From assembly GCA_022796195.1 (NCBI GenBank), contig JAAWIE010000009.1, positions 1-47,748 of the forward strand: DNA of 47,748 nt, read 5' to 3'. The stretch comes from Lawsonibacter sp. Its GTDB lineage: Bacteria; Bacillota; Clostridia; Oscillospirales; Oscillospiraceae. Positions within the stretch are counted from its first letter, which is position 1, and each line of letters starts with the position of its first letter. This document shows, one piece after another, positions 1 through 47,748 of the stretch. Both the position numbers and the translations under genes were made by a program. Under the pieces are notes generated by a model that was given only the letters and a program-made list of their open reading frames with translations, made no database searches and was not told the DNA's origin.

Positions 1-1635
1 GGAGTCGGTTCCGCCGGTGTCGTGGTGGTCGCGGCCCAGCATGACGGGGCCGATCTCGCCGTTGCGGACCATCTCGTTGAACTTCAGGGCGATGTTCATA
101 CGGCCCATGGCATCCTGATAGAGGATGCGGCACTGGGTTCCGACCACCAGTTTGTTCTTCTTGGCGTCGCGGCACCAGACATAGTTGTCATAGTCCTGAT
201 AGCGGCGGTTGTGAGCCTTGATGTATTCGGCGGCGGCGGCGTCGGTCTTGTCCAGGTCCTCGGGGTTCCGGGACAGGCAGCACCAGCGGAAGGGGCCGTA
301 GCCGAAGTCGAACAGGCAGGGACCGAGAATGTCTTCCACGTAGGAGGGGAAGATAAAGCCGTCCAGGTCGTTTTCACCGTTTTTGCAGATGGACTTGATG
401 CCGGTGTCGTAAACCGCTTTCAGGAAGGCGTTGCCGTAGTCAAAGAAGTAGGTGCCCTTGTCGTGAAGCTTGCAGACCAGCTCATAGTGGTGCTGGAGGG
501 TCTTGTCAACCAGCTTGGCAAACTGCTCGGGGTCCTCGTCCAGCATCGCGGTGCGCTGCTCGAAGGTCAGTCCCTGGGGGCAGTAGCCGCCGTCGTAGGG
601 CACATGGCAGGAGGTCTGGTCGGACAACAGGTCCACATGGATGTTATTGTCATAGACATACTCCAGCAGGTCGACGATGTTGCCGAGATAGGCCACGGCG
701 CAGGGCTGCTTGCTGGCCTGATGCTCCTGGGCGATCTTCACGGCCTCAGCCAGGTCGGCGGTGCGGTGGCTGACCCAGCCCTGAGTGTAGCGGGTCTCGA
801 TACGGGAGTCGTCTACCTCGGCGATGATGGAGGCGGCGCCGGCGATCTCAGCGGCCTTGCCCTGAGCGCCCGACATGCCGCCCAGACCGGCGGAGATGAA
901 CAGACGTCCAGCCAGGTTGCCGTCCTCGGGGATGCCCAGCTTCAGGCGGCCGGCGTTGAGCAGGGTGTTGAAGGTGCCGTGGACGATGCCCTGGGGACCG
1001 ATATACATCCAGCCGCCGGCAGTCATCTGGCCGTAGTTGGCTACACCAATGGCGGCGGCCCGGTTGAAGTCCTTCTGGTTGTCATACATGCCCACCATCA
1101 GGCCGTTGGAAATGATGCAGCGGGGGGCCAGTTTGTGGCTGTGGAACAGGCCCAGAGGATGGCCGGACATGACCACCAGGGTCTGCTCGTCGGTCATGAC
1201 CTCCAGATATTTTTTGATGAGGCGGTACTGCATCCAGTTCTGGCAGACCTGGCCGGTCTCGCCGTAGGTGACCAGCTCATAGGGGTAGAGGGCGATGTCA
1301 AAGTCCAGGTTGTTGTCGATCATGACCTGGAAAGCCTTGGCCTCAGTGCAGTTGCCGGTGTACTCCTCGATGGGCTTGCCGTACAGCTTGCCGGCGGGAC
1401 GGAAGCGGTAGCCGTAGATGCGGCCGTGCTCCTCCAGCTCCTGGGCAAACTCCTTTGCCATCTGGGCGTGATGGTCGGGATGAATGTACCGCAGGGCGTT
1501 CTTGATGGCAAGGGCCTTGTCGCTCTCGCTCAGGTGGGATTCCCGGCGGGGAGCGCGGCGGTAGCCTTCTTCAAAGGCGGGGTACTCGGGCAGTTCATAA
1601 TCCAGTTTGATGGTCATGGCGTCTGTGAGATTCAC
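1..1635 (-). CDS. hutU: Urocanate hydratase (C-terminus beyond window edge)
   Basis: Second enzyme of histidine degradation: it hydrates urocanate to 4-imidazolone-5-propionate using tightly bound NAD+. The minus-strand frame is open for 545 codons and runs off the left edge, so the C-terminus is missing. It contains family signatures such as GQMTAGGWMYIGPQG, FISAGLGGMSGAQGKA and SDQTSCHVPYDGGYCPQG. The amount already present suggests the long (about 670 residue) form seen in anaerobes and animals; this is an inference. The GTG start was chosen because GGAGG lies 7 bases upstream (1643-1647). An in-frame ATG at 1617 is the alternative. It is divergent from the LysR gene at 1846. hutH and hutI are not in the window. 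Confidence 0.95.
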   Translation of the reverse strand, partial: MNLTDAMTIKLDYELPEYPAFEEGYRRAPRRESHLSESDKALAIKNALRYIHPDHHAQMAKEFAQELEEHGRIYGYRFRPAGKLYGKPIEEYTGNCTEAKAFQVMIDNNLDFDIALYPYELVTYGETGQVCQNWMQYRLIKKYLEVMTDEQTLVVMSGHPLGLFHSHKLAPRCIISNGLMVGMYDNQKDFNRAAAIGVANYGQMTAGGWMYIGPQGIVHGTFNTLLNAGRLKLGIPEDGNLAGRLFISAGLGGMSGAQGKAAEIAGAASIIAEVDDSRIETRYTQGWVSHRTADLAEAVKIAQEHQASKQPCAVAYLGNIVDLLEYVYDNNIHVDLLSDQTSCHVPYDGGYCPQGLTFEQRTAMLDEDPEQFAKLVDKTLQHHYELVCKLHDKGTYFFDYGNAFLKAVYDTGIKSICKNGENDLDGFIFPSYVEDILGPCLFDFGYGPFRWCCLSRNPEDLDKTDAAAAEYIKAHNRRYQDYDNYVWCRDAKKNKLVVGTQCRILYQDAMGRMNIALKFNEMVRNGEIGPVMLGRDHHDTGGTDS

Positions 1636-1651
1636 GATAATTCCTCCGCTT

Positions 1652-1665
1652 CTTAAAAATTTTAG
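1652..1665. promoter_or_regulatory. Putative hut operator, copy 1 (imperfect)
   Basis: CTTAAAAATTTTAG, a near-palindrome with one mismatch in its flanks, sits 17 bases upstream of the hutU start codon. The same core recurs as a perfect 17-base palindrome upstream of ftcD (2769-2785). I saw no third copy in the window. A site shared by two histidine-pathway genes on either side of a LysR gene suggests an operator for that regulator. Lying so close to the hutU ribosome-binding site, this copy would more easily repress than activate. Confidence 0.45.
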
Positions 1666-1696
1666 GTGGGCGCCAGGGTTTTGCTTTTTATGTATT

Positions 1697-1713
1697 GTAT
1701 TTTACCAAAATAC
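1697..1713. promoter_or_regulatory. Inverted repeat in the hutU/LysR divergent region
   Basis: GTATTTT-ACC-AAAATAC is a perfect 7-base inverted repeat with a 3-base centre. It lies about 130 bases upstream of the LysR start and 60 upstream of hutU. LysR-type proteins usually bind dyads of this sort (T-N11-A) in the shared promoter region. It differs in sequence from the TTAAAAATTTTA core, so it could be a second class of site. Confidence 0.35.
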
Positions 1714-1747
1714 TGTTAAAATGAAAAGCACTTGTATTATATATTTG

Positions 1748-1766
1748 CCATACAAAAAAAGTATGG
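1748..1766. repeat. Inverted repeat CCATAC-N7-GTATGG upstream of LysR gene
   Basis: Six-base arms are separated by a run of seven A residues. It lies about 80 bases before the LysR start codon and could be an autoregulatory site or part of the 5' leader. No further evidence is visible. Confidence 0.25.
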
Positions 1767-1845
1767 AATAGAGCGCGGAGGTGGAGAGAGTCCACCTGTG
1801 GACGCACGTTGTCCCCTCTGCGGCAAAGGAGACGAGAGGTACACC

Positions 1846-2736
1846 ATGAATTTTAAACAACTGGAATATTTCGCCGCTGTGGCGGAGGCAAAGAGCATCT
1901 CTGGAGCGGCCCGGGAGCTGCATGTAGCGCAGCCCCCCATCAGCCGCCAGCTGGCTCTGCTGGAGGACGAACTGGGTGTCTGTCTTTTCCTGCGCACCAA
2001 CAGAGGGGTGGAATTGACCGAGGCGGGACGGTGTCTCTACCAACAAAGTCAGGACATGTTCCAGAGCCTGCGAGCTATGGCGGACAGCGTGCGGGATGTA
2101 GAGGCCGGGGTGCGGGGCCAGCTGAAGCTGGGTATTATCTATTCGGATGTGCAGATTGCCACCAGCTTATTAAAAGAGTACCATAAACGCTTTCCCCAGG
2201 TGGAGCTGTATGTCCGGATGGGAGTGCCCGACGAACTGCTGGAGAGCTTGAGCCGGGGGGAATTGCACGCCCTGCTTCTCCGAGGACAGCCGGACCGGGG
2301 CAGGGGACTGCGGGAAGTGGTGCTGGGAGAGGAACCAGTGGAGCTGGTGATGTGCCCGGAAACCGACCCGGCCCCCGGGCAGGAGGCGGTGCCCCTGGAG
2401 GCCCTGCAGGATGTGCCAATGTGCCTGCTCCGAGGGGACGACCTATGGGGCTACAGCCGGGATCTGCTGCGGGAGTGCCGCAGGGCCGGCTTTGCGCCCA
2501 ATGTGGTCTGCCATTGCTACGACACCCCTATGGAGATGCAGATGGTGCAGGCCGGCTTTGGGGTGGGTTTTCTGCCCCGCTCTGTGGTGGCTGCCCACCC
2601 AGGGTCGCCTGTCTATACGAAGCCGGTGCTGGGCTTTCACGCCGGTTCCTGCCCTATTTTGGTATGGGAAAACAGCCCCTATCAGACAGGATGTGTCCGG
2701 CGGTTTATTGAGCTGGCCGAGGCCCGGATGTATTGA
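1846..2736 (+). CDS. LysR-family transcriptional regulator, probable hut regulator
   Basis: 296-residue DNA-binding regulator. The N-terminal winged helix-turn-helix (about residues 1-60) has the typical LysR pattern: MNFKQLEYFAAVAE, then AARELHVAQPPISRQLALLE and a LFLRTNRGVELTEAG wing. The rest is a two-lobed effector-binding domain (about 90-295). The ATG at 1846 was chosen because the LysR domain begins exactly there; GAGAGG lies 7 bases upstream. The frame is open further upstream, but that part is not LysR-like. It is transcribed away from hutU and towards ftcD, so control of histidine breakdown with urocanate or a later intermediate as effector is likely but inferred. Confidence 0.9.
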   Translation: MNFKQLEYFAAVAEAKSISGAARELHVAQPPISRQLALLEDELGVCLFLRTNRGVELTEAGRCLYQQSQDMFQSLRAMADSVRDVEAGVRGQLKLGIIYSDVQIATSLLKEYHKRFPQVELYVRMGVPDELLESLSRGELHALLLRGQPDRGRGLREVVLGEEPVELVMCPETDPAPGQEAVPLEALQDVPMCLLRGDDLWGYSRDLLRECRRAGFAPNVVCHCYDTPMEMQMVQAGFGVGFLPRSVVAAHPGSPVYTKPVLGFHAGSCPILVWENSPYQTGCVRRFIELAEARMY

Positions 2737-2768
2737 GGACGGCCGGGGCCTGGAGGGACGATGCCTCT

Positions 2769-2785
2769 GCTTAAAAATTTTAAGC
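2769..2785. promoter_or_regulatory. Putative hut operator, copy 2 (perfect palindrome)
   Basis: GCTTAAAA-A-TTTTAAGC is a perfect 17-base palindrome between the LysR gene and ftcD. Its centre is about 73 bases upstream of the start expected from the ftcD promoter (2815-2843), the usual position of an activating LysR recognition site. The core matches copy 1 upstream of hutU. Confidence 0.5.
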
Positions 2786-2814
2786 GGATTTATAAAAAAA
2801 CCTTCGTCCACGCA

Positions 2815-2843
2815 TTGCTTATTTGGAACGAATACAATATAAT
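2815..2843 (+). promoter_or_regulatory. Sigma-70-type promoter of ftcD
   Basis: -35 TTGCTT (2815-2820), 17-base spacer, -10 TATAAT (2838-2843). The -35 is weaker than consensus, which fits activation from the upstream palindrome. Expected start near 2850, with the ftcD AGGAGG at 2882-2887. Confidence 0.65.
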
Positions 2844-2896
2844 AAAAGCACCAGAAAACAATACCCGGCGAATAAAATATTAGGAGGAAATTTACA

Positions 2897-3808
2897 ATGG
2901 CCAGACTTGTTGAGTGTATCCCCAATTTCAGCTGCAGCAAAGAGAAGGATGAGGCCGCGTATAACGCCCTGGTGGAAGTCGCCAAGAGCGTGCCCGGCTG
3001 CACCCTCTTCGACGCTCAGACCGACGGCAACCACAACCGCTGCGTGTTCACCATGATCGGCGCCCCCGAGGCGATTGAGGAGGTGGCCTTCCAGCTGACC
3101 AAAAAGGCCGCTGAGGTCATCGACATGACTAAGCACGTGGGCGAGCACTCCCGCATGGGCGCCACCGACGTGATCCCCTTCGTGCCTACCATGGGCGTCA
3201 CCGTGGAGGAGTGCGTGGAGATCTCCAAGCGGCTGGGCCAGCGCATTTGGGACGAGCTTCAGATCCCCTCTTTCCTCTATGAAGATTCCGCCACTTCCCC
3301 CGACCGTGTGAACCTGGCGAAGGTGCGCAAGGGCCAGTTCGAGGGCATGCCCGAGAAGCTGCTCCAGCCTGAGTGGGCACCCGACTTCGGCGAACGGAAG
3401 ATTCACCCCACCGCCGGCATCACCGCCATCGGCGCCCGTATGCCGCTGGTGGCCTTCAACGTGAACCTGGCCACCTCCGATGTGGAAGTGGCGAAGAAAA
3501 TTGCAAAGGTCATCCGCGGTTCTTCCGGCGGCTTCAAGTGCTGCAAGGCCATGGGCTTTATGCTGGAGGACCGGGGCATCGCTCAGGTCTCCATGAACAT
3601 GGTCAACTATGAGGTCACCCCCCTGAATGTGGTCTATGAGATGATTAAATCTCTGGCTGAGCGTTACGGCACCTACATCGTGGGCAGCGAGGTTGTCGGC
3701 CTCACCCCTGCCAAGGCCCTCATCGACTGTGCGGAGCACTATCTCAAGCTGGAGAACTTCGACTGCCACAACCAGGTCATGGAGTACCACCTGGTGGGCA
3801 TGGAATGA
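2897..3808 (+). CDS. ftcD: Glutamate formimidoyltransferase
   Basis: 303-residue enzyme transferring the formimino group of N-formiminoglutamate to tetrahydrofolate, releasing glutamate at the end of the folate-dependent histidine route. It begins with the family signature MARLVECIPNFS. The motif VGEHSRMGATDVIPF holds His84, which aligns with the catalytic His82 of mammalian FTCD. The length covers only the two formiminotransferase subdomains; the cyclodeaminase half is a separate gene (fchA), 13 bases downstream. In mammals the two are fused. An AGGAGG lies 9 bases before the ATG. Transcription probably starts at the promoter near 2850. Confidence 0.96.
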   Translation: MARLVECIPNFSCSKEKDEAAYNALVEVAKSVPGCTLFDAQTDGNHNRCVFTMIGAPEAIEEVAFQLTKKAAEVIDMTKHVGEHSRMGATDVIPFVPTMGVTVEECVEISKRLGQRIWDELQIPSFLYEDSATSPDRVNLAKVRKGQFEGMPEKLLQPEWAPDFGERKIHPTAGITAIGARMPLVAFNVNLATSDVEVAKKIAKVIRGSSGGFKCCKAMGFMLEDRGIAQVSMNMVNYEVTPLNVVYEMIKSLAERYGTYIVGSEVVGLTPAKALIDCAEHYLKLENFDCHNQVMEYHLVGME

Positions 3809-3821
3809 GGAGGATTCACTC

Positions 3822-4448
3822 ATGAAACTTGCTGAACTGAAAACTTCCGAGTTTGTAGACCTGCTGGCCTCCGACGCCCCCGCCCCCGGCGGCGGGTCCG
3901 CCGCCGCTCTGGAAGGTGCGCTGGGTGCGGCCCTCACCGCCATGGTGTGCGGCCTGACCGTGGGCAAAAAGAAGTACGCCGACTATCAGGAGCTGGCAGA
4001 GTCCGCCCAGAAGAAGGCGCTGGATCTAAAGGCCCGCTTTGTGGACGTGATGGACCGGGACACCGAGGCATTTAACGTGGTCAGCGCCGCGTTCGGAATG
4101 CCCAAGGCCACTGACGAGGAAAAAGCCGCCCGTTCCGCCGCGATTCAGGAGGGGCTCAAGGGCTGCACCAAGACCCCCTTTGAGATGATGGAGCTGGCCG
4201 TGGAAACCCTGGAACTCACCGCCTCTATCTTGGGCAAGAGCAACGACAGCGCCGCCAGCGACCTGGGCGTGGCGGCCCTGTCCCTCCGCGCCGCCATTCA
4301 GGGCGCGTGGCTGAACGTGCTCATCAATATCGGCAGTCTGAAGGACACCGCCTTGGCGGAGGACTATCGCAAGAAGGGCGAGGCCCTGCTGGCTCAGGCC
4401 CTGCCCCTGGCGGATCAGATTTACGATGCCGTTGTCAAAACCATGTAA
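3822..4448 (+). CDS. fchA: Formimidoyltetrahydrofolate cyclodeaminase
   Basis: 208-residue cyclodeaminase converting 5-formimino-THF to 5,10-methenyl-THF and ammonia. The N-terminus MKLAELKTSEFVDLLAS followed by the glycine-rich DAPAPGGGSAAALEGALGAA is characteristic of the FTCD_C family, as is the GLTVGKKKY stretch. The start has GAGGAG 8 bases upstream, overlapping the ftcD stop region, so the two are probably translated from one message. The product feeds the one-carbon pool; formate could form later through methenyl-THF cyclohydrolase and formyl-THF synthetase, neither of which is in the window. Confidence 0.95.
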   Translation: MKLAELKTSEFVDLLASDAPAPGGGSAAALEGALGAALTAMVCGLTVGKKKYADYQELAESAQKKALDLKARFVDVMDRDTEAFNVVSAAFGMPKATDEEKAARSAAIQEGLKGCTKTPFEMMELAVETLELTASILGKSNDSAASDLGVAALSLRAAIQGAWLNVLINIGSLKDTALAEDYRKKGEALLAQALPLADQIYDAVVKTM

Positions 4449-4540
4449 TGTCCGGTAGAGGCGGTCTGCGGCCGCCCTGCCAAAAGCACCTGCTGTGGGG
4501 GCGGCCATTGTCCGCCCCTGGACAGGCTTCCAATAAACCT

Positions 4541-4637
4541 GGTCAGAGTAGATACAGCGCGTCAAGTGCTATTGGATGGGAGGTTGCCAATGGACGAAGG
4601 GACGAAAAGCTCGCGTTGTTGTATCGCATCCGCTGCC
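4541..4637 (+). ncRNA. Tetrahydrofolate (THF) riboswitch aptamer
   Basis: Matches the class-I THF (folT) riboswitch in order of conserved pieces: AGAGTAGAT (4545-4553), GCGTCAAGTGC (4559-4569), GGATGGG (4574-4580), GACGAA and GCATCCGCTGCC (4626-4637). P1 is GG(U)CAG 4541-4546 with CUGCC 4633-4637. P2 is GATACA 4551-4556 with TGTATC 4620-4625. The hallmark pseudoknot is GGATG 4574-4578 with CATCC 4627-4631. It lies directly upstream of the folate transporter gene folT, the usual target of this class. Confidence 0.88.
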
Positions 4638-4683
4638 ATGGGGGAGTGCGCTCCTTTCATGGCAACAAGTCATGAAAGGAGCG
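4635..4683 (+). promoter_or_regulatory. Expression platform: two mutually exclusive hairpins
   Basis: Sequestering hairpin: CGCTCCTTTCATG (4649-4661) pairs perfectly over 13 bases with CATGAAAGGAGCG (4671-4683), burying the folT ribosome-binding site AAAGGAG. Alternative hairpin: GCCATG (4635-4640) with CATGGC (4658-4663) and GGAG (4643-4646) with CTCC (4651-4654), which frees that site. The first three bases of the alternative (GCC, 4635-4637) are also the 3' strand of aptamer P1. THF binding would therefore favour sequestration and shut folT off. The downstream TATTTTATT is too weak for me to call termination over translational control. Confidence 0.75.
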
Positions 4684-4692
4684 TATTTTATT

Positions 4693-5259
4693 ATGCCTGT
4701 CAAAAGAAAAAAATGGAATATTTCTACCGTCTGTATGATGGCTCTGCTGATCGCCATGATGTTCCTGCTCAAACGGTTTGCCGCCATTGAAACCCCCCAT
4801 ATGAAGATTAACTTTGCATCCCTGCCGGTCGTGCTTGCGTCTATGATGTTCGGCCCGGTGGAGGGTGCAATCGTCGCGGTTGTGGGTGAGCTGATCGCCC
4901 AGATTACCGGAATCTACGGCCTGTCCCCCACCACCTTTATCTGGATCTGGCCCCCCGCAATCCGGGCCCTGGTGGTCGGCTTTACGGCGCTTTGGGTGCG
5001 GAACACAGGCAGCCGGCTGGAAAACCGGCCTGTGATCTGCTACGTCTCCTGCGTGATGGGAGCCATCCTCACCACCACTGGAAATACCTTCGGTATGTGG
5101 CTGGACAGCCTGTTTTACCGTACTTCCTTTACCCCCGTTCTCTTTATCACTCCGGCCCGGTATGTGACGGGAGTGGTGACCGCTGTGCTTGTTGCTACGG
5201 TCTGTATCCCTCTGATGCACGGCCTGCGCCGCAGCGGTGTGCTGAAATATGCTGACTGA
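4693..5259 (+). CDS. folT: Folate ECF transporter substrate-binding (S) component
   Basis: 188-residue integral membrane protein with about six hydrophobic segments, after a basic N-terminus (MPVKRKKWN) that serves as the cytoplasmic anchor. FASLPVVLASMMFGPVEGAI followed by GELIAQITG resembles the ECF S-component fold, and LTTTGNTFGMWLDS the folate-specific branch. It captures folate and works with the shared EcfA/EcfA'/EcfT energising module, not encoded here. The upstream THF riboswitch strongly supports folate as substrate. The ATG at 4693 is preferred because the AAAGGAG at 4676-4682 serves it; longer reading would enter the riboswitch. Confidence 0.9.
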   Translation: MPVKRKKWNISTVCMMALLIAMMFLLKRFAAIETPHMKINFASLPVVLASMMFGPVEGAIVAVVGELIAQITGIYGLSPTTFIWIWPPAIRALVVGFTALWVRNTGSRLENRPVICYVSCVMGAILTTTGNTFGMWLDSLFYRTSFTPVLFITPARYVTGVVTAVLVATVCIPLMHGLRRSGVLKYAD

Positions 5260-5275
5260 CGAAAGGAGCCGCACC

Positions 5276-5848
5276 ATGGAATGGAAGCTGCTGACCCGGG
5301 AGGATTTTGTATCGACAAGCTGGTCCGGCGGGACCACCACCCAGCTGGCCATTGCCCCAGAGGGGGCAGTGTATGCAGAGCGGGACTTTCTCTGGCGGCT
5401 CAGCTCCGCCACCGTGGAGCTGGACCACTCTGACTTTACCCCGCTGCCTGATTATCACCGCTTTTTGGCCGTATTGGAGGGGGAAATCAGCCTAAAAATT
5501 GATGGGGACGAGCCCTTCCGATTGGCTCCAGGCCGGGTGGTATCCTTCGACGGCGGCGTGCCAGTGGAGAGCTGGGGGCATTGTGTGGACTTCAACCTGA
5601 TGATCCGGAAGGGCAGGGCGGCTGGCGAGGTCGCCGCGCTGTACCGGGACCGGGCCTACGTGGAGAGCTGGACACCCGGAGCGGGTGATCTGGCGGTGTA
5701 CTGTGTATCCGGAAATGTCCGTCTGCCGGAATTCGGTGTGGAAGCTAAGGCAGGACAGTGTCTGCTCTGCCGGGGCGCCGGGGCGGGAACCGTCACGCTG
5801 GCGGGCGAGGCAGGAGCCGTGCTGCTGGCGGCGGTCAAGGAGGCGTGA
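5276..5848 (+). CDS. hutD: HutD/Ves family cupin-like protein
   Basis: 190-residue HutD-family protein with a bicupin-like fold, found in hut operons. Its role is not settled; a regulatory or metabolite-sensing role in histidine use has been proposed. Visible signatures are the N-terminal STSWSGGTTTQLAIAPEGA, DFLWRLSSATVELDHSDFT and the LPDYHRFLAVLEGE turn. GAAAGGAG lies 7 bases before the ATG and the start is 16 bases after folT, so it probably sits under the same riboswitch-controlled message. Presence of HutD beside folT and folC strengthens the link between folate supply and histidine degradation. Confidence 0.85.
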   Translation: MEWKLLTREDFVSTSWSGGTTTQLAIAPEGAVYAERDFLWRLSSATVELDHSDFTPLPDYHRFLAVLEGEISLKIDGDEPFRLAPGRVVSFDGGVPVESWGHCVDFNLMIRKGRAAGEVAALYRDRAYVESWTPGAGDLAVYCVSGNVRLPEFGVEAKAGQCLLCRGAGAGTVTLAGEAGAVLLAAVKEA

Positions 5849-5851
5849 CCG

Positions 5852-7108
5852 ATGACCGGACAAGAGGCCGCGGAACAGATCCATCAACGGGCCTGGATAG
5901 GTCAGAAGCCGGGATTGGAACGGACCCGCCGCCTGCTAGGTCGGCTGGGAGACCCGCAGAAGGAGCTGAAATTTGCCCACATTGCCGGTTCCAACGGGAA
6001 AGGCTCTACTGCCGCCATGGTGTCTGCCATACTGACTGCGGCTGGGTTGAAAACCGGACTGTACACCTCCCCTCACCTGTGGAAGTTCGGTGAGCGGTTC
6101 CAGGTCAATGGCGTGCCCATCCCTGAAGAGACGCTGGCGGACATTACCACCCGGGTGCTGGAGCAGGCGGAGGATGAGACCGAATTTGAACTGATGACTG
6201 CCGTCGCTATGGTTTATTTTCGCCAGGTTGGGTGTGACATTGTCGTGCTGGAGACCGGGCTGGGAGGACGGCTGGACTCTACAAACATCATCCCAGCCCC
6301 AGAGGCGGCGGTTATCACAAACATTGGTCTGGAACACACGGAGCTGCTGGGGGATACTTTGGAGAAAATTGCCACAGAAAAGGCGGGCATACTCAAGTCC
6401 GGATGTGAGGCGGTGCTCTACCACCAGGGCCGGGAGGTAGAGGATGTAATTTCCCAGATCTGCCGGGAGCGGGGGATTTCCCTTGCCATTACTGCCCCGG
6501 AGGAGCTGGAGGTGTTGTCCTCCAACTTGGAGGGACAAGTCTTTACCTACCGGGGAAAGGGACCCTACCGCCTTCCCCTGCTGGGCGAGTATCAGCGATA
6601 CAATGCCGCTGCTGCCTTGGAGACCGCCGCCGCTCTGGTGCGCAGGGGGTGGGAACTTCCGGAAGCGGCCATTCGGGAAGGGCTGGCGAAAACCCAGTGG
6701 CCTGCCCGTCTGGAGCTGGCCCGACGCAGTCCTGACGTGATTTTAGATGGAGGGCACAACCCCCAGTGCATGGAGGCGCTGGCTCAGGCACTGAAAAAGC
6801 TGTATCCTGGAAAGAGGTTGATTTTTCTCACCGGTGTGCTGGCGGATAAGGACTACTCCGCGATGATTGGGGAGATGCTCCCTCTGGCGCGGGAATTCTT
6901 TACCATTACGCCGGACAGTCCCCGGGCGATGTCCGCCGGAGAACTGGCGGACTATTTGGAGGGCCGGGGGGCCAAGGCTTCCCCCTGTGAACATGTTGAG
7001 GAGGGGCTTCGCCGTGCCCTGGCGGCGGCGGGGCCTGAGGATGTGGTGTGTGCCTGCGGGTCGCTGTATATGATTGGCGAGACGCGGCACTGGCTGGGAT
7101 TGTGCTGA
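5852..7108 (+). CDS. folC: Folylpolyglutamate synthase / dihydrofolate synthase
   Basis: 418-residue Mur-ligase-family enzyme adding glutamates to folates with ATP, which traps them in the cell and improves their use by enzymes such as FtcD. The P-loop HIAGSNGKGSTAAM lies near residues 41-54, followed by GLYTSPHLWKFGERFQVNG, and the central ETGLGGRLDSTN is the family signature. LDGGHNPQCMEAL marks the C-terminal domain boundary. Start is 3 bases after hutD, with AAGGAGG at the end of hutD. It probably shares the folT transcript. Whether it also has dihydrofolate synthase activity cannot be told from sequence. Confidence 0.94.
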   Translation: MTGQEAAEQIHQRAWIGQKPGLERTRRLLGRLGDPQKELKFAHIAGSNGKGSTAAMVSAILTAAGLKTGLYTSPHLWKFGERFQVNGVPIPEETLADITTRVLEQAEDETEFELMTAVAMVYFRQVGCDIVVLETGLGGRLDSTNIIPAPEAAVITNIGLEHTELLGDTLEKIATEKAGILKSGCEAVLYHQGREVEDVISQICRERGISLAITAPEELEVLSSNLEGQVFTYRGKGPYRLPLLGEYQRYNAAAALETAAALVRRGWELPEAAIREGLAKTQWPARLELARRSPDVILDGGHNPQCMEALAQALKKLYPGKRLIFLTGVLADKDYSAMIGEMLPLAREFFTITPDSPRAMSAGELADYLEGRGAKASPCEHVEEGLRRALAAAGPEDVVCACGSLYMIGETRHWLGLC

Positions 7109-7132
7109 TTGATCAAGAAAGGCGGGACGTAT

Positions 7133-7921
7133 ATGCTGAGCCCGGTAGAATTTGTTGACTTCTATGCCCAGGTGGGGGCAAAAAAATCCGCAAACAGCGC
7201 CGGAAGGCTGTTCCTGGCTGCAATTCTGGCGGGATTTCTCATTGCTTCCGGCGCGGTGGCGGCCAGCACGGCCTCCTATGGGCTGGAAAATGCCTCGGTA
7301 GCCCGGGTAGTCAGCGGACTGCTGTTCCCCTTTGGGCTGATTATGGTGATTATTACTGGGGCGGAGCTGTTTACCGGAAATTGTATGATTACCATTTCCA
7401 TGCTGGAGAAAAAAGCTTCCTTGGCTGGTATGATCCGAAATTTGGTGATCGTCTATCTGGGAAACTTTGCAGGTTCGCTGCTGCTGGCGGCAGCAGTGGC
7501 TTACAGCGGAACCTTTTCCAATGATGCGATGGCGGCTTACGCCATTCGGACTGCCGCCAACAAGTGCGCTATCCCCTTTGGACGAGCGGTGGTGCTGGGA
7601 ATTTTGTGTAATGTGCTGGTGTGCGCCGGAGTGATGTGCTCCCTTTGCGGCAAGGACCTGCCGGGGCGGGCCGTCGGGGCCTTTGTACCGGTGAGCTTCT
7701 TTGTCATCGGCGGGTTTGAACACTGCGTTGCTAATATGTACTATATCCCTGCCGGACTTCTGGCGGCAAGCGTATCCGGTGGTGTGCAGGGAGTTGACCT
7801 CTCCACCCTGAATCTGACCGGCTTTTTGTCCAACATGATTCCGGTGACCATTGGAAATATCATTGGCGGATGTGGTTTTGGCGCCCTGATTTGGGCCGCG
7901 CAGAAGCCGGCAAAAACATAA
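7133..7921 (+). CDS. Formate/nitrite transporter family channel
   Basis: 262-residue membrane protein of the FNT family (FocA/FdhC/NirC). Six membrane segments are visible, with the FNT pore signatures GAELFTGNCMI near residue 80 and the paired GFEHCVANMYYIPAGLL near residue 200. The family forms pentamers passing formate, nitrite or related monovalent anions. The ATG at 7133 is preferred over an upstream TTG at 7109 because AAAGGCGGG lies 7-8 bases before it. In this setting formate made from histidine-derived one-carbon units is the likely cargo, an inference. It is the last gene of the folT unit and is followed by a strong terminator. Confidence 0.9.
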   Translation: MLSPVEFVDFYAQVGAKKSANSAGRLFLAAILAGFLIASGAVAASTASYGLENASVARVVSGLLFPFGLIMVIITGAELFTGNCMITISMLEKKASLAGMIRNLVIVYLGNFAGSLLLAAAVAYSGTFSNDAMAAYAIRTAANKCAIPFGRAVVLGILCNVLVCAGVMCSLCGKDLPGRAVGAFVPVSFFVIGGFEHCVANMYYIPAGLLAASVSGGVQGVDLSTLNLTGFLSNMIPVTIGNIIGGCGFGALIWAAQKPAKT

Positions 7922-7925
7922 AGAA

Positions 7926-7956
7926 TCCGGACCCATTGCGGGGTCCGGACTTTTTT
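7926..7956 (+). terminator. Rho-independent terminator between convergent genes
   Basis: TCCGGACCC (7926-7934) pairs with GGGTCCGGA (7941-7949), followed by six T (7951-7956). It ends the folT-to-channel unit. The glgP stop codon on the other strand (7955-7957) overlaps the T-run, so the two units are packed end to end. Confidence 0.85.
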
Positions 7957-10399
7957 ACTTTCTGGTGGGAACGTGCCAGATGTCTCGGGCGTAATCCTGA
8001 ATAGAGCGGTCGGCGGCAAAGATGCCGGAGCGGGCAATGTTGATGAGAGACATCTGATTCCAGTGATGGCGGTCGGCGTAGGCGGCGATGGCGCGGCGGT
8101 GAGCGTCGCAGTAGCTATCAAAGTCAGCCAGGAGCATATACTCGTCAGCCTGACTGCCGTCGGTCCCGTAGAGGAGGCGGCGGGTGAGGTCCGCATAAGT
8201 GACCTTGTCGTCAAATCCGGCAGAAATCTGGTCCAAAAGCCGCTTCAACGGCTGGTTCTGCTGGTAAATGTCGAAGGAGCGATAGCCTTCCCGCTTGCGC
8301 TGAACCACTTGGTCGGCGGTGAGACCGAAGAGGAAAATGTTCTCGTCCCCAAGCTGCTGGTGCATCTCTACGTTGGCGCCGTCTAGAGTGCCGATGGTGA
8401 GCGCACCGTTCAGCATAAATTTCATGTTGCCGGTGCCGCTGGCTTCTTTCCCGGCGGTGGAGATCTGCTCGGAGATCTCAGAGGCGGGCATTAGCTTCTC
8501 GGCCAGAGAGACCCGGTAGTTCTCCAGGAAGACCACTTGCAGTTTGTCTTTACACACGGGGTCCTTGGCGATCTGTGCGGCCAGAGAGTTGATGAGCCGG
8601 ATGATCTCCTTAGCGACGTGGTAGCCTGGGGCCGCCTTGGCACCGAAGAGGTAGGTCTGAGGAGTGAAGTCCATATTGGGGTTGTCCCGCAGCTGCTGAT
8701 AGAGATAGACAATATGCAGAACGTTGAGCAGCTGGCGCTTGTATTCGTGAAGGCGCTTCACCTGAACGTCAAACACGGCGTTCGTATTCAGGATGACGCC
8801 GGACTCCCGGGCTACCCAGGCGGCAAAACGACGCTTGTTTTCAGCTTTGATGGACTCCAACCGCTGTAGAACAGCCTTGTCGTCCACGGATTTTTCAAAT
8901 TCCCGCAGAGCTTCGGGGTGGAGAAGATACTTGTCCCCACCGGTACATTCCTGGATGAGAGCGTCCAGCTTGGGATTTACCTGGGAGAGCCAGCGGCGGT
9001 GGTCAATGCCGTTGGTTACGTTTTTGAATTTGCCGGGCTGGGCCTGATAGGCGTCCCGGAAGACCTCCCGCTTCAAGATGTCGGAGTGGAGGGCAGATAC
9101 GCCGTTGATGGTTTGGCAGGCGCAGACGCACAGGTTGGCCATGCGTACTTCTCCGCCCCAGATGATGGCCATGTGGGCAATTTTGCCGGTGTCGCCGCCG
9201 TAACGGTGCTCCAGTTCCTGCTGGTAACGGTTGGCAATCTCCTTCAAAATCTGCCAGATTCGAGGAAGGAGGGTTTCGATCAGCTTTTGAGGCCAACGCT
9301 CCAGTGCCTCGGCCAATACGGTATGGTTGGTGTAGCACACCGAGTCGGTGACAATGTGCCAAGCCTCGTCCCAGCCGTAGCCCTCCTCATCCAGAAGGAT
9401 GCGCATGAGCTCAGGGATAACCAGGGTGGGATGGGTGTCGTTAATTTGAATGACATGCTTCCGGGCAAAGTTGCGCAGAGTGCCGTACTGGGCCTTATGC
9501 TGGCGGACAATGGACTGCACGGTAGCGGAGACAAAGAAATACTGCTGTTTCAGACGCAGAGATTTGCCCTCGTAATGGTTGTCATCAGGATAGAGCACTT
9601 TGGCGATGACCTCAGCCATGGCCTGCTGCTCAACGGCCTTTAAATATTCGCCCCGAGAGTACAGCGACATGTCCACGGGCAGAGGGCTTTTGGCATCCCA
9701 CAGGCGCAGTGTGTTGGTGTGTTTGGTTTGATAGCCGGAAATCTTCATGTCCCGGGGAATGGCCAAAACCGCCGTGTAGCCTACATGCTCGGGGTGGTTG
9801 ACGCCGTTCTCCCAGCGGTCCACAATTTGACCGCCGAAACGGACCTCTTCGGTCTCCTCCATCTTGGGAATCAGCCACGCGTCGCCCAGACCCAACCAGT
9901 TGTCGGCCAGTTCCTCCTGCTTGCCATCGATGATTTTCTGCTTGAAGATGCCAAGCTCATAGCAGATGGAGTAGCCGGTTGCAGGGATTTCCATCGTAGT
10001 CATGGAGTCCAGATAGCAGGCGGCCAGACGCCCCAAACCGCCGTTGCCCAAACCGGCATCCGGTTCGGACTCAAAGAGGTCGGAAGCGGAGTAGCCCATG
10101 TCCTCCAAAACCTCGCGCAGAGTGTCCAGAAGCCCCAGATTATAGGCGTTCTTTTCCAAGGAACGGCCCATCAGGAACTCAAGGGACAGATAGTGGACTT
10201 GCCGCTGCTGCTTTTCCCATATTTCGTTGCTGGTTTCCATGCGGCGGCGGGACATAATGTCTCGCAGGACCAAGGCACAGGCTTTGAACATGTGGTTGTT
10301 GTTGGCAGTCTCGACCGTACAGCCGAAATTGCGCTGGAGCTTGCCGGTGATCATCTCAGTCAGCTGCTCCTTGGTGTATTCCGGGGTATATTGTTTCAT
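7955..10399 (-). CDS. glgP: Glycogen/starch phosphorylase
   Basis: 814-residue pyridoxal-phosphate enzyme releasing glucose-1-phosphate from the non-reducing ends of glycogen; length is normal for the family. Signatures include GNGGLGRLAACYLDSM in the N-terminal half, QINDTHPTLVIPELMR, and the PLP site EASGTGNMKFMLNGALT with the cofactor lysine in GNMKF. It breaks down the polymer made by glgBCDA upstream. Unlike those four it has its own sigma-70-type promoter (10459-10487), so storage and breakdown can be timed separately. The ATG is preceded by AGGAGG-like GGAGGCGC. Confidence 0.97.
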   Translation of the reverse strand: MKQYTPEYTKEQLTEMITGKLQRNFGCTVETANNNHMFKACALVLRDIMSRRRMETSNEIWEKQQRQVHYLSLEFLMGRSLEKNAYNLGLLDTLREVLEDMGYSASDLFESEPDAGLGNGGLGRLAACYLDSMTTMEIPATGYSICYELGIFKQKIIDGKQEELADNWLGLGDAWLIPKMEETEEVRFGGQIVDRWENGVNHPEHVGYTAVLAIPRDMKISGYQTKHTNTLRLWDAKSPLPVDMSLYSRGEYLKAVEQQAMAEVIAKVLYPDDNHYEGKSLRLKQQYFFVSATVQSIVRQHKAQYGTLRNFARKHVIQINDTHPTLVIPELMRILLDEEGYGWDEAWHIVTDSVCYTNHTVLAEALERWPQKLIETLLPRIWQILKEIANRYQQELEHRYGGDTGKIAHMAIIWGGEVRMANLCVCACQTINGVSALHSDILKREVFRDAYQAQPGKFKNVTNGIDHRRWLSQVNPKLDALIQECTGGDKYLLHPEALREFEKSVDDKAVLQRLESIKAENKRRFAAWVARESGVILNTNAVFDVQVKRLHEYKRQLLNVLHIVYLYQQLRDNPNMDFTPQTYLFGAKAAPGYHVAKEIIRLINSLAAQIAKDPVCKDKLQVVFLENYRVSLAEKLMPASEISEQISTAGKEASGTGNMKFMLNGALTIGTLDGANVEMHQQLGDENIFLFGLTADQVVQRKREGYRSFDIYQQNQPLKRLLDQISAGFDDKVTYADLTRRLLYGTDGSQADEYMLLADFDSYCDAHRRAIAAYADRHHWNQMSLINIARSGIFAADRSIQDYARDIWHVPTRK

Positions 10400-10458
10400 A
10401 AACAGCGCCTCCTGTTTGAATTAGAGATGGAAAGGGAAAATAGTTCCCACAAATACCC

Positions 10459-10487
10459 ATTTTAGCAGATTTTCCGGGGTGCGTCAA
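10459..10487 (-). promoter_or_regulatory. Sigma-70-type promoter of glgP
   Basis: On the minus strand: -35 TTGACG (10482-10487), 17-base spacer, -10 TAAAAT (10459-10464). The -35 hexamer is the same TTGACG used upstream of glgB. Confidence 0.75.
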
Positions 10488-10521
10488 CGGTTGAAACAGG
10501 AGAAAACGTGGAATTTCCGGA

Positions 10522-10557
10522 AAAGACAAAAATGGCCCCGTCCACAGGGACGGGGCT
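10522..10557 (-). terminator. Rho-independent terminator upstream of glgP
   Basis: On the minus strand GCCCCGTCC (10548-10556) pairs with GGACGGGGC (10535-10543) around a 4-base loop, followed by ATTTTTGTCTTTT. It separates the glgBCDA/zinc-ribbon transcript from the glgP promoter. Confidence 0.8.
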
Positions 10558-10576
10558 GGAAAAATTATAACGGGGG

Positions 10577-10874
10577 TTACTGGCCGGTACTTTCCAGGTT
10601 CTGCATGAAGCCGCTGTCCTCCCCGGAAGCGGGACCGTTGACCAGAAAGCAGCCGCAAGTGCCGCAATAAAAACTGATGGGTTTCTTTTTGGCAAATGAA
10701 AGCGGCCCAAGTTGGTCGATTACTATACCTCCAGCTTCTTTGACCCGTTTTTTAAAAGAAAAAGCCGTCGTAACCGGAGACTTTTGCCCTTCCGGGAGCC
10801 AATACACCCCCAACGGAACCAGAACCATAAATGTTACCGTGTCTCATTGCGTGTCCACAGAAAGGGCATAACAT
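10577..10874 (-). pseudogene. Frameshifted small zinc-ribbon protein
   Basis: Two overlapping frames together make one plausible protein of about 98 residues. The first begins at ATG 10874, after TGAGGA, and reads MLCPFCGHAMRHGNIYGSGS with a CxxC zinc pair. The second resumes with GVYWLPEGQK and ends with a second pair in YCGTCGCFLVNG, stopping at 10577. The frames join if one base is removed from the five-base C-run at 10807-10811 (G-run on the coding strand). CPxCG at the start, a WLP segment and a late CxxC fit small bacterial zinc-ribbon proteins of the DUF6487 type. It could be a real frameshift, a slippage-regulated gene or a sequencing error. Confidence 0.65.
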
Positions 10875-10942
10875 GTGAAATATTCCTCATTACTTCCCAT
10901 TTTTAAGATATGGAAGTCCTATTCAGTGTGGGCAGGGAGAAA

Positions 10943-12379
10943 TTAACCTAGGATGCGATTGTAAATGTCGAGATACTGCTGGGCGGAATTTTTCCAGGAG
11001 AAATCAGCAGTCATGCTCTCCTTTTGCAGGCCCTTCCAGGCGTCTTTGTCGTTGTGGTACAGTTCCACCGCCTCGCGAAGCACCCACACCATATCGCCGG
11101 CGCTGATGTTGGAGAAGGTGAAGCCGCGGCCCGTGCCCTCGAACTTGTTGTAGGGGAAGACAGTGTCCTTCAAGCCGCCGGTCTCCCGCACGACAGGGAT
11201 GGTGCCGAACCGCATGGCGATCATCTGAGACAGGCCGCAGGGCTCCGAGACAGAAGGCATAAGGAGCAGGTCGGCTCCGGCGTAGATCATGTTGGACAGA
11301 GGCGCGGAGTAGGTGAGCTGGGCGGAGAAACGGCCCGGATACTGCCCCTGGGCGCAGCGGAACGCCTCCTCATACTGCCAGTCGCCGGTGCCCAGAATGA
11401 CCATCTGTACACCCAGGCCCATAATGTCGTGAATTGCGTCGCTGACCATAGAGAAGCCCTTGTGACCGACCAGACGGGAGACACAGGCGACAAGAGGAAC
11501 ATCCGGGTTCTGTTCCAGCCCGACAGCCTGCTGAAGCGCCGCTTTGCAGGCCGCTTTGCCCTTGTCCGGTGACTTGGCGGTGAAGTTGGCCGCCAGCCCT
11601 TCCATGGCGCTGGGGTCGTACAGGTCTACATCGATACCGTTGAGAATGCCCTCCAGTTTGCCGCTTTGCTGGTTGATGACCCCGTCCAGACCGTGGGCAT
11701 AGAAGGGGGTGCGCAGTTCCTGTGCGTAGGTGGGGGAGACCGTAGTGACAAAGTTGGAGGCCATGATGGCGCCCTTCATCAGGTTGACATCCCGGTGGAA
11801 GGAGAGCATCCCCTCATTGAAATAGCTGCGGTCCAGGCCGATGACATCTTGCAGCACCTGATCCCCGTAACGGCCCTGGTACTCAATGTTATGGATGGTA
11901 TAGACGGTCCGGACTCCGGCCAGCTCCGGAATGCGGTACTTTTCTTCCAGAAGGTAGATGGGAACCAGAGCTGTCTGCCAGTCGTTGCAGTGGATGATAT
12001 CCGGAGACCAGCCCAACTGGCCTGGGGCCTCCACCACGGCACGGGAGAAGTAGGCGTACCGCTCGCAGTCGTCAAAATGCCCATAGAGCTGCCAACGCTT
12101 GAAGTAATATTCATTATCTACAAACCAGAAGGTGACGCCCTGGTACTCGACCTCGAAGATCCCGCAGTACACCTGACGCCATGCCAGTGTGACATTGAAA
12201 TACTTCAGGAAGGCCATTTTGGAGCGCCATTCCTCTCCAATTCCTTCGTACAGGGGAAGAATCACCTTGACCTCGTGTCCCTCTGCCGCCAGAGCCTGGG
12301 GCAGAGAACCGGCCACGTCAGCCAGTCCGCCGGTTTTGATGAAAGGGGTTGCTTCAGAGGTAGCAAAAAGAATTTTCAT
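10943..12379 (-). CDS. glgA: Glycogen synthase (ADP-glucose, GT5)
   Basis: 478-residue GT5 glycosyltransferase that lengthens alpha-1,4-glucan chains from ADP-glucose. The N-terminal MKILFATSEATPFIKTGGLA holds the substrate-binding KTGGL motif at residues 15-19, and PSVSEPCGLSQM near residue 375 is the C-terminal nucleotide-sugar motif. The ATG at 12379 was chosen because the GT5 fold starts there and AGAGGA precedes it; the frame is open 14 codons further up but not homologous. Fourth gene of the glgBCDA operon, 90 bases after glgD with an intervening hairpin. Confidence 0.97.
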   Translation of the reverse strand: MKILFATSEATPFIKTGGLADVAGSLPQALAAEGHEVKVILPLYEGIGEEWRSKMAFLKYFNVTLAWRQVYCGIFEVEYQGVTFWFVDNEYYFKRWQLYGHFDDCERYAYFSRAVVEAPGQLGWSPDIIHCNDWQTALVPIYLLEEKYRIPELAGVRTVYTIHNIEYQGRYGDQVLQDVIGLDRSYFNEGMLSFHRDVNLMKGAIMASNFVTTVSPTYAQELRTPFYAHGLDGVINQQSGKLEGILNGIDVDLYDPSAMEGLAANFTAKSPDKGKAACKAALQQAVGLEQNPDVPLVACVSRLVGHKGFSMVSDAIHDIMGLGVQMVILGTGDWQYEEAFRCAQGQYPGRFSAQLTYSAPLSNMIYAGADLLLMPSVSEPCGLSQMIAMRFGTIPVVRETGGLKDTVFPYNKFEGTGRGFTFSNISAGDMVWVLREAVELYHNDKDAWKGLQKESMTADFSWKNSAQQYLDIYNRILG

Positions 12380-12434
12380 AGGAAGTCCTCTTTTCAGATT
12401 GGAAATTTTTGGGGATTTCACGATATGGGGCAGA

Positions 12435-12457
12435 CGCCCTCCTGTATGAGGAGGGCG
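12435..12457 (-). other. Hairpin between glgD and glgA
   Basis: CGCCCTCCT (12435-12443) and AGGAGGGCG (12449-12457) form a 9-base stem with a 5-base loop. No T-run follows on the minus strand, so it is more likely an mRNA-stability or processing element in the glg message than a terminator. Confidence 0.45.
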
Positions 12458-12469
12458 CCTGTGGAGAAG

Positions 12470-13585
12470 TTAAACGACAGAACCCTTGGCGATGGCCAGA
12501 GGATAGGTGGCGTGGCCCATGAGCATACGGCCCTCGTTTACCGTGACATCCTTGTCGGCGATGACATAGGACAAAGAGGCCCCTGCCTTGACCACTGTGC
12601 CCTGCATGAGCACACTGTCAGACACCTTGGCTCCCTTTTCCACGATGACACCACGGGCCAGGATGGAATTGGACACCTCGCCCTCAATCTGACAGCCGTC
12701 CGCCACCAGAGAACATTTCGATACGGACTCGGGTCCATAGTAGGTGGAGGGGTTGGACTGGTCCTTGGTGCGGATGGGACGGGCGGAGTTGAACAGATCG
12801 GCCCGGACGGCCGGGTCCAGCAGTTCCATGGAACGCTGATAGTAGTCCCCTACCGACTGGAAACGGCCCACATAGCCCTTGTGGACATAGGGCATCATCT
12901 TTAGGGATTTCATCCGGGGCTGAAGGACCCCGCGGCTGAAATTGGAGACATCGTGAGCGGCGCAGTAGTCTACCATGTCCATCAGCAGACGCTTAGACAG
13001 AGCATAGATTTCCAGCGATTCCAGCGCCTTGTCGGCGGCAGTGGGATGGATGGACAGGTCTGTAATCCGTCCCTCCTCGCTGACTTCGACATACTCGGAG
13101 AACCGGGGAGCACCCTTTAAAGTGGGAGTACACACGACAGTAATGTCAGCGCCAGAACTCAGATGCTGCTCAAAGACCTCGCTGACCGGCAGGTTGATGG
13201 CTGTGTCGCCCCAGGCCAGAAGAACGTAGTCCTGACGGATATCCTCCAGATAGTCATAGACTCCGGCCAGAGCTTCCATGCTGCCCCGGTACTCACCGTG
13301 GCCTTGCTCTGTGTAACTGAACGGGGGCAGAATGCGCAGGCCGCCGTGCTTGCGGCTCAAGTCCCAGTCCTTGCCGGAACCCAGGTGGTCCAGAAGGGAC
13401 TGGTAGCTCTGGTGTACCACTACGCCTACGTCGGTAATGCCGGCGTTGACGCAGTTGGACAACATGAAGTCGATCAGCCGGTAGCGGCCGCCGAAGGGCA
13501 GGGAACAGGTGTTGCGGGGGCGGGTCAGTTCACCCAGGTTGGCATCAGAGCGGTACGCGAACAAAATTCCATGCAGATCATTCAT
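12470..13585 (-). CDS. glgD: Glucose-1-phosphate adenylyltransferase-like subunit GlgD
   Basis: 371-residue paralogue of GlgC with an N-terminal nucleotidyltransferase-like domain and a C-terminal left-handed beta-helix. The N-terminus [20 protein letters not shown] lacks the GGxGxRL pyrophosphorylase motif present in GlgC, as expected for the non-catalytic partner. In Firmicutes GlgC and GlgD form a mixed tetramer with higher activity than GlgC alone. Its ATG overlaps the glgC stop by 4 bases, which suits making the two subunits in fixed proportion. Confidence 0.95.
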
Positions 13586-14793
13586 GCCCGCTCACCTCCC
13601 TTCACATCTTCGCGGATCATGGCCTTGGGGGCGACCACCGCGTTTTCACCGATGGTAACTCCGCTGGCTACCACGGCAATTCCCCAGCCCTCTTCTCCGC
13701 TGGGAGCAGAACCAATACAGGCTCCGGCCTCTACTGTGGCGTTCTCCGCCACAATGGAGTAGTATACCTTAGCCCCCGCCTTGACCTTGGCGCCGGGCAT
13801 CAGGATGGAATATTGAATATCGGCCCCCTGCTCCACCGTGGCGGAGTGGAAGAGCACCGAGTTGGCAACCGTGCCATCGACCTGACAGCCGCCGGTAACC
13901 AGAGAGTGGGAGATTGCCGCGTCCGGACCGGTAATGTGGGGCGGTTTGATGGGCGTGCGGGCGTAGATGGGCCAGCTCTCATCATACATGTCCAGACCGC
14001 TGCTGCGGCCGGCCAGCATATCCATATTGGCATCCCACAAAGAGTCGATGGTACCTACGTCCTTCCAGTAGCCCGCGAAACGGTAGGCCATCAGCTTCTC
14101 ACCGGCATTGAGCATGTTGGGGATGATATTCTTGCCAAAGTCGTTGGAGGAATTGGGGTCGGCTTCGTCGTCGATCAGGTATTTACGCAGCTTGGACCAG
14201 GTGAATACGTAGATGCCCATGGAGGCTAAATTGCTCTTGGGCTGGGGGGGCTTCTCCTCAAACTCGTAGACCTGATCGTTGTCCTCTACATTCAGAATGC
14301 CGAAACGCTTGGCCTCGTCCATGGTGACCTCAAGCACCGAGATGGTGCAGGCGGCCCCCGCCTTCTTGTGGTAGGCGACCATTTCAGAGTAGTCCATTTT
14401 GTAGATGTGGTCGCCGGACAGAACGACGACGTACTCCGGGTCATACATATCAAGGAAGCCTATGTTTTGATAGATGGCGTTGGCAGTGCCCTTGTACCAG
14501 GTGCCCTGCTCGCCCTCCCGCTGATAGGGGGGGAGAATGTGTACGCCGCCGTCGGACCGGTCCAGGTCCCAGGGCTGGCCATTGCCCAAATAACTGTTCA
14601 GCTCCAAAGGACGGTACTGGGTGAGAACGCCCACGGTGTCGATTCCAGAATTGACGCAGTTGGACAGAGGAAAGTCGATGATACGGTACTTCCCGCCAAA
14701 CGGTACGGCGGGCTTTGCCACGTTGCTGGTCAAGGCGTAGAGCCGGCTACCCTGACCGCCGGCCAGCAGCATGGCGACAACTTCTTTCTTCAT
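13582..14793 (-). CDS. glgC: Glucose-1-phosphate adenylyltransferase, catalytic subunit
   Basis: 403-residue enzyme making ADP-glucose and pyrophosphate from ATP and glucose-1-phosphate, the committed step of glycogen synthesis. [16 protein letters not shown] carries the nucleotide-binding GGxGxRL loop, [20 protein letters not shown] is the family signature, and [13 protein letters not shown] the metal and sugar-phosphate site. The C-terminus (about 290 on) has the hexapeptide repeats of a beta-helix. The ATG at 14793 was chosen because AGAGGTG lies 7 bases before it. A GTG nine bases upstream lies on that ribosome-binding site. Confidence 0.97.
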
Positions 14794-14914
14794 GGTATTC
14801 ACCTCTTACTTTATTCGCTGCGGTGGCATCTATGAAAACCAGAGCCTGCGGCCCTGAGAGTGCCCGGATTTTCTGTCCGGAGGCGGGGCGGCGCAGGCCG
14901 CCCCTGTCTCAACG

Positions 14915-16993
14915 TTATTTCTTTTTGGCGCGGGTGCGTTTGGGCTTGTCTGCCGGGGCCTTTTCTGCCTTAGCCTTTTTGGCCGGAGCTTTTTCCGCCT
15001 TGGCCTTCCTTGCGGCGGGTTCCGTTTCTGCGCGGGGGGCGTCGCTGGCCTTTTCTACCTTGGGCTTGCGGACCGGACTCTTCCGGGTGCAGCGGAACAC
15101 AACTGTGGACATGGGGGGCAGGTCCACGACAAAGGATTGCTGCTGGTCGTGGCAGGGGATCTTCTCGGTCTTGATCGGTTCCTTGTCCCCCAGACCCTCG
15201 CCGCCAAAGGCGGGATCGTCTGTGTTGAATGCTGCGGCCCAGGCGCCGGCAAAGGGGGCGCCTACCCGGTAGCCTTTGCGGTGCTCCGGAGAGAAGTTGC
15301 ACAGAACCAGCAGAGGCTGGCCTTTCCGGTCCCAGCGCAGGAACGCCACGGTGTTGGCGTTGTTGTCATCGGCGCACAGCCACTGGAATCCCTGCCAGGA
15401 GTCATCCTGATCCCAGAGAGGGGCGTTTTCCAGATAGAAGGCGTTCATGGCCTTGAAAAAGTCCTGAGTCTGGCGGTGGGGCGCATATTGCAGCAGATGC
15501 CAGTCCAGCGAGTATTCGTAGTGCCACTCGTTCCACTGGCCCAGCTCCGCGCCCATGAAGGTGAGCTTCTTGCCCGGATGGGTCATCATATAGGCGTAGA
15601 ACGCCCGGACGCCCGCGAATTTCTGGGGATTGTCTCCCGGCATCTTGCCGAAGAAGGAGCCTTTCATGTGAACTACCTCATCGTGGGACAGAGGCAGGAT
15701 ATAATTTTCGGAGAATGCGTACATCAGAGAGAAGGTGATGTCCCGGTGGTTGAACTGACGGAAATAGGGGTCCAGTTTGATATAGTGGCAGATGTCGTTC
15801 ATCCAGCCCATGTTCCACTTGAAATTGAAGCCCAGACCCCCGTCATCCACCGGCTTGGTCACCTTGGGCCAGGCTGTGGATTCCTCCGCCACCATCAGTA
15901 CGTCAGGGTGGGCGGCGAAAATGGCGGTGTTCAGGTCCTGGAAGAACTTGATGGCCTCCAGATTCTCGTGGCCGCCGTTGACGTTAGGCATCCACTCCCC
16001 AGCCTTCCGGTTGTAGTCCAGATAAAGCATGGAGGACACCGCGTCTACCCGCAGGCCGTCCATGTGATACTCCTCCAGCCAGAACATGGCGGAGGAAAAC
16101 AGGAAGGAACGCACCTCGGGACGGCCGAAGTCGAAGACGTCGGTTCCCCACTCTTTGTGCTCGCCCTTGCGGGGGTCTGCGTATTCGTAGGTGGGGGTGC
16201 CGTCAAAGTTGTAAAGACCGAAGGCGTCCCGGGGGAAGTGAGCCGGAACCCAGTCCATGATAACCCCGATGCCCGCCTGATGGAGCTGATCAATGAGGTA
16301 CTTTAGATCATCCGGGGTGCCGAACCGGCTGGTTGCAGCAAAGTAGCCGGTACACTGGTAACCCCAGGAGGCGTCCAGCGGGTGCTCGGTGACGGGAAGC
16401 AGCTCTACATGGGTGAAGCCCATCTCTTTCACGTAGGGGACCAGATAGGAGGTGATGTCCCGGTAGCTGAGGAACTCCCCCTCGCCGGTGCGCCGCCAAG
16501 AGCCTAAGTGGCACTCGTAAATGTTCATAGGGCGGCGGTAGAGCGGGTTCTTGGAGCGGTAGGCCAACCAGTCCCGGTCGCCCCACTGGTAGCCGGTGTT
16601 CAGGTCGTAGAGCTTGCTGGAGACGTCGGGGCGGGTAGCGGCGTGAAAGCCGTAGGGGTCCGCCTTGCCTACAAAGCCGCTGCCGTCCGCCTTATGTATG
16701 GCGTACTGGTAAGCGTCGTAACGATTCAGGCCGGGAATGAAAACCTCCCAAATGCCCCCCTCTACCTTTTCCATCGGCGTGGCCTCTAAAGCCCAGTTGT
16801 TGAAGTCGCCGATGACAGTGACCTTGGGGGCGTTGGGCGCCCAGACACGGAAGAGGTAGCCTTCGGTGCCGTTTTCGTCCTTGGCGGGGTGGGCGCCGAA
16901 GCAGCGCCAGGCGTGAGTGGAGCGGCCCTCGGAAAAAGCCTCAAGCTCCAAAAACAGGTCGTTGGAAGAAAGATTTTCCAGATATTTGGACAT
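14915..16993 (-). CDS. glgB: 1,4-alpha-glucan branching enzyme with basic H1-like tail
   Basis: 692-residue GH13 branching enzyme forming alpha-1,6 links in glycogen. In order: a CBM48 domain (about 45-130; FRVWAPNAPKVTVIGDFNNW), then a TIM barrel with GVIMDWVPAHFP, DGLRVDAVSSMLYLD (nucleophile Asp), MVAEEST (acid Glu) and LPLSHDEVVH. The last 55 residues (14918-15082) are not part of the fold: about a third Lys plus Ala, Pro and Glu, with KAKAEKAPA repeated twice and ending RTRAKKK. Such tails resemble histone H1 and are unusual in GlgB. ATG 16993 was chosen because GAGGTG lies 6 bases upstream. First gene of glgBCDA. Confidence 0.95.
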   Translation of the reverse strand: MSKYLENLSSNDLFLELEAFSEGRSTHAWRCFGAHPAKDENGTEGYLFRVWAPNAPKVTVIGDFNNWALEATPMEKVEGGIWEVFIPGLNRYDAYQYAIHKADGSGFVGKADPYGFHAATRPDVSSKLYDLNTGYQWGDRDWLAYRSKNPLYRRPMNIYECHLGSWRRTGEGEFLSYRDITSYLVPYVKEMGFTHVELLPVTEHPLDASWGYQCTGYFAATSRFGTPDDLKYLIDQLHQAGIGVIMDWVPAHFPRDAFGLYNFDGTPTYEYADPRKGEHKEWGTDVFDFGRPEVRSFLFSSAMFWLEEYHMDGLRVDAVSSMLYLDYNRKAGEWMPNVNGGHENLEAIKFFQDLNTAIFAAHPDVLMVAEESTAWPKVTKPVDDGGLGFNFKWNMGWMNDICHYIKLDPYFRQFNHRDITFSLMYAFSENYILPLSHDEVVHMKGSFFGKMPGDNPQKFAGVRAFYAYMMTHPGKKLTFMGAELGQWNEWHYEYSLDWHLLQYAPHRQTQDFFKAMNAFYLENAPLWDQDDSWQGFQWLCADDNNANTVAFLRWDRKGQPLLVLCNFSPEHRKGYRVGAPFAGAWAAAFNTDDPAFGGEGLGDKEPIKTEKIPCHDQQQSFVVDLPPMSTVVFRCTRKSPVRKPKVEKASDAPRAETEPAARKAKAEKAPAKKAKAEKAPADKPKRTRAKKK

Positions 16994-17079
16994 ATTTATC
17001 ACCTCATGGATTCTTTTGCATATCTCTGTCAGCTAAAATGACAAGGGGTGTCAAATTGCGCTTAGGTATATTTATCTAA

Positions 17080-17108
17080 ATTATACAACAAGCCAAAGAG
17101 GCCGTCAA
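17080..17108 (-). promoter_or_regulatory. Sigma-70-type promoter of the glgBCDA operon
   Basis: On the minus strand: -35 TTGACG (17103-17108), 17-base spacer, -10 TATAAT (17080-17085). Expected start near 17073, leaving a leader of about 80 bases before glgB with no recognised riboswitch. Confidence 0.8.
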
Positions 17109-17199
17109 GTAAAATAGTGGAAAACCAGTAAGTTTTTTGCGTTGAAGCACTGGTATGAGAAAGTGCGGGAAACCAAGACGTTTCAAAGAGGAGAAGGGA

Positions 17200-17224
17200 G
17201 GGACCCGCCCTTTGGACGGGCCCC
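17200..17224 (-). terminator. Possible terminator after dacA
   Basis: GGGACCCGCCC (17200-17210) and GGACGGGCCCC (17214-17224) form an imperfect GC-rich stem just downstream of the dacA stop on the minus strand. The following sequence is pyrimidine-rich but has only short T-runs, so this is a weak call. Confidence 0.4.
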
Positions 17225-17244
17225 CTAAAGTGACAAATTACAGC

Positions 17245-18393
17245 TTATCCCGCCATGAGCAGTTTAGACAGCATCCGGGTAAATATCCCCGGAATGGACA
17301 GCCGGTCTACTGGCTGGGCGGAAAGGATGGGAATGGTGTCCCGCAGCTGCTCCCCCACGTAAACTTCCAGCTGGCCCAAGACCTGTCCCTGTTCCACGGG
17401 GGCCTCTACATTTTCGGCCAGGGAGAGCCGGGTGGATACCTGGCTCTCCTCCCCCCGCCGGACCAGAAGCCGGCAGTCCCGCTCCAACTGGGGCTGGACC
17501 TGGGCCGAAGTCCCTAGAAGGACATCGATGGGAGCGAGAGGGACCTCCGGGTAGACTGGGGCGATGGTATAGCTGGCAAAGCCGTAGTCCAGAAGGGCTT
17601 TGGCATCATCAAAACGCTGGTTGGTTGAGGGGGACTTCATGACAACCGCGATCAGCTCCATGCCGTCCCGCTCCGCCGTGGCCGACATGCAGTATTGGGC
17701 AGAGCTGGTGAAACCCGTCTTCAGGCCGGTGGCCCCCTGGTAGAATCGGACCAGCCGGTTGGTATTGGTCAGGCCGAATTCTCCGTTGCGGATGGAGTCC
17801 ATCCAGATGGTGGTGTACTCCCGGATGGCAGGGTGGTTCAGGATCAGCTCGCGGGACATGAGGGCGATGTCATGGGCGCTGGTCAGATGGCCCGGGGCGG
17901 GCAGGCCGGTACAGTTTAAAAAGGTGGTGTCCGCCATACCCAGTTCCTGGGCCCGCTGGTTCATTTTGGTGACAAAGGCCCCCTCGCTCCCCGCCACCCG
18001 CTCGGCCAGCGCCACCGCGCAGTCGTTTCCCGAAACCACAGTGACGCATTTGATCATTTCTGAGACGGTCATCTGTTCCCCCTCCTCCAGGTAGACCTGC
18101 GAGCCGCCCATACCGGCGGCGTAGGGGGAAACGGTGACCATGTCCTCCAGAGACAGCTGGCCGGAGTCGACTGCCTCCATCACCAGAAGAAGGGTCATGA
18201 TTTTGGTTACGCTGGCCGGCTCCAGCTTCTCATGGGCGTTGTCCTCCAGCAGTATGGTACCGCTCTCCTTCTCCATCAGTACGCAGGATGCGCAGGACAC
18301 AGTCAGGCCGCTGTCCGCAGGGGCTGCACTGGACGGAAAAGCAGCGGCGGCCAGCATCACAGCGGCCAGAATGAACGATGTGCTTTTTCTCAT
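17245..18393 (-). CDS. D-alanyl-D-alanine carboxypeptidase (PBP5/6, peptidase S11)
   Basis: 382-residue secreted low-molecular-weight penicillin-binding protein trimming the terminal D-Ala of peptidoglycan stem peptides. Signal peptide of about 23 residues (MRKSTSFILAAVMLAAAAFP, then SSA). All three active-site motifs are present: SVTK with Ser61, SGN at 121-123 and KTG at 225-227. A C-terminal beta-rich PBP5 domain ends in a likely amphipathic anchor helix. The frame extends far upstream into the terminase region, but AGGAGG 8 bases before ATG 18393 and the signal peptide fix the start. A DacB/DacF-like sporulation role is possible, as spmA/spmB lie upstream in the same direction beyond the phage cluster. 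Confidence 0.93.
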   Translation of the reverse strand: MRKSTSFILAAVMLAAAAFPSSAAPADSGLTVSCASCVLMEKESGTILLEDNAHEKLEPASVTKIMTLLLVMEAVDSGQLSLEDMVTVSPYAAGMGGSQVYLEEGEQMTVSEMIKCVTVVSGNDCAVALAERVAGSEGAFVTKMNQRAQELGMADTTFLNCTGLPAPGHLTSAHDIALMSRELILNHPAIREYTTIWMDSIRNGEFGLTNTNRLVRFYQGATGLKTGFTSSAQYCMSATAERDGMELIAVVMKSPSTNQRFDDAKALLDYGFASYTIAPVYPEVPLAPIDVLLGTSAQVQPQLERDCRLLVRRGEESQVSTRLSLAENVEAPVEQGQVLGQLEVYVGEQLRDTIPILSAQPVDRLSIPGIFTRMLSKLLMAG

Positions 18394-18637
18394 AATGGAT
18401 TCCTCCTGATCCATGAATTTGCGGGTATGGTCAGGATTTGATGGAGAGGTTTTTTCTATGCGTCTTGAGAACAGGAATTTTTTACTTGTCTGACCGGATG
18501 CGGCGCGGCGTTCTTTACAGCCTACTATGCGGGCGGCGCAAAAAAGAGAGAATGGGCTTGTGAAAAAAATTTTTTGCTGGTTGCACCCGAACATACAACT
18601 TTTGCCCGCTGTCTCCCATGGGTGAAGGAGGGATGAG

Positions 18638-18934
18638 GTGGCAAAAGCGAGAGGGCTCCCAGACCGGGAGCAAATTATCAGACAAATGTGGAAGCTGGCC
18701 AACGCCGGCGCGGGAGACGCGGTGAAGCTGGCCTGCTTTCCTCCAGAGGAGTGGCAGGGGACGCAGGGGCTCAACCTGGAAGCCCTGACCGAATTTAAAC
18801 GGGGCAGCAACGGTGTAGTGGAGCTGAAATTTGTGGACCGGGGGCGGCTGCTGGAGCGGCTGCTGGATACGGTGGACCACAGCGGAGAGGACCAGGTGGA
18901 ACGCTTCCTCCAGGCGATGGAGGGGCGGACGTAG
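18638..18934 (+). CDS. Small protein at the terminase-small-subunit position
   Basis: 98-residue, GTG-started (GAAGGAGGG upstream), mostly helical and charged. It sits directly before the large terminase, the usual place of the DNA-recognition small subunit. I see no clear helix-turn-helix and do not recognise it by sequence, so TerS is inferred from position. First gene of the phage cluster. The 244 bases between it and dacA hold an AT palindrome (about 18563-18576) but no clear consensus promoter. Confidence 0.55.
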   Translation: MAKARGLPDREQIIRQMWKLANAGAGDAVKLACFPPEEWQGTQGLNLEALTEFKRGSNGVVELKFVDRGRLLERLLDTVDHSGEDQVERFLQAMEGRT

Positions 18935-20185
18935 ATGGTCTTTTCGGAAAAACAGCGGCGGGTGCTTACCTGGTGGCGGCCTGGTTCCCCCGACGCGGGG
19001 CGGCAGGCCATCATCTGCGATGGGGCGGTGCGCAGCGGGAAAACCCTGTGTACCGGCCTATCCTTTTTCTGCTGGGCCATGTGCTCGTTCCATAACCGGA
19101 ATTTTGCCCTGTGCGGCAGGACCATCCAGTCAGTGCGGCGCAATCTGCTGTCAGAACTGCTCCCCCTGCTGGAAAACATGGGGTTCCGGTGTGCGCAGAA
19201 AACATCGGAAAACATAGTGAGGGTGCGGCTGGGGGAACGGCAGAACTGCTTTTTTCTCTTCGGCGGCAAGGATGAGAGCTCTGCCGCTCTGATTCAGGGG
19301 ATCACCCTGGCCGGGGCCCTGCTGGACGAGGCCGCGCTGATGCCGCGGTCCTTTGTGGAACAGACTGCCGCCCGGTGCTCGGTCTCCGGAAGCCGGTTGT
19401 GGTTCTCCTGCAATCCGGAGTCTCCGGCCCACTGGTTCTATCAGGAATGGCTCCAACATGCGGAGGAAAAAAACGCGCTGCGCATTCCCTTTGCCATGGA
19501 GGATAACCCAGGGCTGTCCCCCGAGGTGCGCAGGCGGTATGCCAACACCTTTCAGGGTACCTTTTACCGGCGGTTTGTGCTGGGGGAATGGGTGGCCGCA
19601 GAAGGACTGGTGTACGACTTCTTTAATGAGAGCTATGTCCGGAATGTGCCGGAGGGCCCCTTTGAGGAGTGGTATGTGTCCTGCGACTACGGCACCTCTA
19701 ACCCCACCTCTATGGGGCTGTGGGGCAGGAGAGACGGGGTGTGGTTCCGAGTCTCGGAGTACTACTACGACGCCCGGGCCGCACGGCGGCAGAAAACCGA
19801 TGAGGAGTACGCCGACGCCCTGGCTGAGCTGGCTGGAGGACGCCCCCTGCGGGCTGTGGTGGCGGACCCCTCCGCCGCCAGCTTTTGCGAGACCCTGCGC
19901 AGAAGAGGCTGGCGGGTTCAAAAAGCCGATAATCAGGTGCTTTCCGGCATCCGCCTGACCGCCCGCCTGCTGAAAGATGGGAAATTGGTGATTTGCAGGG
20001 GGTGCGCAGACGCAATCCGGGAATTTGGATTGTACCGCTGGGACGATAAGCACCAGGGACAGGATCAGGTGCGCAAGGAACACGACCACGCTATGGATGA
20101 GATCCGCTACTTTGCCGCCACAGTGGCGGGCCGGGAGGGCAGAGGCGGCTGGTTTGCCGGATGCGTGGAGCGACAGGCGTTTTGA
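18935..20185 (+). CDS. Phage terminase large subunit (PBSX-like)
   Basis: 416-residue DNA-packaging motor. ATPase domain: Walker A GAVRSGKT (30-37) and Walker B GALLDEAA with Asp131-Glu132. C-terminal RNase-H-like nuclease: DYGTSNPTS (Asp251), ADPSA (Asp311) and HDHAMDEIRYF (Asp384/Asp388) supply the metal-binding acidic residues. All catalytic residues appear intact, so the packaging motor looks functional. The start follows the stop of the preceding gene directly. PBSX-type terminases are linked to headful-like packaging, and PBSX packages host DNA; relevance here is inferred. Confidence 0.93.
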   Translation: MVFSEKQRRVLTWWRPGSPDAGRQAIICDGAVRSGKTLCTGLSFFCWAMCSFHNRNFALCGRTIQSVRRNLLSELLPLLENMGFRCAQKTSENIVRVRLGERQNCFFLFGGKDESSAALIQGITLAGALLDEAALMPRSFVEQTAARCSVSGSRLWFSCNPESPAHWFYQEWLQHAEEKNALRIPFAMEDNPGLSPEVRRRYANTFQGTFYRRFVLGEWVAAEGLVYDFFNESYVRNVPEGPFEEWYVSCDYGTSNPTSMGLWGRRDGVWFRVSEYYYDARAARRQKTDEEYADALAELAGGRPLRAVVADPSAASFCETLRRRGWRVQKADNQVLSGIRLTARLLKDGKLVICRGCADAIREFGLYRWDDKHQGQDQVRKEHDHAMDEIRYFAATVAGREGRGGWFAGCVERQAF

Positions 20186-20212
20186 GAACGCTGGAACATT
20201 AGGAGGAATTGC

Positions 20213-21352
20213 ATGAAGTGGTGGAAGCAGAAGCGGCGGGAACCGCCTGCGCCGGTTGTACAGGTGCGCCGGGAAGAGGGACACCCCTTCGGGGTAATGA
20301 ACCGGTATGTGCCCCTGTGTACCGGCGAGGCGGCCCTGTACCGGGCGATTCGGGAGGGCGTGCCCATCGTGGACGCCGCAATCTGGAAGCTGACCAGATT
20401 GTGTGGAGGCGTGGGGGTGCGGTGTGCCAATCCAGAGGCCCAGGCAGGTCTGGATGAGTTTTTTCGGAGCGTTGATACCGGATGGGGGCAGAGGGGAGTG
20501 CAGTCCTTTCTGGACCGGTATCTGGACGACCTATTTACCTGCGGGCGGGCCTTGGGAGAAATCGTGCTGACCGGAGACGGCCGGGAGATTGCCGCCCTGC
20601 TGTGCGCCGACCCGGAACAGGTGGAAATGAAGATGGGGAACAGCCCCCTGGAGTTTCAGCTGTGCCGGTCAGGGGTGGGGGAGGGACGGGAGCTGCCCTG
20701 GCAGGAGCTGCTGCTGTTTACCCCCTTTCAGCCAACCGGAGATGCCCCCTGCGGGGTGTCGCTGCTGCGGTCTATGCCCTTCATGGCCGGGATTTTAATG
20801 AAAATCTTTCAAGCCACCGGACAGAACTGGGAGCGGGCGGGAAACCTCCGCTTTGCCGTGGTTTGCCGGCCCGGAGAGGGGGAGGAAGCCTTTGCCCAGG
20901 AACGCTGCGGACAGATTGCCCAAGAGTGGTCCGCCGCTATGCAGGCGGGGAGAGACGGCTGTGTGCGGGACTTTGTGGCGGTGGGCGATGTGGACATCCG
21001 GGTGATCGGCGCGGACAGCCAGGTGCTGGACAGTCAGGTGCCTGTGCGGCAGATTCTGGAACAGCTGGTGGCCAGAACTGGTATCCCGCCCTTTATGCTG
21101 GGGCTGTCTTGGTCCTCTACCGAACGGATGAGCGCACAACAGGCTGATCTGCTCACCAGCGAGGTGACCGCAATCCGAAGAGGGCTGGAGCCCGCCCTGC
21201 GCCGGGTGGCCGGACTGTGGCTCAGACTGCACGGCTTTGGGGATCGGGTTGAAATTCTTTGGGAGGATATCAACTTGCAGGATATCGTGGAAGAGGCCAA
21301 GGCCGAGCTGTACCGGGCCCAAGCTGAAAAATTAAGGAGGGAACAGGTATGA
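20213..21352 (+). CDS. Phage portal protein
   Basis: 379-residue protein forming the dodecameric ring at the capsid vertex through which DNA enters and leaves. It follows the terminase, has a conserved ADPEQVEMKM and PCGVSLLRSMPFMAGI core, and a C-terminal half with the portal-like RTGIPPFMLGLSWSSTERMS followed by a helical stem. GAGGAATT precedes the ATG. It overlaps the next gene by 4 bases. Length is at the short end for portals but the sequence is uninterrupted. Confidence 0.88.
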   Translation: MKWWKQKRREPPAPVVQVRREEGHPFGVMNRYVPLCTGEAALYRAIREGVPIVDAAIWKLTRLCGGVGVRCANPEAQAGLDEFFRSVDTGWGQRGVQSFLDRYLDDLFTCGRALGEIVLTGDGREIAALLCADPEQVEMKMGNSPLEFQLCRSGVGEGRELPWQELLLFTPFQPTGDAPCGVSLLRSMPFMAGILMKIFQATGQNWERAGNLRFAVVCRPGEGEEAFAQERCGQIAQEWSAAMQAGRDGCVRDFVAVGDVDIRVIGADSQVLDSQVPVRQILEQLVARTGIPPFMLGLSWSSTERMSAQQADLLTSEVTAIRRGLEPALRRVAGLWLRLHGFGDRVEILWEDINLQDIVEEAKAELYRAQAEKLRREQV

Positions 21353-22242
21353 AAATAATCAAAGAGGCGGCGGGCGGTGAAGGCGCAGCCCTGACCGCCG
21401 GTGATCTGGAGCTGATTGGGGCGCTGGCAAGACGGCCTTTGTCCCAGGAAGAGGTGTACACCTTCTCCGTGCGGCTGTGCGACAATGAAATTGACCGGGA
21501 CTTTGAACGCTTTTCCCCCCAGACCCTGGAGCAGCTGGCCCCCCTGTTTGTGGGCAGAAGCGGGATTTTTGACCACCAGTGGTCGGCCTTGGGACAGGCG
21601 GCGCGCATCTACAAAACCCAGTTGGTCCGGGAGCCGGACCGAATGACGAAAACGGGGGAAGGGTACTGCTGGCTCAAGGGGTTCGCCTACATGATGCGCA
21701 CCGAGCGTGTGAAGGACCTGATTGCGGAGATTGAGGGCGGCATCAAAAAGGAGGTCAGCGTGGGGTGTGCTGTGGAACACGCCGTCTGCTCCGTCTGTGG
21801 CTGCGACCGGACCATGACCGACTGCGGACATCAGAAAGGAAAGGAGTACGGCGGACAGCTGTGCTATGCTACCTTGGAAGGGGCGGTGGACGCTTATGAG
21901 TTTTCCTTTGTGGCTGTGCCAGCCCAGCCAATGGCTGGGGTGGTGAAAACCGTCCGCCGGGGCGGGGGCGCTGCCCTGGAACGGCTGGAGAAGGAGGCCG
22001 CTTTGGGGCGAAAGTATCTGGACAGCCTGCGGGGGGAGATGGTGAGGCTGGCGATGCTGGCCGACCAGGAGCTGGACGGGCGGACGATGCAGTCCCTGGC
22101 GGACAAGCTGTCCCACCAGGAGCTGGAAGAACTGACAAAGTCCTTTTCTCGCAGGGCGGGAGAGCGGCTGCCGGTGAACACTCAGTTGAATTATGGGAAA
22201 AAGCAGGACAGCAGGGACGAGAACCGGGCGTTTCTGGCGTGA
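21349..22242 (+). CDS. Prohead (capsid maturation) protease
   Basis: 297-residue protein with the herpesvirus-type/U35 prohead protease pattern: TFSVRLCDNEIDRDFERFSP, a likely catalytic His76 in IFDHQWSA and Ser137 in KKEVSVGC, then a conserved YEFSFVAVPAQPMAG. A Cys-rich insert (CSVCGC...DCGHQKGK, about 147-165) may bind a metal. The C-terminal third is helical and charged and may act as scaffold. It cleaves the capsid protein during head assembly, and sits between portal and capsid genes as in HK97-like phages. Confidence 0.85.
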   Translation: MKIIKEAAGGEGAALTAGDLELIGALARRPLSQEEVYTFSVRLCDNEIDRDFERFSPQTLEQLAPLFVGRSGIFDHQWSALGQAARIYKTQLVREPDRMTKTGEGYCWLKGFAYMMRTERVKDLIAEIEGGIKKEVSVGCAVEHAVCSVCGCDRTMTDCGHQKGKEYGGQLCYATLEGAVDAYEFSFVAVPAQPMAGVVKTVRRGGGAALERLEKEAALGRKYLDSLRGEMVRLAMLADQELDGRTMQSLADKLSHQELEELTKSFSRRAGERLPVNTQLNYGKKQDSRDENRAFLA

Positions 22243-22279
22243 GGGAAGGCCCTATGGAATCAAACAGGAGGTATGAAGT

Positions 22280-23293
22280 ATGGCATTTTATTACGACAAT
22301 CTGAAGCTGGACAAGGGGATGTATCGGGAGGCGGGACGCTCCTTCAGCCAAGTGCTGGAGCGGGAGGACCCCAGCGAACGCTACAAAGGAACCAGTCTGG
22401 AGGGGTTGGACGCCTTTCAGCGCCAGCTGAAACGATTTGACATCAAAGTGAAGGGCGCGGCCAGCGATGTGGTGGAAAAGTTCTTCCAGACTGCGGACGC
22501 CGCGGTGTTGTTCCCGGAGTACATCGCCCGCACGGTGCGGCTGGGAATGGAAGAAGGGGATATCCTTCCTCACATCACTGCCGCCGTTACCAAAATTGAC
22601 GGGATGGACTACCGCTCCATTACTTCGGAGGCCGGCGGGGAGGAAAAGGAACTGAGACTTGTGGCGGAGGGGACCGCTATCCCGGAGACCACCATCAAGG
22701 TGCAGGCCAATCTGGTCCCGCTGAAAAAACGGGGACGGATGCTGGTGGCCAGCTATGAGGCGGTTCGATACCAGAAATTGGACCTGTTTTCCGTCACCCT
22801 GCGGCAGATTGGCGCACACATTGCCCGGGTTCATCTGGAGGACGCGGTGGATGTGCTGATTAACGGCGATGGCAACAGCAACCCTGCGGAGAAGACCACA
22901 CTGGGCGCCGGCAAGACCTTCGACTACAACACGCTGGTGGAGTTTTGGGCCCAGTTTGACCCCTATGTGATGAACACCCTGCTGGTACCCGGCGACATGA
23001 TGCTCCAGCTGTTGAAAATGCCCGAGTTCCAAAATCCCCTGACCGGACTGAACTTTCAGGGCACCGGCCAGCTGACGACCCCCCTGGGAGCGACCCTGCT
23101 GCGCACCAGTGTGCTGCCGGAAGGGACTGCCGTGGGGCTGGACCGGCGGTTTGCTCTGGAGATGGTGCAGAGCGGCGAGGTGATGGTGGAGTATGACAAG
23201 CTCATTGACCGGCAGCTGGAGCGGGCCGCGATTACTACCATCAGCGGCTTTGCCAAGGTCTTCCCCCAGGCCAGCCGCGTATTGGAGCGTTGA
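22280..23293 (+). CDS. Major capsid protein (HK97-like fold)
   Basis: 337-residue shell protein. The first 60-70 residues are charged and helical, like the delta domain removed by the protease; FFQTADAAVLFPEYIARTVR then begins the body, and the C-terminal half has the long beta/helical segments with GTAVGLDRRFALEMVQSGEV typical of this class. AGGAGGT precedes the ATG by 8 bases. No frameshift or stop interrupts it. Confidence 0.85.
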   Translation: MAFYYDNLKLDKGMYREAGRSFSQVLEREDPSERYKGTSLEGLDAFQRQLKRFDIKVKGAASDVVEKFFQTADAAVLFPEYIARTVRLGMEEGDILPHITAAVTKIDGMDYRSITSEAGGEEKELRLVAEGTAIPETTIKVQANLVPLKKRGRMLVASYEAVRYQKLDLFSVTLRQIGAHIARVHLEDAVDVLINGDGNSNPAEKTTLGAGKTFDYNTLVEFWAQFDPYVMNTLLVPGDMMLQLLKMPEFQNPLTGLNFQGTGQLTTPLGATLLRTSVLPEGTAVGLDRRFALEMVQSGEVMVEYDKLIDRQLERAAITTISGFAKVFPQASRVLER

Positions 23294-23294
23294 G

Positions 23295-23663
23295 ATGAGC
23301 GATGAGATCATGGCCCTGTGCAGGGCGATGGGTGCGGGAGAGGGCAGGGAGGAACTGCTAGAGCCGATGATTCGGGCTTGCTGTGAGCGGTTGGCGCTCC
23401 GGCTTCGGCCCGATGTGCTTCCGGCAGACTGCGGGGCCGCCTTCCCGCTGGCCGCCGCGATGCTGGTGACGGACCAGCTGGCAGGGATGGCCAGCGGCGG
23501 GACCGGAGGGGAAGTGGCCTCCTTTACCGCCGGTGACCTGACCATCCGTACTCAGGCCGCAGAGGGCGGACGGAGCGGGAAAAGCCTGACGGAACAGGCC
23601 GAGGCCTTGCTGGCTCCCTGGGTGCGCGATAGCGGATTTGTGTTTTTAGGGGTGGAAGGATGA
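23295..23663 (+). CDS. Head-tail connector, gp6-like
   Basis: 122-residue helical protein immediately after the capsid gene. The pattern MSDEIMALCRAMG followed by a region with DLTIRTQAAE and a C-terminal LLAPWVRDSGFVFLGVEG fits the small head-completion proteins of siphoviruses and myoviruses, though sequence identity in this class is low. ATG 23295 was chosen just after the capsid stop, with GGAGCG upstream. The stop overlaps the next start. Confidence 0.6.
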   Translation: MSDEIMALCRAMGAGEGREELLEPMIRACCERLALRLRPDVLPADCGAAFPLAAAMLVTDQLAGMASGGTGGEVASFTAGDLTIRTQAAEGGRSGKSLTEQAEALLAPWVRDSGFVFLGVEG

Positions 23664-23980
23664 TGGAACGGATTTGGAGCGATATTTTGGATCGCTTCGG
23701 ACAGAATGTGACCTTGCAGGGGGAGGAGGAGACCGTCTGCAAGGCTTTGATCCAGCCTTGGCTGGAACGAAAGACGGAACAGGAACCCCACGGTCCCCTG
23801 GGACTGGGACGGAAGGACCTGTTTCGCTACTTGGGTCCCCCGGAATATCCAGTTGGGCTGGACACCATTGTGGTATGGAAGGGACAGGCGTACCGGGTGC
23901 AGTCCGCGCACATCCTAGGCGAGGGGATATGCCCCTATTGGTGGGCTGTGCTGTATCCTAGAGACGAGGCGGCGCTATGA
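23660..23980 (+). CDS. Head-closure / head-tail adaptor protein
   Basis: 106-residue beta-rich protein at the head-closure position. The pattern of an N-terminal MMERIWSDILDRFGQNVTL and a C-terminal DTIVVWKGQAYRVQSAHIL resembles SPP1 gp16/HK97 gp7-type stoppers. Function is inferred mostly from order. It overlaps both neighbours by 4 bases, so it is translated as part of a coupled chain. Confidence 0.55.
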   Translation: MMERIWSDILDRFGQNVTLQGEEETVCKALIQPWLERKTEQEPHGPLGLGRKDLFRYLGPPEYPVGLDTIVVWKGQAYRVQSAHILGEGICPYWWAVLYPRDEAAL

Positions 23981-24480
23981 GCGCGGGGCTGGAACACATC
24001 CGCCGGAATATGGCGGATTACCTCAAGGAACAGGGCATCTGCGCCCTGACTGCTTGGCCCGCAAATCCAAGGCAGGAGCAGGAAGAACCGGTGGTCTTGG
24101 TCTCGCTGCGGGGATGCCGGGCCGGCCCGGCCTGCTTTCAGAACTATTTGGGTGACCGGTTCGGCCAGGAGAGCGGCTGCTGGGAGGAGCGGTACGGAAA
24201 AAAAGCGGAGCTTACCTTTGGACTGGACATCTACGCCCCGGAAAAAGGGGATGGAGAGGCAGTACAGAGAGCCTTTGACGCGTTGGCCGGGGCGCTGATT
24301 CTGGGCGGTCCAGAGGGGCTGGATGTGCAGTCCTTCTCCTGCGGAGAGACCTGCCGGGATGGGGAGAGCCGGAGGCTGAAACGACCGGTGGAGGCCGTCT
24401 GTTCCGCCATTTTGTGCGCGGTGTCTAGTGTGGACGGCTCATTTGTGGATTTTGAATTGCGAGGTGTTATGAAACCATGA
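23977..24480 (+). CDS. Tail terminator/completion-like protein
   Basis: 167-residue protein between the head-closure gene and the tail sheath, the normal place of the tail-terminator (gpU/gp17-like) protein that caps the tail for joining to the head. Visible segments include LTFGLDIYAPEKGDGEAVQRAFDAL in mid-protein (about 75-100), an alpha/beta pattern of that class. Sequence recognition is weak; the call rests mainly on order and size. It overlaps the sheath gene by 4 bases. Confidence 0.5.
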   Translation: MSAGLEHIRRNMADYLKEQGICALTAWPANPRQEQEEPVVLVSLRGCRAGPACFQNYLGDRFGQESGCWEERYGKKAELTFGLDIYAPEKGDGEAVQRAFDALAGALILGGPEGLDVQSFSCGETCRDGESRRLKRPVEAVCSAILCAVSSVDGSFVDFELRGVMKP

Positions 24481-25535
24481 GTATTTCAGTACATCAGCGC
24501 CCGGGGGTTTACTCCTCCTACGGCGCGTCTACCGTGGTCAGCGGCTCCGGTTCCGGCCGGGTGGTGGGACTGGCCGCGATCAGCTCCGCTAAGCCGGAGG
24601 GGACAGTACAGATGGTTACCAGCTACGAAAAGGCCGTGGCTGCGTTCGGCAACGGTGGACCAGAAGAGGTGACTGAGCTGATCCGTCTGGCCCTGAAAAA
24701 CGGGGCCTCCGGGGTGGCGGTGGCCCCTGTGTCTAACGCGAACGGCTATGAGGCGGCATTCGCCCTGCTGGCTGGACAGGAGGACATTGCGCTGGTCCTG
24801 TGCGACAGCACCGATACCGCCGTGCAAAAAAAACTGCGGGACAGTGTGGCAGAAGCCTCAGAGCTGCGCCGGGAGCGGCTGTGCGTGGTAGCGGGAGCCA
24901 AGGACGAGAGTGTAGACAATCTGATCCAGCGGGCCAAGGAGATGAACCACGAGCGAGTAGTGCTGGCAGCCCCCGGCTGTGTGGACGGGACGGGAAAGAG
25001 CATCTCTGGCCTGCCTCTGGCCGCCGCTCTGGCGGGCGCTATCGCTGGAGAAACTGACCCCGCCCTCCCCTTGGGGGGCGTGGAACTGGCCGGACTGAAT
25101 GGGCTGGCTGTTCGGATTGAGGACCGGGATATGGACCGGCTGATCCTGGGCGGCGTGACTCCAGTGGAGAGCTTTGGAGGGACAGTGAGTGTGGTGCGGG
25201 GAGTGACGACACGGACCACCACTGGAGGGACGGCGGACGCCTCCTGGCGGGATTTGTCCGCTATTCGAGTGGTCGATGATGTGATTCCCGGACTGAGAAA
25301 TGTCCTGCGGGCCAAGTTCCGCCGGGCCAAAAATACACCCCAGAGCCGGGGTGCGATCCGTGCCCAAGTGGTGCTGGAGCTGGAGAATAAGCTGGCCCGG
25401 GAGATTATTACCGGATATGAGGATGTAACCGTCTCCGCTGACCCGGAGGACCCTACCCGCTGTCTGGTGGAATTTGCCTTTACTGTGGCCCACGGGCTGA
25501 ATCAGATTTGGCTGACCGCCCACATTACCGTATAA
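24477..25535 (+). CDS. Phage tail sheath protein
   Basis: 352-residue contractile sheath subunit. It starts with the sheath hallmark HQRPGVYSSYGAS and includes a DVIPGLRNVLRAKF segment and a C-terminal domain ending in FAFTVAHGLNQIWLTAHITV. Its presence defines a contractile (myovirus-type) tail. Length is at the short end for PBSX XkdK-type sheaths, so only the core domains are likely present. Confidence 0.9.
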   Translation: MSISVHQRPGVYSSYGASTVVSGSGSGRVVGLAAISSAKPEGTVQMVTSYEKAVAAFGNGGPEEVTELIRLALKNGASGVAVAPVSNANGYEAAFALLAGQEDIALVLCDSTDTAVQKKLRDSVAEASELRRERLCVVAGAKDESVDNLIQRAKEMNHERVVLAAPGCVDGTGKSISGLPLAAALAGAIAGETDPALPLGGVELAGLNGLAVRIEDRDMDRLILGGVTPVESFGGTVSVVRGVTTRTTTGGTADASWRDLSAIRVVDDVIPGLRNVLRAKFRRAKNTPQSRGAIRAQVVLELENKLAREIITGYEDVTVSADPEDPTRCLVEFAFTVAHGLNQIWLTAHITV

Positions 25536-25616
25536 CGCTGAGGAGCGGCGGAACACAGCGCCCCTGGGGGCCGGGAGAGGCCCCGCAGCGGGCGGAACTT
25601 GGAAAGGAGGCACATT

Positions 25617-26006
25617 ATGAGCATTGCAGGATTTCCTACCAGCAGCGACATCTATTTGGAGGTGGACGGAATTCGGGTGGCAGTGGTGCAGAGCTATGCG
25701 GTGAAAACCACCAAAAGCAGCACTGTGGTGGAGGCGTTCGGCGAGGCGGAGCCGGTGGCTACTGCCCCAGGTCAGGCCGTCCACACCATTGAGCTGACCC
25801 GGCTGTACGCTACCGATGAGGCGATTCGGGACAACATCGACTTTTACGCCCTGAACGGGTTCTCCCTGGTTATCTGCAAGCCGGATCGGAGAATCATCTA
25901 CTCTGACTGTCAGTGGAGTTCCATTCAGGAGAGCGCCAATATTGGCAGTATGGTGCTGGAGAAAGTGACGCTGGTGGCTTCACGGCGCATTGAGACGGGG
26001 GTGTGA
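25617..26006 (+). CDS. Phage tail tube protein
   Basis: 129-residue inner tube subunit following the sheath, the order found in PBSX-type phages (XkdK-XkdM). The sequence is a compact beta-barrel type: IYLEVDGIRVAVVQSYAV near the start and LVASRRIETGV at the end. ATG 25617 was chosen because AAGGAGG lies 8 bases before it; the frame extends upstream by six codons through the ribosome-binding site. The stop overlaps the next gene. Confidence 0.8.
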   Translation: MSIAGFPTSSDIYLEVDGIRVAVVQSYAVKTTKSSTVVEAFGEAEPVATAPGQAVHTIELTRLYATDEAIRDNIDFYALNGFSLVICKPDRRIIYSDCQWSSIQESANIGSMVLEKVTLVASRRIETGV

Positions 26007-26008
26007 GT

Positions 26009-26392
26009 ATGTCTTTGTCCATGCTGGCCGGAAAAGAGAGGCTCTGTCTGGGAAACGGATTCGACTTGCGGCTGCTCTCGGCACTGGAGGTTCTCCAGGC
26101 CCGGCGGGAGGGGAGCGAGCTGGCGGAGGATGGGCGAGAGCTGGCCCTGTGCTCCAACGCCTGCCTCCTGGCTCGGGCGCTGGAACGGTCTGAGGATCAG
26201 ACCCCCGTCTTTTCGGATGGGAAAGCAGTATTGGCTGGGATGACAGCGGAGGAAATTGCCCGTCTGGCCGGGCGGTGGAGCGGCTTTCGGCAGGAGAACG
26301 ACCCAGGGCTGGACCTGCCGGAGGACGGGCTGGAACAGGTAAAAAAAAACTCCGTGACAATCCCGGAGAACGGCTGCGGTGGAGGGTGCTGA
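26009..26392 (+). CDS. Tail assembly chaperone, zero-frame product (gpG-like)
   Basis: About 127 residues, from ATG 26009 (a GTG at 26003 overlapping the previous stop is the alternative). It lies after the tube gene, where long-tailed phages encode the chaperone pair that coats the tape measure before tail assembly. Near its end is GTA AAA AAA AAC, a run of nine A then C, where ribosomes can slip back one base into a frame open to 26646. Ribosomes that do not slip stop at 26392. Function is inferred from position and this frameshift site. Confidence 0.75.
   Translation: MSLSMLAGKERLCLGNGFDLRLLSALEVLQARREGSELAEDGRELALCSNACLLARALERSEDQTPVFSDGKAVLAGMTAEEIARLAGRWSGFRQENDPGLDLPEDGLEQVKKNSVTIPENGCGGGC
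26344..26350 (+). promoter_or_regulatory. Programmed -1 ribosomal frameshift site A_AAA_AAC
   Basis: The heptamer is in the correct register: A26344, then zero-frame codons AAA (26345-26347) and AAC (26348-26350), the last part of nine consecutive A. The GC-rich downstream stretch (CTCCGTGACAATCCCGGAG) can fold back, as CTCCG 26350-26354 with CGGAG, giving a stimulating stem. The -1 frame is open from here for 98 codons. Confidence 0.8.
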
Positions 26393-26646
26393 GACAGTTC
26401 GGCGCATTGCCTACCGAGAGCCGGGTGCGGGCGATGAAAGGGCGGGACTATTTGTGGTGTCTGGTAAACGGTATTCTGGACCGGGAAGAGGCCCTGGAGA
26501 GACTGTGCCCCACCTGCCGGACCAGGGCATTGGAGGAGCGGTGCTCCGCCTGCGGACGGCCTGCCGGGGACTGGGAGGAGAGTACCGCCAATGCCGCTTT
26601 TGACCTGAGCCGCTTTGAACAGCTGAAAGGGGGGACGCGGTCTTGA
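26350..26646 (+). CDS. -1 frame extension of the tail chaperone (gpT-like part)
   Basis: Has no well-supported start of its own; it is reached by slippage at 26344-26350, giving a fusion of about 212 residues. The extension starts LRDNPGERLRWRVLRQFGA and includes RDYLWCLVNGILDREEAL and a zinc-knuckle-like pair CPTC...CSAC. Its stop (TGA 26644-26646) overlaps the TTG of the following gene. In lambda the equivalent G-T fusion binds the tape measure. Confidence 0.7.
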   Translation, partial: LRDNPGERLRWRVLRQFGALPTESRVRAMKGRDYLWCLVNGILDREEALERLCPTCRTRALEERCSACGRPAGDWEESTANAAFDLSRFEQLKGGTRS

Positions 26647-27266
26647 CCAACTATCTGGAGGAACTGCTGGACAATGCCAACGCTCTGCTGGAACAGGTGC
26701 AAAGGCTGGAGCGGAGCGGGACCGGACCGGACTGGGAGGACGCAGCATTGGAAGGCGTAACAAGACGCTTTGCAGGGAGGGAGCCGGGGAAGGAGACCCG
26801 GAGGACTCTGGAGGAAAAACGCAAGACCGCGCAAGGCAGGACCGCCTCCGGTGGGGAGGAGCGGGAGGAGGGGGCGGTTTTGAAGGCCGGCGAGGCCCCG
26901 GAACCGCCCCAGAGAGTACAGACGCCGCTGGAAGAGAGGGAAAAAGAGCTTCCCCTGCTGGAACAGATCGAGCGGCTGGAACGGGCGTTGGCGGCGCCTG
27001 GTGTAGCGGAGGCGGGATCGGGGGCAGGACCGCGAAGTGCCGTCTGGAGCGGCTGGGACCAGAGCCGGCAGCGTGTACCCCATGGGACGGCTGGGCAGGA
27101 ACGAGCTCCGGGCTATGCCGCCGTGTTGGGAGAACAGGAGCAATGGTACGGGCTGGACCGTCTGGAATGGAGCGGGACCGGCGGAGAACAGGTCTGGGCG
27201 GAACAGGCCGACCGGGTATTTCGGCGGGACAGCCGCCGGTATGACGGAGGCTTTTATCTCTACTAG
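26643..27266 (+). CDS. Unknown 207-residue protein at the tape-measure position
   Basis: TTG start overlapping the previous stop, with AAAGGGGGGA upstream. The protein is very rich in Glu, Arg and Gly. It has two copies of a short coiled-coil-like motif: LLEQVQRLER at 15-24 and LLEQIERLER at 105-114. No membrane segment is visible. The C-terminus is RRYDGGFYLY. A tape measure normally follows the chaperone and is 600-1500 residues with hydrophobic helices. This gene is either an extremely short replacement or an unrelated protein occupying the slot. I do not recognise a family. Confidence 0.6.
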   Translation: MTNYLEELLDNANALLEQVQRLERSGTGPDWEDAALEGVTRRFAGREPGKETRRTLEEKRKTAQGRTASGGEEREEGAVLKAGEAPEPPQRVQTPLEEREKELPLLEQIERLERALAAPGVAEAGSGAGPRSAVWSGWDQSRQRVPHGTAGQERAPGYAAVLGEQEQWYGLDRLEWSGTGGEQVWAEQADRVFRRDSRRYDGGFYLY

Positions 27267-27278
27267 AGGAGGGACAAG

Positions 27279-27857
27279 ATGCTTTTATCACCTATGCGTT
27301 ACAAAGACTACACCTGGCCGCACAACCCCAGAGTATACACCATCGACTACCGCCGGACCATGGCGGTGCAGAAGGTTCCCTTCGGCGGATATCTGCTTCA
27401 GGACCTGGGACAAGAGCATCGGGTGATGGAGGGGGAGGGCGAGTTTGCAGGCGAAGGAGCTTACCGTGAATTTCAGAAGCTGGCCTCGGTCTTCTACGAC
27501 CGGGGGCCGGGACTGCTGGTCCACCCCCTTTGGCAGGCGGCAAATACTTACTTTGTCTCTCTGCGGCTGGAACAAGAGCCCAGGCCCGATTATATCCGCT
27601 ACTCCTTCGCCTTTTGGGAGGAGGGGAACGGTTCCAGCGGAGTGCCAGAGCGAGTGGTGGAATCCGCTGTTCAGGGCGGCGGGGAAGCGCCAGGTCAGGC
27701 CGGCGGTCAAGCCGTGCGGCATCGGGTGGCAAAGGGCGAGACGCTTTGGGCGCTGGCTGAACGCTATGGGCTGACGCTGGCGGAACTGGTGGCCCTGAAC
27801 CCCCAGATTAAAAATCCCAACCTGATTCGGGTGGGAGAGGAGGTGCGGGTGCGTTGA
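27279..27857 (+). CDS. Tail protein with C-terminal LysM domain (XkdP-like)
   Basis: 192 residues. The N-terminal two-thirds (MLLSPMRYKDYTWPHNPRVY onward) resembles the baseplate-hub-associated XkdP/gp53-like proteins. The C-terminal LysM (about 147-192; HRVAKGETLWALAERYGLT then NPQIKNPNLIRVGEEVRVR) binds peptidoglycan or helps assemble the tail tip. A low-complexity Gly/Gln/Ala linker separates them. AGAGGAGGG precedes the ATG. It overlaps the next gene by 4 bases. Confidence 0.8.
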   Translation: MLLSPMRYKDYTWPHNPRVYTIDYRRTMAVQKVPFGGYLLQDLGQEHRVMEGEGEFAGEGAYREFQKLASVFYDRGPGLLVHPLWQAANTYFVSLRLEQEPRPDYIRYSFAFWEEGNGSSGVPERVVESAVQGGGEAPGQAGGQAVRHRVAKGETLWALAERYGLTLAELVALNPQIKNPNLIRVGEEVRVR

Positions 27858-28804
27858 CAGCCTATGTGACCGACGCTAAAGGGCGGCGATGGAGTCTCCC
27901 CGCCCCGCTGGCCTGGCGGATGGAGTATACGGCCGGCGTGCCCTGCGACAGCTTCTGGATGCGCTGTCCTTGGGAGAAAAACAGCCCTACAAAGCCGGAA
28001 GGCTGGGTGGAGTTCGCGGCAGACCACGCAGGAGAGCGGGTGTTTACCGGTTTGGTGGACGAGTGCGAAGTGAGCGTGACGGTCAAGGGCAGGATTCTGG
28101 AGCTGTCCGGCCGGGGAATGGCCGCGCGCCTGCTGGATAACGAGGCACTGGGACAGGACTATCAGTCCGCCACACAGGCGGACATCATCCGGGACCATGT
28201 GGCACCCTACGGTGTGGAGGTGGCACCGGGAGCGGTCCTGCCGCCGGTGTCCCACCTGTCGGTAGCAACTGGGAGCAGCGAGTGGTCGGTGGTCTATGAG
28301 TTTGCACGGTACTACGGCGGAGTGGCCCCCAGATTTGACCGGCTGGGACGGCTGGTGTTGTCCGGCTGGAACGACAGCCGGGAGCGGGTGGTGGACGACA
28401 GTGCCCGTCTGCTTGCCCTGCTGCGCCGGGACCGGCGGTATGGGGCGCTGTCTCAGGTGCTGATGCGGGACCGGTGGAGCGGCCGGGTAGAGCAGGTAGA
28501 CAACGCCGCCCTGCTGGCCTGCGGGGGAATGGCCCGCAGGGTGATTACCATGCCAACCCGGAGCAGCTATAAGGCAATGCGTTACTCTGGACAGTTTCAG
28601 CTGGAGAAGTCGGCTGCGGAACTGGAACGGGTGGAGGTGACACTGGGCGAGCCCTTTTGTGCTTGGCCGGGAGACTTGGTGACCATTCAGCGGGCGGACT
28701 GGGACTGGAACGGCCGTTACCGGGCGGCTCAGGTGAGCGTGGGTATGGACAGCGGGGGCTATTGGACCCGGATTGAGCTGGCTCTGCCGGATTTTGTAAT
28801 ATAA
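27854..28804 (+). CDS. Baseplate hub protein (XkdQ/gpD-like)
   Basis: 316 residues, TTG start overlapping the previous stop (TTGA) with GGAGAGGAGGTG upstream. Order and pattern fit the tail-hub protein of PBSX (XkdQ) and P2 gpD: a beta-rich N-terminal part with VFTGLVDECEVSVTVKGR, a central RVITMPTRSSYKAMRYSGQF and a C-terminal OB-like LGEPFCAWPGDLVTIQ. Hub proteins anchor the spike at the tip of the tube. The start could instead be GTG 27866. Confidence 0.75.
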   Translation: MTAYVTDAKGRRWSLPAPLAWRMEYTAGVPCDSFWMRCPWEKNSPTKPEGWVEFAADHAGERVFTGLVDECEVSVTVKGRILELSGRGMAARLLDNEALGQDYQSATQADIIRDHVAPYGVEVAPGAVLPPVSHLSVATGSSEWSVVYEFARYYGGVAPRFDRLGRLVLSGWNDSRERVVDDSARLLALLRRDRRYGALSQVLMRDRWSGRVEQVDNAALLACGGMARRVITMPTRSSYKAMRYSGQFQLEKSAAELERVEVTLGEPFCAWPGDLVTIQRADWDWNGRYRAAQVSVGMDSGGYWTRIELALPDFVI

Positions 28805-28820
28805 GAAGGGATGCGATGTG

Positions 28821-29258
28821 ATGTGGACATCGGAACGGAGTAGAAATCTGCCCGTGCGGGAGGCGGCGGCAGAACTGGGAACCGTCACTCTGGGGGGAGA
28901 CCCCGCCGGAGTGAGTTTGGGGGGCGAACGGCGGTGGCTGACGGTCTACAGCCCGGGAGGATACAGCTGGCGGCCAACGGCGGGGGACCGGGTGATGGTG
29001 CTCAAGGCTGGTGCGGAAGAGGAATCCCCCTGCATTATGGGAACGGTGCAGAACGGCAGGGAACTGAAAGCCGGCGAGGTGCGGCTGACTGGGGGTGTGT
29101 GCGAAATTATGCTGGGCCAGGATGGTTTGCGGCTGACCAATGAACGGGGCGGACTGGAATTGACGGAAGACCGCACTGAGCTGACCGGAGAGGTTTATAT
29201 AAATGGGAAGACCCTGAGAAGCTTGATTCGGGAAATTGTTATTTCCCTGTTGGGGTAG
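28821..29258 (+). CDS. Baseplate spike protein (gpV-like)
   Basis: 145 residues. A beta-rich OB-type N-terminal part (LTVYSPGGYSWRPTAGDRVMVL) is followed by a repetitive beta segment (VRLTGGVCEIMLGQDGLRLT, then ELTEDRTELTGEVYINGK) that would form the trimeric needle. This is the architecture of P2 gpV, which pierces the cell surface. ATG 28821 was chosen (GTG 28818 also possible) with AAGAAGGGA upstream. No metal-binding HxH tip is evident, and the spike is short. Confidence 0.7.
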   Translation: MWTSERSRNLPVREAAAELGTVTLGGDPAGVSLGGERRWLTVYSPGGYSWRPTAGDRVMVLKAGAEEESPCIMGTVQNGRELKAGEVRLTGGVCEIMLGQDGLRLTNERGGLELTEDRTELTGEVYINGKTLRSLIREIVISLLG

Positions 29259-29268
29259 GAGGCGTGGT

Positions 29269-29613
29269 ATGGAGTGGAAATTGGTGGATGGAGACTATAT
29301 CCCAAATGGGACAGGCGGGCTGACTGCCCTGTCCGGCGGCGAAGAGGTGCTGGCCCGGGTGCTGTATCGCCTGACTGCCCGGCGGGGCGCGTTCCCCTTT
29401 CTGCCTGAGCTGGGCAGCCGGCTGTATCAGTTGGGTCGGGAGAGTCCCTCCGCACGGCAGGCTTTGGCCGTCCAGTATGTGGCGGAGGCCCTAAGGGAAG
29501 AGAAGGACTTGAAGGTGGAGGACGTGGAACTGGTTCAAACGGGAGAGACAGGATTTCTGAGTGTCCGTTTAAACTGGCAGGGGAAGCCTTTCGCTGCAGA
29601 GGTGGCGCTGTGA
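29269..29613 (+). CDS. Baseplate wedge protein (gpW/gp25-like)
   Basis: 114 residues, matching the gp25/GpW lysozyme-like-fold wedge proteins: FPFLPELGSRLYQLGRESPS aligns with the EPR-type conserved core region, followed by QYVAEALREEKDLKVEDVEL. It links the sheath to baseplate wedges in contractile systems. TAGGAGG lies 8 bases before ATG 29269. The order spike, wedge, gpJ-like, gpI-like is the same as in P2 and PBSX. Confidence 0.78.
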   Translation: MEWKLVDGDYIPNGTGGLTALSGGEEVLARVLYRLTARRGAFPFLPELGSRLYQLGRESPSARQALAVQYVAEALREEKDLKVEDVELVQTGETGFLSVRLNWQGKPFAAEVAL

Positions 29614-29661
29614 TTGGTGCGCCTGCTGCTGGATGGGGACTATGACGCAAGGGGGAAAACG

Positions 29662-30717
29662 ATGAAAACCGTAGATGAAATCTATCGGGAGATGCTCTCC
29701 GGCTTTGGAGAACGGACCGGTCTGGAGCCGCGGGAGGGGTGCGACCTGGCTGTGCGGCTGTACGCTGTGGCGGCGCAAGTCTATGCCCTGTATGTACAGG
29801 CCGAATGGGTGGTCCGACAGGCGTTTCCGCAGACGGCAGAGGGGCAATACCTGGACCGGCACGCTCAGCTCCGGGGGCTGGAACGCAAGCCGGCGGTGGC
29901 CGCAGAGGGGAGAGTGGTCTTTTCCGCGCTGGAGACGGCCTCCCTGCCCCGGGACATCCCAAAAGGGACGGTGTGTATGACGGCAGGGCTGGTACGCTTC
30001 GAGACTACCGAAGGGGCAGTGCTGGCGGCGGGGCAGACCAAGGTAGAGGTTCCGGTGCGGGCGCTGGAGCCGGGAGCGGCGGGCAATGTGTCAGCCGGGG
30101 CCATCCTCGCGATGGCCGTGGCCCCTATGGGCGTGGCCTCCTGCAACAACCCAAAAGCCTGCGCGGGCGGAGCCGATGGGGAGGAGGATGCGGCCCTGCG
30201 GGCTCGGGTGCTGGATACCTTTAAACGCCTGCCCAATGGGGCAAATACAGCTTTCTATCAACAGGGGGCGCTGTCCTTTGAACAGGTGGCTGCGGCGGCG
30301 GTTATCCCCCGGCCAAGAGGGGTGGGGTCGGTGGATGTGATTCCGGCCACTCTGGCGGGCATTCCCAGTACGGCATTGCTGAAAGAACTGGAAGACTACT
30401 TCAATGAGCGGCGGGAGATAGCAGTGGATTTGAGAGTACGGGCACCCTCTACCGTGACGGTAAATATTGCGGTAAAGGTTGCCCACGGTGAGGGACAGGA
30501 CCGGGCCCAAGTGCTGGCTCGGGTAGAGAAGACCCTGCGGGACTGGTTTACCGGAAAACTGCTGGGGCAGGACGTTCTCCGGGCTAAGCTGGGGGAGCTG
30601 ATTTATCATTGCGAAGGGGTGGCCAATTACACAATTACTACGCCTGGAGCGGATGTGCCGGTGGATGACGACGTACTGCCTGTGCTGGGTACCTTGAAGG
30701 TGGAGGCGAAGACATGA
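29662..30717 (+). CDS. Baseplate J family protein (XkdT-like)
   Basis: 351 residues, the main wedge component of simple contractile baseplates. The N-terminus MKTVDEIYREMLSGFGERTG is typical, followed by QTAEGQYLDRHAQLRGLER and the conserved GNVSAGAILAMA segment before the C-terminal domain (AGGADGEEDAALRARVLDTF). ATG 29662 was preferred to the more upstream TTG 29614 because homologues begin this way and AAGGGGG lies 7 bases before it. The stop overlaps the next gene by 4 bases. Confidence 0.88.
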   Translation: MKTVDEIYREMLSGFGERTGLEPREGCDLAVRLYAVAAQVYALYVQAEWVVRQAFPQTAEGQYLDRHAQLRGLERKPAVAAEGRVVFSALETASLPRDIPKGTVCMTAGLVRFETTEGAVLAAGQTKVEVPVRALEPGAAGNVSAGAILAMAVAPMGVASCNNPKACAGGADGEEDAALRARVLDTFKRLPNGANTAFYQQGALSFEQVAAAAVIPRPRGVGSVDVIPATLAGIPSTALLKELEDYFNERREIAVDLRVRAPSTVTVNIAVKVAHGEGQDRAQVLARVEKTLRDWFTGKLLGQDVLRAKLGELIYHCEGVANYTITTPGADVPVDDDVLPVLGTLKVEAKT

Positions 30718-31283
30718 GACATGCAGTTTGCCTGCGGGACCTGCTCCAGCCCCTGGGGGTCTATGACCTGTCTGCCCCCTTCAATGGCGGTGAATTGGAT
30801 GTGCAGGGGGAAGTCCTGGACGGGATTATGGCTTGGCTGGAGGAAATTCAGCGGGAATCCTCCTTGACAACGGCAGAGGACTGGGGACTGGAGTATATTG
30901 CAAAACTCTTTGCCCGCCGCCCAGTAGCGACCCAGCCCCGCAAGCTGGCCGCCGCTCTGGCTGCCCTGCTGCGCATTGGCGGAGACAGCTTTACGCTGGC
31001 GGCGATTAACGACACCATTGCCGGCTGCGGCATCCCCGCTGTGGTCAAAGAGCTGGGCAAAGGGAGCGTGTCTGTCTCTTTCCCCGGTGTGGCCGGCGAG
31101 CCGGAGAATTTTGAGGAACTGAAAAAAATTATTGAGGATATTCTGCCCACCCATCTGGGAATTGACTACTTCTTCTGGTATCTGACTTGGGCAGAGCTGG
31201 AGGCTAATTTTCAGAACTGGAGAGCCATTGAGAGTCCAGGGCTGACCTGGAAGCAGTTGGAGACCTGTGTGGAATATCTGTAG
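30714..31283 (+). CDS. Baseplate/tail protein, P2 gpI-like (XkdU-like)
   Basis: 189 residues. It follows the J protein, as XkdU/gpI (DUF2313) does, and has the pattern of an N-terminal helical YDLSAPFNGGELDVQGEV part followed by an alpha/beta half (LGKGSVSVSFPGV, then IIEDILPTHLGIDYFFWYLT). It attaches fibres to the baseplate in complete phages. It is the last gene of the cluster: no fibre, holin or endolysin follows, only a hairpin and host genes on the other strand. Confidence 0.75.
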   Translation: MRHAVCLRDLLQPLGVYDLSAPFNGGELDVQGEVLDGIMAWLEEIQRESSLTTAEDWGLEYIAKLFARRPVATQPRKLAAALAALLRIGGDSFTLAAINDTIAGCGIPAVVKELGKGSVSVSFPGVAGEPENFEELKKIIEDILPTHLGIDYFFWYLTWAELEANFQNWRAIESPGLTWKQLETCVEYL

Positions 31284-31328
31284 AACATACCGCCCCGGCA
31301 CTTACAACAAGTGCCGGGGCGGTATGTT
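31284..31328. terminator. Perfect 20-base inverted repeat between convergent genes
   Basis: 31284-31303 pairs with 31309-31328 without mismatch around a 5-base loop (ACAAC); the core is CCGCCCCGGCACTT. It starts right after the stop of the last phage gene and its right arm reaches the ligase stop codon (31327-31329). It probably stops transcription from both sides, although there is no long T-run. It marks the right boundary of the phage cluster. Confidence 0.65.
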
Positions 31329-32961
31329 ATCCCTGATTTTGCGCCTCTACCAGACGCATGCCGCAATACTGCGCCCGCAGCTTGGGCTTTTCGATTTTGC
31401 CGGTGGGGTTGCGGGGAACGGGGGCGAAGATGATTCTTCGAGGCCGCTTGTACCGGGGCAGGTCCATGCAAAACTGGTTAATCTCGCTCTCGGTACAAGT
31501 CATGCCCTCCTTGAGCTGGATGATAGCGGCGGCAATTTCCCCCAAACGCTTGTCGGGCAGGCCGATGACGGCCACATCATGTACCTTGGGGTAGGCGGTG
31601 AGGAAGTTTTCGATCTGCACTGGGTACAGGTTTTCCCCGCCGGAGATAATCACGTCCTTTTTTCGGTCCACCAGGAAGATAAAACCGTCTTCGTCCTGGC
31701 GGGCCATATCGCCGGTGTGGAGCCAGCCGTTTTCCAGAACCTCGGCGGTGGCCTCTGGATTTTGGTAATAGCACACCATCACGCCGGGACCTTTTACGCA
31801 CAGCTCGCCGACCGCTCCCGGCTGGACGGGGATATTCTGCTCGTCCACAATTTTGACCTTCCAGCCGTAGCCGGGGACACCGATTGCGCCTACCTTGTGG
31901 ACATGGTCTACCCCCAGGTGGACACAGCCCGGACCGGTGGACTCGGACAAGCCGTAGTTGGTGTCATATTTGTGGTGGGGGAAGTAACTCAGCCAGTGCT
32001 TGATGAGGGAGGGGGGGACAGGCTGAGCGCCAATGTGCATCAGCCGCCATTGGGACAGATGAAAATCCGCAAGGTTCAGTTCGCCCCGGTCAAGCGACGC
32101 CAAGATATCCTGGGCCCAGGGCACCAGCAGCCAGACGATTGTGCATTTCTCCTGGCTGGCAGCCTGGAAGACGGCCGAGGGGGAATTGCCCTTGAGAAGC
32201 ACCGCTTTGCTTCCGGTGAACAAAGAGCCGAACCAGTGCATTTTGGCTCCGGTGTGGTACAGGGGTGGGATACACAAAAATACGTCCTCGTGAGTGGTCT
32301 CGTGGTGGATGGCCTCCATCCGGGCCGACTGCATCAGGGCGGCGTGCTTGAGCAAAATTGCCTTGGGGAAGCCGGTGGTGCCGGAGGAGTAGTAGATGGC
32401 CCCGTCGTCCTCGTCGTCCACCAGCACCTTGGGGGCGCGGCTGGAGCAGTTGGCGGTGGCCCGCAGATAGTCTTCGGCGAAAGAAGGGCAGCCCTCTCCT
32501 ACAAAAAACAGCAGCATCTGCCGGGATATTTTGGGGACAATGGGTTCCATCCGGCTGATAAACTCCGGGCCGAAAAAGAGTACGTCGGCGTCTGCCAGTT
32601 TGAGGCAGTAGTCGATCTCGGCAGAGGTGTAACGGAAGTTCAGGGGAACGGCAATCGCCCCCGTTTTCAAAATGCCGAAATAGATGGGAAGCCACTCCAG
32701 ACAGTTCATCAGCAGAACAGCCACCTTCTGTCCCTTGCGGATGCCCCGGCCCAATAGCATGTTGGCCACACGATTGGCCTTTTCGTCAAAGACAGACCAG
32801 GTGATCTCCCGGCGGTAGGATGCTTCGCCGGTGGGCTGAATCAGCTCATACTCTTTCCAGGTCACCCGTTGTTCCTCCCGGAGCTCCGGGTTGATCTCCA
32901 CCAAGGCGGTTTCATCGCCGTACAGCTTGCTGTTTCGTTCCAGCAGGTCGGTGATTGGCAT
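31327..32961 (-). CDS. AMP-dependent acyl-CoA synthetase/ligase
   Basis: 544-residue ANL-superfamily adenylating enzyme that activates a carboxylic acid via acyl-AMP to the CoA thioester. The P-loop-like YYSSGTTGFPKAIL lies near residues 190-203, followed by NYGLSESTGPG (A5 motif), GWLHTGDMARQDEDGFIFLVDR (A7/A8 hinge) and a catalytic-lysine region NPTGKIEKPKL near the C-terminus. The substrate cannot be read from sequence; medium-chain or aryl acids are possible. ATG 32961 was chosen because AAAGGAACG lies upstream. It has its own promoter (33023-33051) and is not clearly tied to neighbours. Confidence 0.9.
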   Translation of the reverse strand: MPITDLLERNSKLYGDETALVEINPELREEQRVTWKEYELIQPTGEASYRREITWSVFDEKANRVANMLLGRGIRKGQKVAVLLMNCLEWLPIYFGILKTGAIAVPLNFRYTSAEIDYCLKLADADVLFFGPEFISRMEPIVPKISRQMLLFFVGEGCPSFAEDYLRATANCSSRAPKVLVDDEDDGAIYYSSGTTGFPKAILLKHAALMQSARMEAIHHETTHEDVFLCIPPLYHTGAKMHWFGSLFTGSKAVLLKGNSPSAVFQAASQEKCTIVWLLVPWAQDILASLDRGELNLADFHLSQWRLMHIGAQPVPPSLIKHWLSYFPHHKYDTNYGLSESTGPGCVHLGVDHVHKVGAIGVPGYGWKVKIVDEQNIPVQPGAVGELCVKGPGVMVCYYQNPEATAEVLENGWLHTGDMARQDEDGFIFLVDRKKDVIISGGENLYPVQIENFLTAYPKVHDVAVIGLPDKRLGEIAAAIIQLKEGMTCTESEINQFCMDLPRYKRPRRIIFAPVPRNPTGKIEKPKLRAQYCGMRLVEAQNQG

Positions 32962-33022
32962 TGTGCTCGTTCCTTTCCATACGGATGGCTCCGTGTGCTT
33001 CATTGGTTTTATTCGTTAAAGT

Positions 33023-33051
33023 ATTGTAGCCCATTGAGAAGGGTTTGTCAA
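33023..33051 (-). promoter_or_regulatory. Sigma-70-type promoter of the ligase
   Basis: On the minus strand: consensus -35 TTGACA (33046-33051), 17-base spacer, -10 TACAAT (33023-33028). It lies just after spmB and gives a leader of about 55 bases. Confidence 0.8.
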
Positions 33052-33098
33052 GAGAAAAAGCGGCTGAGGCAGGATACGGCGTTGAAAACTGGCCCCAA

Positions 33099-33620
33099 TT
33101 ACCCAAAGCACAGCCGTACTGCCCAAGCTGAGGCCAGAAAACCGGTGAGGTCGGCGCAAAGAGCTGCGGGGACGGCATAACGAGTTCGGGTGATGCCCAC
33201 TGCGCCGAAGTAGACGGCGATGGTATAGAAAGTGGTTTCGGTAGAACCAAGCATAACGGCGGCAGTGCGGCCTAGTTGGGAGTCGGGGCCGTAGGCGGAG
33301 ATCAACTCTGCCCCTACCCCAAGAGCGGCGGAGCCGCTGATGGGGCGCACCAGCATCAAAGGAAGCAGTTCTGAGGGCAGGCCCAGCCGGTCCAGCACTG
33401 GAGTCAGTGCCCCGGCCAGTAGTTCCAGCGCCCCGGAGGCCCGGAGCATATACACCGCCGTCATCAGTCCGATGAGGGCGGGAACAATGCGGGTCAGGGT
33501 TTCCAGACCGGAACCCGCCCCCTGGACCAGAGCGGAATAGACGTCCACCCGCCGTCCGGCGGCGTAGAGAGCGATGGCCCCAATGGTCAACGGAACCAGC
33601 ATAGTAAAAAACAAATCCAT
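33099..33620 (-). CDS. spmB: Spore maturation protein B
   Basis: 173-residue membrane protein of the nucleoside-transporter-like gate family; with SpmA it is needed for spore-core dehydration in Bacillus and Clostridium. Conserved VPALIGLMTAVYMLRASGAL and MLGSTETTFYTIAVYFGAVG are visible among five or so hydrophobic segments. GGAGGGAT precedes the ATG 7 bases upstream. It follows spmA with a one-base gap, so the pair is cotranscribed. Confidence 0.93.
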   Translation of the reverse strand: MDLFFTMLVPLTIGAIALYAAGRRVDVYSALVQGAGSGLETLTRIVPALIGLMTAVYMLRASGALELLAGALTPVLDRLGLPSELLPLMLVRPISGSAALGVGAELISAYGPDSQLGRTAAVMLGSTETTFYTIAVYFGAVGITRTRYAVPAALCADLTGFLASAWAVRLCFG

Positions 33621-33621
33621 A

Positions 33622-34200
33622 TCAATCCCTCCAGATTCGGGCAAAGATTTTACAGGCCAAGACCCCCACTCCCACAGACAACGTGGAGGCCAGCCAGACG
33701 GCGGGGAGAATGTCGAAGGGAGCGGCGCACCCCTGGGCCGCCCGGACGGAGGCCACGGTGGTCGGAATCAGCTGGATGGAGGCGGTGTTGCATACCACCA
33801 GCATACACAGGTCGTCTGAAGCCACACCAGGACTGCGCCGGGAGAGCCGGCGGGCAGCTTCTAGGCCCAGCGGGGTGGCGGCGCTGCCTAGGCCCAGCAG
33901 ATTGGCGGAGACATTGGCAGAGATGCTGTCCATGGTCTCCCGGTCTTTGGCGGACTGGGGAAAAAGCAGGCGCAGGACGGGACCCAACAGCCGGGACAGC
34001 TGGTCGGCCAGCCCCGACTGGCGCATGACCTCCATAATCCCCGTCCACAGGCAGAGCATTCCCGCGATGGACAGGGCCAGCTGTACGGCCGCAGAAGTGC
34101 CCTCAACCGCTGCCGCCGCTACCTCCGGGCCCCGCCCGGCAGCCAGGCCGCAAAGTATGGAAATGACCACCATTCCAGTCCAGATTACCGTCATTGTCAA
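33622..34200 (-). CDS. spmA: Spore maturation protein A
   Basis: 192-residue membrane protein acting with SpmB. Typical features are IWTGMVVISILCGLAAGR, ANVSANLLGLGSAATPLGLE and VCNTASIQLIPTTVASVRAA. The TTG at 34200 is preferred because GAGGGGG lies about 6 bases before it and the first helix then starts as in homologues; ATG 34194 and ATG 34224 are alternatives. In Bacillus subtilis spmA-spmB follow dacB. Here a PBP5-type gene lies 15 kb downstream on the same strand, with the phage cluster between them. Confidence 0.92.
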   Translation of the reverse strand: MTMTVIWTGMVVISILCGLAAGRGPEVAAAAVEGTSAAVQLALSIAGMLCLWTGIMEVMRQSGLADQLSRLLGPVLRLLFPQSAKDRETMDSISANVSANLLGLGSAATPLGLEAARRLSRRSPGVASDDLCMLVVCNTASIQLIPTTVASVRAAQGCAAPFDILPAVWLASTLSVGVGVLACKIFARIWRD

Positions 34201-34349
34201 AGCAGGCACCCCCTCTTGTCCCATTCATATGGCGGTAACTGGAAAATCATGTATGCTGGCAATCCAAAAATTTACAAAAAAATCCAGCTCATCACCTCTT
34301 TTCCACAAAAATTCTACATTTTTCATCCCATTTTACCTGATAGAAACAG

Positions 34350-34378
34350 TTGACATTGCTTTTTTTTACCGCTAAAAT
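34350..34378 (+). promoter_or_regulatory. Sigma-70-type promoter of the AbrB-like gene
   Basis: Consensus -35 TTGACA (34350-34355), 17-base T-rich spacer, -10 TAAAAT (34373-34378). About 70 bases upstream of the start codon. The rest of the 34201-34451 gap is AT-rich and holds nothing else I can support. Confidence 0.8.
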
Positions 34379-34451
34379 AATAGTGAGATAAGAATGGGAC
34401 GGGGCCATGCCTGGACCCCGGGTTCGCGACAGATAAAAAGGAGGCATTTAC

Positions 34452-34706
34452 ATGAAATCCACTGGCATTGTCCGAAAGGTGGACGAACTGGGCCGCATCG
34501 TACTGCCCATCGAACTGCGCCGTACTCTGGATATCGAGGAGAAAGACTCCTTAGAGATCTATATGGACGGCCCGTCCATCGTGTTGAAGAAGTTTCAACC
34601 CGCCTGTATTTTCTGCGACAATGATAAGGACATCATTGAATTTCGCGGGAAGAATGTATGCCCCAGGTGTTTTCAGGAAATGAGCTCTTCTTTCCAAAAG
34701 AAGTGA
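34452..34706 (+). CDS. AbrB/SpoVT-type transition-state regulator with zinc ribbon
   Basis: 84-residue DNA-binding protein. Residues 1-48 are a swapped-hairpin AbrB domain (STGIVRKVDELGRIVLPIEL, then RRTLDIEEKDSLEIY), nearly identical in pattern to B. subtilis AbrB. The C-terminal part has four Cys in two CxxC pairs (CIFCDN and CPRCFQ), a putative zinc site instead of the usual multimerisation domain. Such proteins control stationary-phase and sporulation genes. AAAGGAGG lies 9 bases before the ATG. Own promoter and terminator make it a single-gene unit. Confidence 0.9.
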   Translation: MKSTGIVRKVDELGRIVLPIELRRTLDIEEKDSLEIYMDGPSIVLKKFQPACIFCDNDKDIIEFRGKNVCPRCFQEMSSSFQKK

Positions 34707-34717
34707 TGTACAGTTGG

Positions 34718-34750
34718 ACAGGCCCCCGGTTCTGCCGGAGGGCCTGTTTT
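34718..34750 (+). terminator. Terminator of the AbrB-like gene
   Basis: ACAGGCCCCCGG (34718-34729) pairs with CCGGAGGGCCTGT (34735-34747) with one bulge or mismatch, followed by TTTTGTT. Strong GC-rich stem 12 bases after the stop codon. Confidence 0.8.
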
Positions 34751-34763
34751 GTTGCTGGAGACA

Positions 34764-34795
34764 GAAAACCCGGCCGCCCTTTTGGACGGCCGGGT
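34764..34795 (-). terminator. Terminator of the minus-strand secreted-protein gene
   Basis: On the minus strand CCCGGCCGTCC (34784-34794) pairs with GGGCGGCCGGG (34769-34779) with one mismatch, followed by TTTTCTG. It lies 7 bases after the stop at 34801. Confidence 0.75.
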
Positions 34796-34800
34796 GAAAA

Positions 34801-35433
34801 TCAGATGAGATCCATGCCCGTGATGCGATATCCGAACATGTTGTTTTGGGACTGGAGGGTGACCCGGAAATGGGCCAGCGGAGAACCGTCGGGCAGGTAG
34901 ACCAGTGAACCGGTGAGGTACAGCCCATCCGAGGTCTGTTCCCGGCTGTCCACCTGAATTTGGGACAGGCCGTCTTCGCCGCAGACGGCACGATAGACAT
35001 TGCCGGAGGAATCAAAGGTAAGGCGATCCGCTAAAGCGGCGGGCAGGGAACCCAGGTCTGCCAGCGAGGTGTTCAGGGCGGCAGCGTAGTCTTCTACCGT
35101 TTCGGCCGGGAGAAGGAGCGCGTCTGCCTCTGTTTCGGCCCGCCAATCCAGCTGCCCATAGAGGGAGAGCATATTGTACAGCCCTTCCCAAGCCAGTTCG
35201 CGGTCGCTCAGCGTGAAGGAGGCGGCCTCCTGATTTATCAGAGCCAGCACCAGGGCGTGGAGGGCGGGGGCCATGGACTCTTCGGCGCTGGTCTGGGCGG
35301 GAACCCGGCCAGGGAGGTACTCGTAAACCTGATTGGCGGCGGGGGCCTGCTCATCGTGGGCAGGGGACACACTATTTACCGGCAAAATAAGCATTGAGGT
35401 GACCAGAGCAGACGTTAGAAGTTTTTTCCACAT
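34801..35433 (-). CDS. Secreted protein of unknown function
   Basis: 210 residues. The N-terminus MWKKLLTSALVTSMLILPVN is a signal peptide (cleavage probably near residue 25, VSPA), so the mature protein is exported. No lipobox or membrane anchor is seen and I recognise no domain. The C-terminal half is beta-rich (YLTGSLVYLPDGSPLAHFRV, QSQNNMFGYRITGMDL) and could be a small ligand-binding fold. AAAGGAGG precedes ATG 35433. An extended -10 (TGGTACAAT; -10 at 35464-35469) is the likely promoter. The frame is open further upstream but the signal peptide fixes the start. Confidence 0.7.
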   Translation of the reverse strand: MWKKLLTSALVTSMLILPVNSVSPAHDEQAPAANQVYEYLPGRVPAQTSAEESMAPALHALVLALINQEAASFTLSDRELAWEGLYNMLSLYGQLDWRAETEADALLLPAETVEDYAAALNTSLADLGSLPAALADRLTFDSSGNVYRAVCGEDGLSQIQVDSREQTSDGLYLTGSLVYLPDGSPLAHFRVTLQSQNNMFGYRITGMDLI

Positions 35434-35622
35434 GAGAAAGCCTCCTTTCCAGATTGTGGTCTCATTGTACCACGGCGGCTGTGTTACCTTCTTGTCGAAG
35501 CCGTTACGAGTTGATGAAAAAACGGTTACAAATTGGTTGCGTGATTCAACGAGCTCTGAGAGGCCCGTCCACGGTTTCAGTCTATGCGGCCCCCTGCGAA
35601 AGGATACCCGCTTTTTCTCTGG

Positions 35623-35651
35623 TTGACCCGGCGGGCGCTTTGCGGTACAAT
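35623..35651 (+). promoter_or_regulatory. Sigma-70-type promoter of pcrA
   Basis: -35 TTGACC (35623-35628), 17-base spacer, -10 TACAAT (35646-35651), about 55 bases before the start codon. No LexA-type (DinR) site was seen. Confidence 0.75.
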
Positions 35652-35706
35652 GGAACAAAACCGGCCCGCTGCCGGTCTGGAGAGAATAACAACAGGAGTT
35701 TTACAT

Positions 35707-38202
35707 ATGCTGAACCATGATCAGGAGCTTCGATTCTGCAAAGCCCGCCGGGGGGCCATCGCCCGGGAGTTTGGCCGGCTGAACACCGAACAGCAAAAAG
35801 CGGCGCTGGCTACCGAGGGGCCGCTCCTCCTTTTGGCTGGGGCAGGGAGCGGCAAGACCACAGTGCTCATCCACCGGATCGCAAATTTGATGAAATATGG
35901 CCGGGGATCGGATTGTGAGGAGGTTCCAGAGTTTGTCACCGAGGAAGACTTGTCCTTTTTGGAGGCGTACGCCGAGACGGGAGAGGGGGACAAGAACCGG
36001 CAGGAACGGCTGTGCCGCCTGAATCCCGCCGCCCCCTGGACCATTTTGGCCATTACATTTACCAACAAGGCCGCTGGAGAACTGAAGGAGCGTTTGACCA
36101 AGATGCTGGGCCCCGCAGCCAATGACATCTGGGCCAGCACCTTCCACTCTGCCTGTGTGCGAATTCTGCGCCGGGATATCGACAAGCTGGGGTTTGCGTC
36201 CTCCTTTACCATCTACGACACTGACGACTCCTTGCGGGTGCTGAAAGACATTATCAAGGAACAGAACATTGACGACAAGCAGTTCCCGCCCCGGTCCGTT
36301 CTGGGGTATATCTCCCGGGCAAAGGACGCCATGAAGCTGGCTCCCGACTATCTGGCCGAGTGCGAGAAGGCGGGGGATTTCCGGCTGACCAAGATTGCCA
36401 AGATCTATGTGGAATATCAGCGCCGGCTCTGGGACGCCAATGCCCTGGATTTTGATGACATCATCCTCCACACGGTCCGGCTGCTGAAGAGCTTTGACGA
36501 GGTGCGGGCGTACTATCAGAAAAAATTCCGCTATGTCCTGATCGACGAGTATCAGGATACCAATAACCTGCAATATCTGCTGGCCTCCACCCTGGCGGGG
36601 GGGTATGAGAACTTCTGCGTGGTAGGGGACGACGACCAGTCCATCTACCGGTTCCGGGGGGCTACCATAGAAAATATCCTCTCCTTTGAAAAGCAGTACA
36701 AGGGGGCTCGGGTGATCCGCCTGGAGGAGAACTACCGCTCTTCCGGCCATATTCTGGATGCGGCCAACGCCGTGATTCGGAACAACCAAGGCCGCAAGGG
36801 CAAGGAACTTTGGACAAGGGCGGGGCCGGGGGACGCCCTTCAGTTGTACACCGCCATGAATGAGAATGATGAGGCCCAGTATGTGGCCGGGAAAATTTTG
36901 GAGAACTTCGGCCAGGGCAGAAGGTGGAAGGATCACGCCGTCCTCTATCGGATGAACGCCCAGTCCAACCAGATCGAGCAGGCGTTCAAGCGGGATGGAG
37001 TCCCCTACCGTATCATCGGCGGCACCCGGTTCTTCGACCGGGCAGAGGTGAAGGATGTTCTTGCCTATCTGACTGTATTGGACAACCCGGAGGACGATCT
37101 GCGGCTGTCTCGAATTATTAACAATCCACCCCGAGGCATCGGGGCCAAGACGGTGGATACCGCGCTGGAGATTGCCCACCGGGACGGAAGTTCCCTGTAT
37201 GCCGTTGTGGACAATGCGGCGCTCTATCCAGAGCTGCAGCGGGCCGCGAAAAAGTTGGGGGAGTTTACCAAGCTGATTCAGGAGCTTTATCTGCTCCTGG
37301 TGGAAAACAGGCTGACCCTGCCCGCGTTTTATGAGGAGCTGTTGTCCCGCACCGGCTATGCCGTTATGCTGGAGACCAAAAACACCGTGGAGGACCGCAC
37401 CCGTTTGGAAAACGTGCGGGAGCTGCTTACCTCCATCAACAGCTATTTAGAAAACCGGACTGGCCCAGAGGAGAGCCTGTCCGGCGCACTGCACGGCTTT
37501 CTGGACGAGATTGCTCTGTACACCGATATAGACAGCCATGACCCCGACCAGGACTGTGTGGTGATGATGACCATGCACGCGGCCAAGGGGCTGGAGTTCC
37601 CCGTTGTCTTCGTAGTAGGGGCAGAGGAAGGGATTTTCCCCGGGATTCGGGCCATCGGCGAAGCGGAGGAGATGGAGGAGGAGCGCCGGCTGTGTTATGT
37701 GGCTATGACAAGGGCCAAGGAACAGCTCCACCTCACCTGTGCCGGGCAGCGGATGCTCTTTGGCCGCACCAGCGCCAACCGGCCCTCCCGCTTTGTGGAG
37801 GAAATCCCCCCGGAGCACCTGGAACGCTCGGGCAGGACCTTCCTGTCCGACCCGACGGAGGATTGGGGCGGAATGCCCAGCCGCACGTTCGGGTTGGGCG
37901 GCTTTGGACAGCGGCCCGCCTATGGAGCGGGACGGCAATACGGAGGAGGAGGCCAGGAAACAGGGGGCCGTGCAGAGGCGGAGAAAACACCGAAACCGGT
38001 TCTGGGCGGGGCGACCTTCCGGAACGCCGCCGCGCCCCAGCTGGCCAAGGGCGACATGGTCAGCCACAAGGCGTTTGGAAAGGGCATGGTCCTCTCCATC
38101 CAGCCGATGGGAGGGGATGCGCTGGTGGAAATCGCGTTCGACAACGTGGGCACCAAGCGCCTGATGCTCAAAGCCGCTTCGGCGCACATGACTAAGCTCT
38201 GA
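35707..38202 (+). CDS. pcrA: ATP-dependent DNA helicase PcrA/UvrD
   Basis: 831-residue superfamily-1A 3'-5' helicase involved in nucleotide-excision repair, clearing of replication-transcription conflicts and removal of RecA filaments. Motif Q LNTEQQKAAL, Walker A LLLAGAGSGKTTVLIHRI, AITFTNKAAGELKERL (motif Ia), LIDEYQDTN (Walker B) and VGDDDQSIYRFRGAT (motif III) are all present; MTMHAAKGLEFPVVFVVG and VAMTRAKEQL complete the set. The C-terminal part (about 740-831) has a Gly-rich linker and a Tudor-like KAFGKGMVLSIQPMG segment, as in PcrA binding RNA polymerase. ATG 35707 was chosen (ACAGGAG upstream). Confidence 0.96.
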   Translation: MLNHDQELRFCKARRGAIAREFGRLNTEQQKAALATEGPLLLLAGAGSGKTTVLIHRIANLMKYGRGSDCEEVPEFVTEEDLSFLEAYAETGEGDKNRQERLCRLNPAAPWTILAITFTNKAAGELKERLTKMLGPAANDIWASTFHSACVRILRRDIDKLGFASSFTIYDTDDSLRVLKDIIKEQNIDDKQFPPRSVLGYISRAKDAMKLAPDYLAECEKAGDFRLTKIAKIYVEYQRRLWDANALDFDDIILHTVRLLKSFDEVRAYYQKKFRYVLIDEYQDTNNLQYLLASTLAGGYENFCVVGDDDQSIYRFRGATIENILSFEKQYKGARVIRLEENYRSSGHILDAANAVIRNNQGRKGKELWTRAGPGDALQLYTAMNENDEAQYVAGKILENFGQGRRWKDHAVLYRMNAQSNQIEQAFKRDGVPYRIIGGTRFFDRAEVKDVLAYLTVLDNPEDDLRLSRIINNPPRGIGAKTVDTALEIAHRDGSSLYAVVDNAALYPELQRAAKKLGEFTKLIQELYLLLVENRLTLPAFYEELLSRTGYAVMLETKNTVEDRTRLENVRELLTSINSYLENRTGPEESLSGALHGFLDEIALYTDIDSHDPDQDCVVMMTMHAAKGLEFPVVFVVGAEEGIFPGIRAIGEAEEMEEERRLCYVAMTRAKEQLHLTCAGQRMLFGRTSANRPSRFVEEIPPEHLERSGRTFLSDPTEDWGGMPSRTFGLGGFGQRPAYGAGRQYGGGGQETGGRAEAEKTPKPVLGGATFRNAAAPQLAKGDMVSHKAFGKGMVLSIQPMGGDALVEIAFDNVGTKRLMLKAASAHMTKL

Positions 38203-38207
38203 TGATA

Positions 38208-38233
38208 GAAGGCCGGGAGTTTTCCCGGCCTTC
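38208..38233 (+). other. GC-rich hairpin after pcrA
   Basis: GAAGGCCGGGA (38208-38218) and TCCCGGCCTTC (38223-38233) form a perfect 11-base stem with a 4-base loop immediately after the pcrA stop. The next bases are A-rich, not T-rich, so termination is possible but not clear. Confidence 0.5.
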
Positions 38234-38251
38234 AAAAAGGATAATTTCCTC

Positions 38252-38280
38252 TTGACAAATGCAGAGGGGAGGATTATAAT
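38252..38280 (+). promoter_or_regulatory. Full-consensus promoter of the T-box operon
   Basis: TTGACA (38252-38257), 17-base spacer, TATAAT (38275-38280): a perfect match to the housekeeping consensus. Expected start near 38287, directly before the T-box leader. Regulation therefore rests on the leader rather than the promoter. Confidence 0.88.
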
Positions 38281-38288
38281 TCACTACA

Positions 38289-38573
38289 ATAAAGCGTTAG
38301 ATGGAGACAAAGTAGAACGCAGGTCCGGCTAGACAGAGAGTTCCCGGCAGGTGAGAGGGGCATAGCTGTGCGTTTGAAATTTCATCTCCTGAGCTGTCCG
38401 AGGAAAGGCCGGGGGCCGAGTAGAGCGGAACGGGCCCTCCCGTTACAGAGGAGGGGCATTGCTGGATGCTCCGAGAGGCCGTTTTTGTAAGAGAGCGGCA
38501 AATAGAGGTGGTACCGCGGGAAAATTCCCGTCCTCTGGGTCGAAAGACGCCAGAGGTTTTTTTGTATCGCTGC
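38289..38573 (+). ncRNA. T-box leader, probable tRNA-Phe specifier (UUC)
   Basis: Near 38514-38530 is the conserved T-box AGAGGTGGTACCGCGGG; its UGGU bulge (38519-38522) would pair with an uncharged ACCA end. Antiterminator: AGAGG 38514-38518 with CCTCT 38542-38546, plus CGGG with CCCG. Terminator: CCTCTGG 38542-38548 with CCAGAGG 38560-38566 and seven T. Stem I: AGAT 38299-38302 with ATCT 38384-38387 below, AACGCA 38316-38321 with TGCGTT 38369-38374 above. The loop has AGTA on one side and GAAAT-TTC-A on the other. TTC (38381-38383) reads as Phe; the neighbouring register TTT is also Phe. AACGGG...CCCGTTA marks stem III. Confidence 0.88.
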
Positions 38574-38606
38574 AAGAAACTGGATGTAGAAAATGAACGG
38601 TGATTC

Positions 38607-38635
38607 TTTACTTTTTGACTTCCCCGTGCTACACT
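38607..38635 (+). promoter_or_regulatory. Possible second promoter downstream of the T-box terminator
   Basis: TTTACT (38607-38612), 17-base spacer, TACACT (38630-38635), about 50 bases before the TrpR-like gene. If active it would give expression that bypasses the T-box. Both hexamers deviate from consensus, so this is tentative. Confidence 0.35.
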
Positions 38636-38686
38636 TTCCACAAGTGAATTCCATCTTGGAAATCAGCTTGAAAAGGAGTGTTACAC

Positions 38687-39001
38687 ATGGCGAAAGCGGA
38701 AAAGAGAGAACGAAGCATGGCTCTCTATGAGACCATCCTGAAGCTGAAGGACTTGGACGAGTGCTGCCGGTTCTTCGATGACCTGTGTACCCCCACGGAG
38801 CTGCGCAGCCTGGAGCAGCGGTTCGACGTGGCGGTGTACCTCCAGCAGGGGCTGGTCTATCTGGACATCCTGGATAAGACGGGGGCCTCCAGCGCCACTA
38901 TCAGCCGGGTCCGGCGGTCCATGCTGGATAATGGTGCGGGCGGTGTGATGCAGGAGGTCATTGCCCGAGAGGGACTCCACGAAAAAAATGAGGAGCCATA
39001 G
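38687..39001 (+). CDS. TrpR-like regulator YerC/YecD
   Basis: 104 residues, a member of the TrpR/YerC superfamily. The helix-turn-helix lies in the second half: SLEQRFDVAVYLQQGLVYLD, then GASSATISRVRRSM as recognition helix. E. coli TrpR binds tryptophan, but ligands of the YerC branch are unknown. AAGGAG lies 9 bases before ATG 38687. As the first gene behind the Phe T-box and upstream of iorAB, it may sense an aromatic amino acid or tune the operon; this is an inference. Confidence 0.88.
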   Translation: MAKAEKRERSMALYETILKLKDLDECCRFFDDLCTPTELRSLEQRFDVAVYLQQGLVYLDILDKTGASSATISRVRRSMLDNGAGGVMQEVIAREGLHEKNEEP

Positions 39002-39058
39002 GGGGTGCGCAAGGCGCGCCCTGTGCCGGAAACCTTAAAAAGAAAGCAGGAAGAGCGT

Positions 39059-40783
39059 ATGAAACAACTGATGCTGGGCAACGCCGCCGTTGCCCGAGGA
39101 CTGTATGAGGCGGGATGCTGTGTGATCTCCAGCTATCCCGGCACCCCCAGCACGGAGATTACCGAGGAGGCTGTAAAATTTCCCGAAATCTACTGTGAAT
39201 GGGCGCCCAACGAGAAGGTGGCTTTGGAGACCGCCTTCGGGGCCTGTCTGGCGGGGAAACGGGCCTTTTGTGCAATGAAGCATGTGGGGCTGAACGTAGC
39301 TGCCGACCCGCTGTATACCATGGCCTATACCGGGGTGAACGCAGGACTGGTGATCGGCGTGGCCGACGACCCGGGGATGCACTCCTCTCAGAATGAGCAG
39401 GACTCCCGTCATCACGCCATTGCCGCTAAGGTGCCCATGCTGGAGCCCTCCGACTCCGCCGAGGCGCTGGAGTTTGCCAAGCTGGCCTATACGATCAGCG
39501 AGCAGTTCGATACCCCAGTGCTGTTGAAGATGTGTACCCGGGTGGCCCACTCCCAGTCCCTGGTGGAAACCAGCAGCCGGACAGAGCCCGAGTGTAAGCC
39601 CTATGAGAAGAACATCGGAAAATATGTTATGATGCCCGGCAATGCCATCCGCCGCCACCCCTTTGTGGAGCAGCGTACCCAAAAGCTTCAGGAGTGGGCG
39701 GAGACTGCTCCAATCAATCGGGTGGAGATGGGCGGAACCAAGGTGGGGGTTATCACTTCCTCTACTTCTTACCAATATGTGAAAGAGGTCTTTGGGGACA
39801 CTGTGTCCGTGCTCAAATTGGGGATGGCCAACCCTCTGCCGGTCCGGCTCATTCAGGAATTTGCGTGTAAAGTAGAAAAGCTTGTCGTTGTGGAGGAGAT
39901 GGACCCCATCCTCGAAAACCACTGCAAAGCCCTGGGGCTGACCGTCTCCGGAAAGGATGTACTGCCCATGGAGGGGGAGTTCTCCCAAAACCTCATCGCG
40001 GAAAAGCTGGGCGGGACGGTACATACAGGCCGGAGCATTGAGGATGTTATCCCTCCCCGTCCCCCCGTCATGTGCGCCGGATGCCCCCACCGGGGACTGT
40101 TCTATACCTTGAGTAAACAGAAATGCACCGTTCTGGGGGATATCGGCTGCTATACCCTGGGGGCGGTGGCCCCGCTGGCGGCTATGGACATGGCTCTGTG
40201 TATGGGGGCCTCCATCTCCGCTGTCCACGGCTTCAACAAGGCCCGGGGGGCCGAGGCTGAGGGGAAAACGGTGGCTGTCATCGGCGATTCCACCTTTATG
40301 CATTCCGGCATGACCGGCCTTGCTAATATCGCCTATAATCAGTCCAATTCTACCGTAATCATTCTGGACAACTCGATCACCGGCATGACCGGCCACCAGC
40401 AGAACCCTACTACCGGTTACAACATCAAAGGCGATCCTGCCGGGAAAATTGACCTGGAGGCCCTGTGCCGGGCGATGGGCTTCCAGCGGGTGCGAGTGGT
40501 GGACCCCTACGATTTGAAGGCCGTCGGCACGGCAGTCAAAGAGGAACTGGCGGCCGCTGAGCCCTCCGTGATCATCAGCCGCCGCCCCTGCGCTCTGCTG
40601 AAGTATGTCAAGCATGAGGCCCCCCTCACGGTAGACCCGGTGAAATGTGTGGGCTGCCGGAGCTGTATGAAAATCGGCTGCCCCGCCATCTCCATCAAGG
40701 AGGGCAAGGCCCATGTGGACGCCACCCTCTGTGTGGGCTGCGGCGTGTGCGAGCAGATGTGCGGCGTGAAGGCGTTCGGGTGA
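39059..40783 (+). CDS. iorA: Indolepyruvate:ferredoxin oxidoreductase, alpha subunit
   Basis: 574-residue subunit that interconverts aryl-pyruvates and arylacetyl-CoA plus CO2 with ferredoxin, using thiamine diphosphate. The N-terminal pyrimidine-binding part starts MKQLMLGNAAVARGLYEAG. CAGCPHRGLFYTLS and DIGCYTLG mark the core, and VIGDSTFMHSGMTGL carries the diphosphate-binding GDS motif. Two C-terminal [4Fe-4S] ferredoxin motifs follow: CVGCRSCMKIGCP and CVGCGVCEQMC. ATG 39059 was chosen because AGGAAGAG precedes it. With ferredoxin reduced enough the reaction can run as reductive carboxylation. It pairs with iorB downstream. Confidence 0.96.
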   Translation: MKQLMLGNAAVARGLYEAGCCVISSYPGTPSTEITEEAVKFPEIYCEWAPNEKVALETAFGACLAGKRAFCAMKHVGLNVAADPLYTMAYTGVNAGLVIGVADDPGMHSSQNEQDSRHHAIAAKVPMLEPSDSAEALEFAKLAYTISEQFDTPVLLKMCTRVAHSQSLVETSSRTEPECKPYEKNIGKYVMMPGNAIRRHPFVEQRTQKLQEWAETAPINRVEMGGTKVGVITSSTSYQYVKEVFGDTVSVLKLGMANPLPVRLIQEFACKVEKLVVVEEMDPILENHCKALGLTVSGKDVLPMEGEFSQNLIAEKLGGTVHTGRSIEDVIPPRPPVMCAGCPHRGLFYTLSKQKCTVLGDIGCYTLGAVAPLAAMDMALCMGASISAVHGFNKARGAEAEGKTVAVIGDSTFMHSGMTGLANIAYNQSNSTVIILDNSITGMTGHQQNPTTGYNIKGDPAGKIDLEALCRAMGFQRVRVVDPYDLKAVGTAVKEELAAAEPSVIISRRPCALLKYVKHEAPLTVDPVKCVGCRSCMKIGCPAISIKEGKAHVDATLCVGCGVCEQMCGVKAFG

Positions 40784-40846
40784 TGAGCACCCGCAAAGGC
40801 GCACATTTTGCGCCCTGACACCCAAAACAAGGAGTTGCTTCAAGAT

Positions 40847-41419
40847 ATGGAAACCAAAAATATTATGATTGTCGGCGTGGGGGGACAGGGCTCCCTCTTG
40901 GCCTCAAAGCTGCTGGGCCATCTGCTGATGGAACAGGGCCACGACGTAAAAGTGTCCGAGGTTCATGGCATGTCCCAGCGGGGCGGAAGTGTGGTTACAT
41001 ACGTTCGTTACGGCGATAAGGTAAGCTCACCTGTCATCGACCGGGGGGAGGCGGACTACATTGTCTCCTTTGAACTGCTGGAGGCGGCCCGGTGGCTGAG
41101 CTACCTCAAGCCCGACGGTCAAATCGTCACCTCCACCCAGCAGATTGACCCAATGCCCGTCATCACCGGCGCAGCTGCTTACCCGGAGAATCTGGTAGAA
41201 AAAATGCGCGCCGCCGGAGCCAAGGTGGATGCTCTGGATTGCCTCAAGTTGGCCGAGGAGGCTGGTTCTGCAAAAGCAGTGAACATCGTCCTTATGGGAC
41301 GGCTCTCCCACTACTTTGACCTGCCTGACGAAGCGTGGCAGAAGTCCCTGGAAGCTATGGTGCCCCCCAAGTTTTTGGAGCTGAATCAAAAGGCGTTTGA
41401 ACTGGGGAAAAACGCATAA
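40847..41419 (+). CDS. iorB: Indolepyruvate:ferredoxin oxidoreductase, beta subunit
   Basis: 190-residue gamma-domain-type subunit that completes the IOR heterotetramer and binds CoA. The N-terminus has IMIVGVGGQGSLLASKLLGH and the invariant EVHGMSQRGGSVVTYVRYG. ATG 40847 starts the Rossmann-like fold; the AAGGAG upstream is somewhat far (about 12 bases). It follows iorA with a 63-base gap without an evident promoter, so they form one operon. Confidence 0.95.
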   Translation: METKNIMIVGVGGQGSLLASKLLGHLLMEQGHDVKVSEVHGMSQRGGSVVTYVRYGDKVSSPVIDRGEADYIVSFELLEAARWLSYLKPDGQIVTSTQQIDPMPVITGAAAYPENLVEKMRAAGAKVDALDCLKLAEEAGSAKAVNIVLMGRLSHYFDLPDEAWQKSLEAMVPPKFLELNQKAFELGKNA

Positions 41420-41511
41420 AAGAGATATGGTATCTGTCCCGCCTGCGGGCAGTAAGGCTCCTTTGGAGCAATTCTTTAACTTTATCATAATTCAGGAAGG
41501 AAGCATGAACA

Positions 41512-41886
41512 ATGGGACTCTTTTCCAATCTTTTTGGCGGCGGCGCCAAGAAAGTTGAGGAAGTCAACGACGCGAATGCTCAGGCGCTGAAGCAGTTTTT
41601 TAAAGAAAATCTGCCCAGTGAATTCGTAAATTCTGCCCGGTACGCCATCTCCATTACCCGAGGGGACAAGGGTTACGAGGCCCGGATGAACATGGACATG
41701 GGGGCGGATGGCTCCACCTATGACGGCTTTGCCAAAGAAAACTTTGCGGAACTGGCAGACTGGGAATCGGAGCGGGTATTTGATCTGCTGCCAGAGCCGC
41801 CAGTTACTGTGATTGTTATTTTTGACATGGACTTTGGCGGCAAGAACAAGGTTACGATGAACCGGGGCCGCCTCCTGGCAAAATAA
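41512..41886 (+). CDS. Small protein of unknown function in the ior-paaK operon
   Basis: 124 residues starting MGLFSNLFGGGAKKVEE, which resembles the amphipathic N-termini of peripheral membrane proteins. A body with ITRGDKGYEARMNMDMGADG and VTVIVIFDMDFGGKNKVT follows. I do not recognise a family. GGAAGGAAG lies 9 bases before the ATG. The gap after iorB has short hairpins (CCCGCctGCGGG and GCTCCtttGGAGC) that may weaken transcription. Its position between iorB and the ligase suggests a link to arylacetate use, but this is context only. Confidence 0.7.
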   Translation: MGLFSNLFGGGAKKVEEVNDANAQALKQFFKENLPSEFVNSARYAISITRGDKGYEARMNMDMGADGSTYDGFAKENFAELADWESERVFDLLPEPPVTVIVIFDMDFGGKNKVTMNRGRLLAK

Positions 41887-41981
41887 GAAAAAACAATATT
41901 TTTCATAAGGTTTTCTTTTGGTTCCTTTCTTTCTATAAAAGAAAAGAACATAAGACATACAACCCGAAAGGAATGATACCC

Positions 41982-43283
41982 ATGGAACAATACTACCAGC
42001 CCGAGATTGAGTGCGCGTCCCGGGAACAGATCAAGGAATGGCAGGACGAGCGGCTTGTGAAACAGGTGCGCCATGTCTGGGAGAATGTACCCTACTACCG
42101 CAAAAAGATGGAGGAGAAGGGGCTTACCCCCGACGATATCCGCTCCAGCGACGACCTGTACAAGCTGCCCTTTGTTACCAAAGCCGACCTGCGGGAGGCT
42201 TACCCCTACGGGCTGGTAGCCAAGCCGCTGAAGGAGTGTGTGCGGATTCAGTCCACCTCGGGCACCACGGGCAAACGGGTTGTGGCCTTCTACACCCAGC
42301 AAGACATCGACCTCTGGGAGGACTGCTGCGCCCGGGCCATCATGGCCGCAGGGGGGACCGACGAAGATGTGTGTCAGGTGTCCTACGGCTACGGCCTGTT
42401 CACCGGCGGTCCCGGCCTGAACGGCGGGTCCCACAAAGTGGGGTGCCTTACGGTTCCCACCTCTTCGGGCAACACCGAGCGGCAGATCATGTTCATTCAG
42501 GACCTGAACGCCACCATTCTGTGCTGTACCCCCTCCTACGCCGCCTACATCGGGGAGACCATGAAGGAAATGGGCCTCACCCCCGACCAGATTCCCCTGA
42601 AGGCGGGCATTTTCGGCGCGGAGGCCTGGAGCGAGGAGATGCGGCAGGATATCCAGAATACCCTGGGTATTAAAGCCTATGATATTTACGGCCTGACCGA
42701 GCTGTCCGGCCCGGGGGTGGCCTTTGAGTGCTCTGCTCAGACCGGAATGCACATCAATGAGGACCACTTCATCGCTGAGATTATCGACCCCGACACCGGT
42801 GAGGTCCTCCCCGAGGGGAGCCGGGGCGAACTGGTATTCACCTCCATCACCAAGGAGGCGTTCCCCCTCCTGCGCTACCGCACCCGGGACATCTGTATGC
42901 TCACCCGGGAAAAGTGCTCCTGCGGCCGCACCCACGTGAAGATGTGCAAGCCCATGGGCCGCTCCGACGATATGCTCATCATCCGGGGCGTCAACGTCTT
43001 CCCGTCCCAGATTGAGACCGTTCTGCTCAACCACGGCTACCCCGCCAATTACCAGATCATTGTGGACCGGGTGAAGTCCACCGACACCCTGGATGTTCAG
43101 GTGGAAATGACCCCCGAAATGTTCACCGACAACATGGGCGAAATCACCGCACGGCAGAAGGAACTGGTGGACGGCCTGCGGGCCATGCTGGGCCTTGCGG
43201 CGAAGGTTACCCTTGTGGCTCCCAGGACCATCGTCCGCAGTGAGGGCAAGGCGGTCCGGGTCATTGACCGGCGGAAGATTTAA
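41982..43283 (+). CDS. paaK: Phenylacetate-CoA ligase
   Basis: 433-residue AMP-forming ligase making phenylacetyl-CoA from phenylacetate, CoA and ATP. It starts with the PaaK pattern EQIKEWQDERLVKQVRHVWE, then QSTSGTTGKRVVAFYTQQD (P-loop), FGAEAWSEEMRQDIQ, DIYGLTELSGPGVAFEC and the C-terminal GRSDDMLIIRGVNVFPSQIE. Length matches the family. ATG 41982 was chosen over 41973 because GAAAGGA fits it better. Substrate may extend to 4-hydroxyphenylacetate and indoleacetate. It supplies or uses the arylacetyl-CoA handled by IorAB. Confidence 0.94.
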   Translation: MEQYYQPEIECASREQIKEWQDERLVKQVRHVWENVPYYRKKMEEKGLTPDDIRSSDDLYKLPFVTKADLREAYPYGLVAKPLKECVRIQSTSGTTGKRVVAFYTQQDIDLWEDCCARAIMAAGGTDEDVCQVSYGYGLFTGGPGLNGGSHKVGCLTVPTSSGNTERQIMFIQDLNATILCCTPSYAAYIGETMKEMGLTPDQIPLKAGIFGAEAWSEEMRQDIQNTLGIKAYDIYGLTELSGPGVAFECSAQTGMHINEDHFIAEIIDPDTGEVLPEGSRGELVFTSITKEAFPLLRYRTRDICMLTREKCSCGRTHVKMCKPMGRSDDMLIIRGVNVFPSQIETVLLNHGYPANYQIIVDRVKSTDTLDVQVEMTPEMFTDNMGEITARQKELVDGLRAMLGLAAKVTLVAPRTIVRSEGKAVRVIDRRKI

Positions 43284-43296
43284 GGAGGAACGACCT

Positions 43297-43731
43297 ATGA
43301 GCATCAAACAGATTTCTGTATTTCTGGAGAACAAACCCGGTGCGCTCTACGCCATGACCGGGGTGCTGGCTCAGAATAACATCGACATGCGGGCCTTTTC
43401 TCTGGCTGAGACCAGCGATTTCGGGATCGCCCGGGTGATTGTGGACGACGTCTACAAGACCGCTACCGTCCTGAAAGACGCGGGCTTTGTGAACAGCGTG
43501 ACCCCTGTGCTGGGCGTCGCCATTCCGGACGTGCCCGGGGGACTGAACCGGGTTCTTCAGGCCCTCACCGACGCCAGGGTGAACGTGGAGTACATGTATG
43601 CCTTTCTGGGCGGCAGGGACGCAGAACATGCCTGTATGATTTTCCGTGTGGAGGACAACGCTGCGGCCTCCGCCGCTCTGTCGGCCCGGGGCATCCGGAC
43701 GCTGAAACAGGAAGAGATCGACAGGCTGTAA
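43297..43731 (+). CDS. Tandem ACT domain protein
   Basis: 144 residues forming two ACT domains: ISVFLENKPGALYAMTGVLA begins the first, PDVPGGLNRVLQALTDARVN (about residue 70) the second. ACT domains usually bind amino acids to regulate a partner enzyme. Genes of this sort often sit next to phenylacetate-CoA ligases in anaerobes. Binding of Phe or another aromatic amino acid to adjust PaaK or IOR is a reasonable inference. AAGGAGG lies 8 bases before the ATG, 13 bases after paaK, so they are cotranscribed. Confidence 0.9.
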   Translation: MSIKQISVFLENKPGALYAMTGVLAQNNIDMRAFSLAETSDFGIARVIVDDVYKTATVLKDAGFVNSVTPVLGVAIPDVPGGLNRVLQALTDARVNVEYMYAFLGGRDAEHACMIFRVEDNAAASAALSARGIRTLKQEEIDRL

Positions 43732-43739
43732 ACAGGAAA

Positions 43740-43773
43740 ACTCCCGCTTCGGCGCTGCGCCGGAGCGGGAGTC
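43740..43773 (+). terminator. Terminator of the ior-paaK operon
   Basis: ACTCCCGCT (43740-43748) pairs with AGCGGGAGT near 43764-43772, with an inner CGGCG/CGCCG stem, followed by CCTTTATATA. The T-run is short. It also faces the convergent TraX-like gene ending at 43776. Confidence 0.65.
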
Positions 43774-43775
43774 CT

Positions 43776-44096
43776 TTATATATGCAGAACAATGCGGATG
43801 ACACCGATGACCGCCAGATGAGCGGGGTAGAAGGCGTAGAAAAACCATCTGGGAATTTTGATGCCGGTATGGGTGGGCAGATAGATGGGGATGACGGACA
43901 GCATCCCGAAGATGGTCCAGTTGACTGCGTGTCCTGCGATCATCAGGGATTTGGGATCCTCCGGATATCCGTTCCACAGAGCAGGGAGCCACGTCAGAAC
44001 GTAGAGCACGGCCCCCAGGGCGGGCCGTCCGCTCCAGCGGAACACCGGGTATTGGGGAAACGGATTCCCGTCCACATGGTCGATCAGATAGGTCAA
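43776..44096 (-). CDS. TraX-family membrane protein, probably truncated
   Basis: 106 residues with about three hydrophobic segments. The C-terminus IPRWFFYAFYPAHLAVIGVI is the hallmark end of TraX/acyltransferase-3-like proteins. Complete members are about 200-250 residues with several more helices, so the N-terminal half appears to be missing. The TTG start overlaps the M20 peptidase stop (TTGA) and has AAGGG right against it, which is a poor ribosome-binding arrangement. It may be a degraded fragment. Confidence 0.6.
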   Translation of the reverse strand: MTYLIDHVDGNPFPQYPVFRWSGRPALGAVLYVLTWLPALWNGYPEDPKSLMIAGHAVNWTIFGMLSVIPIYLPTHTGIKIPRWFFYAFYPAHLAVIGVIRIVLHI

Positions 44097-45286
44097 CCCT
44101 TCAGCTTTTGTCTCCGGGCCTCCTGCCAGGAGTCCTGGAGGGACTGCCGGAAGTCTCCGTCGGTGAGGGCGCGGTAGAGCAGCGCGGAAATCAGTCTGGC
44201 GCCGCCGGCGATGGCCTGGTGAGCGGCGGGGCAGGTGATGACCGACTCGAACTCCGGCGTATGGAGGGGGTGAAATTCCGGGCAGATGGGCAGCAGAGGC
44301 TGGACAGTGGGACAGCGATAGCTGACATTGCCCACATCGGAGGAGCCGTTGGGAGGCATGACCGGGCTGTGGGCTACCCCCAGTTCGTCCATGATGGACA
44401 GGACTGCCGACTCCAGTGCGGGCACCCGGACCATGTCGGCAAAACTGGCAAAACCCTCAGTAAAGGAGACCTGGCAGTCCAGCGCCATGGCCGCTCCCTG
44501 TGCGCACTTCCGGACAATTTCGTCCATGGCCTTCAGTTTCCGGGCGGAGTCGGTGCGGAACTCCAGCCGGACTTCCGCCCGGTCGGGGATGATGTTGGGG
44601 GCCTTGCCGCCGTCGGTGAAAATGCCGTTCAGGCGGATGTCCGGCGTAAAGCACTCCCGGCGGGCGTCCGCCAGGTCAAGAAATTTCCGGGCAGCGGCCA
44701 GGGCGCTGTGGCCGTCCCAGGGAGCCCCCGCCGCGTGGGCCGCCTGTCCCCGGAATTCCACCAGATAACAGGTCAGGCTGAGCACGTCCATGTCGGCTGT
44801 CCCCGTCCCTCCGCTCCAGCTGTGGACCATCGCCGCCAGCGCCATACCGTCAAAGACCCCCTGGTCCGCCATCCCAACTTTGGCACCGGCCTCCTCCTCT
44901 GCGGGGGTGCCGAAGACGTGGACCTGTCCCTGGAATCTGTCCCGCAGTTCCGCCAGCGCCAGCGCCGCCAGCACCGCCATGGAACCGTGGACGTTGTGTC
45001 CGCAGGCGTGGCCCAGCCCGGGCAGGGCGTCGTACTCCACCAGAATGGCGGCGGAAGGGCCGTCTCCGTTGTCCAGCACGGCATGGAATCCGGTGGGATA
45101 GCCCAGATAGGGATACTCCACTTGATAGCCGGCCTGTTCTAGAAGCGATACAATCTTTTGGCTGGAGCGAAACTCCTGGTCGGGAAGCTCCGGGTGGGCG
45201 GCCAGATCATCGCTGAGCGCAATTGCAGCGGCATGATTCCGCTCTACCGCCTGGGTGAGAAAGGATGGAATTCGCTGTTGATCCAT
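44093..45286 (-). CDS. M20 family amidohydrolase/peptidase (AbgB-like)
   Basis: 397-residue metal-dependent amidase. Zinc-site patterns are present: GHACGHNVHGS (metal His), the catalytic EEE in TPAEEEAGAKVG, and a lid domain with FRGQAAHAAGAPWDGHSA. SSDVGNVSYRCPTVQPL near the C-terminus resembles aminobenzoyl-glutamate/ACY1L2-type members, but the substrate is not determined by sequence. ATG 45286 was chosen because GGAGGAAAT precedes it. A p-aminobenzoyl-glutamate role would connect it to folate turnover elsewhere in the window; this is speculation. Confidence 0.9.
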   Translation of the reverse strand: MDQQRIPSFLTQAVERNHAAAIALSDDLAAHPELPDQEFRSSQKIVSLLEQAGYQVEYPYLGYPTGFHAVLDNGDGPSAAILVEYDALPGLGHACGHNVHGSMAVLAALALAELRDRFQGQVHVFGTPAEEEAGAKVGMADQGVFDGMALAAMVHSWSGGTGTADMDVLSLTCYLVEFRGQAAHAAGAPWDGHSALAAARKFLDLADARRECFTPDIRLNGIFTDGGKAPNIIPDRAEVRLEFRTDSARKLKAMDEIVRKCAQGAAMALDCQVSFTEGFASFADMVRVPALESAVLSIMDELGVAHSPVMPPNGSSDVGNVSYRCPTVQPLLPICPEFHPLHTPEFESVITCPAAHQAIAGGARLISALLYRALTDGDFRQSLQDSWQEARRQKLKG

Positions 45287-45422
45287 AGTGATTTCCTCCG
45301 TAAACCGTAAAATTTTTGCAGGATGATGTTTAAATATAGCATAGACTGGATGAACTGGCAATGAAATTTATGGAACTTTTAAAAATGGGGGCAAAATGAA
45401 AGGGCTGAACGCCGCCCAGGGG

Positions 45423-45465
45423 AAAACTGTCTCAGGAACCGGTATGCCCGGCATTCCCCTGACAG
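45423..45465 (-). terminator. Probable terminator of the SASP gene
   Basis: On the minus strand CTGTC (45461-45465) with AGG pairs with CCT and GACAG (45427-45431) around an inner GC-rich loop, followed by TTTT (45423-45426). The stem is bulged. It is about 75 bases after the SASP stop. Confidence 0.45.
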
Positions 45466-45541
45466 TGTGCCCCATGGACGATGCGTCCAGCCCGCCTATG
45501 CGCCTGTTTTAATCCGTGAGAAAATGTCTGTTTGGAAAACG

Positions 45542-45742
45542 TTACTTCATGCCGTTCTCATAGGACTCGATCATCTTTTTGACCATCTGGCCGCCCACGG
45601 AACCGGCCTGCTTGCTGGTCAGGTCGCCGTTGTAGCCCTGCTTCAGGTTGACGCCCACCTCATTGGCGGCTTCCATCTTGAACTTATTCATAGCCTCGCG
45701 GGCGTTGGGAACCATAATCTTATTACTATTACTGTTAGACAT
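45542..45742 (-). CDS. Alpha/beta-type small acid-soluble spore protein
   Basis: 66-residue DNA-coating protein of the spore core. It has the SASP signatures NAREAMNKFKMEAANEVGVN, with the germination-protease site around NEVG, and LTSKQAGSVGGQMVKKMIE. It protects spore DNA from UV and supplies amino acids on germination. AAAGGAGA precedes the ATG. It lies behind a sigma-G-like promoter (45806-45834), as expected for forespore expression. Together with spmA/spmB it shows the host forms endospores. Confidence 0.96.
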   Translation of the reverse strand: MSNSNSNKIMVPNAREAMNKFKMEAANEVGVNLKQGYNGDLTSKQAGSVGGQMVKKMIESYENGMK

Positions 45743-45805
45743 AATGAAGTCTCTCCTTTTCAATTTGTTTTTATGAGTTAAAAGCTTGGATGGAACATCC
45801 GAGCA

Positions 45806-45834
45806 TAGTTTGAGCTGTCCGCGCTTTTATATTC
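45806..45834 (-). promoter_or_regulatory. Sigma-G-type (forespore) promoter of the SASP gene
   Basis: On the minus strand: -35 GAATA (45830-45834), 17-base spacer, -10 CAAACTA (45806-45812), against a consensus of GHATR-N18-CATNHTA. One mismatch in the -10 and a spacer one base short. The stretch 45840-46000 beyond it holds no gene that I can support. Confidence 0.55.
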
Positions 45835-46062
45835 GGATGGTGTTCTGGTAAGTTTAGGTTGTACAGGCAGTGCGCAAAAAGCGGAAGACCATTTGTCATG
45901 AGCCGAGGATACCATCGCCTGGAAGGATACTCAGCCTTCCGTTAATATGAATTCATAAAAAGTTAAGGATTTTTTTGTCGTAATTTCCTTTGGCCTGTGT
46001 TAGAATACCCCATTGACAAGAGCGCCTTAGTACAAACTAGGCGTGAATAGAGGATGTATGCA

Positions 46063-46761
46063 ATGAAAGACAAGAAAAAATGGTTGGTTCTGTGTGTGGC
46101 GCTAGGTCTTCTGGCAGGGGGCGGAGGATTTCTGTATCGTACCGGCTTCTTTCAGGCGGCCGCCTCACTGGAGGGCCTGCGGACTTACATTACCCGCTTT
46201 ACCCCCTATTCCCATTTGATTTTCTTTCTGCTTCAATTTTTATCGGTGGTGCTGGCGCCCATTCCCAGCAACATCACAGCCGCCGCTGGGGGAGTGCTGT
46301 TTGGTACGTGGCCTGCGTTTCTGCTCACCTTTGGGGCAGTAGTGAGCGGATCGCTGCTGGTATTTTGGCTGGCCCGGGTACTGGGCCGGGACTTTGCAGA
46401 CCGGCTGGTCAGCCGGAAGCTGTCCGAGCGGTATCAAGCGATCCTGCGGACTAAGGCCCCCATTTTTTTAACGCTGGCCTTTCTGTTCCCCTTCTTTCCG
46501 GATGATATGCTGTGTATCCTGGCTGGACTCACCGATCTGTCCTTCCACCGCTTTGCGTTAATTGTAGTGCTGACGCGGCCTTGGGGACTGCTCTTTGCCA
46601 GCGCCTTGGGAGGGGCCTCTCTAGGCCTGTCTCCGTGGGTGATGGTACCCATTGGACTGCTAGGGCTGGCGTTGTTTCTGCTGGGGCTGAAATATGGAGA
46701 TAAGTTGGAAGAAGGACTGTTAAAACGTTTGAGAGGGCACAAAAGTGGGGAGACTAAGTAG
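46063..46761 (+). CDS. DedA/TVP38 (VTT domain) membrane protein
   Basis: 232 residues with an N-terminal membrane anchor and the VTT/SNARE-associated domain: LSVVLAPIPSNITAAAGGVL near residue 65 and FPFFPDDMLCILAGLTDLSF near 145, with re-entrant helices and a C-terminal pair of membrane segments. Related proteins recycle undecaprenyl phosphate or scramble lipids. AGAGGA lies 8 bases before ATG 46063 (ATG 46054 overlaps it). A bulged hairpin CGCC(T)TAGT/ACTAGGCG lies at about 46023-46043 in the leader. An extended -10 TGTTAGAAT (45998-46006) is a possible promoter. Confidence 0.88.
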   Translation: MKDKKKWLVLCVALGLLAGGGGFLYRTGFFQAAASLEGLRTYITRFTPYSHLIFFLLQFLSVVLAPIPSNITAAAGGVLFGTWPAFLLTFGAVVSGSLLVFWLARVLGRDFADRLVSRKLSERYQAILRTKAPIFLTLAFLFPFFPDDMLCILAGLTDLSFHRFALIVVLTRPWGLLFASALGGASLGLSPWVMVPIGLLGLALFLLGLKYGDKLEEGLLKRLRGHKSGETK

Positions 46762-46811
46762 GTATGAGTGAAAGCCTGGCCGGACGGCCTTGAGATTTTA
46801 TATTTTACCTC

Positions 46812-46840
46812 TTTACAAAACGCTGATAATATGATAAAAT
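46812..46840 (+). promoter_or_regulatory. Sigma-70-type promoter of perR-rubrerythrin
   Basis: -35 TTTACA (46812-46817), 17-base spacer, -10 TAAAAT (46835-46840). Expected start near 46847, right at the Per-box-like palindrome. Confidence 0.75.
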
Positions 46841-46847
46841 CCGGGCA

Positions 46848-46868
46848 TAACAATAATTAGTATTGTTA
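46848..46868. promoter_or_regulatory. Per-box-like operator
   Basis: TAACAATA-ATTAG-TATTGTTA, perfect 8-base arms around a 5-base centre, close to the Per/Fur-box style of AT-rich dyads (TTATAATNATTATAA in B. subtilis). It covers the expected transcription start, the position for PerR autorepression that is lifted by peroxide. Confidence 0.7.
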
Positions 46869-46885
46869 AGAAAGGGGGAGGGCCT

Positions 46886-47305
46886 TTGGAGCGTGCTGTC
46901 CGCTACAGTAAAAAACGAGAGGCAATTCTGGCCGCCCTCCAGGGGACGAACTGCCATCCGTCGGCCGAATGGCTCTACCGGCAGCTCAAGCCCCGGCACC
47001 CGGACCTCAGTCTTGGAACCGTATACCGCAACTTGGCCTTTTTTCAGGAGCGGGGCATGGTTCAGAGTGTGGGCGTGGTCCAGGGGCAGGAGCGGTTCGA
47101 CGCCATTGTCGCCCCGCACAGTCACTTTGTTTGCGAGTGCTGCGGCACCGTTCTGGACCTTCCGGGTATCTGCCCGGAGGGGGAGCTGGAGCAGGCCGTC
47201 AGCCGGCAATATGGGGTCGTGGTGGAACGCCGCGAACTCATCTTTTTCGGGCGGTGCCCCGAATGTGTGAATCAACAAAATATCAAGGAGGAACCATTAT
47301 CATGA
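46886..47305 (+). CDS. perR: Fur-family regulator, PerR-type
   Basis: 139-residue metal-dependent repressor. N-terminal winged helix ([20 protein letters not shown], then [13 protein letters not shown] recognition segment), followed by a dimerisation domain with [19 protein letters not shown] and the structural-zinc CECC...GRCPEC pairs. An Asp in the RFD position rather than Glu is typical of PerR, in which iron-bound His oxidation senses peroxide. TTG 46886 is preceded by AGGGGGAGG. Its stop overlaps the rubrerythrin start by 4 bases. Confidence 0.9.
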
Positions 47306-47748
47306 AAAAGTTTGTTTGCAGTGTCTGCGGTTATGTCTACGAGGGCGACTCCGCTCCCGCCAAGTGCCCTCAATGCGGCGTCGGCCCCGAGAAGTTCGTG
47401 GAGCAGGGCGGCGAAATGTCCTGGGCCGCTGAGCATATCGTAGGCGTAGCCCAGGGTGTTGATCCTCAGATTATTGAGGGCCTGCGCGCCAACTTCCAGG
47501 GCGAATGCACCGAGGTCGGCATGTATCTGGCCATGGCCCGTGTCGCCCATCGCGAGGGCTACCCCGAGATCGGCATGTACTGGGAGAAGGCTGCTTTTGA
47601 AGAGGCCGAGCACGCCGCCAAGTTTGCCGAGCTGCTGGGCGAGGTGGTGACCGACTCCACCAAGAAGAACCTGGAGATGCGGGTCGAGGCCGAGAACGGC
47701 GCCACCGCCGGCAAGGTCGCCCTGGCCAAGATGGCCAAGGAGCAGAAC
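47302..47748 (+). CDS. Rubrerythrin with N-terminal rubredoxin domain (cut by window edge)
   Basis: 149 codons are present and the frame runs off the right edge. The N-terminal rubredoxin-type iron site has two pairs ([10 protein letters not shown] and CPQCGVG), followed by the di-iron four-helix bundle with [20 protein letters not shown] and [16 protein letters not shown] (ligands Glu and His). The rubredoxin-first order is that of reverse rubrerythrins, NADH-linked peroxidases of clostridia. Cotranscription with perR under the Per-box fits peroxide-induced defence. ATG is preceded by AAGGAGG. Confidence 0.93.

Follow-up and report, generated by a model that had tools for sequence, protein, structure and literature searches.

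A phenylalanine-specific T-box leader precedes indolepyruvate oxidoreductase and phenylacetate-CoA ligase-like genes of a probable phenylalanine salvage operon in Lawsonibacter sp.

The DNA analyzed here, termed the window, comprises positions 1 to 47,748 (forward strand, 47,748 nucleotides) of contig JAAWIE010000009.1 from the Lawsonibacter sp. assembly GCA_022796195.1. Profile matches agree with the gene order of the initial annotation: a T-box leader is followed by genes for a TrpR-like regulator, the two subunits of indolepyruvate:ferredoxin oxidoreductase (IOR), a small protein, a phenylacetate-CoA ligase-like enzyme, and a double-ACT protein (Table 1). The regulator exceeds the TIGR02531 cut-off of 42.2 bits and both IOR subunits exceed their curated cut-offs. 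Searches of Pfam and NCBIfam up to an E-value of 0.01 gave no match for the small gene. The ligase aligns nearly end to end with the solved phenylacetate-CoA ligase 4r1l and scores below the TIGR02155 equivalog cut-off of 646.3 bits; we therefore call it PaaK-like and regard phenylacetate as an uncertain substrate.

Table 1. Features of the locus, with positions in the window.
Feature	Position	Strand	Evidence or remark
Promoter P1 of the T-box transcript, TTGACA-17-TATAAT	38252..38280	+	consensus match 12/12
T-box leader, Phe-specific	38288..38538	+	RF00230, 103.7 bits; 21 aligned leaders
Specifier triplet UUC (Phe)	38381..38383	+	constant in 21/21 leaders
Antiterminator with UGGU at 38509-38512	38503..38537	+	fold -14.4 kcal/mol, z -3.0
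Intrinsic T-box terminator and T run	38532..38563	+	fold -16.8 kcal/mol, z -3.8; bulged
Promoter-like element P2, TTTACT-17-TACACT, operator-like spacer	38607..38635	+	57 aligned loci; eroded in window
TrpR-family (YerC-like) regulator gene, ior-linked paralogue	38690..39001	+	TIGR02531, 88 bits
iorA, IOR alpha subunit	39059..40783	+	TIGR03336, 707.7 bits, cut-off 650.9
iorB, IOR beta subunit	40847..41419	+	NF005325, 274.6 bits, cut-off 230
Small gene, 124 aa, no family	41512..41886	+	present in only part of genus loci
Phenylacetate-CoA ligase-like gene (paaK)	41973..43283	+	TIGR02155, 510.4 bits; 4r1l, E 1e-122
Double-ACT protein gene	43297..43731	+	PF19571 ACT_8; relative of solved 2f06
Terminator-like hairpin behind last gene	43740..43772	+	15 pairs
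Long AMP-forming acyl-CoA ligase gene	31327..33003	-	PF00501; opposite strand, away from operon

The leader matches all 219 of the 219 positions of the Rfam covariance model RF00230, above its gathering score of 93, and the E-value of 6e-22 rules out a chance origin. Antiterminator and terminator have CCUCU in common and each folds alone, making them alternative structures; the Stem I stretch by itself folded no better than shuffled sequences (z 0.62). Alignment of 21 leaders gave 65 consensus pairs, with two-sided changes in 26 of them. Covariance model and folding thus bear out the earlier claim of a full T-box leader with terminator and antiterminator. P1 agrees with the sigma-70 consensus at every position, and a P1-like promoter, judged by eye, occupies the corresponding position in the aligned T-box loci. 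The leader shares with known transcriptional T-box riboswitches the 219 positions, an AGUA/GAA specifier loop, the UGGN sequence, the antiterminator, and the terminator. It differs in its target, arylacetate ligase-like and IOR genes, a combination for which we found no description in the literature searched, which covered part of the matching papers.

Counted from its 5′ side, the specifier loop GAA-A-UUUC-A presents UUU, and from its 3′ side UUC (helix GGAGA/UCUCC); both are phenylalanine codons. UUC is invariant in all 21 aligned genus leaders while the preceding bases vary, which identifies the specifier as Phe, as initially read from the window, and places a Phe codon at the equivalent position in its relatives. 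Isoleucine (AUU) and serine (UCA) readings were excluded by the helix register and by this constancy. The same rule was applied to the other T-boxes of this genome, with downstream genes named by eye. UUC, in an unusual loop, was found before pheS (L007), and the specifiers before valS (GUG), ilvB (CUC), and glyS (GGC) were likewise consistent with the genes downstream. A further T-box (L003) read AUC, with no isoleucine gene seen in the short downstream stretch covered, and another (L006) was ambiguous.

T-box presence is patchy within the genus. Of 59 assessable loci, 20 have a leader at this position, and the remaining 39 carry the operon genes with no T-box by the core-motif scan, supplemented by scans at the gathering score (27 loci) and by E-value (12 loci together with L095, the latter likewise without a T-box). 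The Rfam gathering score is insensitive and missed four clear leaders (L098, L125, L130, and L014); the core-motif scan recovered 21 of 21, which is not an independent control because these leaders came from that scan. Among 80 named loci, 74 of them with at least 700 bases upstream, T-boxes occur in L014, L015, L017, and L027 only; motif matches in L042, L051, and L065 were judged by eye to be chance.

Behind the T-box terminator and ahead of the TrpR-family gene is another promoter-like element (P2). Across the 57 aligned loci, mean column identity is 93% in the -35 element, 79% in the spacer, and 80% in the -10 element, compared with 46-49% in the flanks, and P2 is conserved in loci both with and without a T-box. 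It was overlooked by the earlier sequence-only reading. It is missing from the promoter scan list because it holds just 8 of 12 consensus bases, and a search of the window with the P2 consensus, allowing up to three mismatches, gave no match. Since this conserved element lies behind the T-box terminator and could bypass it, the T-box is probably one of two inputs to the operon. The initial proposal that the genes are switched on by lack of phenylalanine fits the Phe specifier but is not fully supported: it probably describes one input of two, and 39 of the 59 genus loci are T-box-free.

The TrpR-family gene lies upstream of iorA in all 60 fetched genus loci. TrpR-family proteins include the histidine repressor: PMC9413887 equates yerC with hisR, and Flavonifractor is one of the genomes in which it places a site before hisR. 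The P2 spacer also resembles the HisR motif, so the protein might be HisR placed here by accident. We consider this unlikely: the genome carries two additional TrpR-family copies, both scoring higher than the ior-linked one, and each of 25 genus genomes has one or two copies in addition to an ior-linked one. Moreover, in a tree with few columns and long branches, ior-linked copies from several families cluster together and apart from the remaining copies in those genomes, with support of 94/95, slightly short of the level that the tool stars. The window protein thus resembles HisR/YerC (PMC9413887) in family and operator type, and differs in its apparent membership of a separate ior-linked clade.

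Related gene sets in other families are also preceded by T-boxes. An initial survey of the class, covering 40 upstream stretches of about 1.4-1.8 kb (373 bases in one case), found no T-box, three motif matches being judged chance; a ligase gene precedes iorA in many class loci, and longer upstream stretches revealed the T-boxes. Among 59 further genomes, taken from the matches listed (reaching near E 7e-18), 11 from six families of the same class carry a T-box before ligase-iorAB genes; this is not a random rate, as 40 genomes were partly chosen for a family with a ligase upstream of iorA, or were stretches read incidentally, and the motif match of G199 was known before its choice. Contigs end soon upstream of iorA in G181, G205, G246, G280, and G404, and five additional genomes read by motif (G159, G376, G102, G214, and G325) showed no T-box. 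All 11 specifiers read UAC (Tyr). The first gene in five of these loci encodes a sodium:solute symporter, a candidate importer. The long ligase in the window is 65-73% identical to the ligases of L220 and L241-L250, and its homologues sit in the Tyr-T-box ior gene sets; in 38 of 60 genus loci, the stretch upstream of iorA contains this gene in opposite orientation.

We infer that the leader and the genes through to the double-ACT gene form one transcript, and put it no more firmly because the hairpin scan overlooked the bulged T-box terminator, making its silence elsewhere weak, and because it listed, in the gap that separates iorB from the small gene, a terminator-like site of 5 pairs (41457-41469). 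It is very improbable that the T-box mainly serves the regulator gene, with the enzyme genes driven by P2 or other promoters. The regulator gene does come first, P2 is conserved whether or not a T-box is present, and the weak site behind iorB would fit; however, the same scan listed no terminator-like site between the regulator gene and iorA, and among the matches listed for the 11 Tyr-T-box loci there is no TrpR-family match over 60 bits, their T-boxes preceding transporter or ligase genes.

De novo phenylalanine synthesis is retained alongside these genes. Prephenate dehydratase is kept in 61 of 64 genus genomes, including this one, and prephenate dehydrogenase in all 11 Tyr-T-box genomes, so the arylacetate route is not the sole source of phenylalanine or tyrosine and the operon is best described as salvage. 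The T-box as a marker of lost synthesis was rejected, since within the genus just G044 (94% complete) and G049 (79%) combine a leader with the absence of both dehydratase and dehydrogenase matches; these two genomes do favor the salvage route. G060 also lacks a dehydratase match and was left out of the T-box reading, and G405 and G160, which count against the route, have no dehydrogenase match, yet showed no T-box near iorA.

We think it likely that the operon salvages phenylalanine from phenylacetate under control of the Phe T-box. The PaaK-like ligase would convert phenylacetate, ATP, and CoA to phenylacetyl-CoA, IorAB would use reduced ferredoxin to carboxylate this to phenylpyruvate, and phenylalanine would then be formed by an aminotransferase whose gene lies elsewhere. 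With charged tRNA-Phe, transcripts from P1 would end at the T-box terminator; uncharged tRNA-Phe would pair with UUC and UGGU, stabilizing the antiterminator and letting polymerase enter the genes. P2 would provide T-box-independent expression, probably under the TrpR-family protein encoded first. The sequences show the Phe T-box, the order of the genes, the conserved P2, and the repeated occurrence of aromatic T-boxes before ior genes, whereas we infer flux direction, substrate, tRNA response, and the activity and repression of P2.

The converse, phenylalanine fermentation, would have IorAB oxidize phenylpyruvate to phenylacetyl-CoA and the ligase run in reverse to release phenylacetate. According to PMC13285125, Pyrococcus IOR works in this way and cited work links Bacteroides IOR to the formation of phenylacetate from phenylalanine. 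The same text associates kinases with the fermentation of aromatic amino acids and notes that biosynthesis may be indicated by the AMP-forming ligase next to the Bacteroides IOR. We judge fermentation improbable here, since a T-box acting on uncharged tRNA would switch the genes on at the wrong time for breakdown, the ligases are AMP-forming, and Tyr T-boxes recur before such genes in other families. These Tyr T-boxes independently support the anabolic reading, and suggest that the enzymes work in the building direction. The initial interpretation that phenylpyruvate is made from phenylacetate rather than degraded is thus strengthened as to direction, while phenylacetate itself is uncertain given the ligase score. 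The initially suggested phenylalanine feedback through the double-ACT protein may also operate.

A broader possibility, to which we give somewhat less than even weight, is that the enzymes work reversibly on arylacetates in general (phenyl-, hydroxyphenyl-, and indoleacetate), the T-box reporting whichever amino acid is scarcest in a lineage. The specifier does differ by lineage, Phe in this genus and Tyr elsewhere, and published IORs accept all three arylpyruvates (PMC13285125); the constancy of UUC in 21 genomes favors a phenylalanine role in the genus. This possibility is compatible with phenylalanine salvage. Reverse IOR has been described in amino acid biosynthesis of methanogenic archaea (as cited in PMC13285125); the system in the window differs in being bacterial and in having an aromatic T-box and genes for a TrpR-family regulator and a double-ACT protein. 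Like the Bacteroides set in that text, it joins IOR to an arylacetate-CoA ligase; the direction is left open there, whereas the regulation in the window argues for biosynthesis.

The conversion of phenylacetate to phenylalanine by rumen anaerobes is long-established biochemistry, for which the operon genes would be candidates. We hold it about evenly balanced whether many Clostridia share a tRNA-controlled salvage of aromatic waste, in which an importer of the sodium:solute symporter family, an AMP-forming ligase, and IOR would use the phenylacetate or hydroxyphenylacetate that other microbes release to rebuild phenylalanine or tyrosine. The specifier would name the amino acid rebuilt in each lineage, with paaK accompanying Phe and the longer ligase accompanying Tyr; in one branch, the second promoter would be set by a dedicated TrpR-family repressor. 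The direction of IOR-ligase sets in gut bacteria is unsettled, as PMC13285125 both cites phenylalanine breakdown in Bacteroides and suggests biosynthesis. Aromatic T-boxes before ior-ligase genes in seven families, with a lineage-dependent specifier, provide genetic evidence for biosynthesis. We propose that Clostridia may import phenylacetate and hydroxyphenylacetate, products of the aromatic amino acid fermentation of others, and use them for protein.

The initial annotation placed a full T-box leader before a TrpR-family gene, iorA, iorB, a small gene, paaK and a double-ACT gene. This sequence claim is sound: the T-box covariance model matched over its whole length, the antiterminator and terminator of the leader fold as alternatives, and the genes follow 3' of the T-box on the same strand in that order. 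IorA and IorB both scored above curated cut-offs; the PaaK-like ligase fell under its cut-off (510 of 646 bits), yet it can be aligned over almost its whole length with solved phenylacetate-CoA ligases. The 124-aa gene between iorB and paaK gave no match in a family search, and some but not all genus loci were found to contain it. A terminator scan found a terminator-like hairpin after the double-ACT gene and a 5-pair site between iorB and the 124-aa gene; its 4 terminator-like sites were fewer than in shuffles (6.9), and it overlooked the bulged T-box terminator. Given that 5-pair site and the weakness of the scan, we only infer that the operon forms one transcript.

Positions of features in the window and in two further loci
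Feature	Location	Positions	Remarks
Sigma-70 promoter	window	38252-38280	perfect match
T-box leader	window	38288-38538	RF00230, full length, 103.7 bits, E 6e-22
P2, second promoter-like element	window	38607-38635	TTTACT-17-TACACT; between T-box terminator and TrpR-family gene
124-aa gene	window	41512-41886	
Long AMP-forming ligase	window	31327-33003 (-)	apart from operon
Contractile-tail prophage-like genes	window	about 21000-31300	by eye; run ends beside long ligase gene
THF riboswitch	window	4542-4637	72.5 bits; outside operon
TrpR-family paralogue	L156	5202-5720	near aromatic amino acid lyase-family gene
Amidohydrolase-family gene (PF04909)	L250	2241-3032	between symporter and ligase, behind Tyr T-box

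The specifier loop reads GAA-A-UUUC-A, followed by the helix GGAGA/UCUCC. According to the accessible part of PMC7778990, TBDB prefers the triplet that lies 2-4 bases from the presumed loop end, which in the window leader is UUC. We fetched 60 iorA loci from 63 other genomes of the genus and left one (L095, 277 upstream bases) out of the T-box count as too short. A leader occupied the same place in 20 of the 59 assessable loci. With that of the window this makes 21 leaders, and UUC was constant throughout, while the preceding bases varied (AGUUCC in L118, GGUUCA in L125 and L127) and the following base was A or C. The proposed Phe specifier, TTC, is thus borne out, with the codon retained in every related leader. 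RNAalifold recovered 65 pairs from the aligned leaders, 26 of them with two-sided changes. The leaders are plainly homologous. When T-box presence is mapped onto a tree of IorAB from 54 genus loci, of which 18 carry a T-box, 12 changes are needed and starred branches force at least 8 of these; clustering is only weak (24 of 500 shuffles gave as few changes). This patchiness probably reflects repeated loss or transfer.

The window's own genome carries ten T-boxes, none on the contig with prephenate dehydratase. By eye, the one before pheS reads UUC, and those before valS, ilvB and glyS also fit. At locus L003 the T-box reads AUC (Ile), with no Ile gene behind it in the short stretch available; near that contig end, the following gene is not an amino acid gene by eye. 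The specifier at L006 is ambiguous (UGG, Trp, or GGA), and its T-box precedes a gene resembling an ABC substrate-binding protein by eye.

IorA was detected at E <= 1e-100 in 202 of 291 Clostridia genomes. T-boxes were surveyed in a non-random sample of 59 genomes for which the position of iorA was known (19 + 20 + 20, the first 19 from the matches listed). In 11 of these, from six families (G125, G265, G134, G215, G299, G304, G175, G199, G245, G192 and G200), a T-box core precedes iorA by 1.76-4.13 kb on the strand of that gene; about 0.5 would be expected by chance, as estimated from 180 T-boxes listed in 19 genomes. Each of the 11 carries GAAUACA ahead of the closing helix, so the specifier is UAC, Tyr. 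The gene order is leader, (symporter), long ligase, iorA, iorB: the long AMP-forming ligase, distinct from the PaaK-like enzyme, directly follows the leader in six loci, and a sodium:solute symporter gene comes first in five (L243 and L244 by family search; L246, L248 and L250 by eye). The symporter is a candidate importer of arylacetate or tyrosine. Genes for paaK and ACT also occur within the stretch read in 4 of the 11 loci. Among loci of the window's genus the long ligase lies upstream on the opposite strand in 38 of 60. The Tyr T-box is also patchy: the survey found none near iorA in G222 (same genus as G265, G304 and G175) or G405 (same genus as G125), and the contig of G404 ends too early to be informative.

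The element P2 matches 8 of 12 consensus bases in the window, below the promoter-scan threshold. A script found P2-like sites in 58 of 61 sequences, that in L095 being false, and mean column identity across 57 aligned loci was 93% in the -35 box, 79% in the spacer, 80% in the -10 box and 46-49% in the flanks. A spacer so well conserved points to an operator. Its core, which 21 loci share exactly as CRCTTTANTGTGYTAA, is similar to the motif given for HisR, cacTTTAnnnnnnTAAAgtg, in the available portion of PMC9413887; the spacer is partly eroded in the window. Since P2 occurs in loci with and without a T-box, the T-box looks like an input added upstream of an older promoter.

A TrpR-family gene precedes iorA in all 60 fetched genus loci and in 28 of 80 named loci, some of whose contigs end early. 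Every genus genome searched (25/25) holds one or two further copies besides the ior-linked one; the window's genome has three in total (92.4, 90.9 and 70.7 bits, the last in the operon), and its 90.9-bit copy has an aromatic amino acid lyase-family gene in its vicinity. At L156, the lyase-family gene near the paralogue is possibly HutH, and the paralogue a histidine-use regulator. In a tree of 64 rows, 37 ior-linked rows from several families clustered with one unlinked row, apart from 22 other copies; support for the ior-linked group was 94/95, not starred, in a tree with few columns and long branches.

Prephenate dehydratase occurs in 61 of 64 genus genomes (missing from G044, G049 and G060) and is fused to chorismate mutase in the window's genome; this background is best explained by salvage that operates alongside de novo synthesis. 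G044 (L133) and G049 (L101) carry the T-box, matched neither prephenate dehydratase nor prephenate dehydrogenase, and are possibly naturally dependent on salvage. Prephenate dehydrogenase was present in all 11 Tyr-T-box genomes and, among 44 genomes searched, was not matched in G044, G049, G405 and G160.

The accessible part of PMC13285125 describes a kinase route of Tyr fermentation and suggests that in Bacteroides an AMP-forming ligase beside the IOR may be a sign of biosynthesis. A survey of T-box targets (PMC2494555) does not use "oxidoreductase", "phenylacet" or "CoA ligase" in its main text, as available, and the accessible part of PMC6167468 names both enzymes nowhere but in a table of marker genes for the rumen. 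Leaving aside one Geobacter genome paper that matched all four terms, none of the best matches (15 of 298 in one search, 20 of 39 in another) from a mostly open-access collection was seen to join a T-box to IOR or a phenylacetate ligase. The further proposal, that the PaaK-like ligase and then IorAB in the carboxylating direction would convert phenylacetate to phenylpyruvate for Phe salvage, has good support, which comes from regulation and comparison and not from biochemistry. What is new, and stronger, is that aromatic T-boxes recur with specifiers that differ by lineage.
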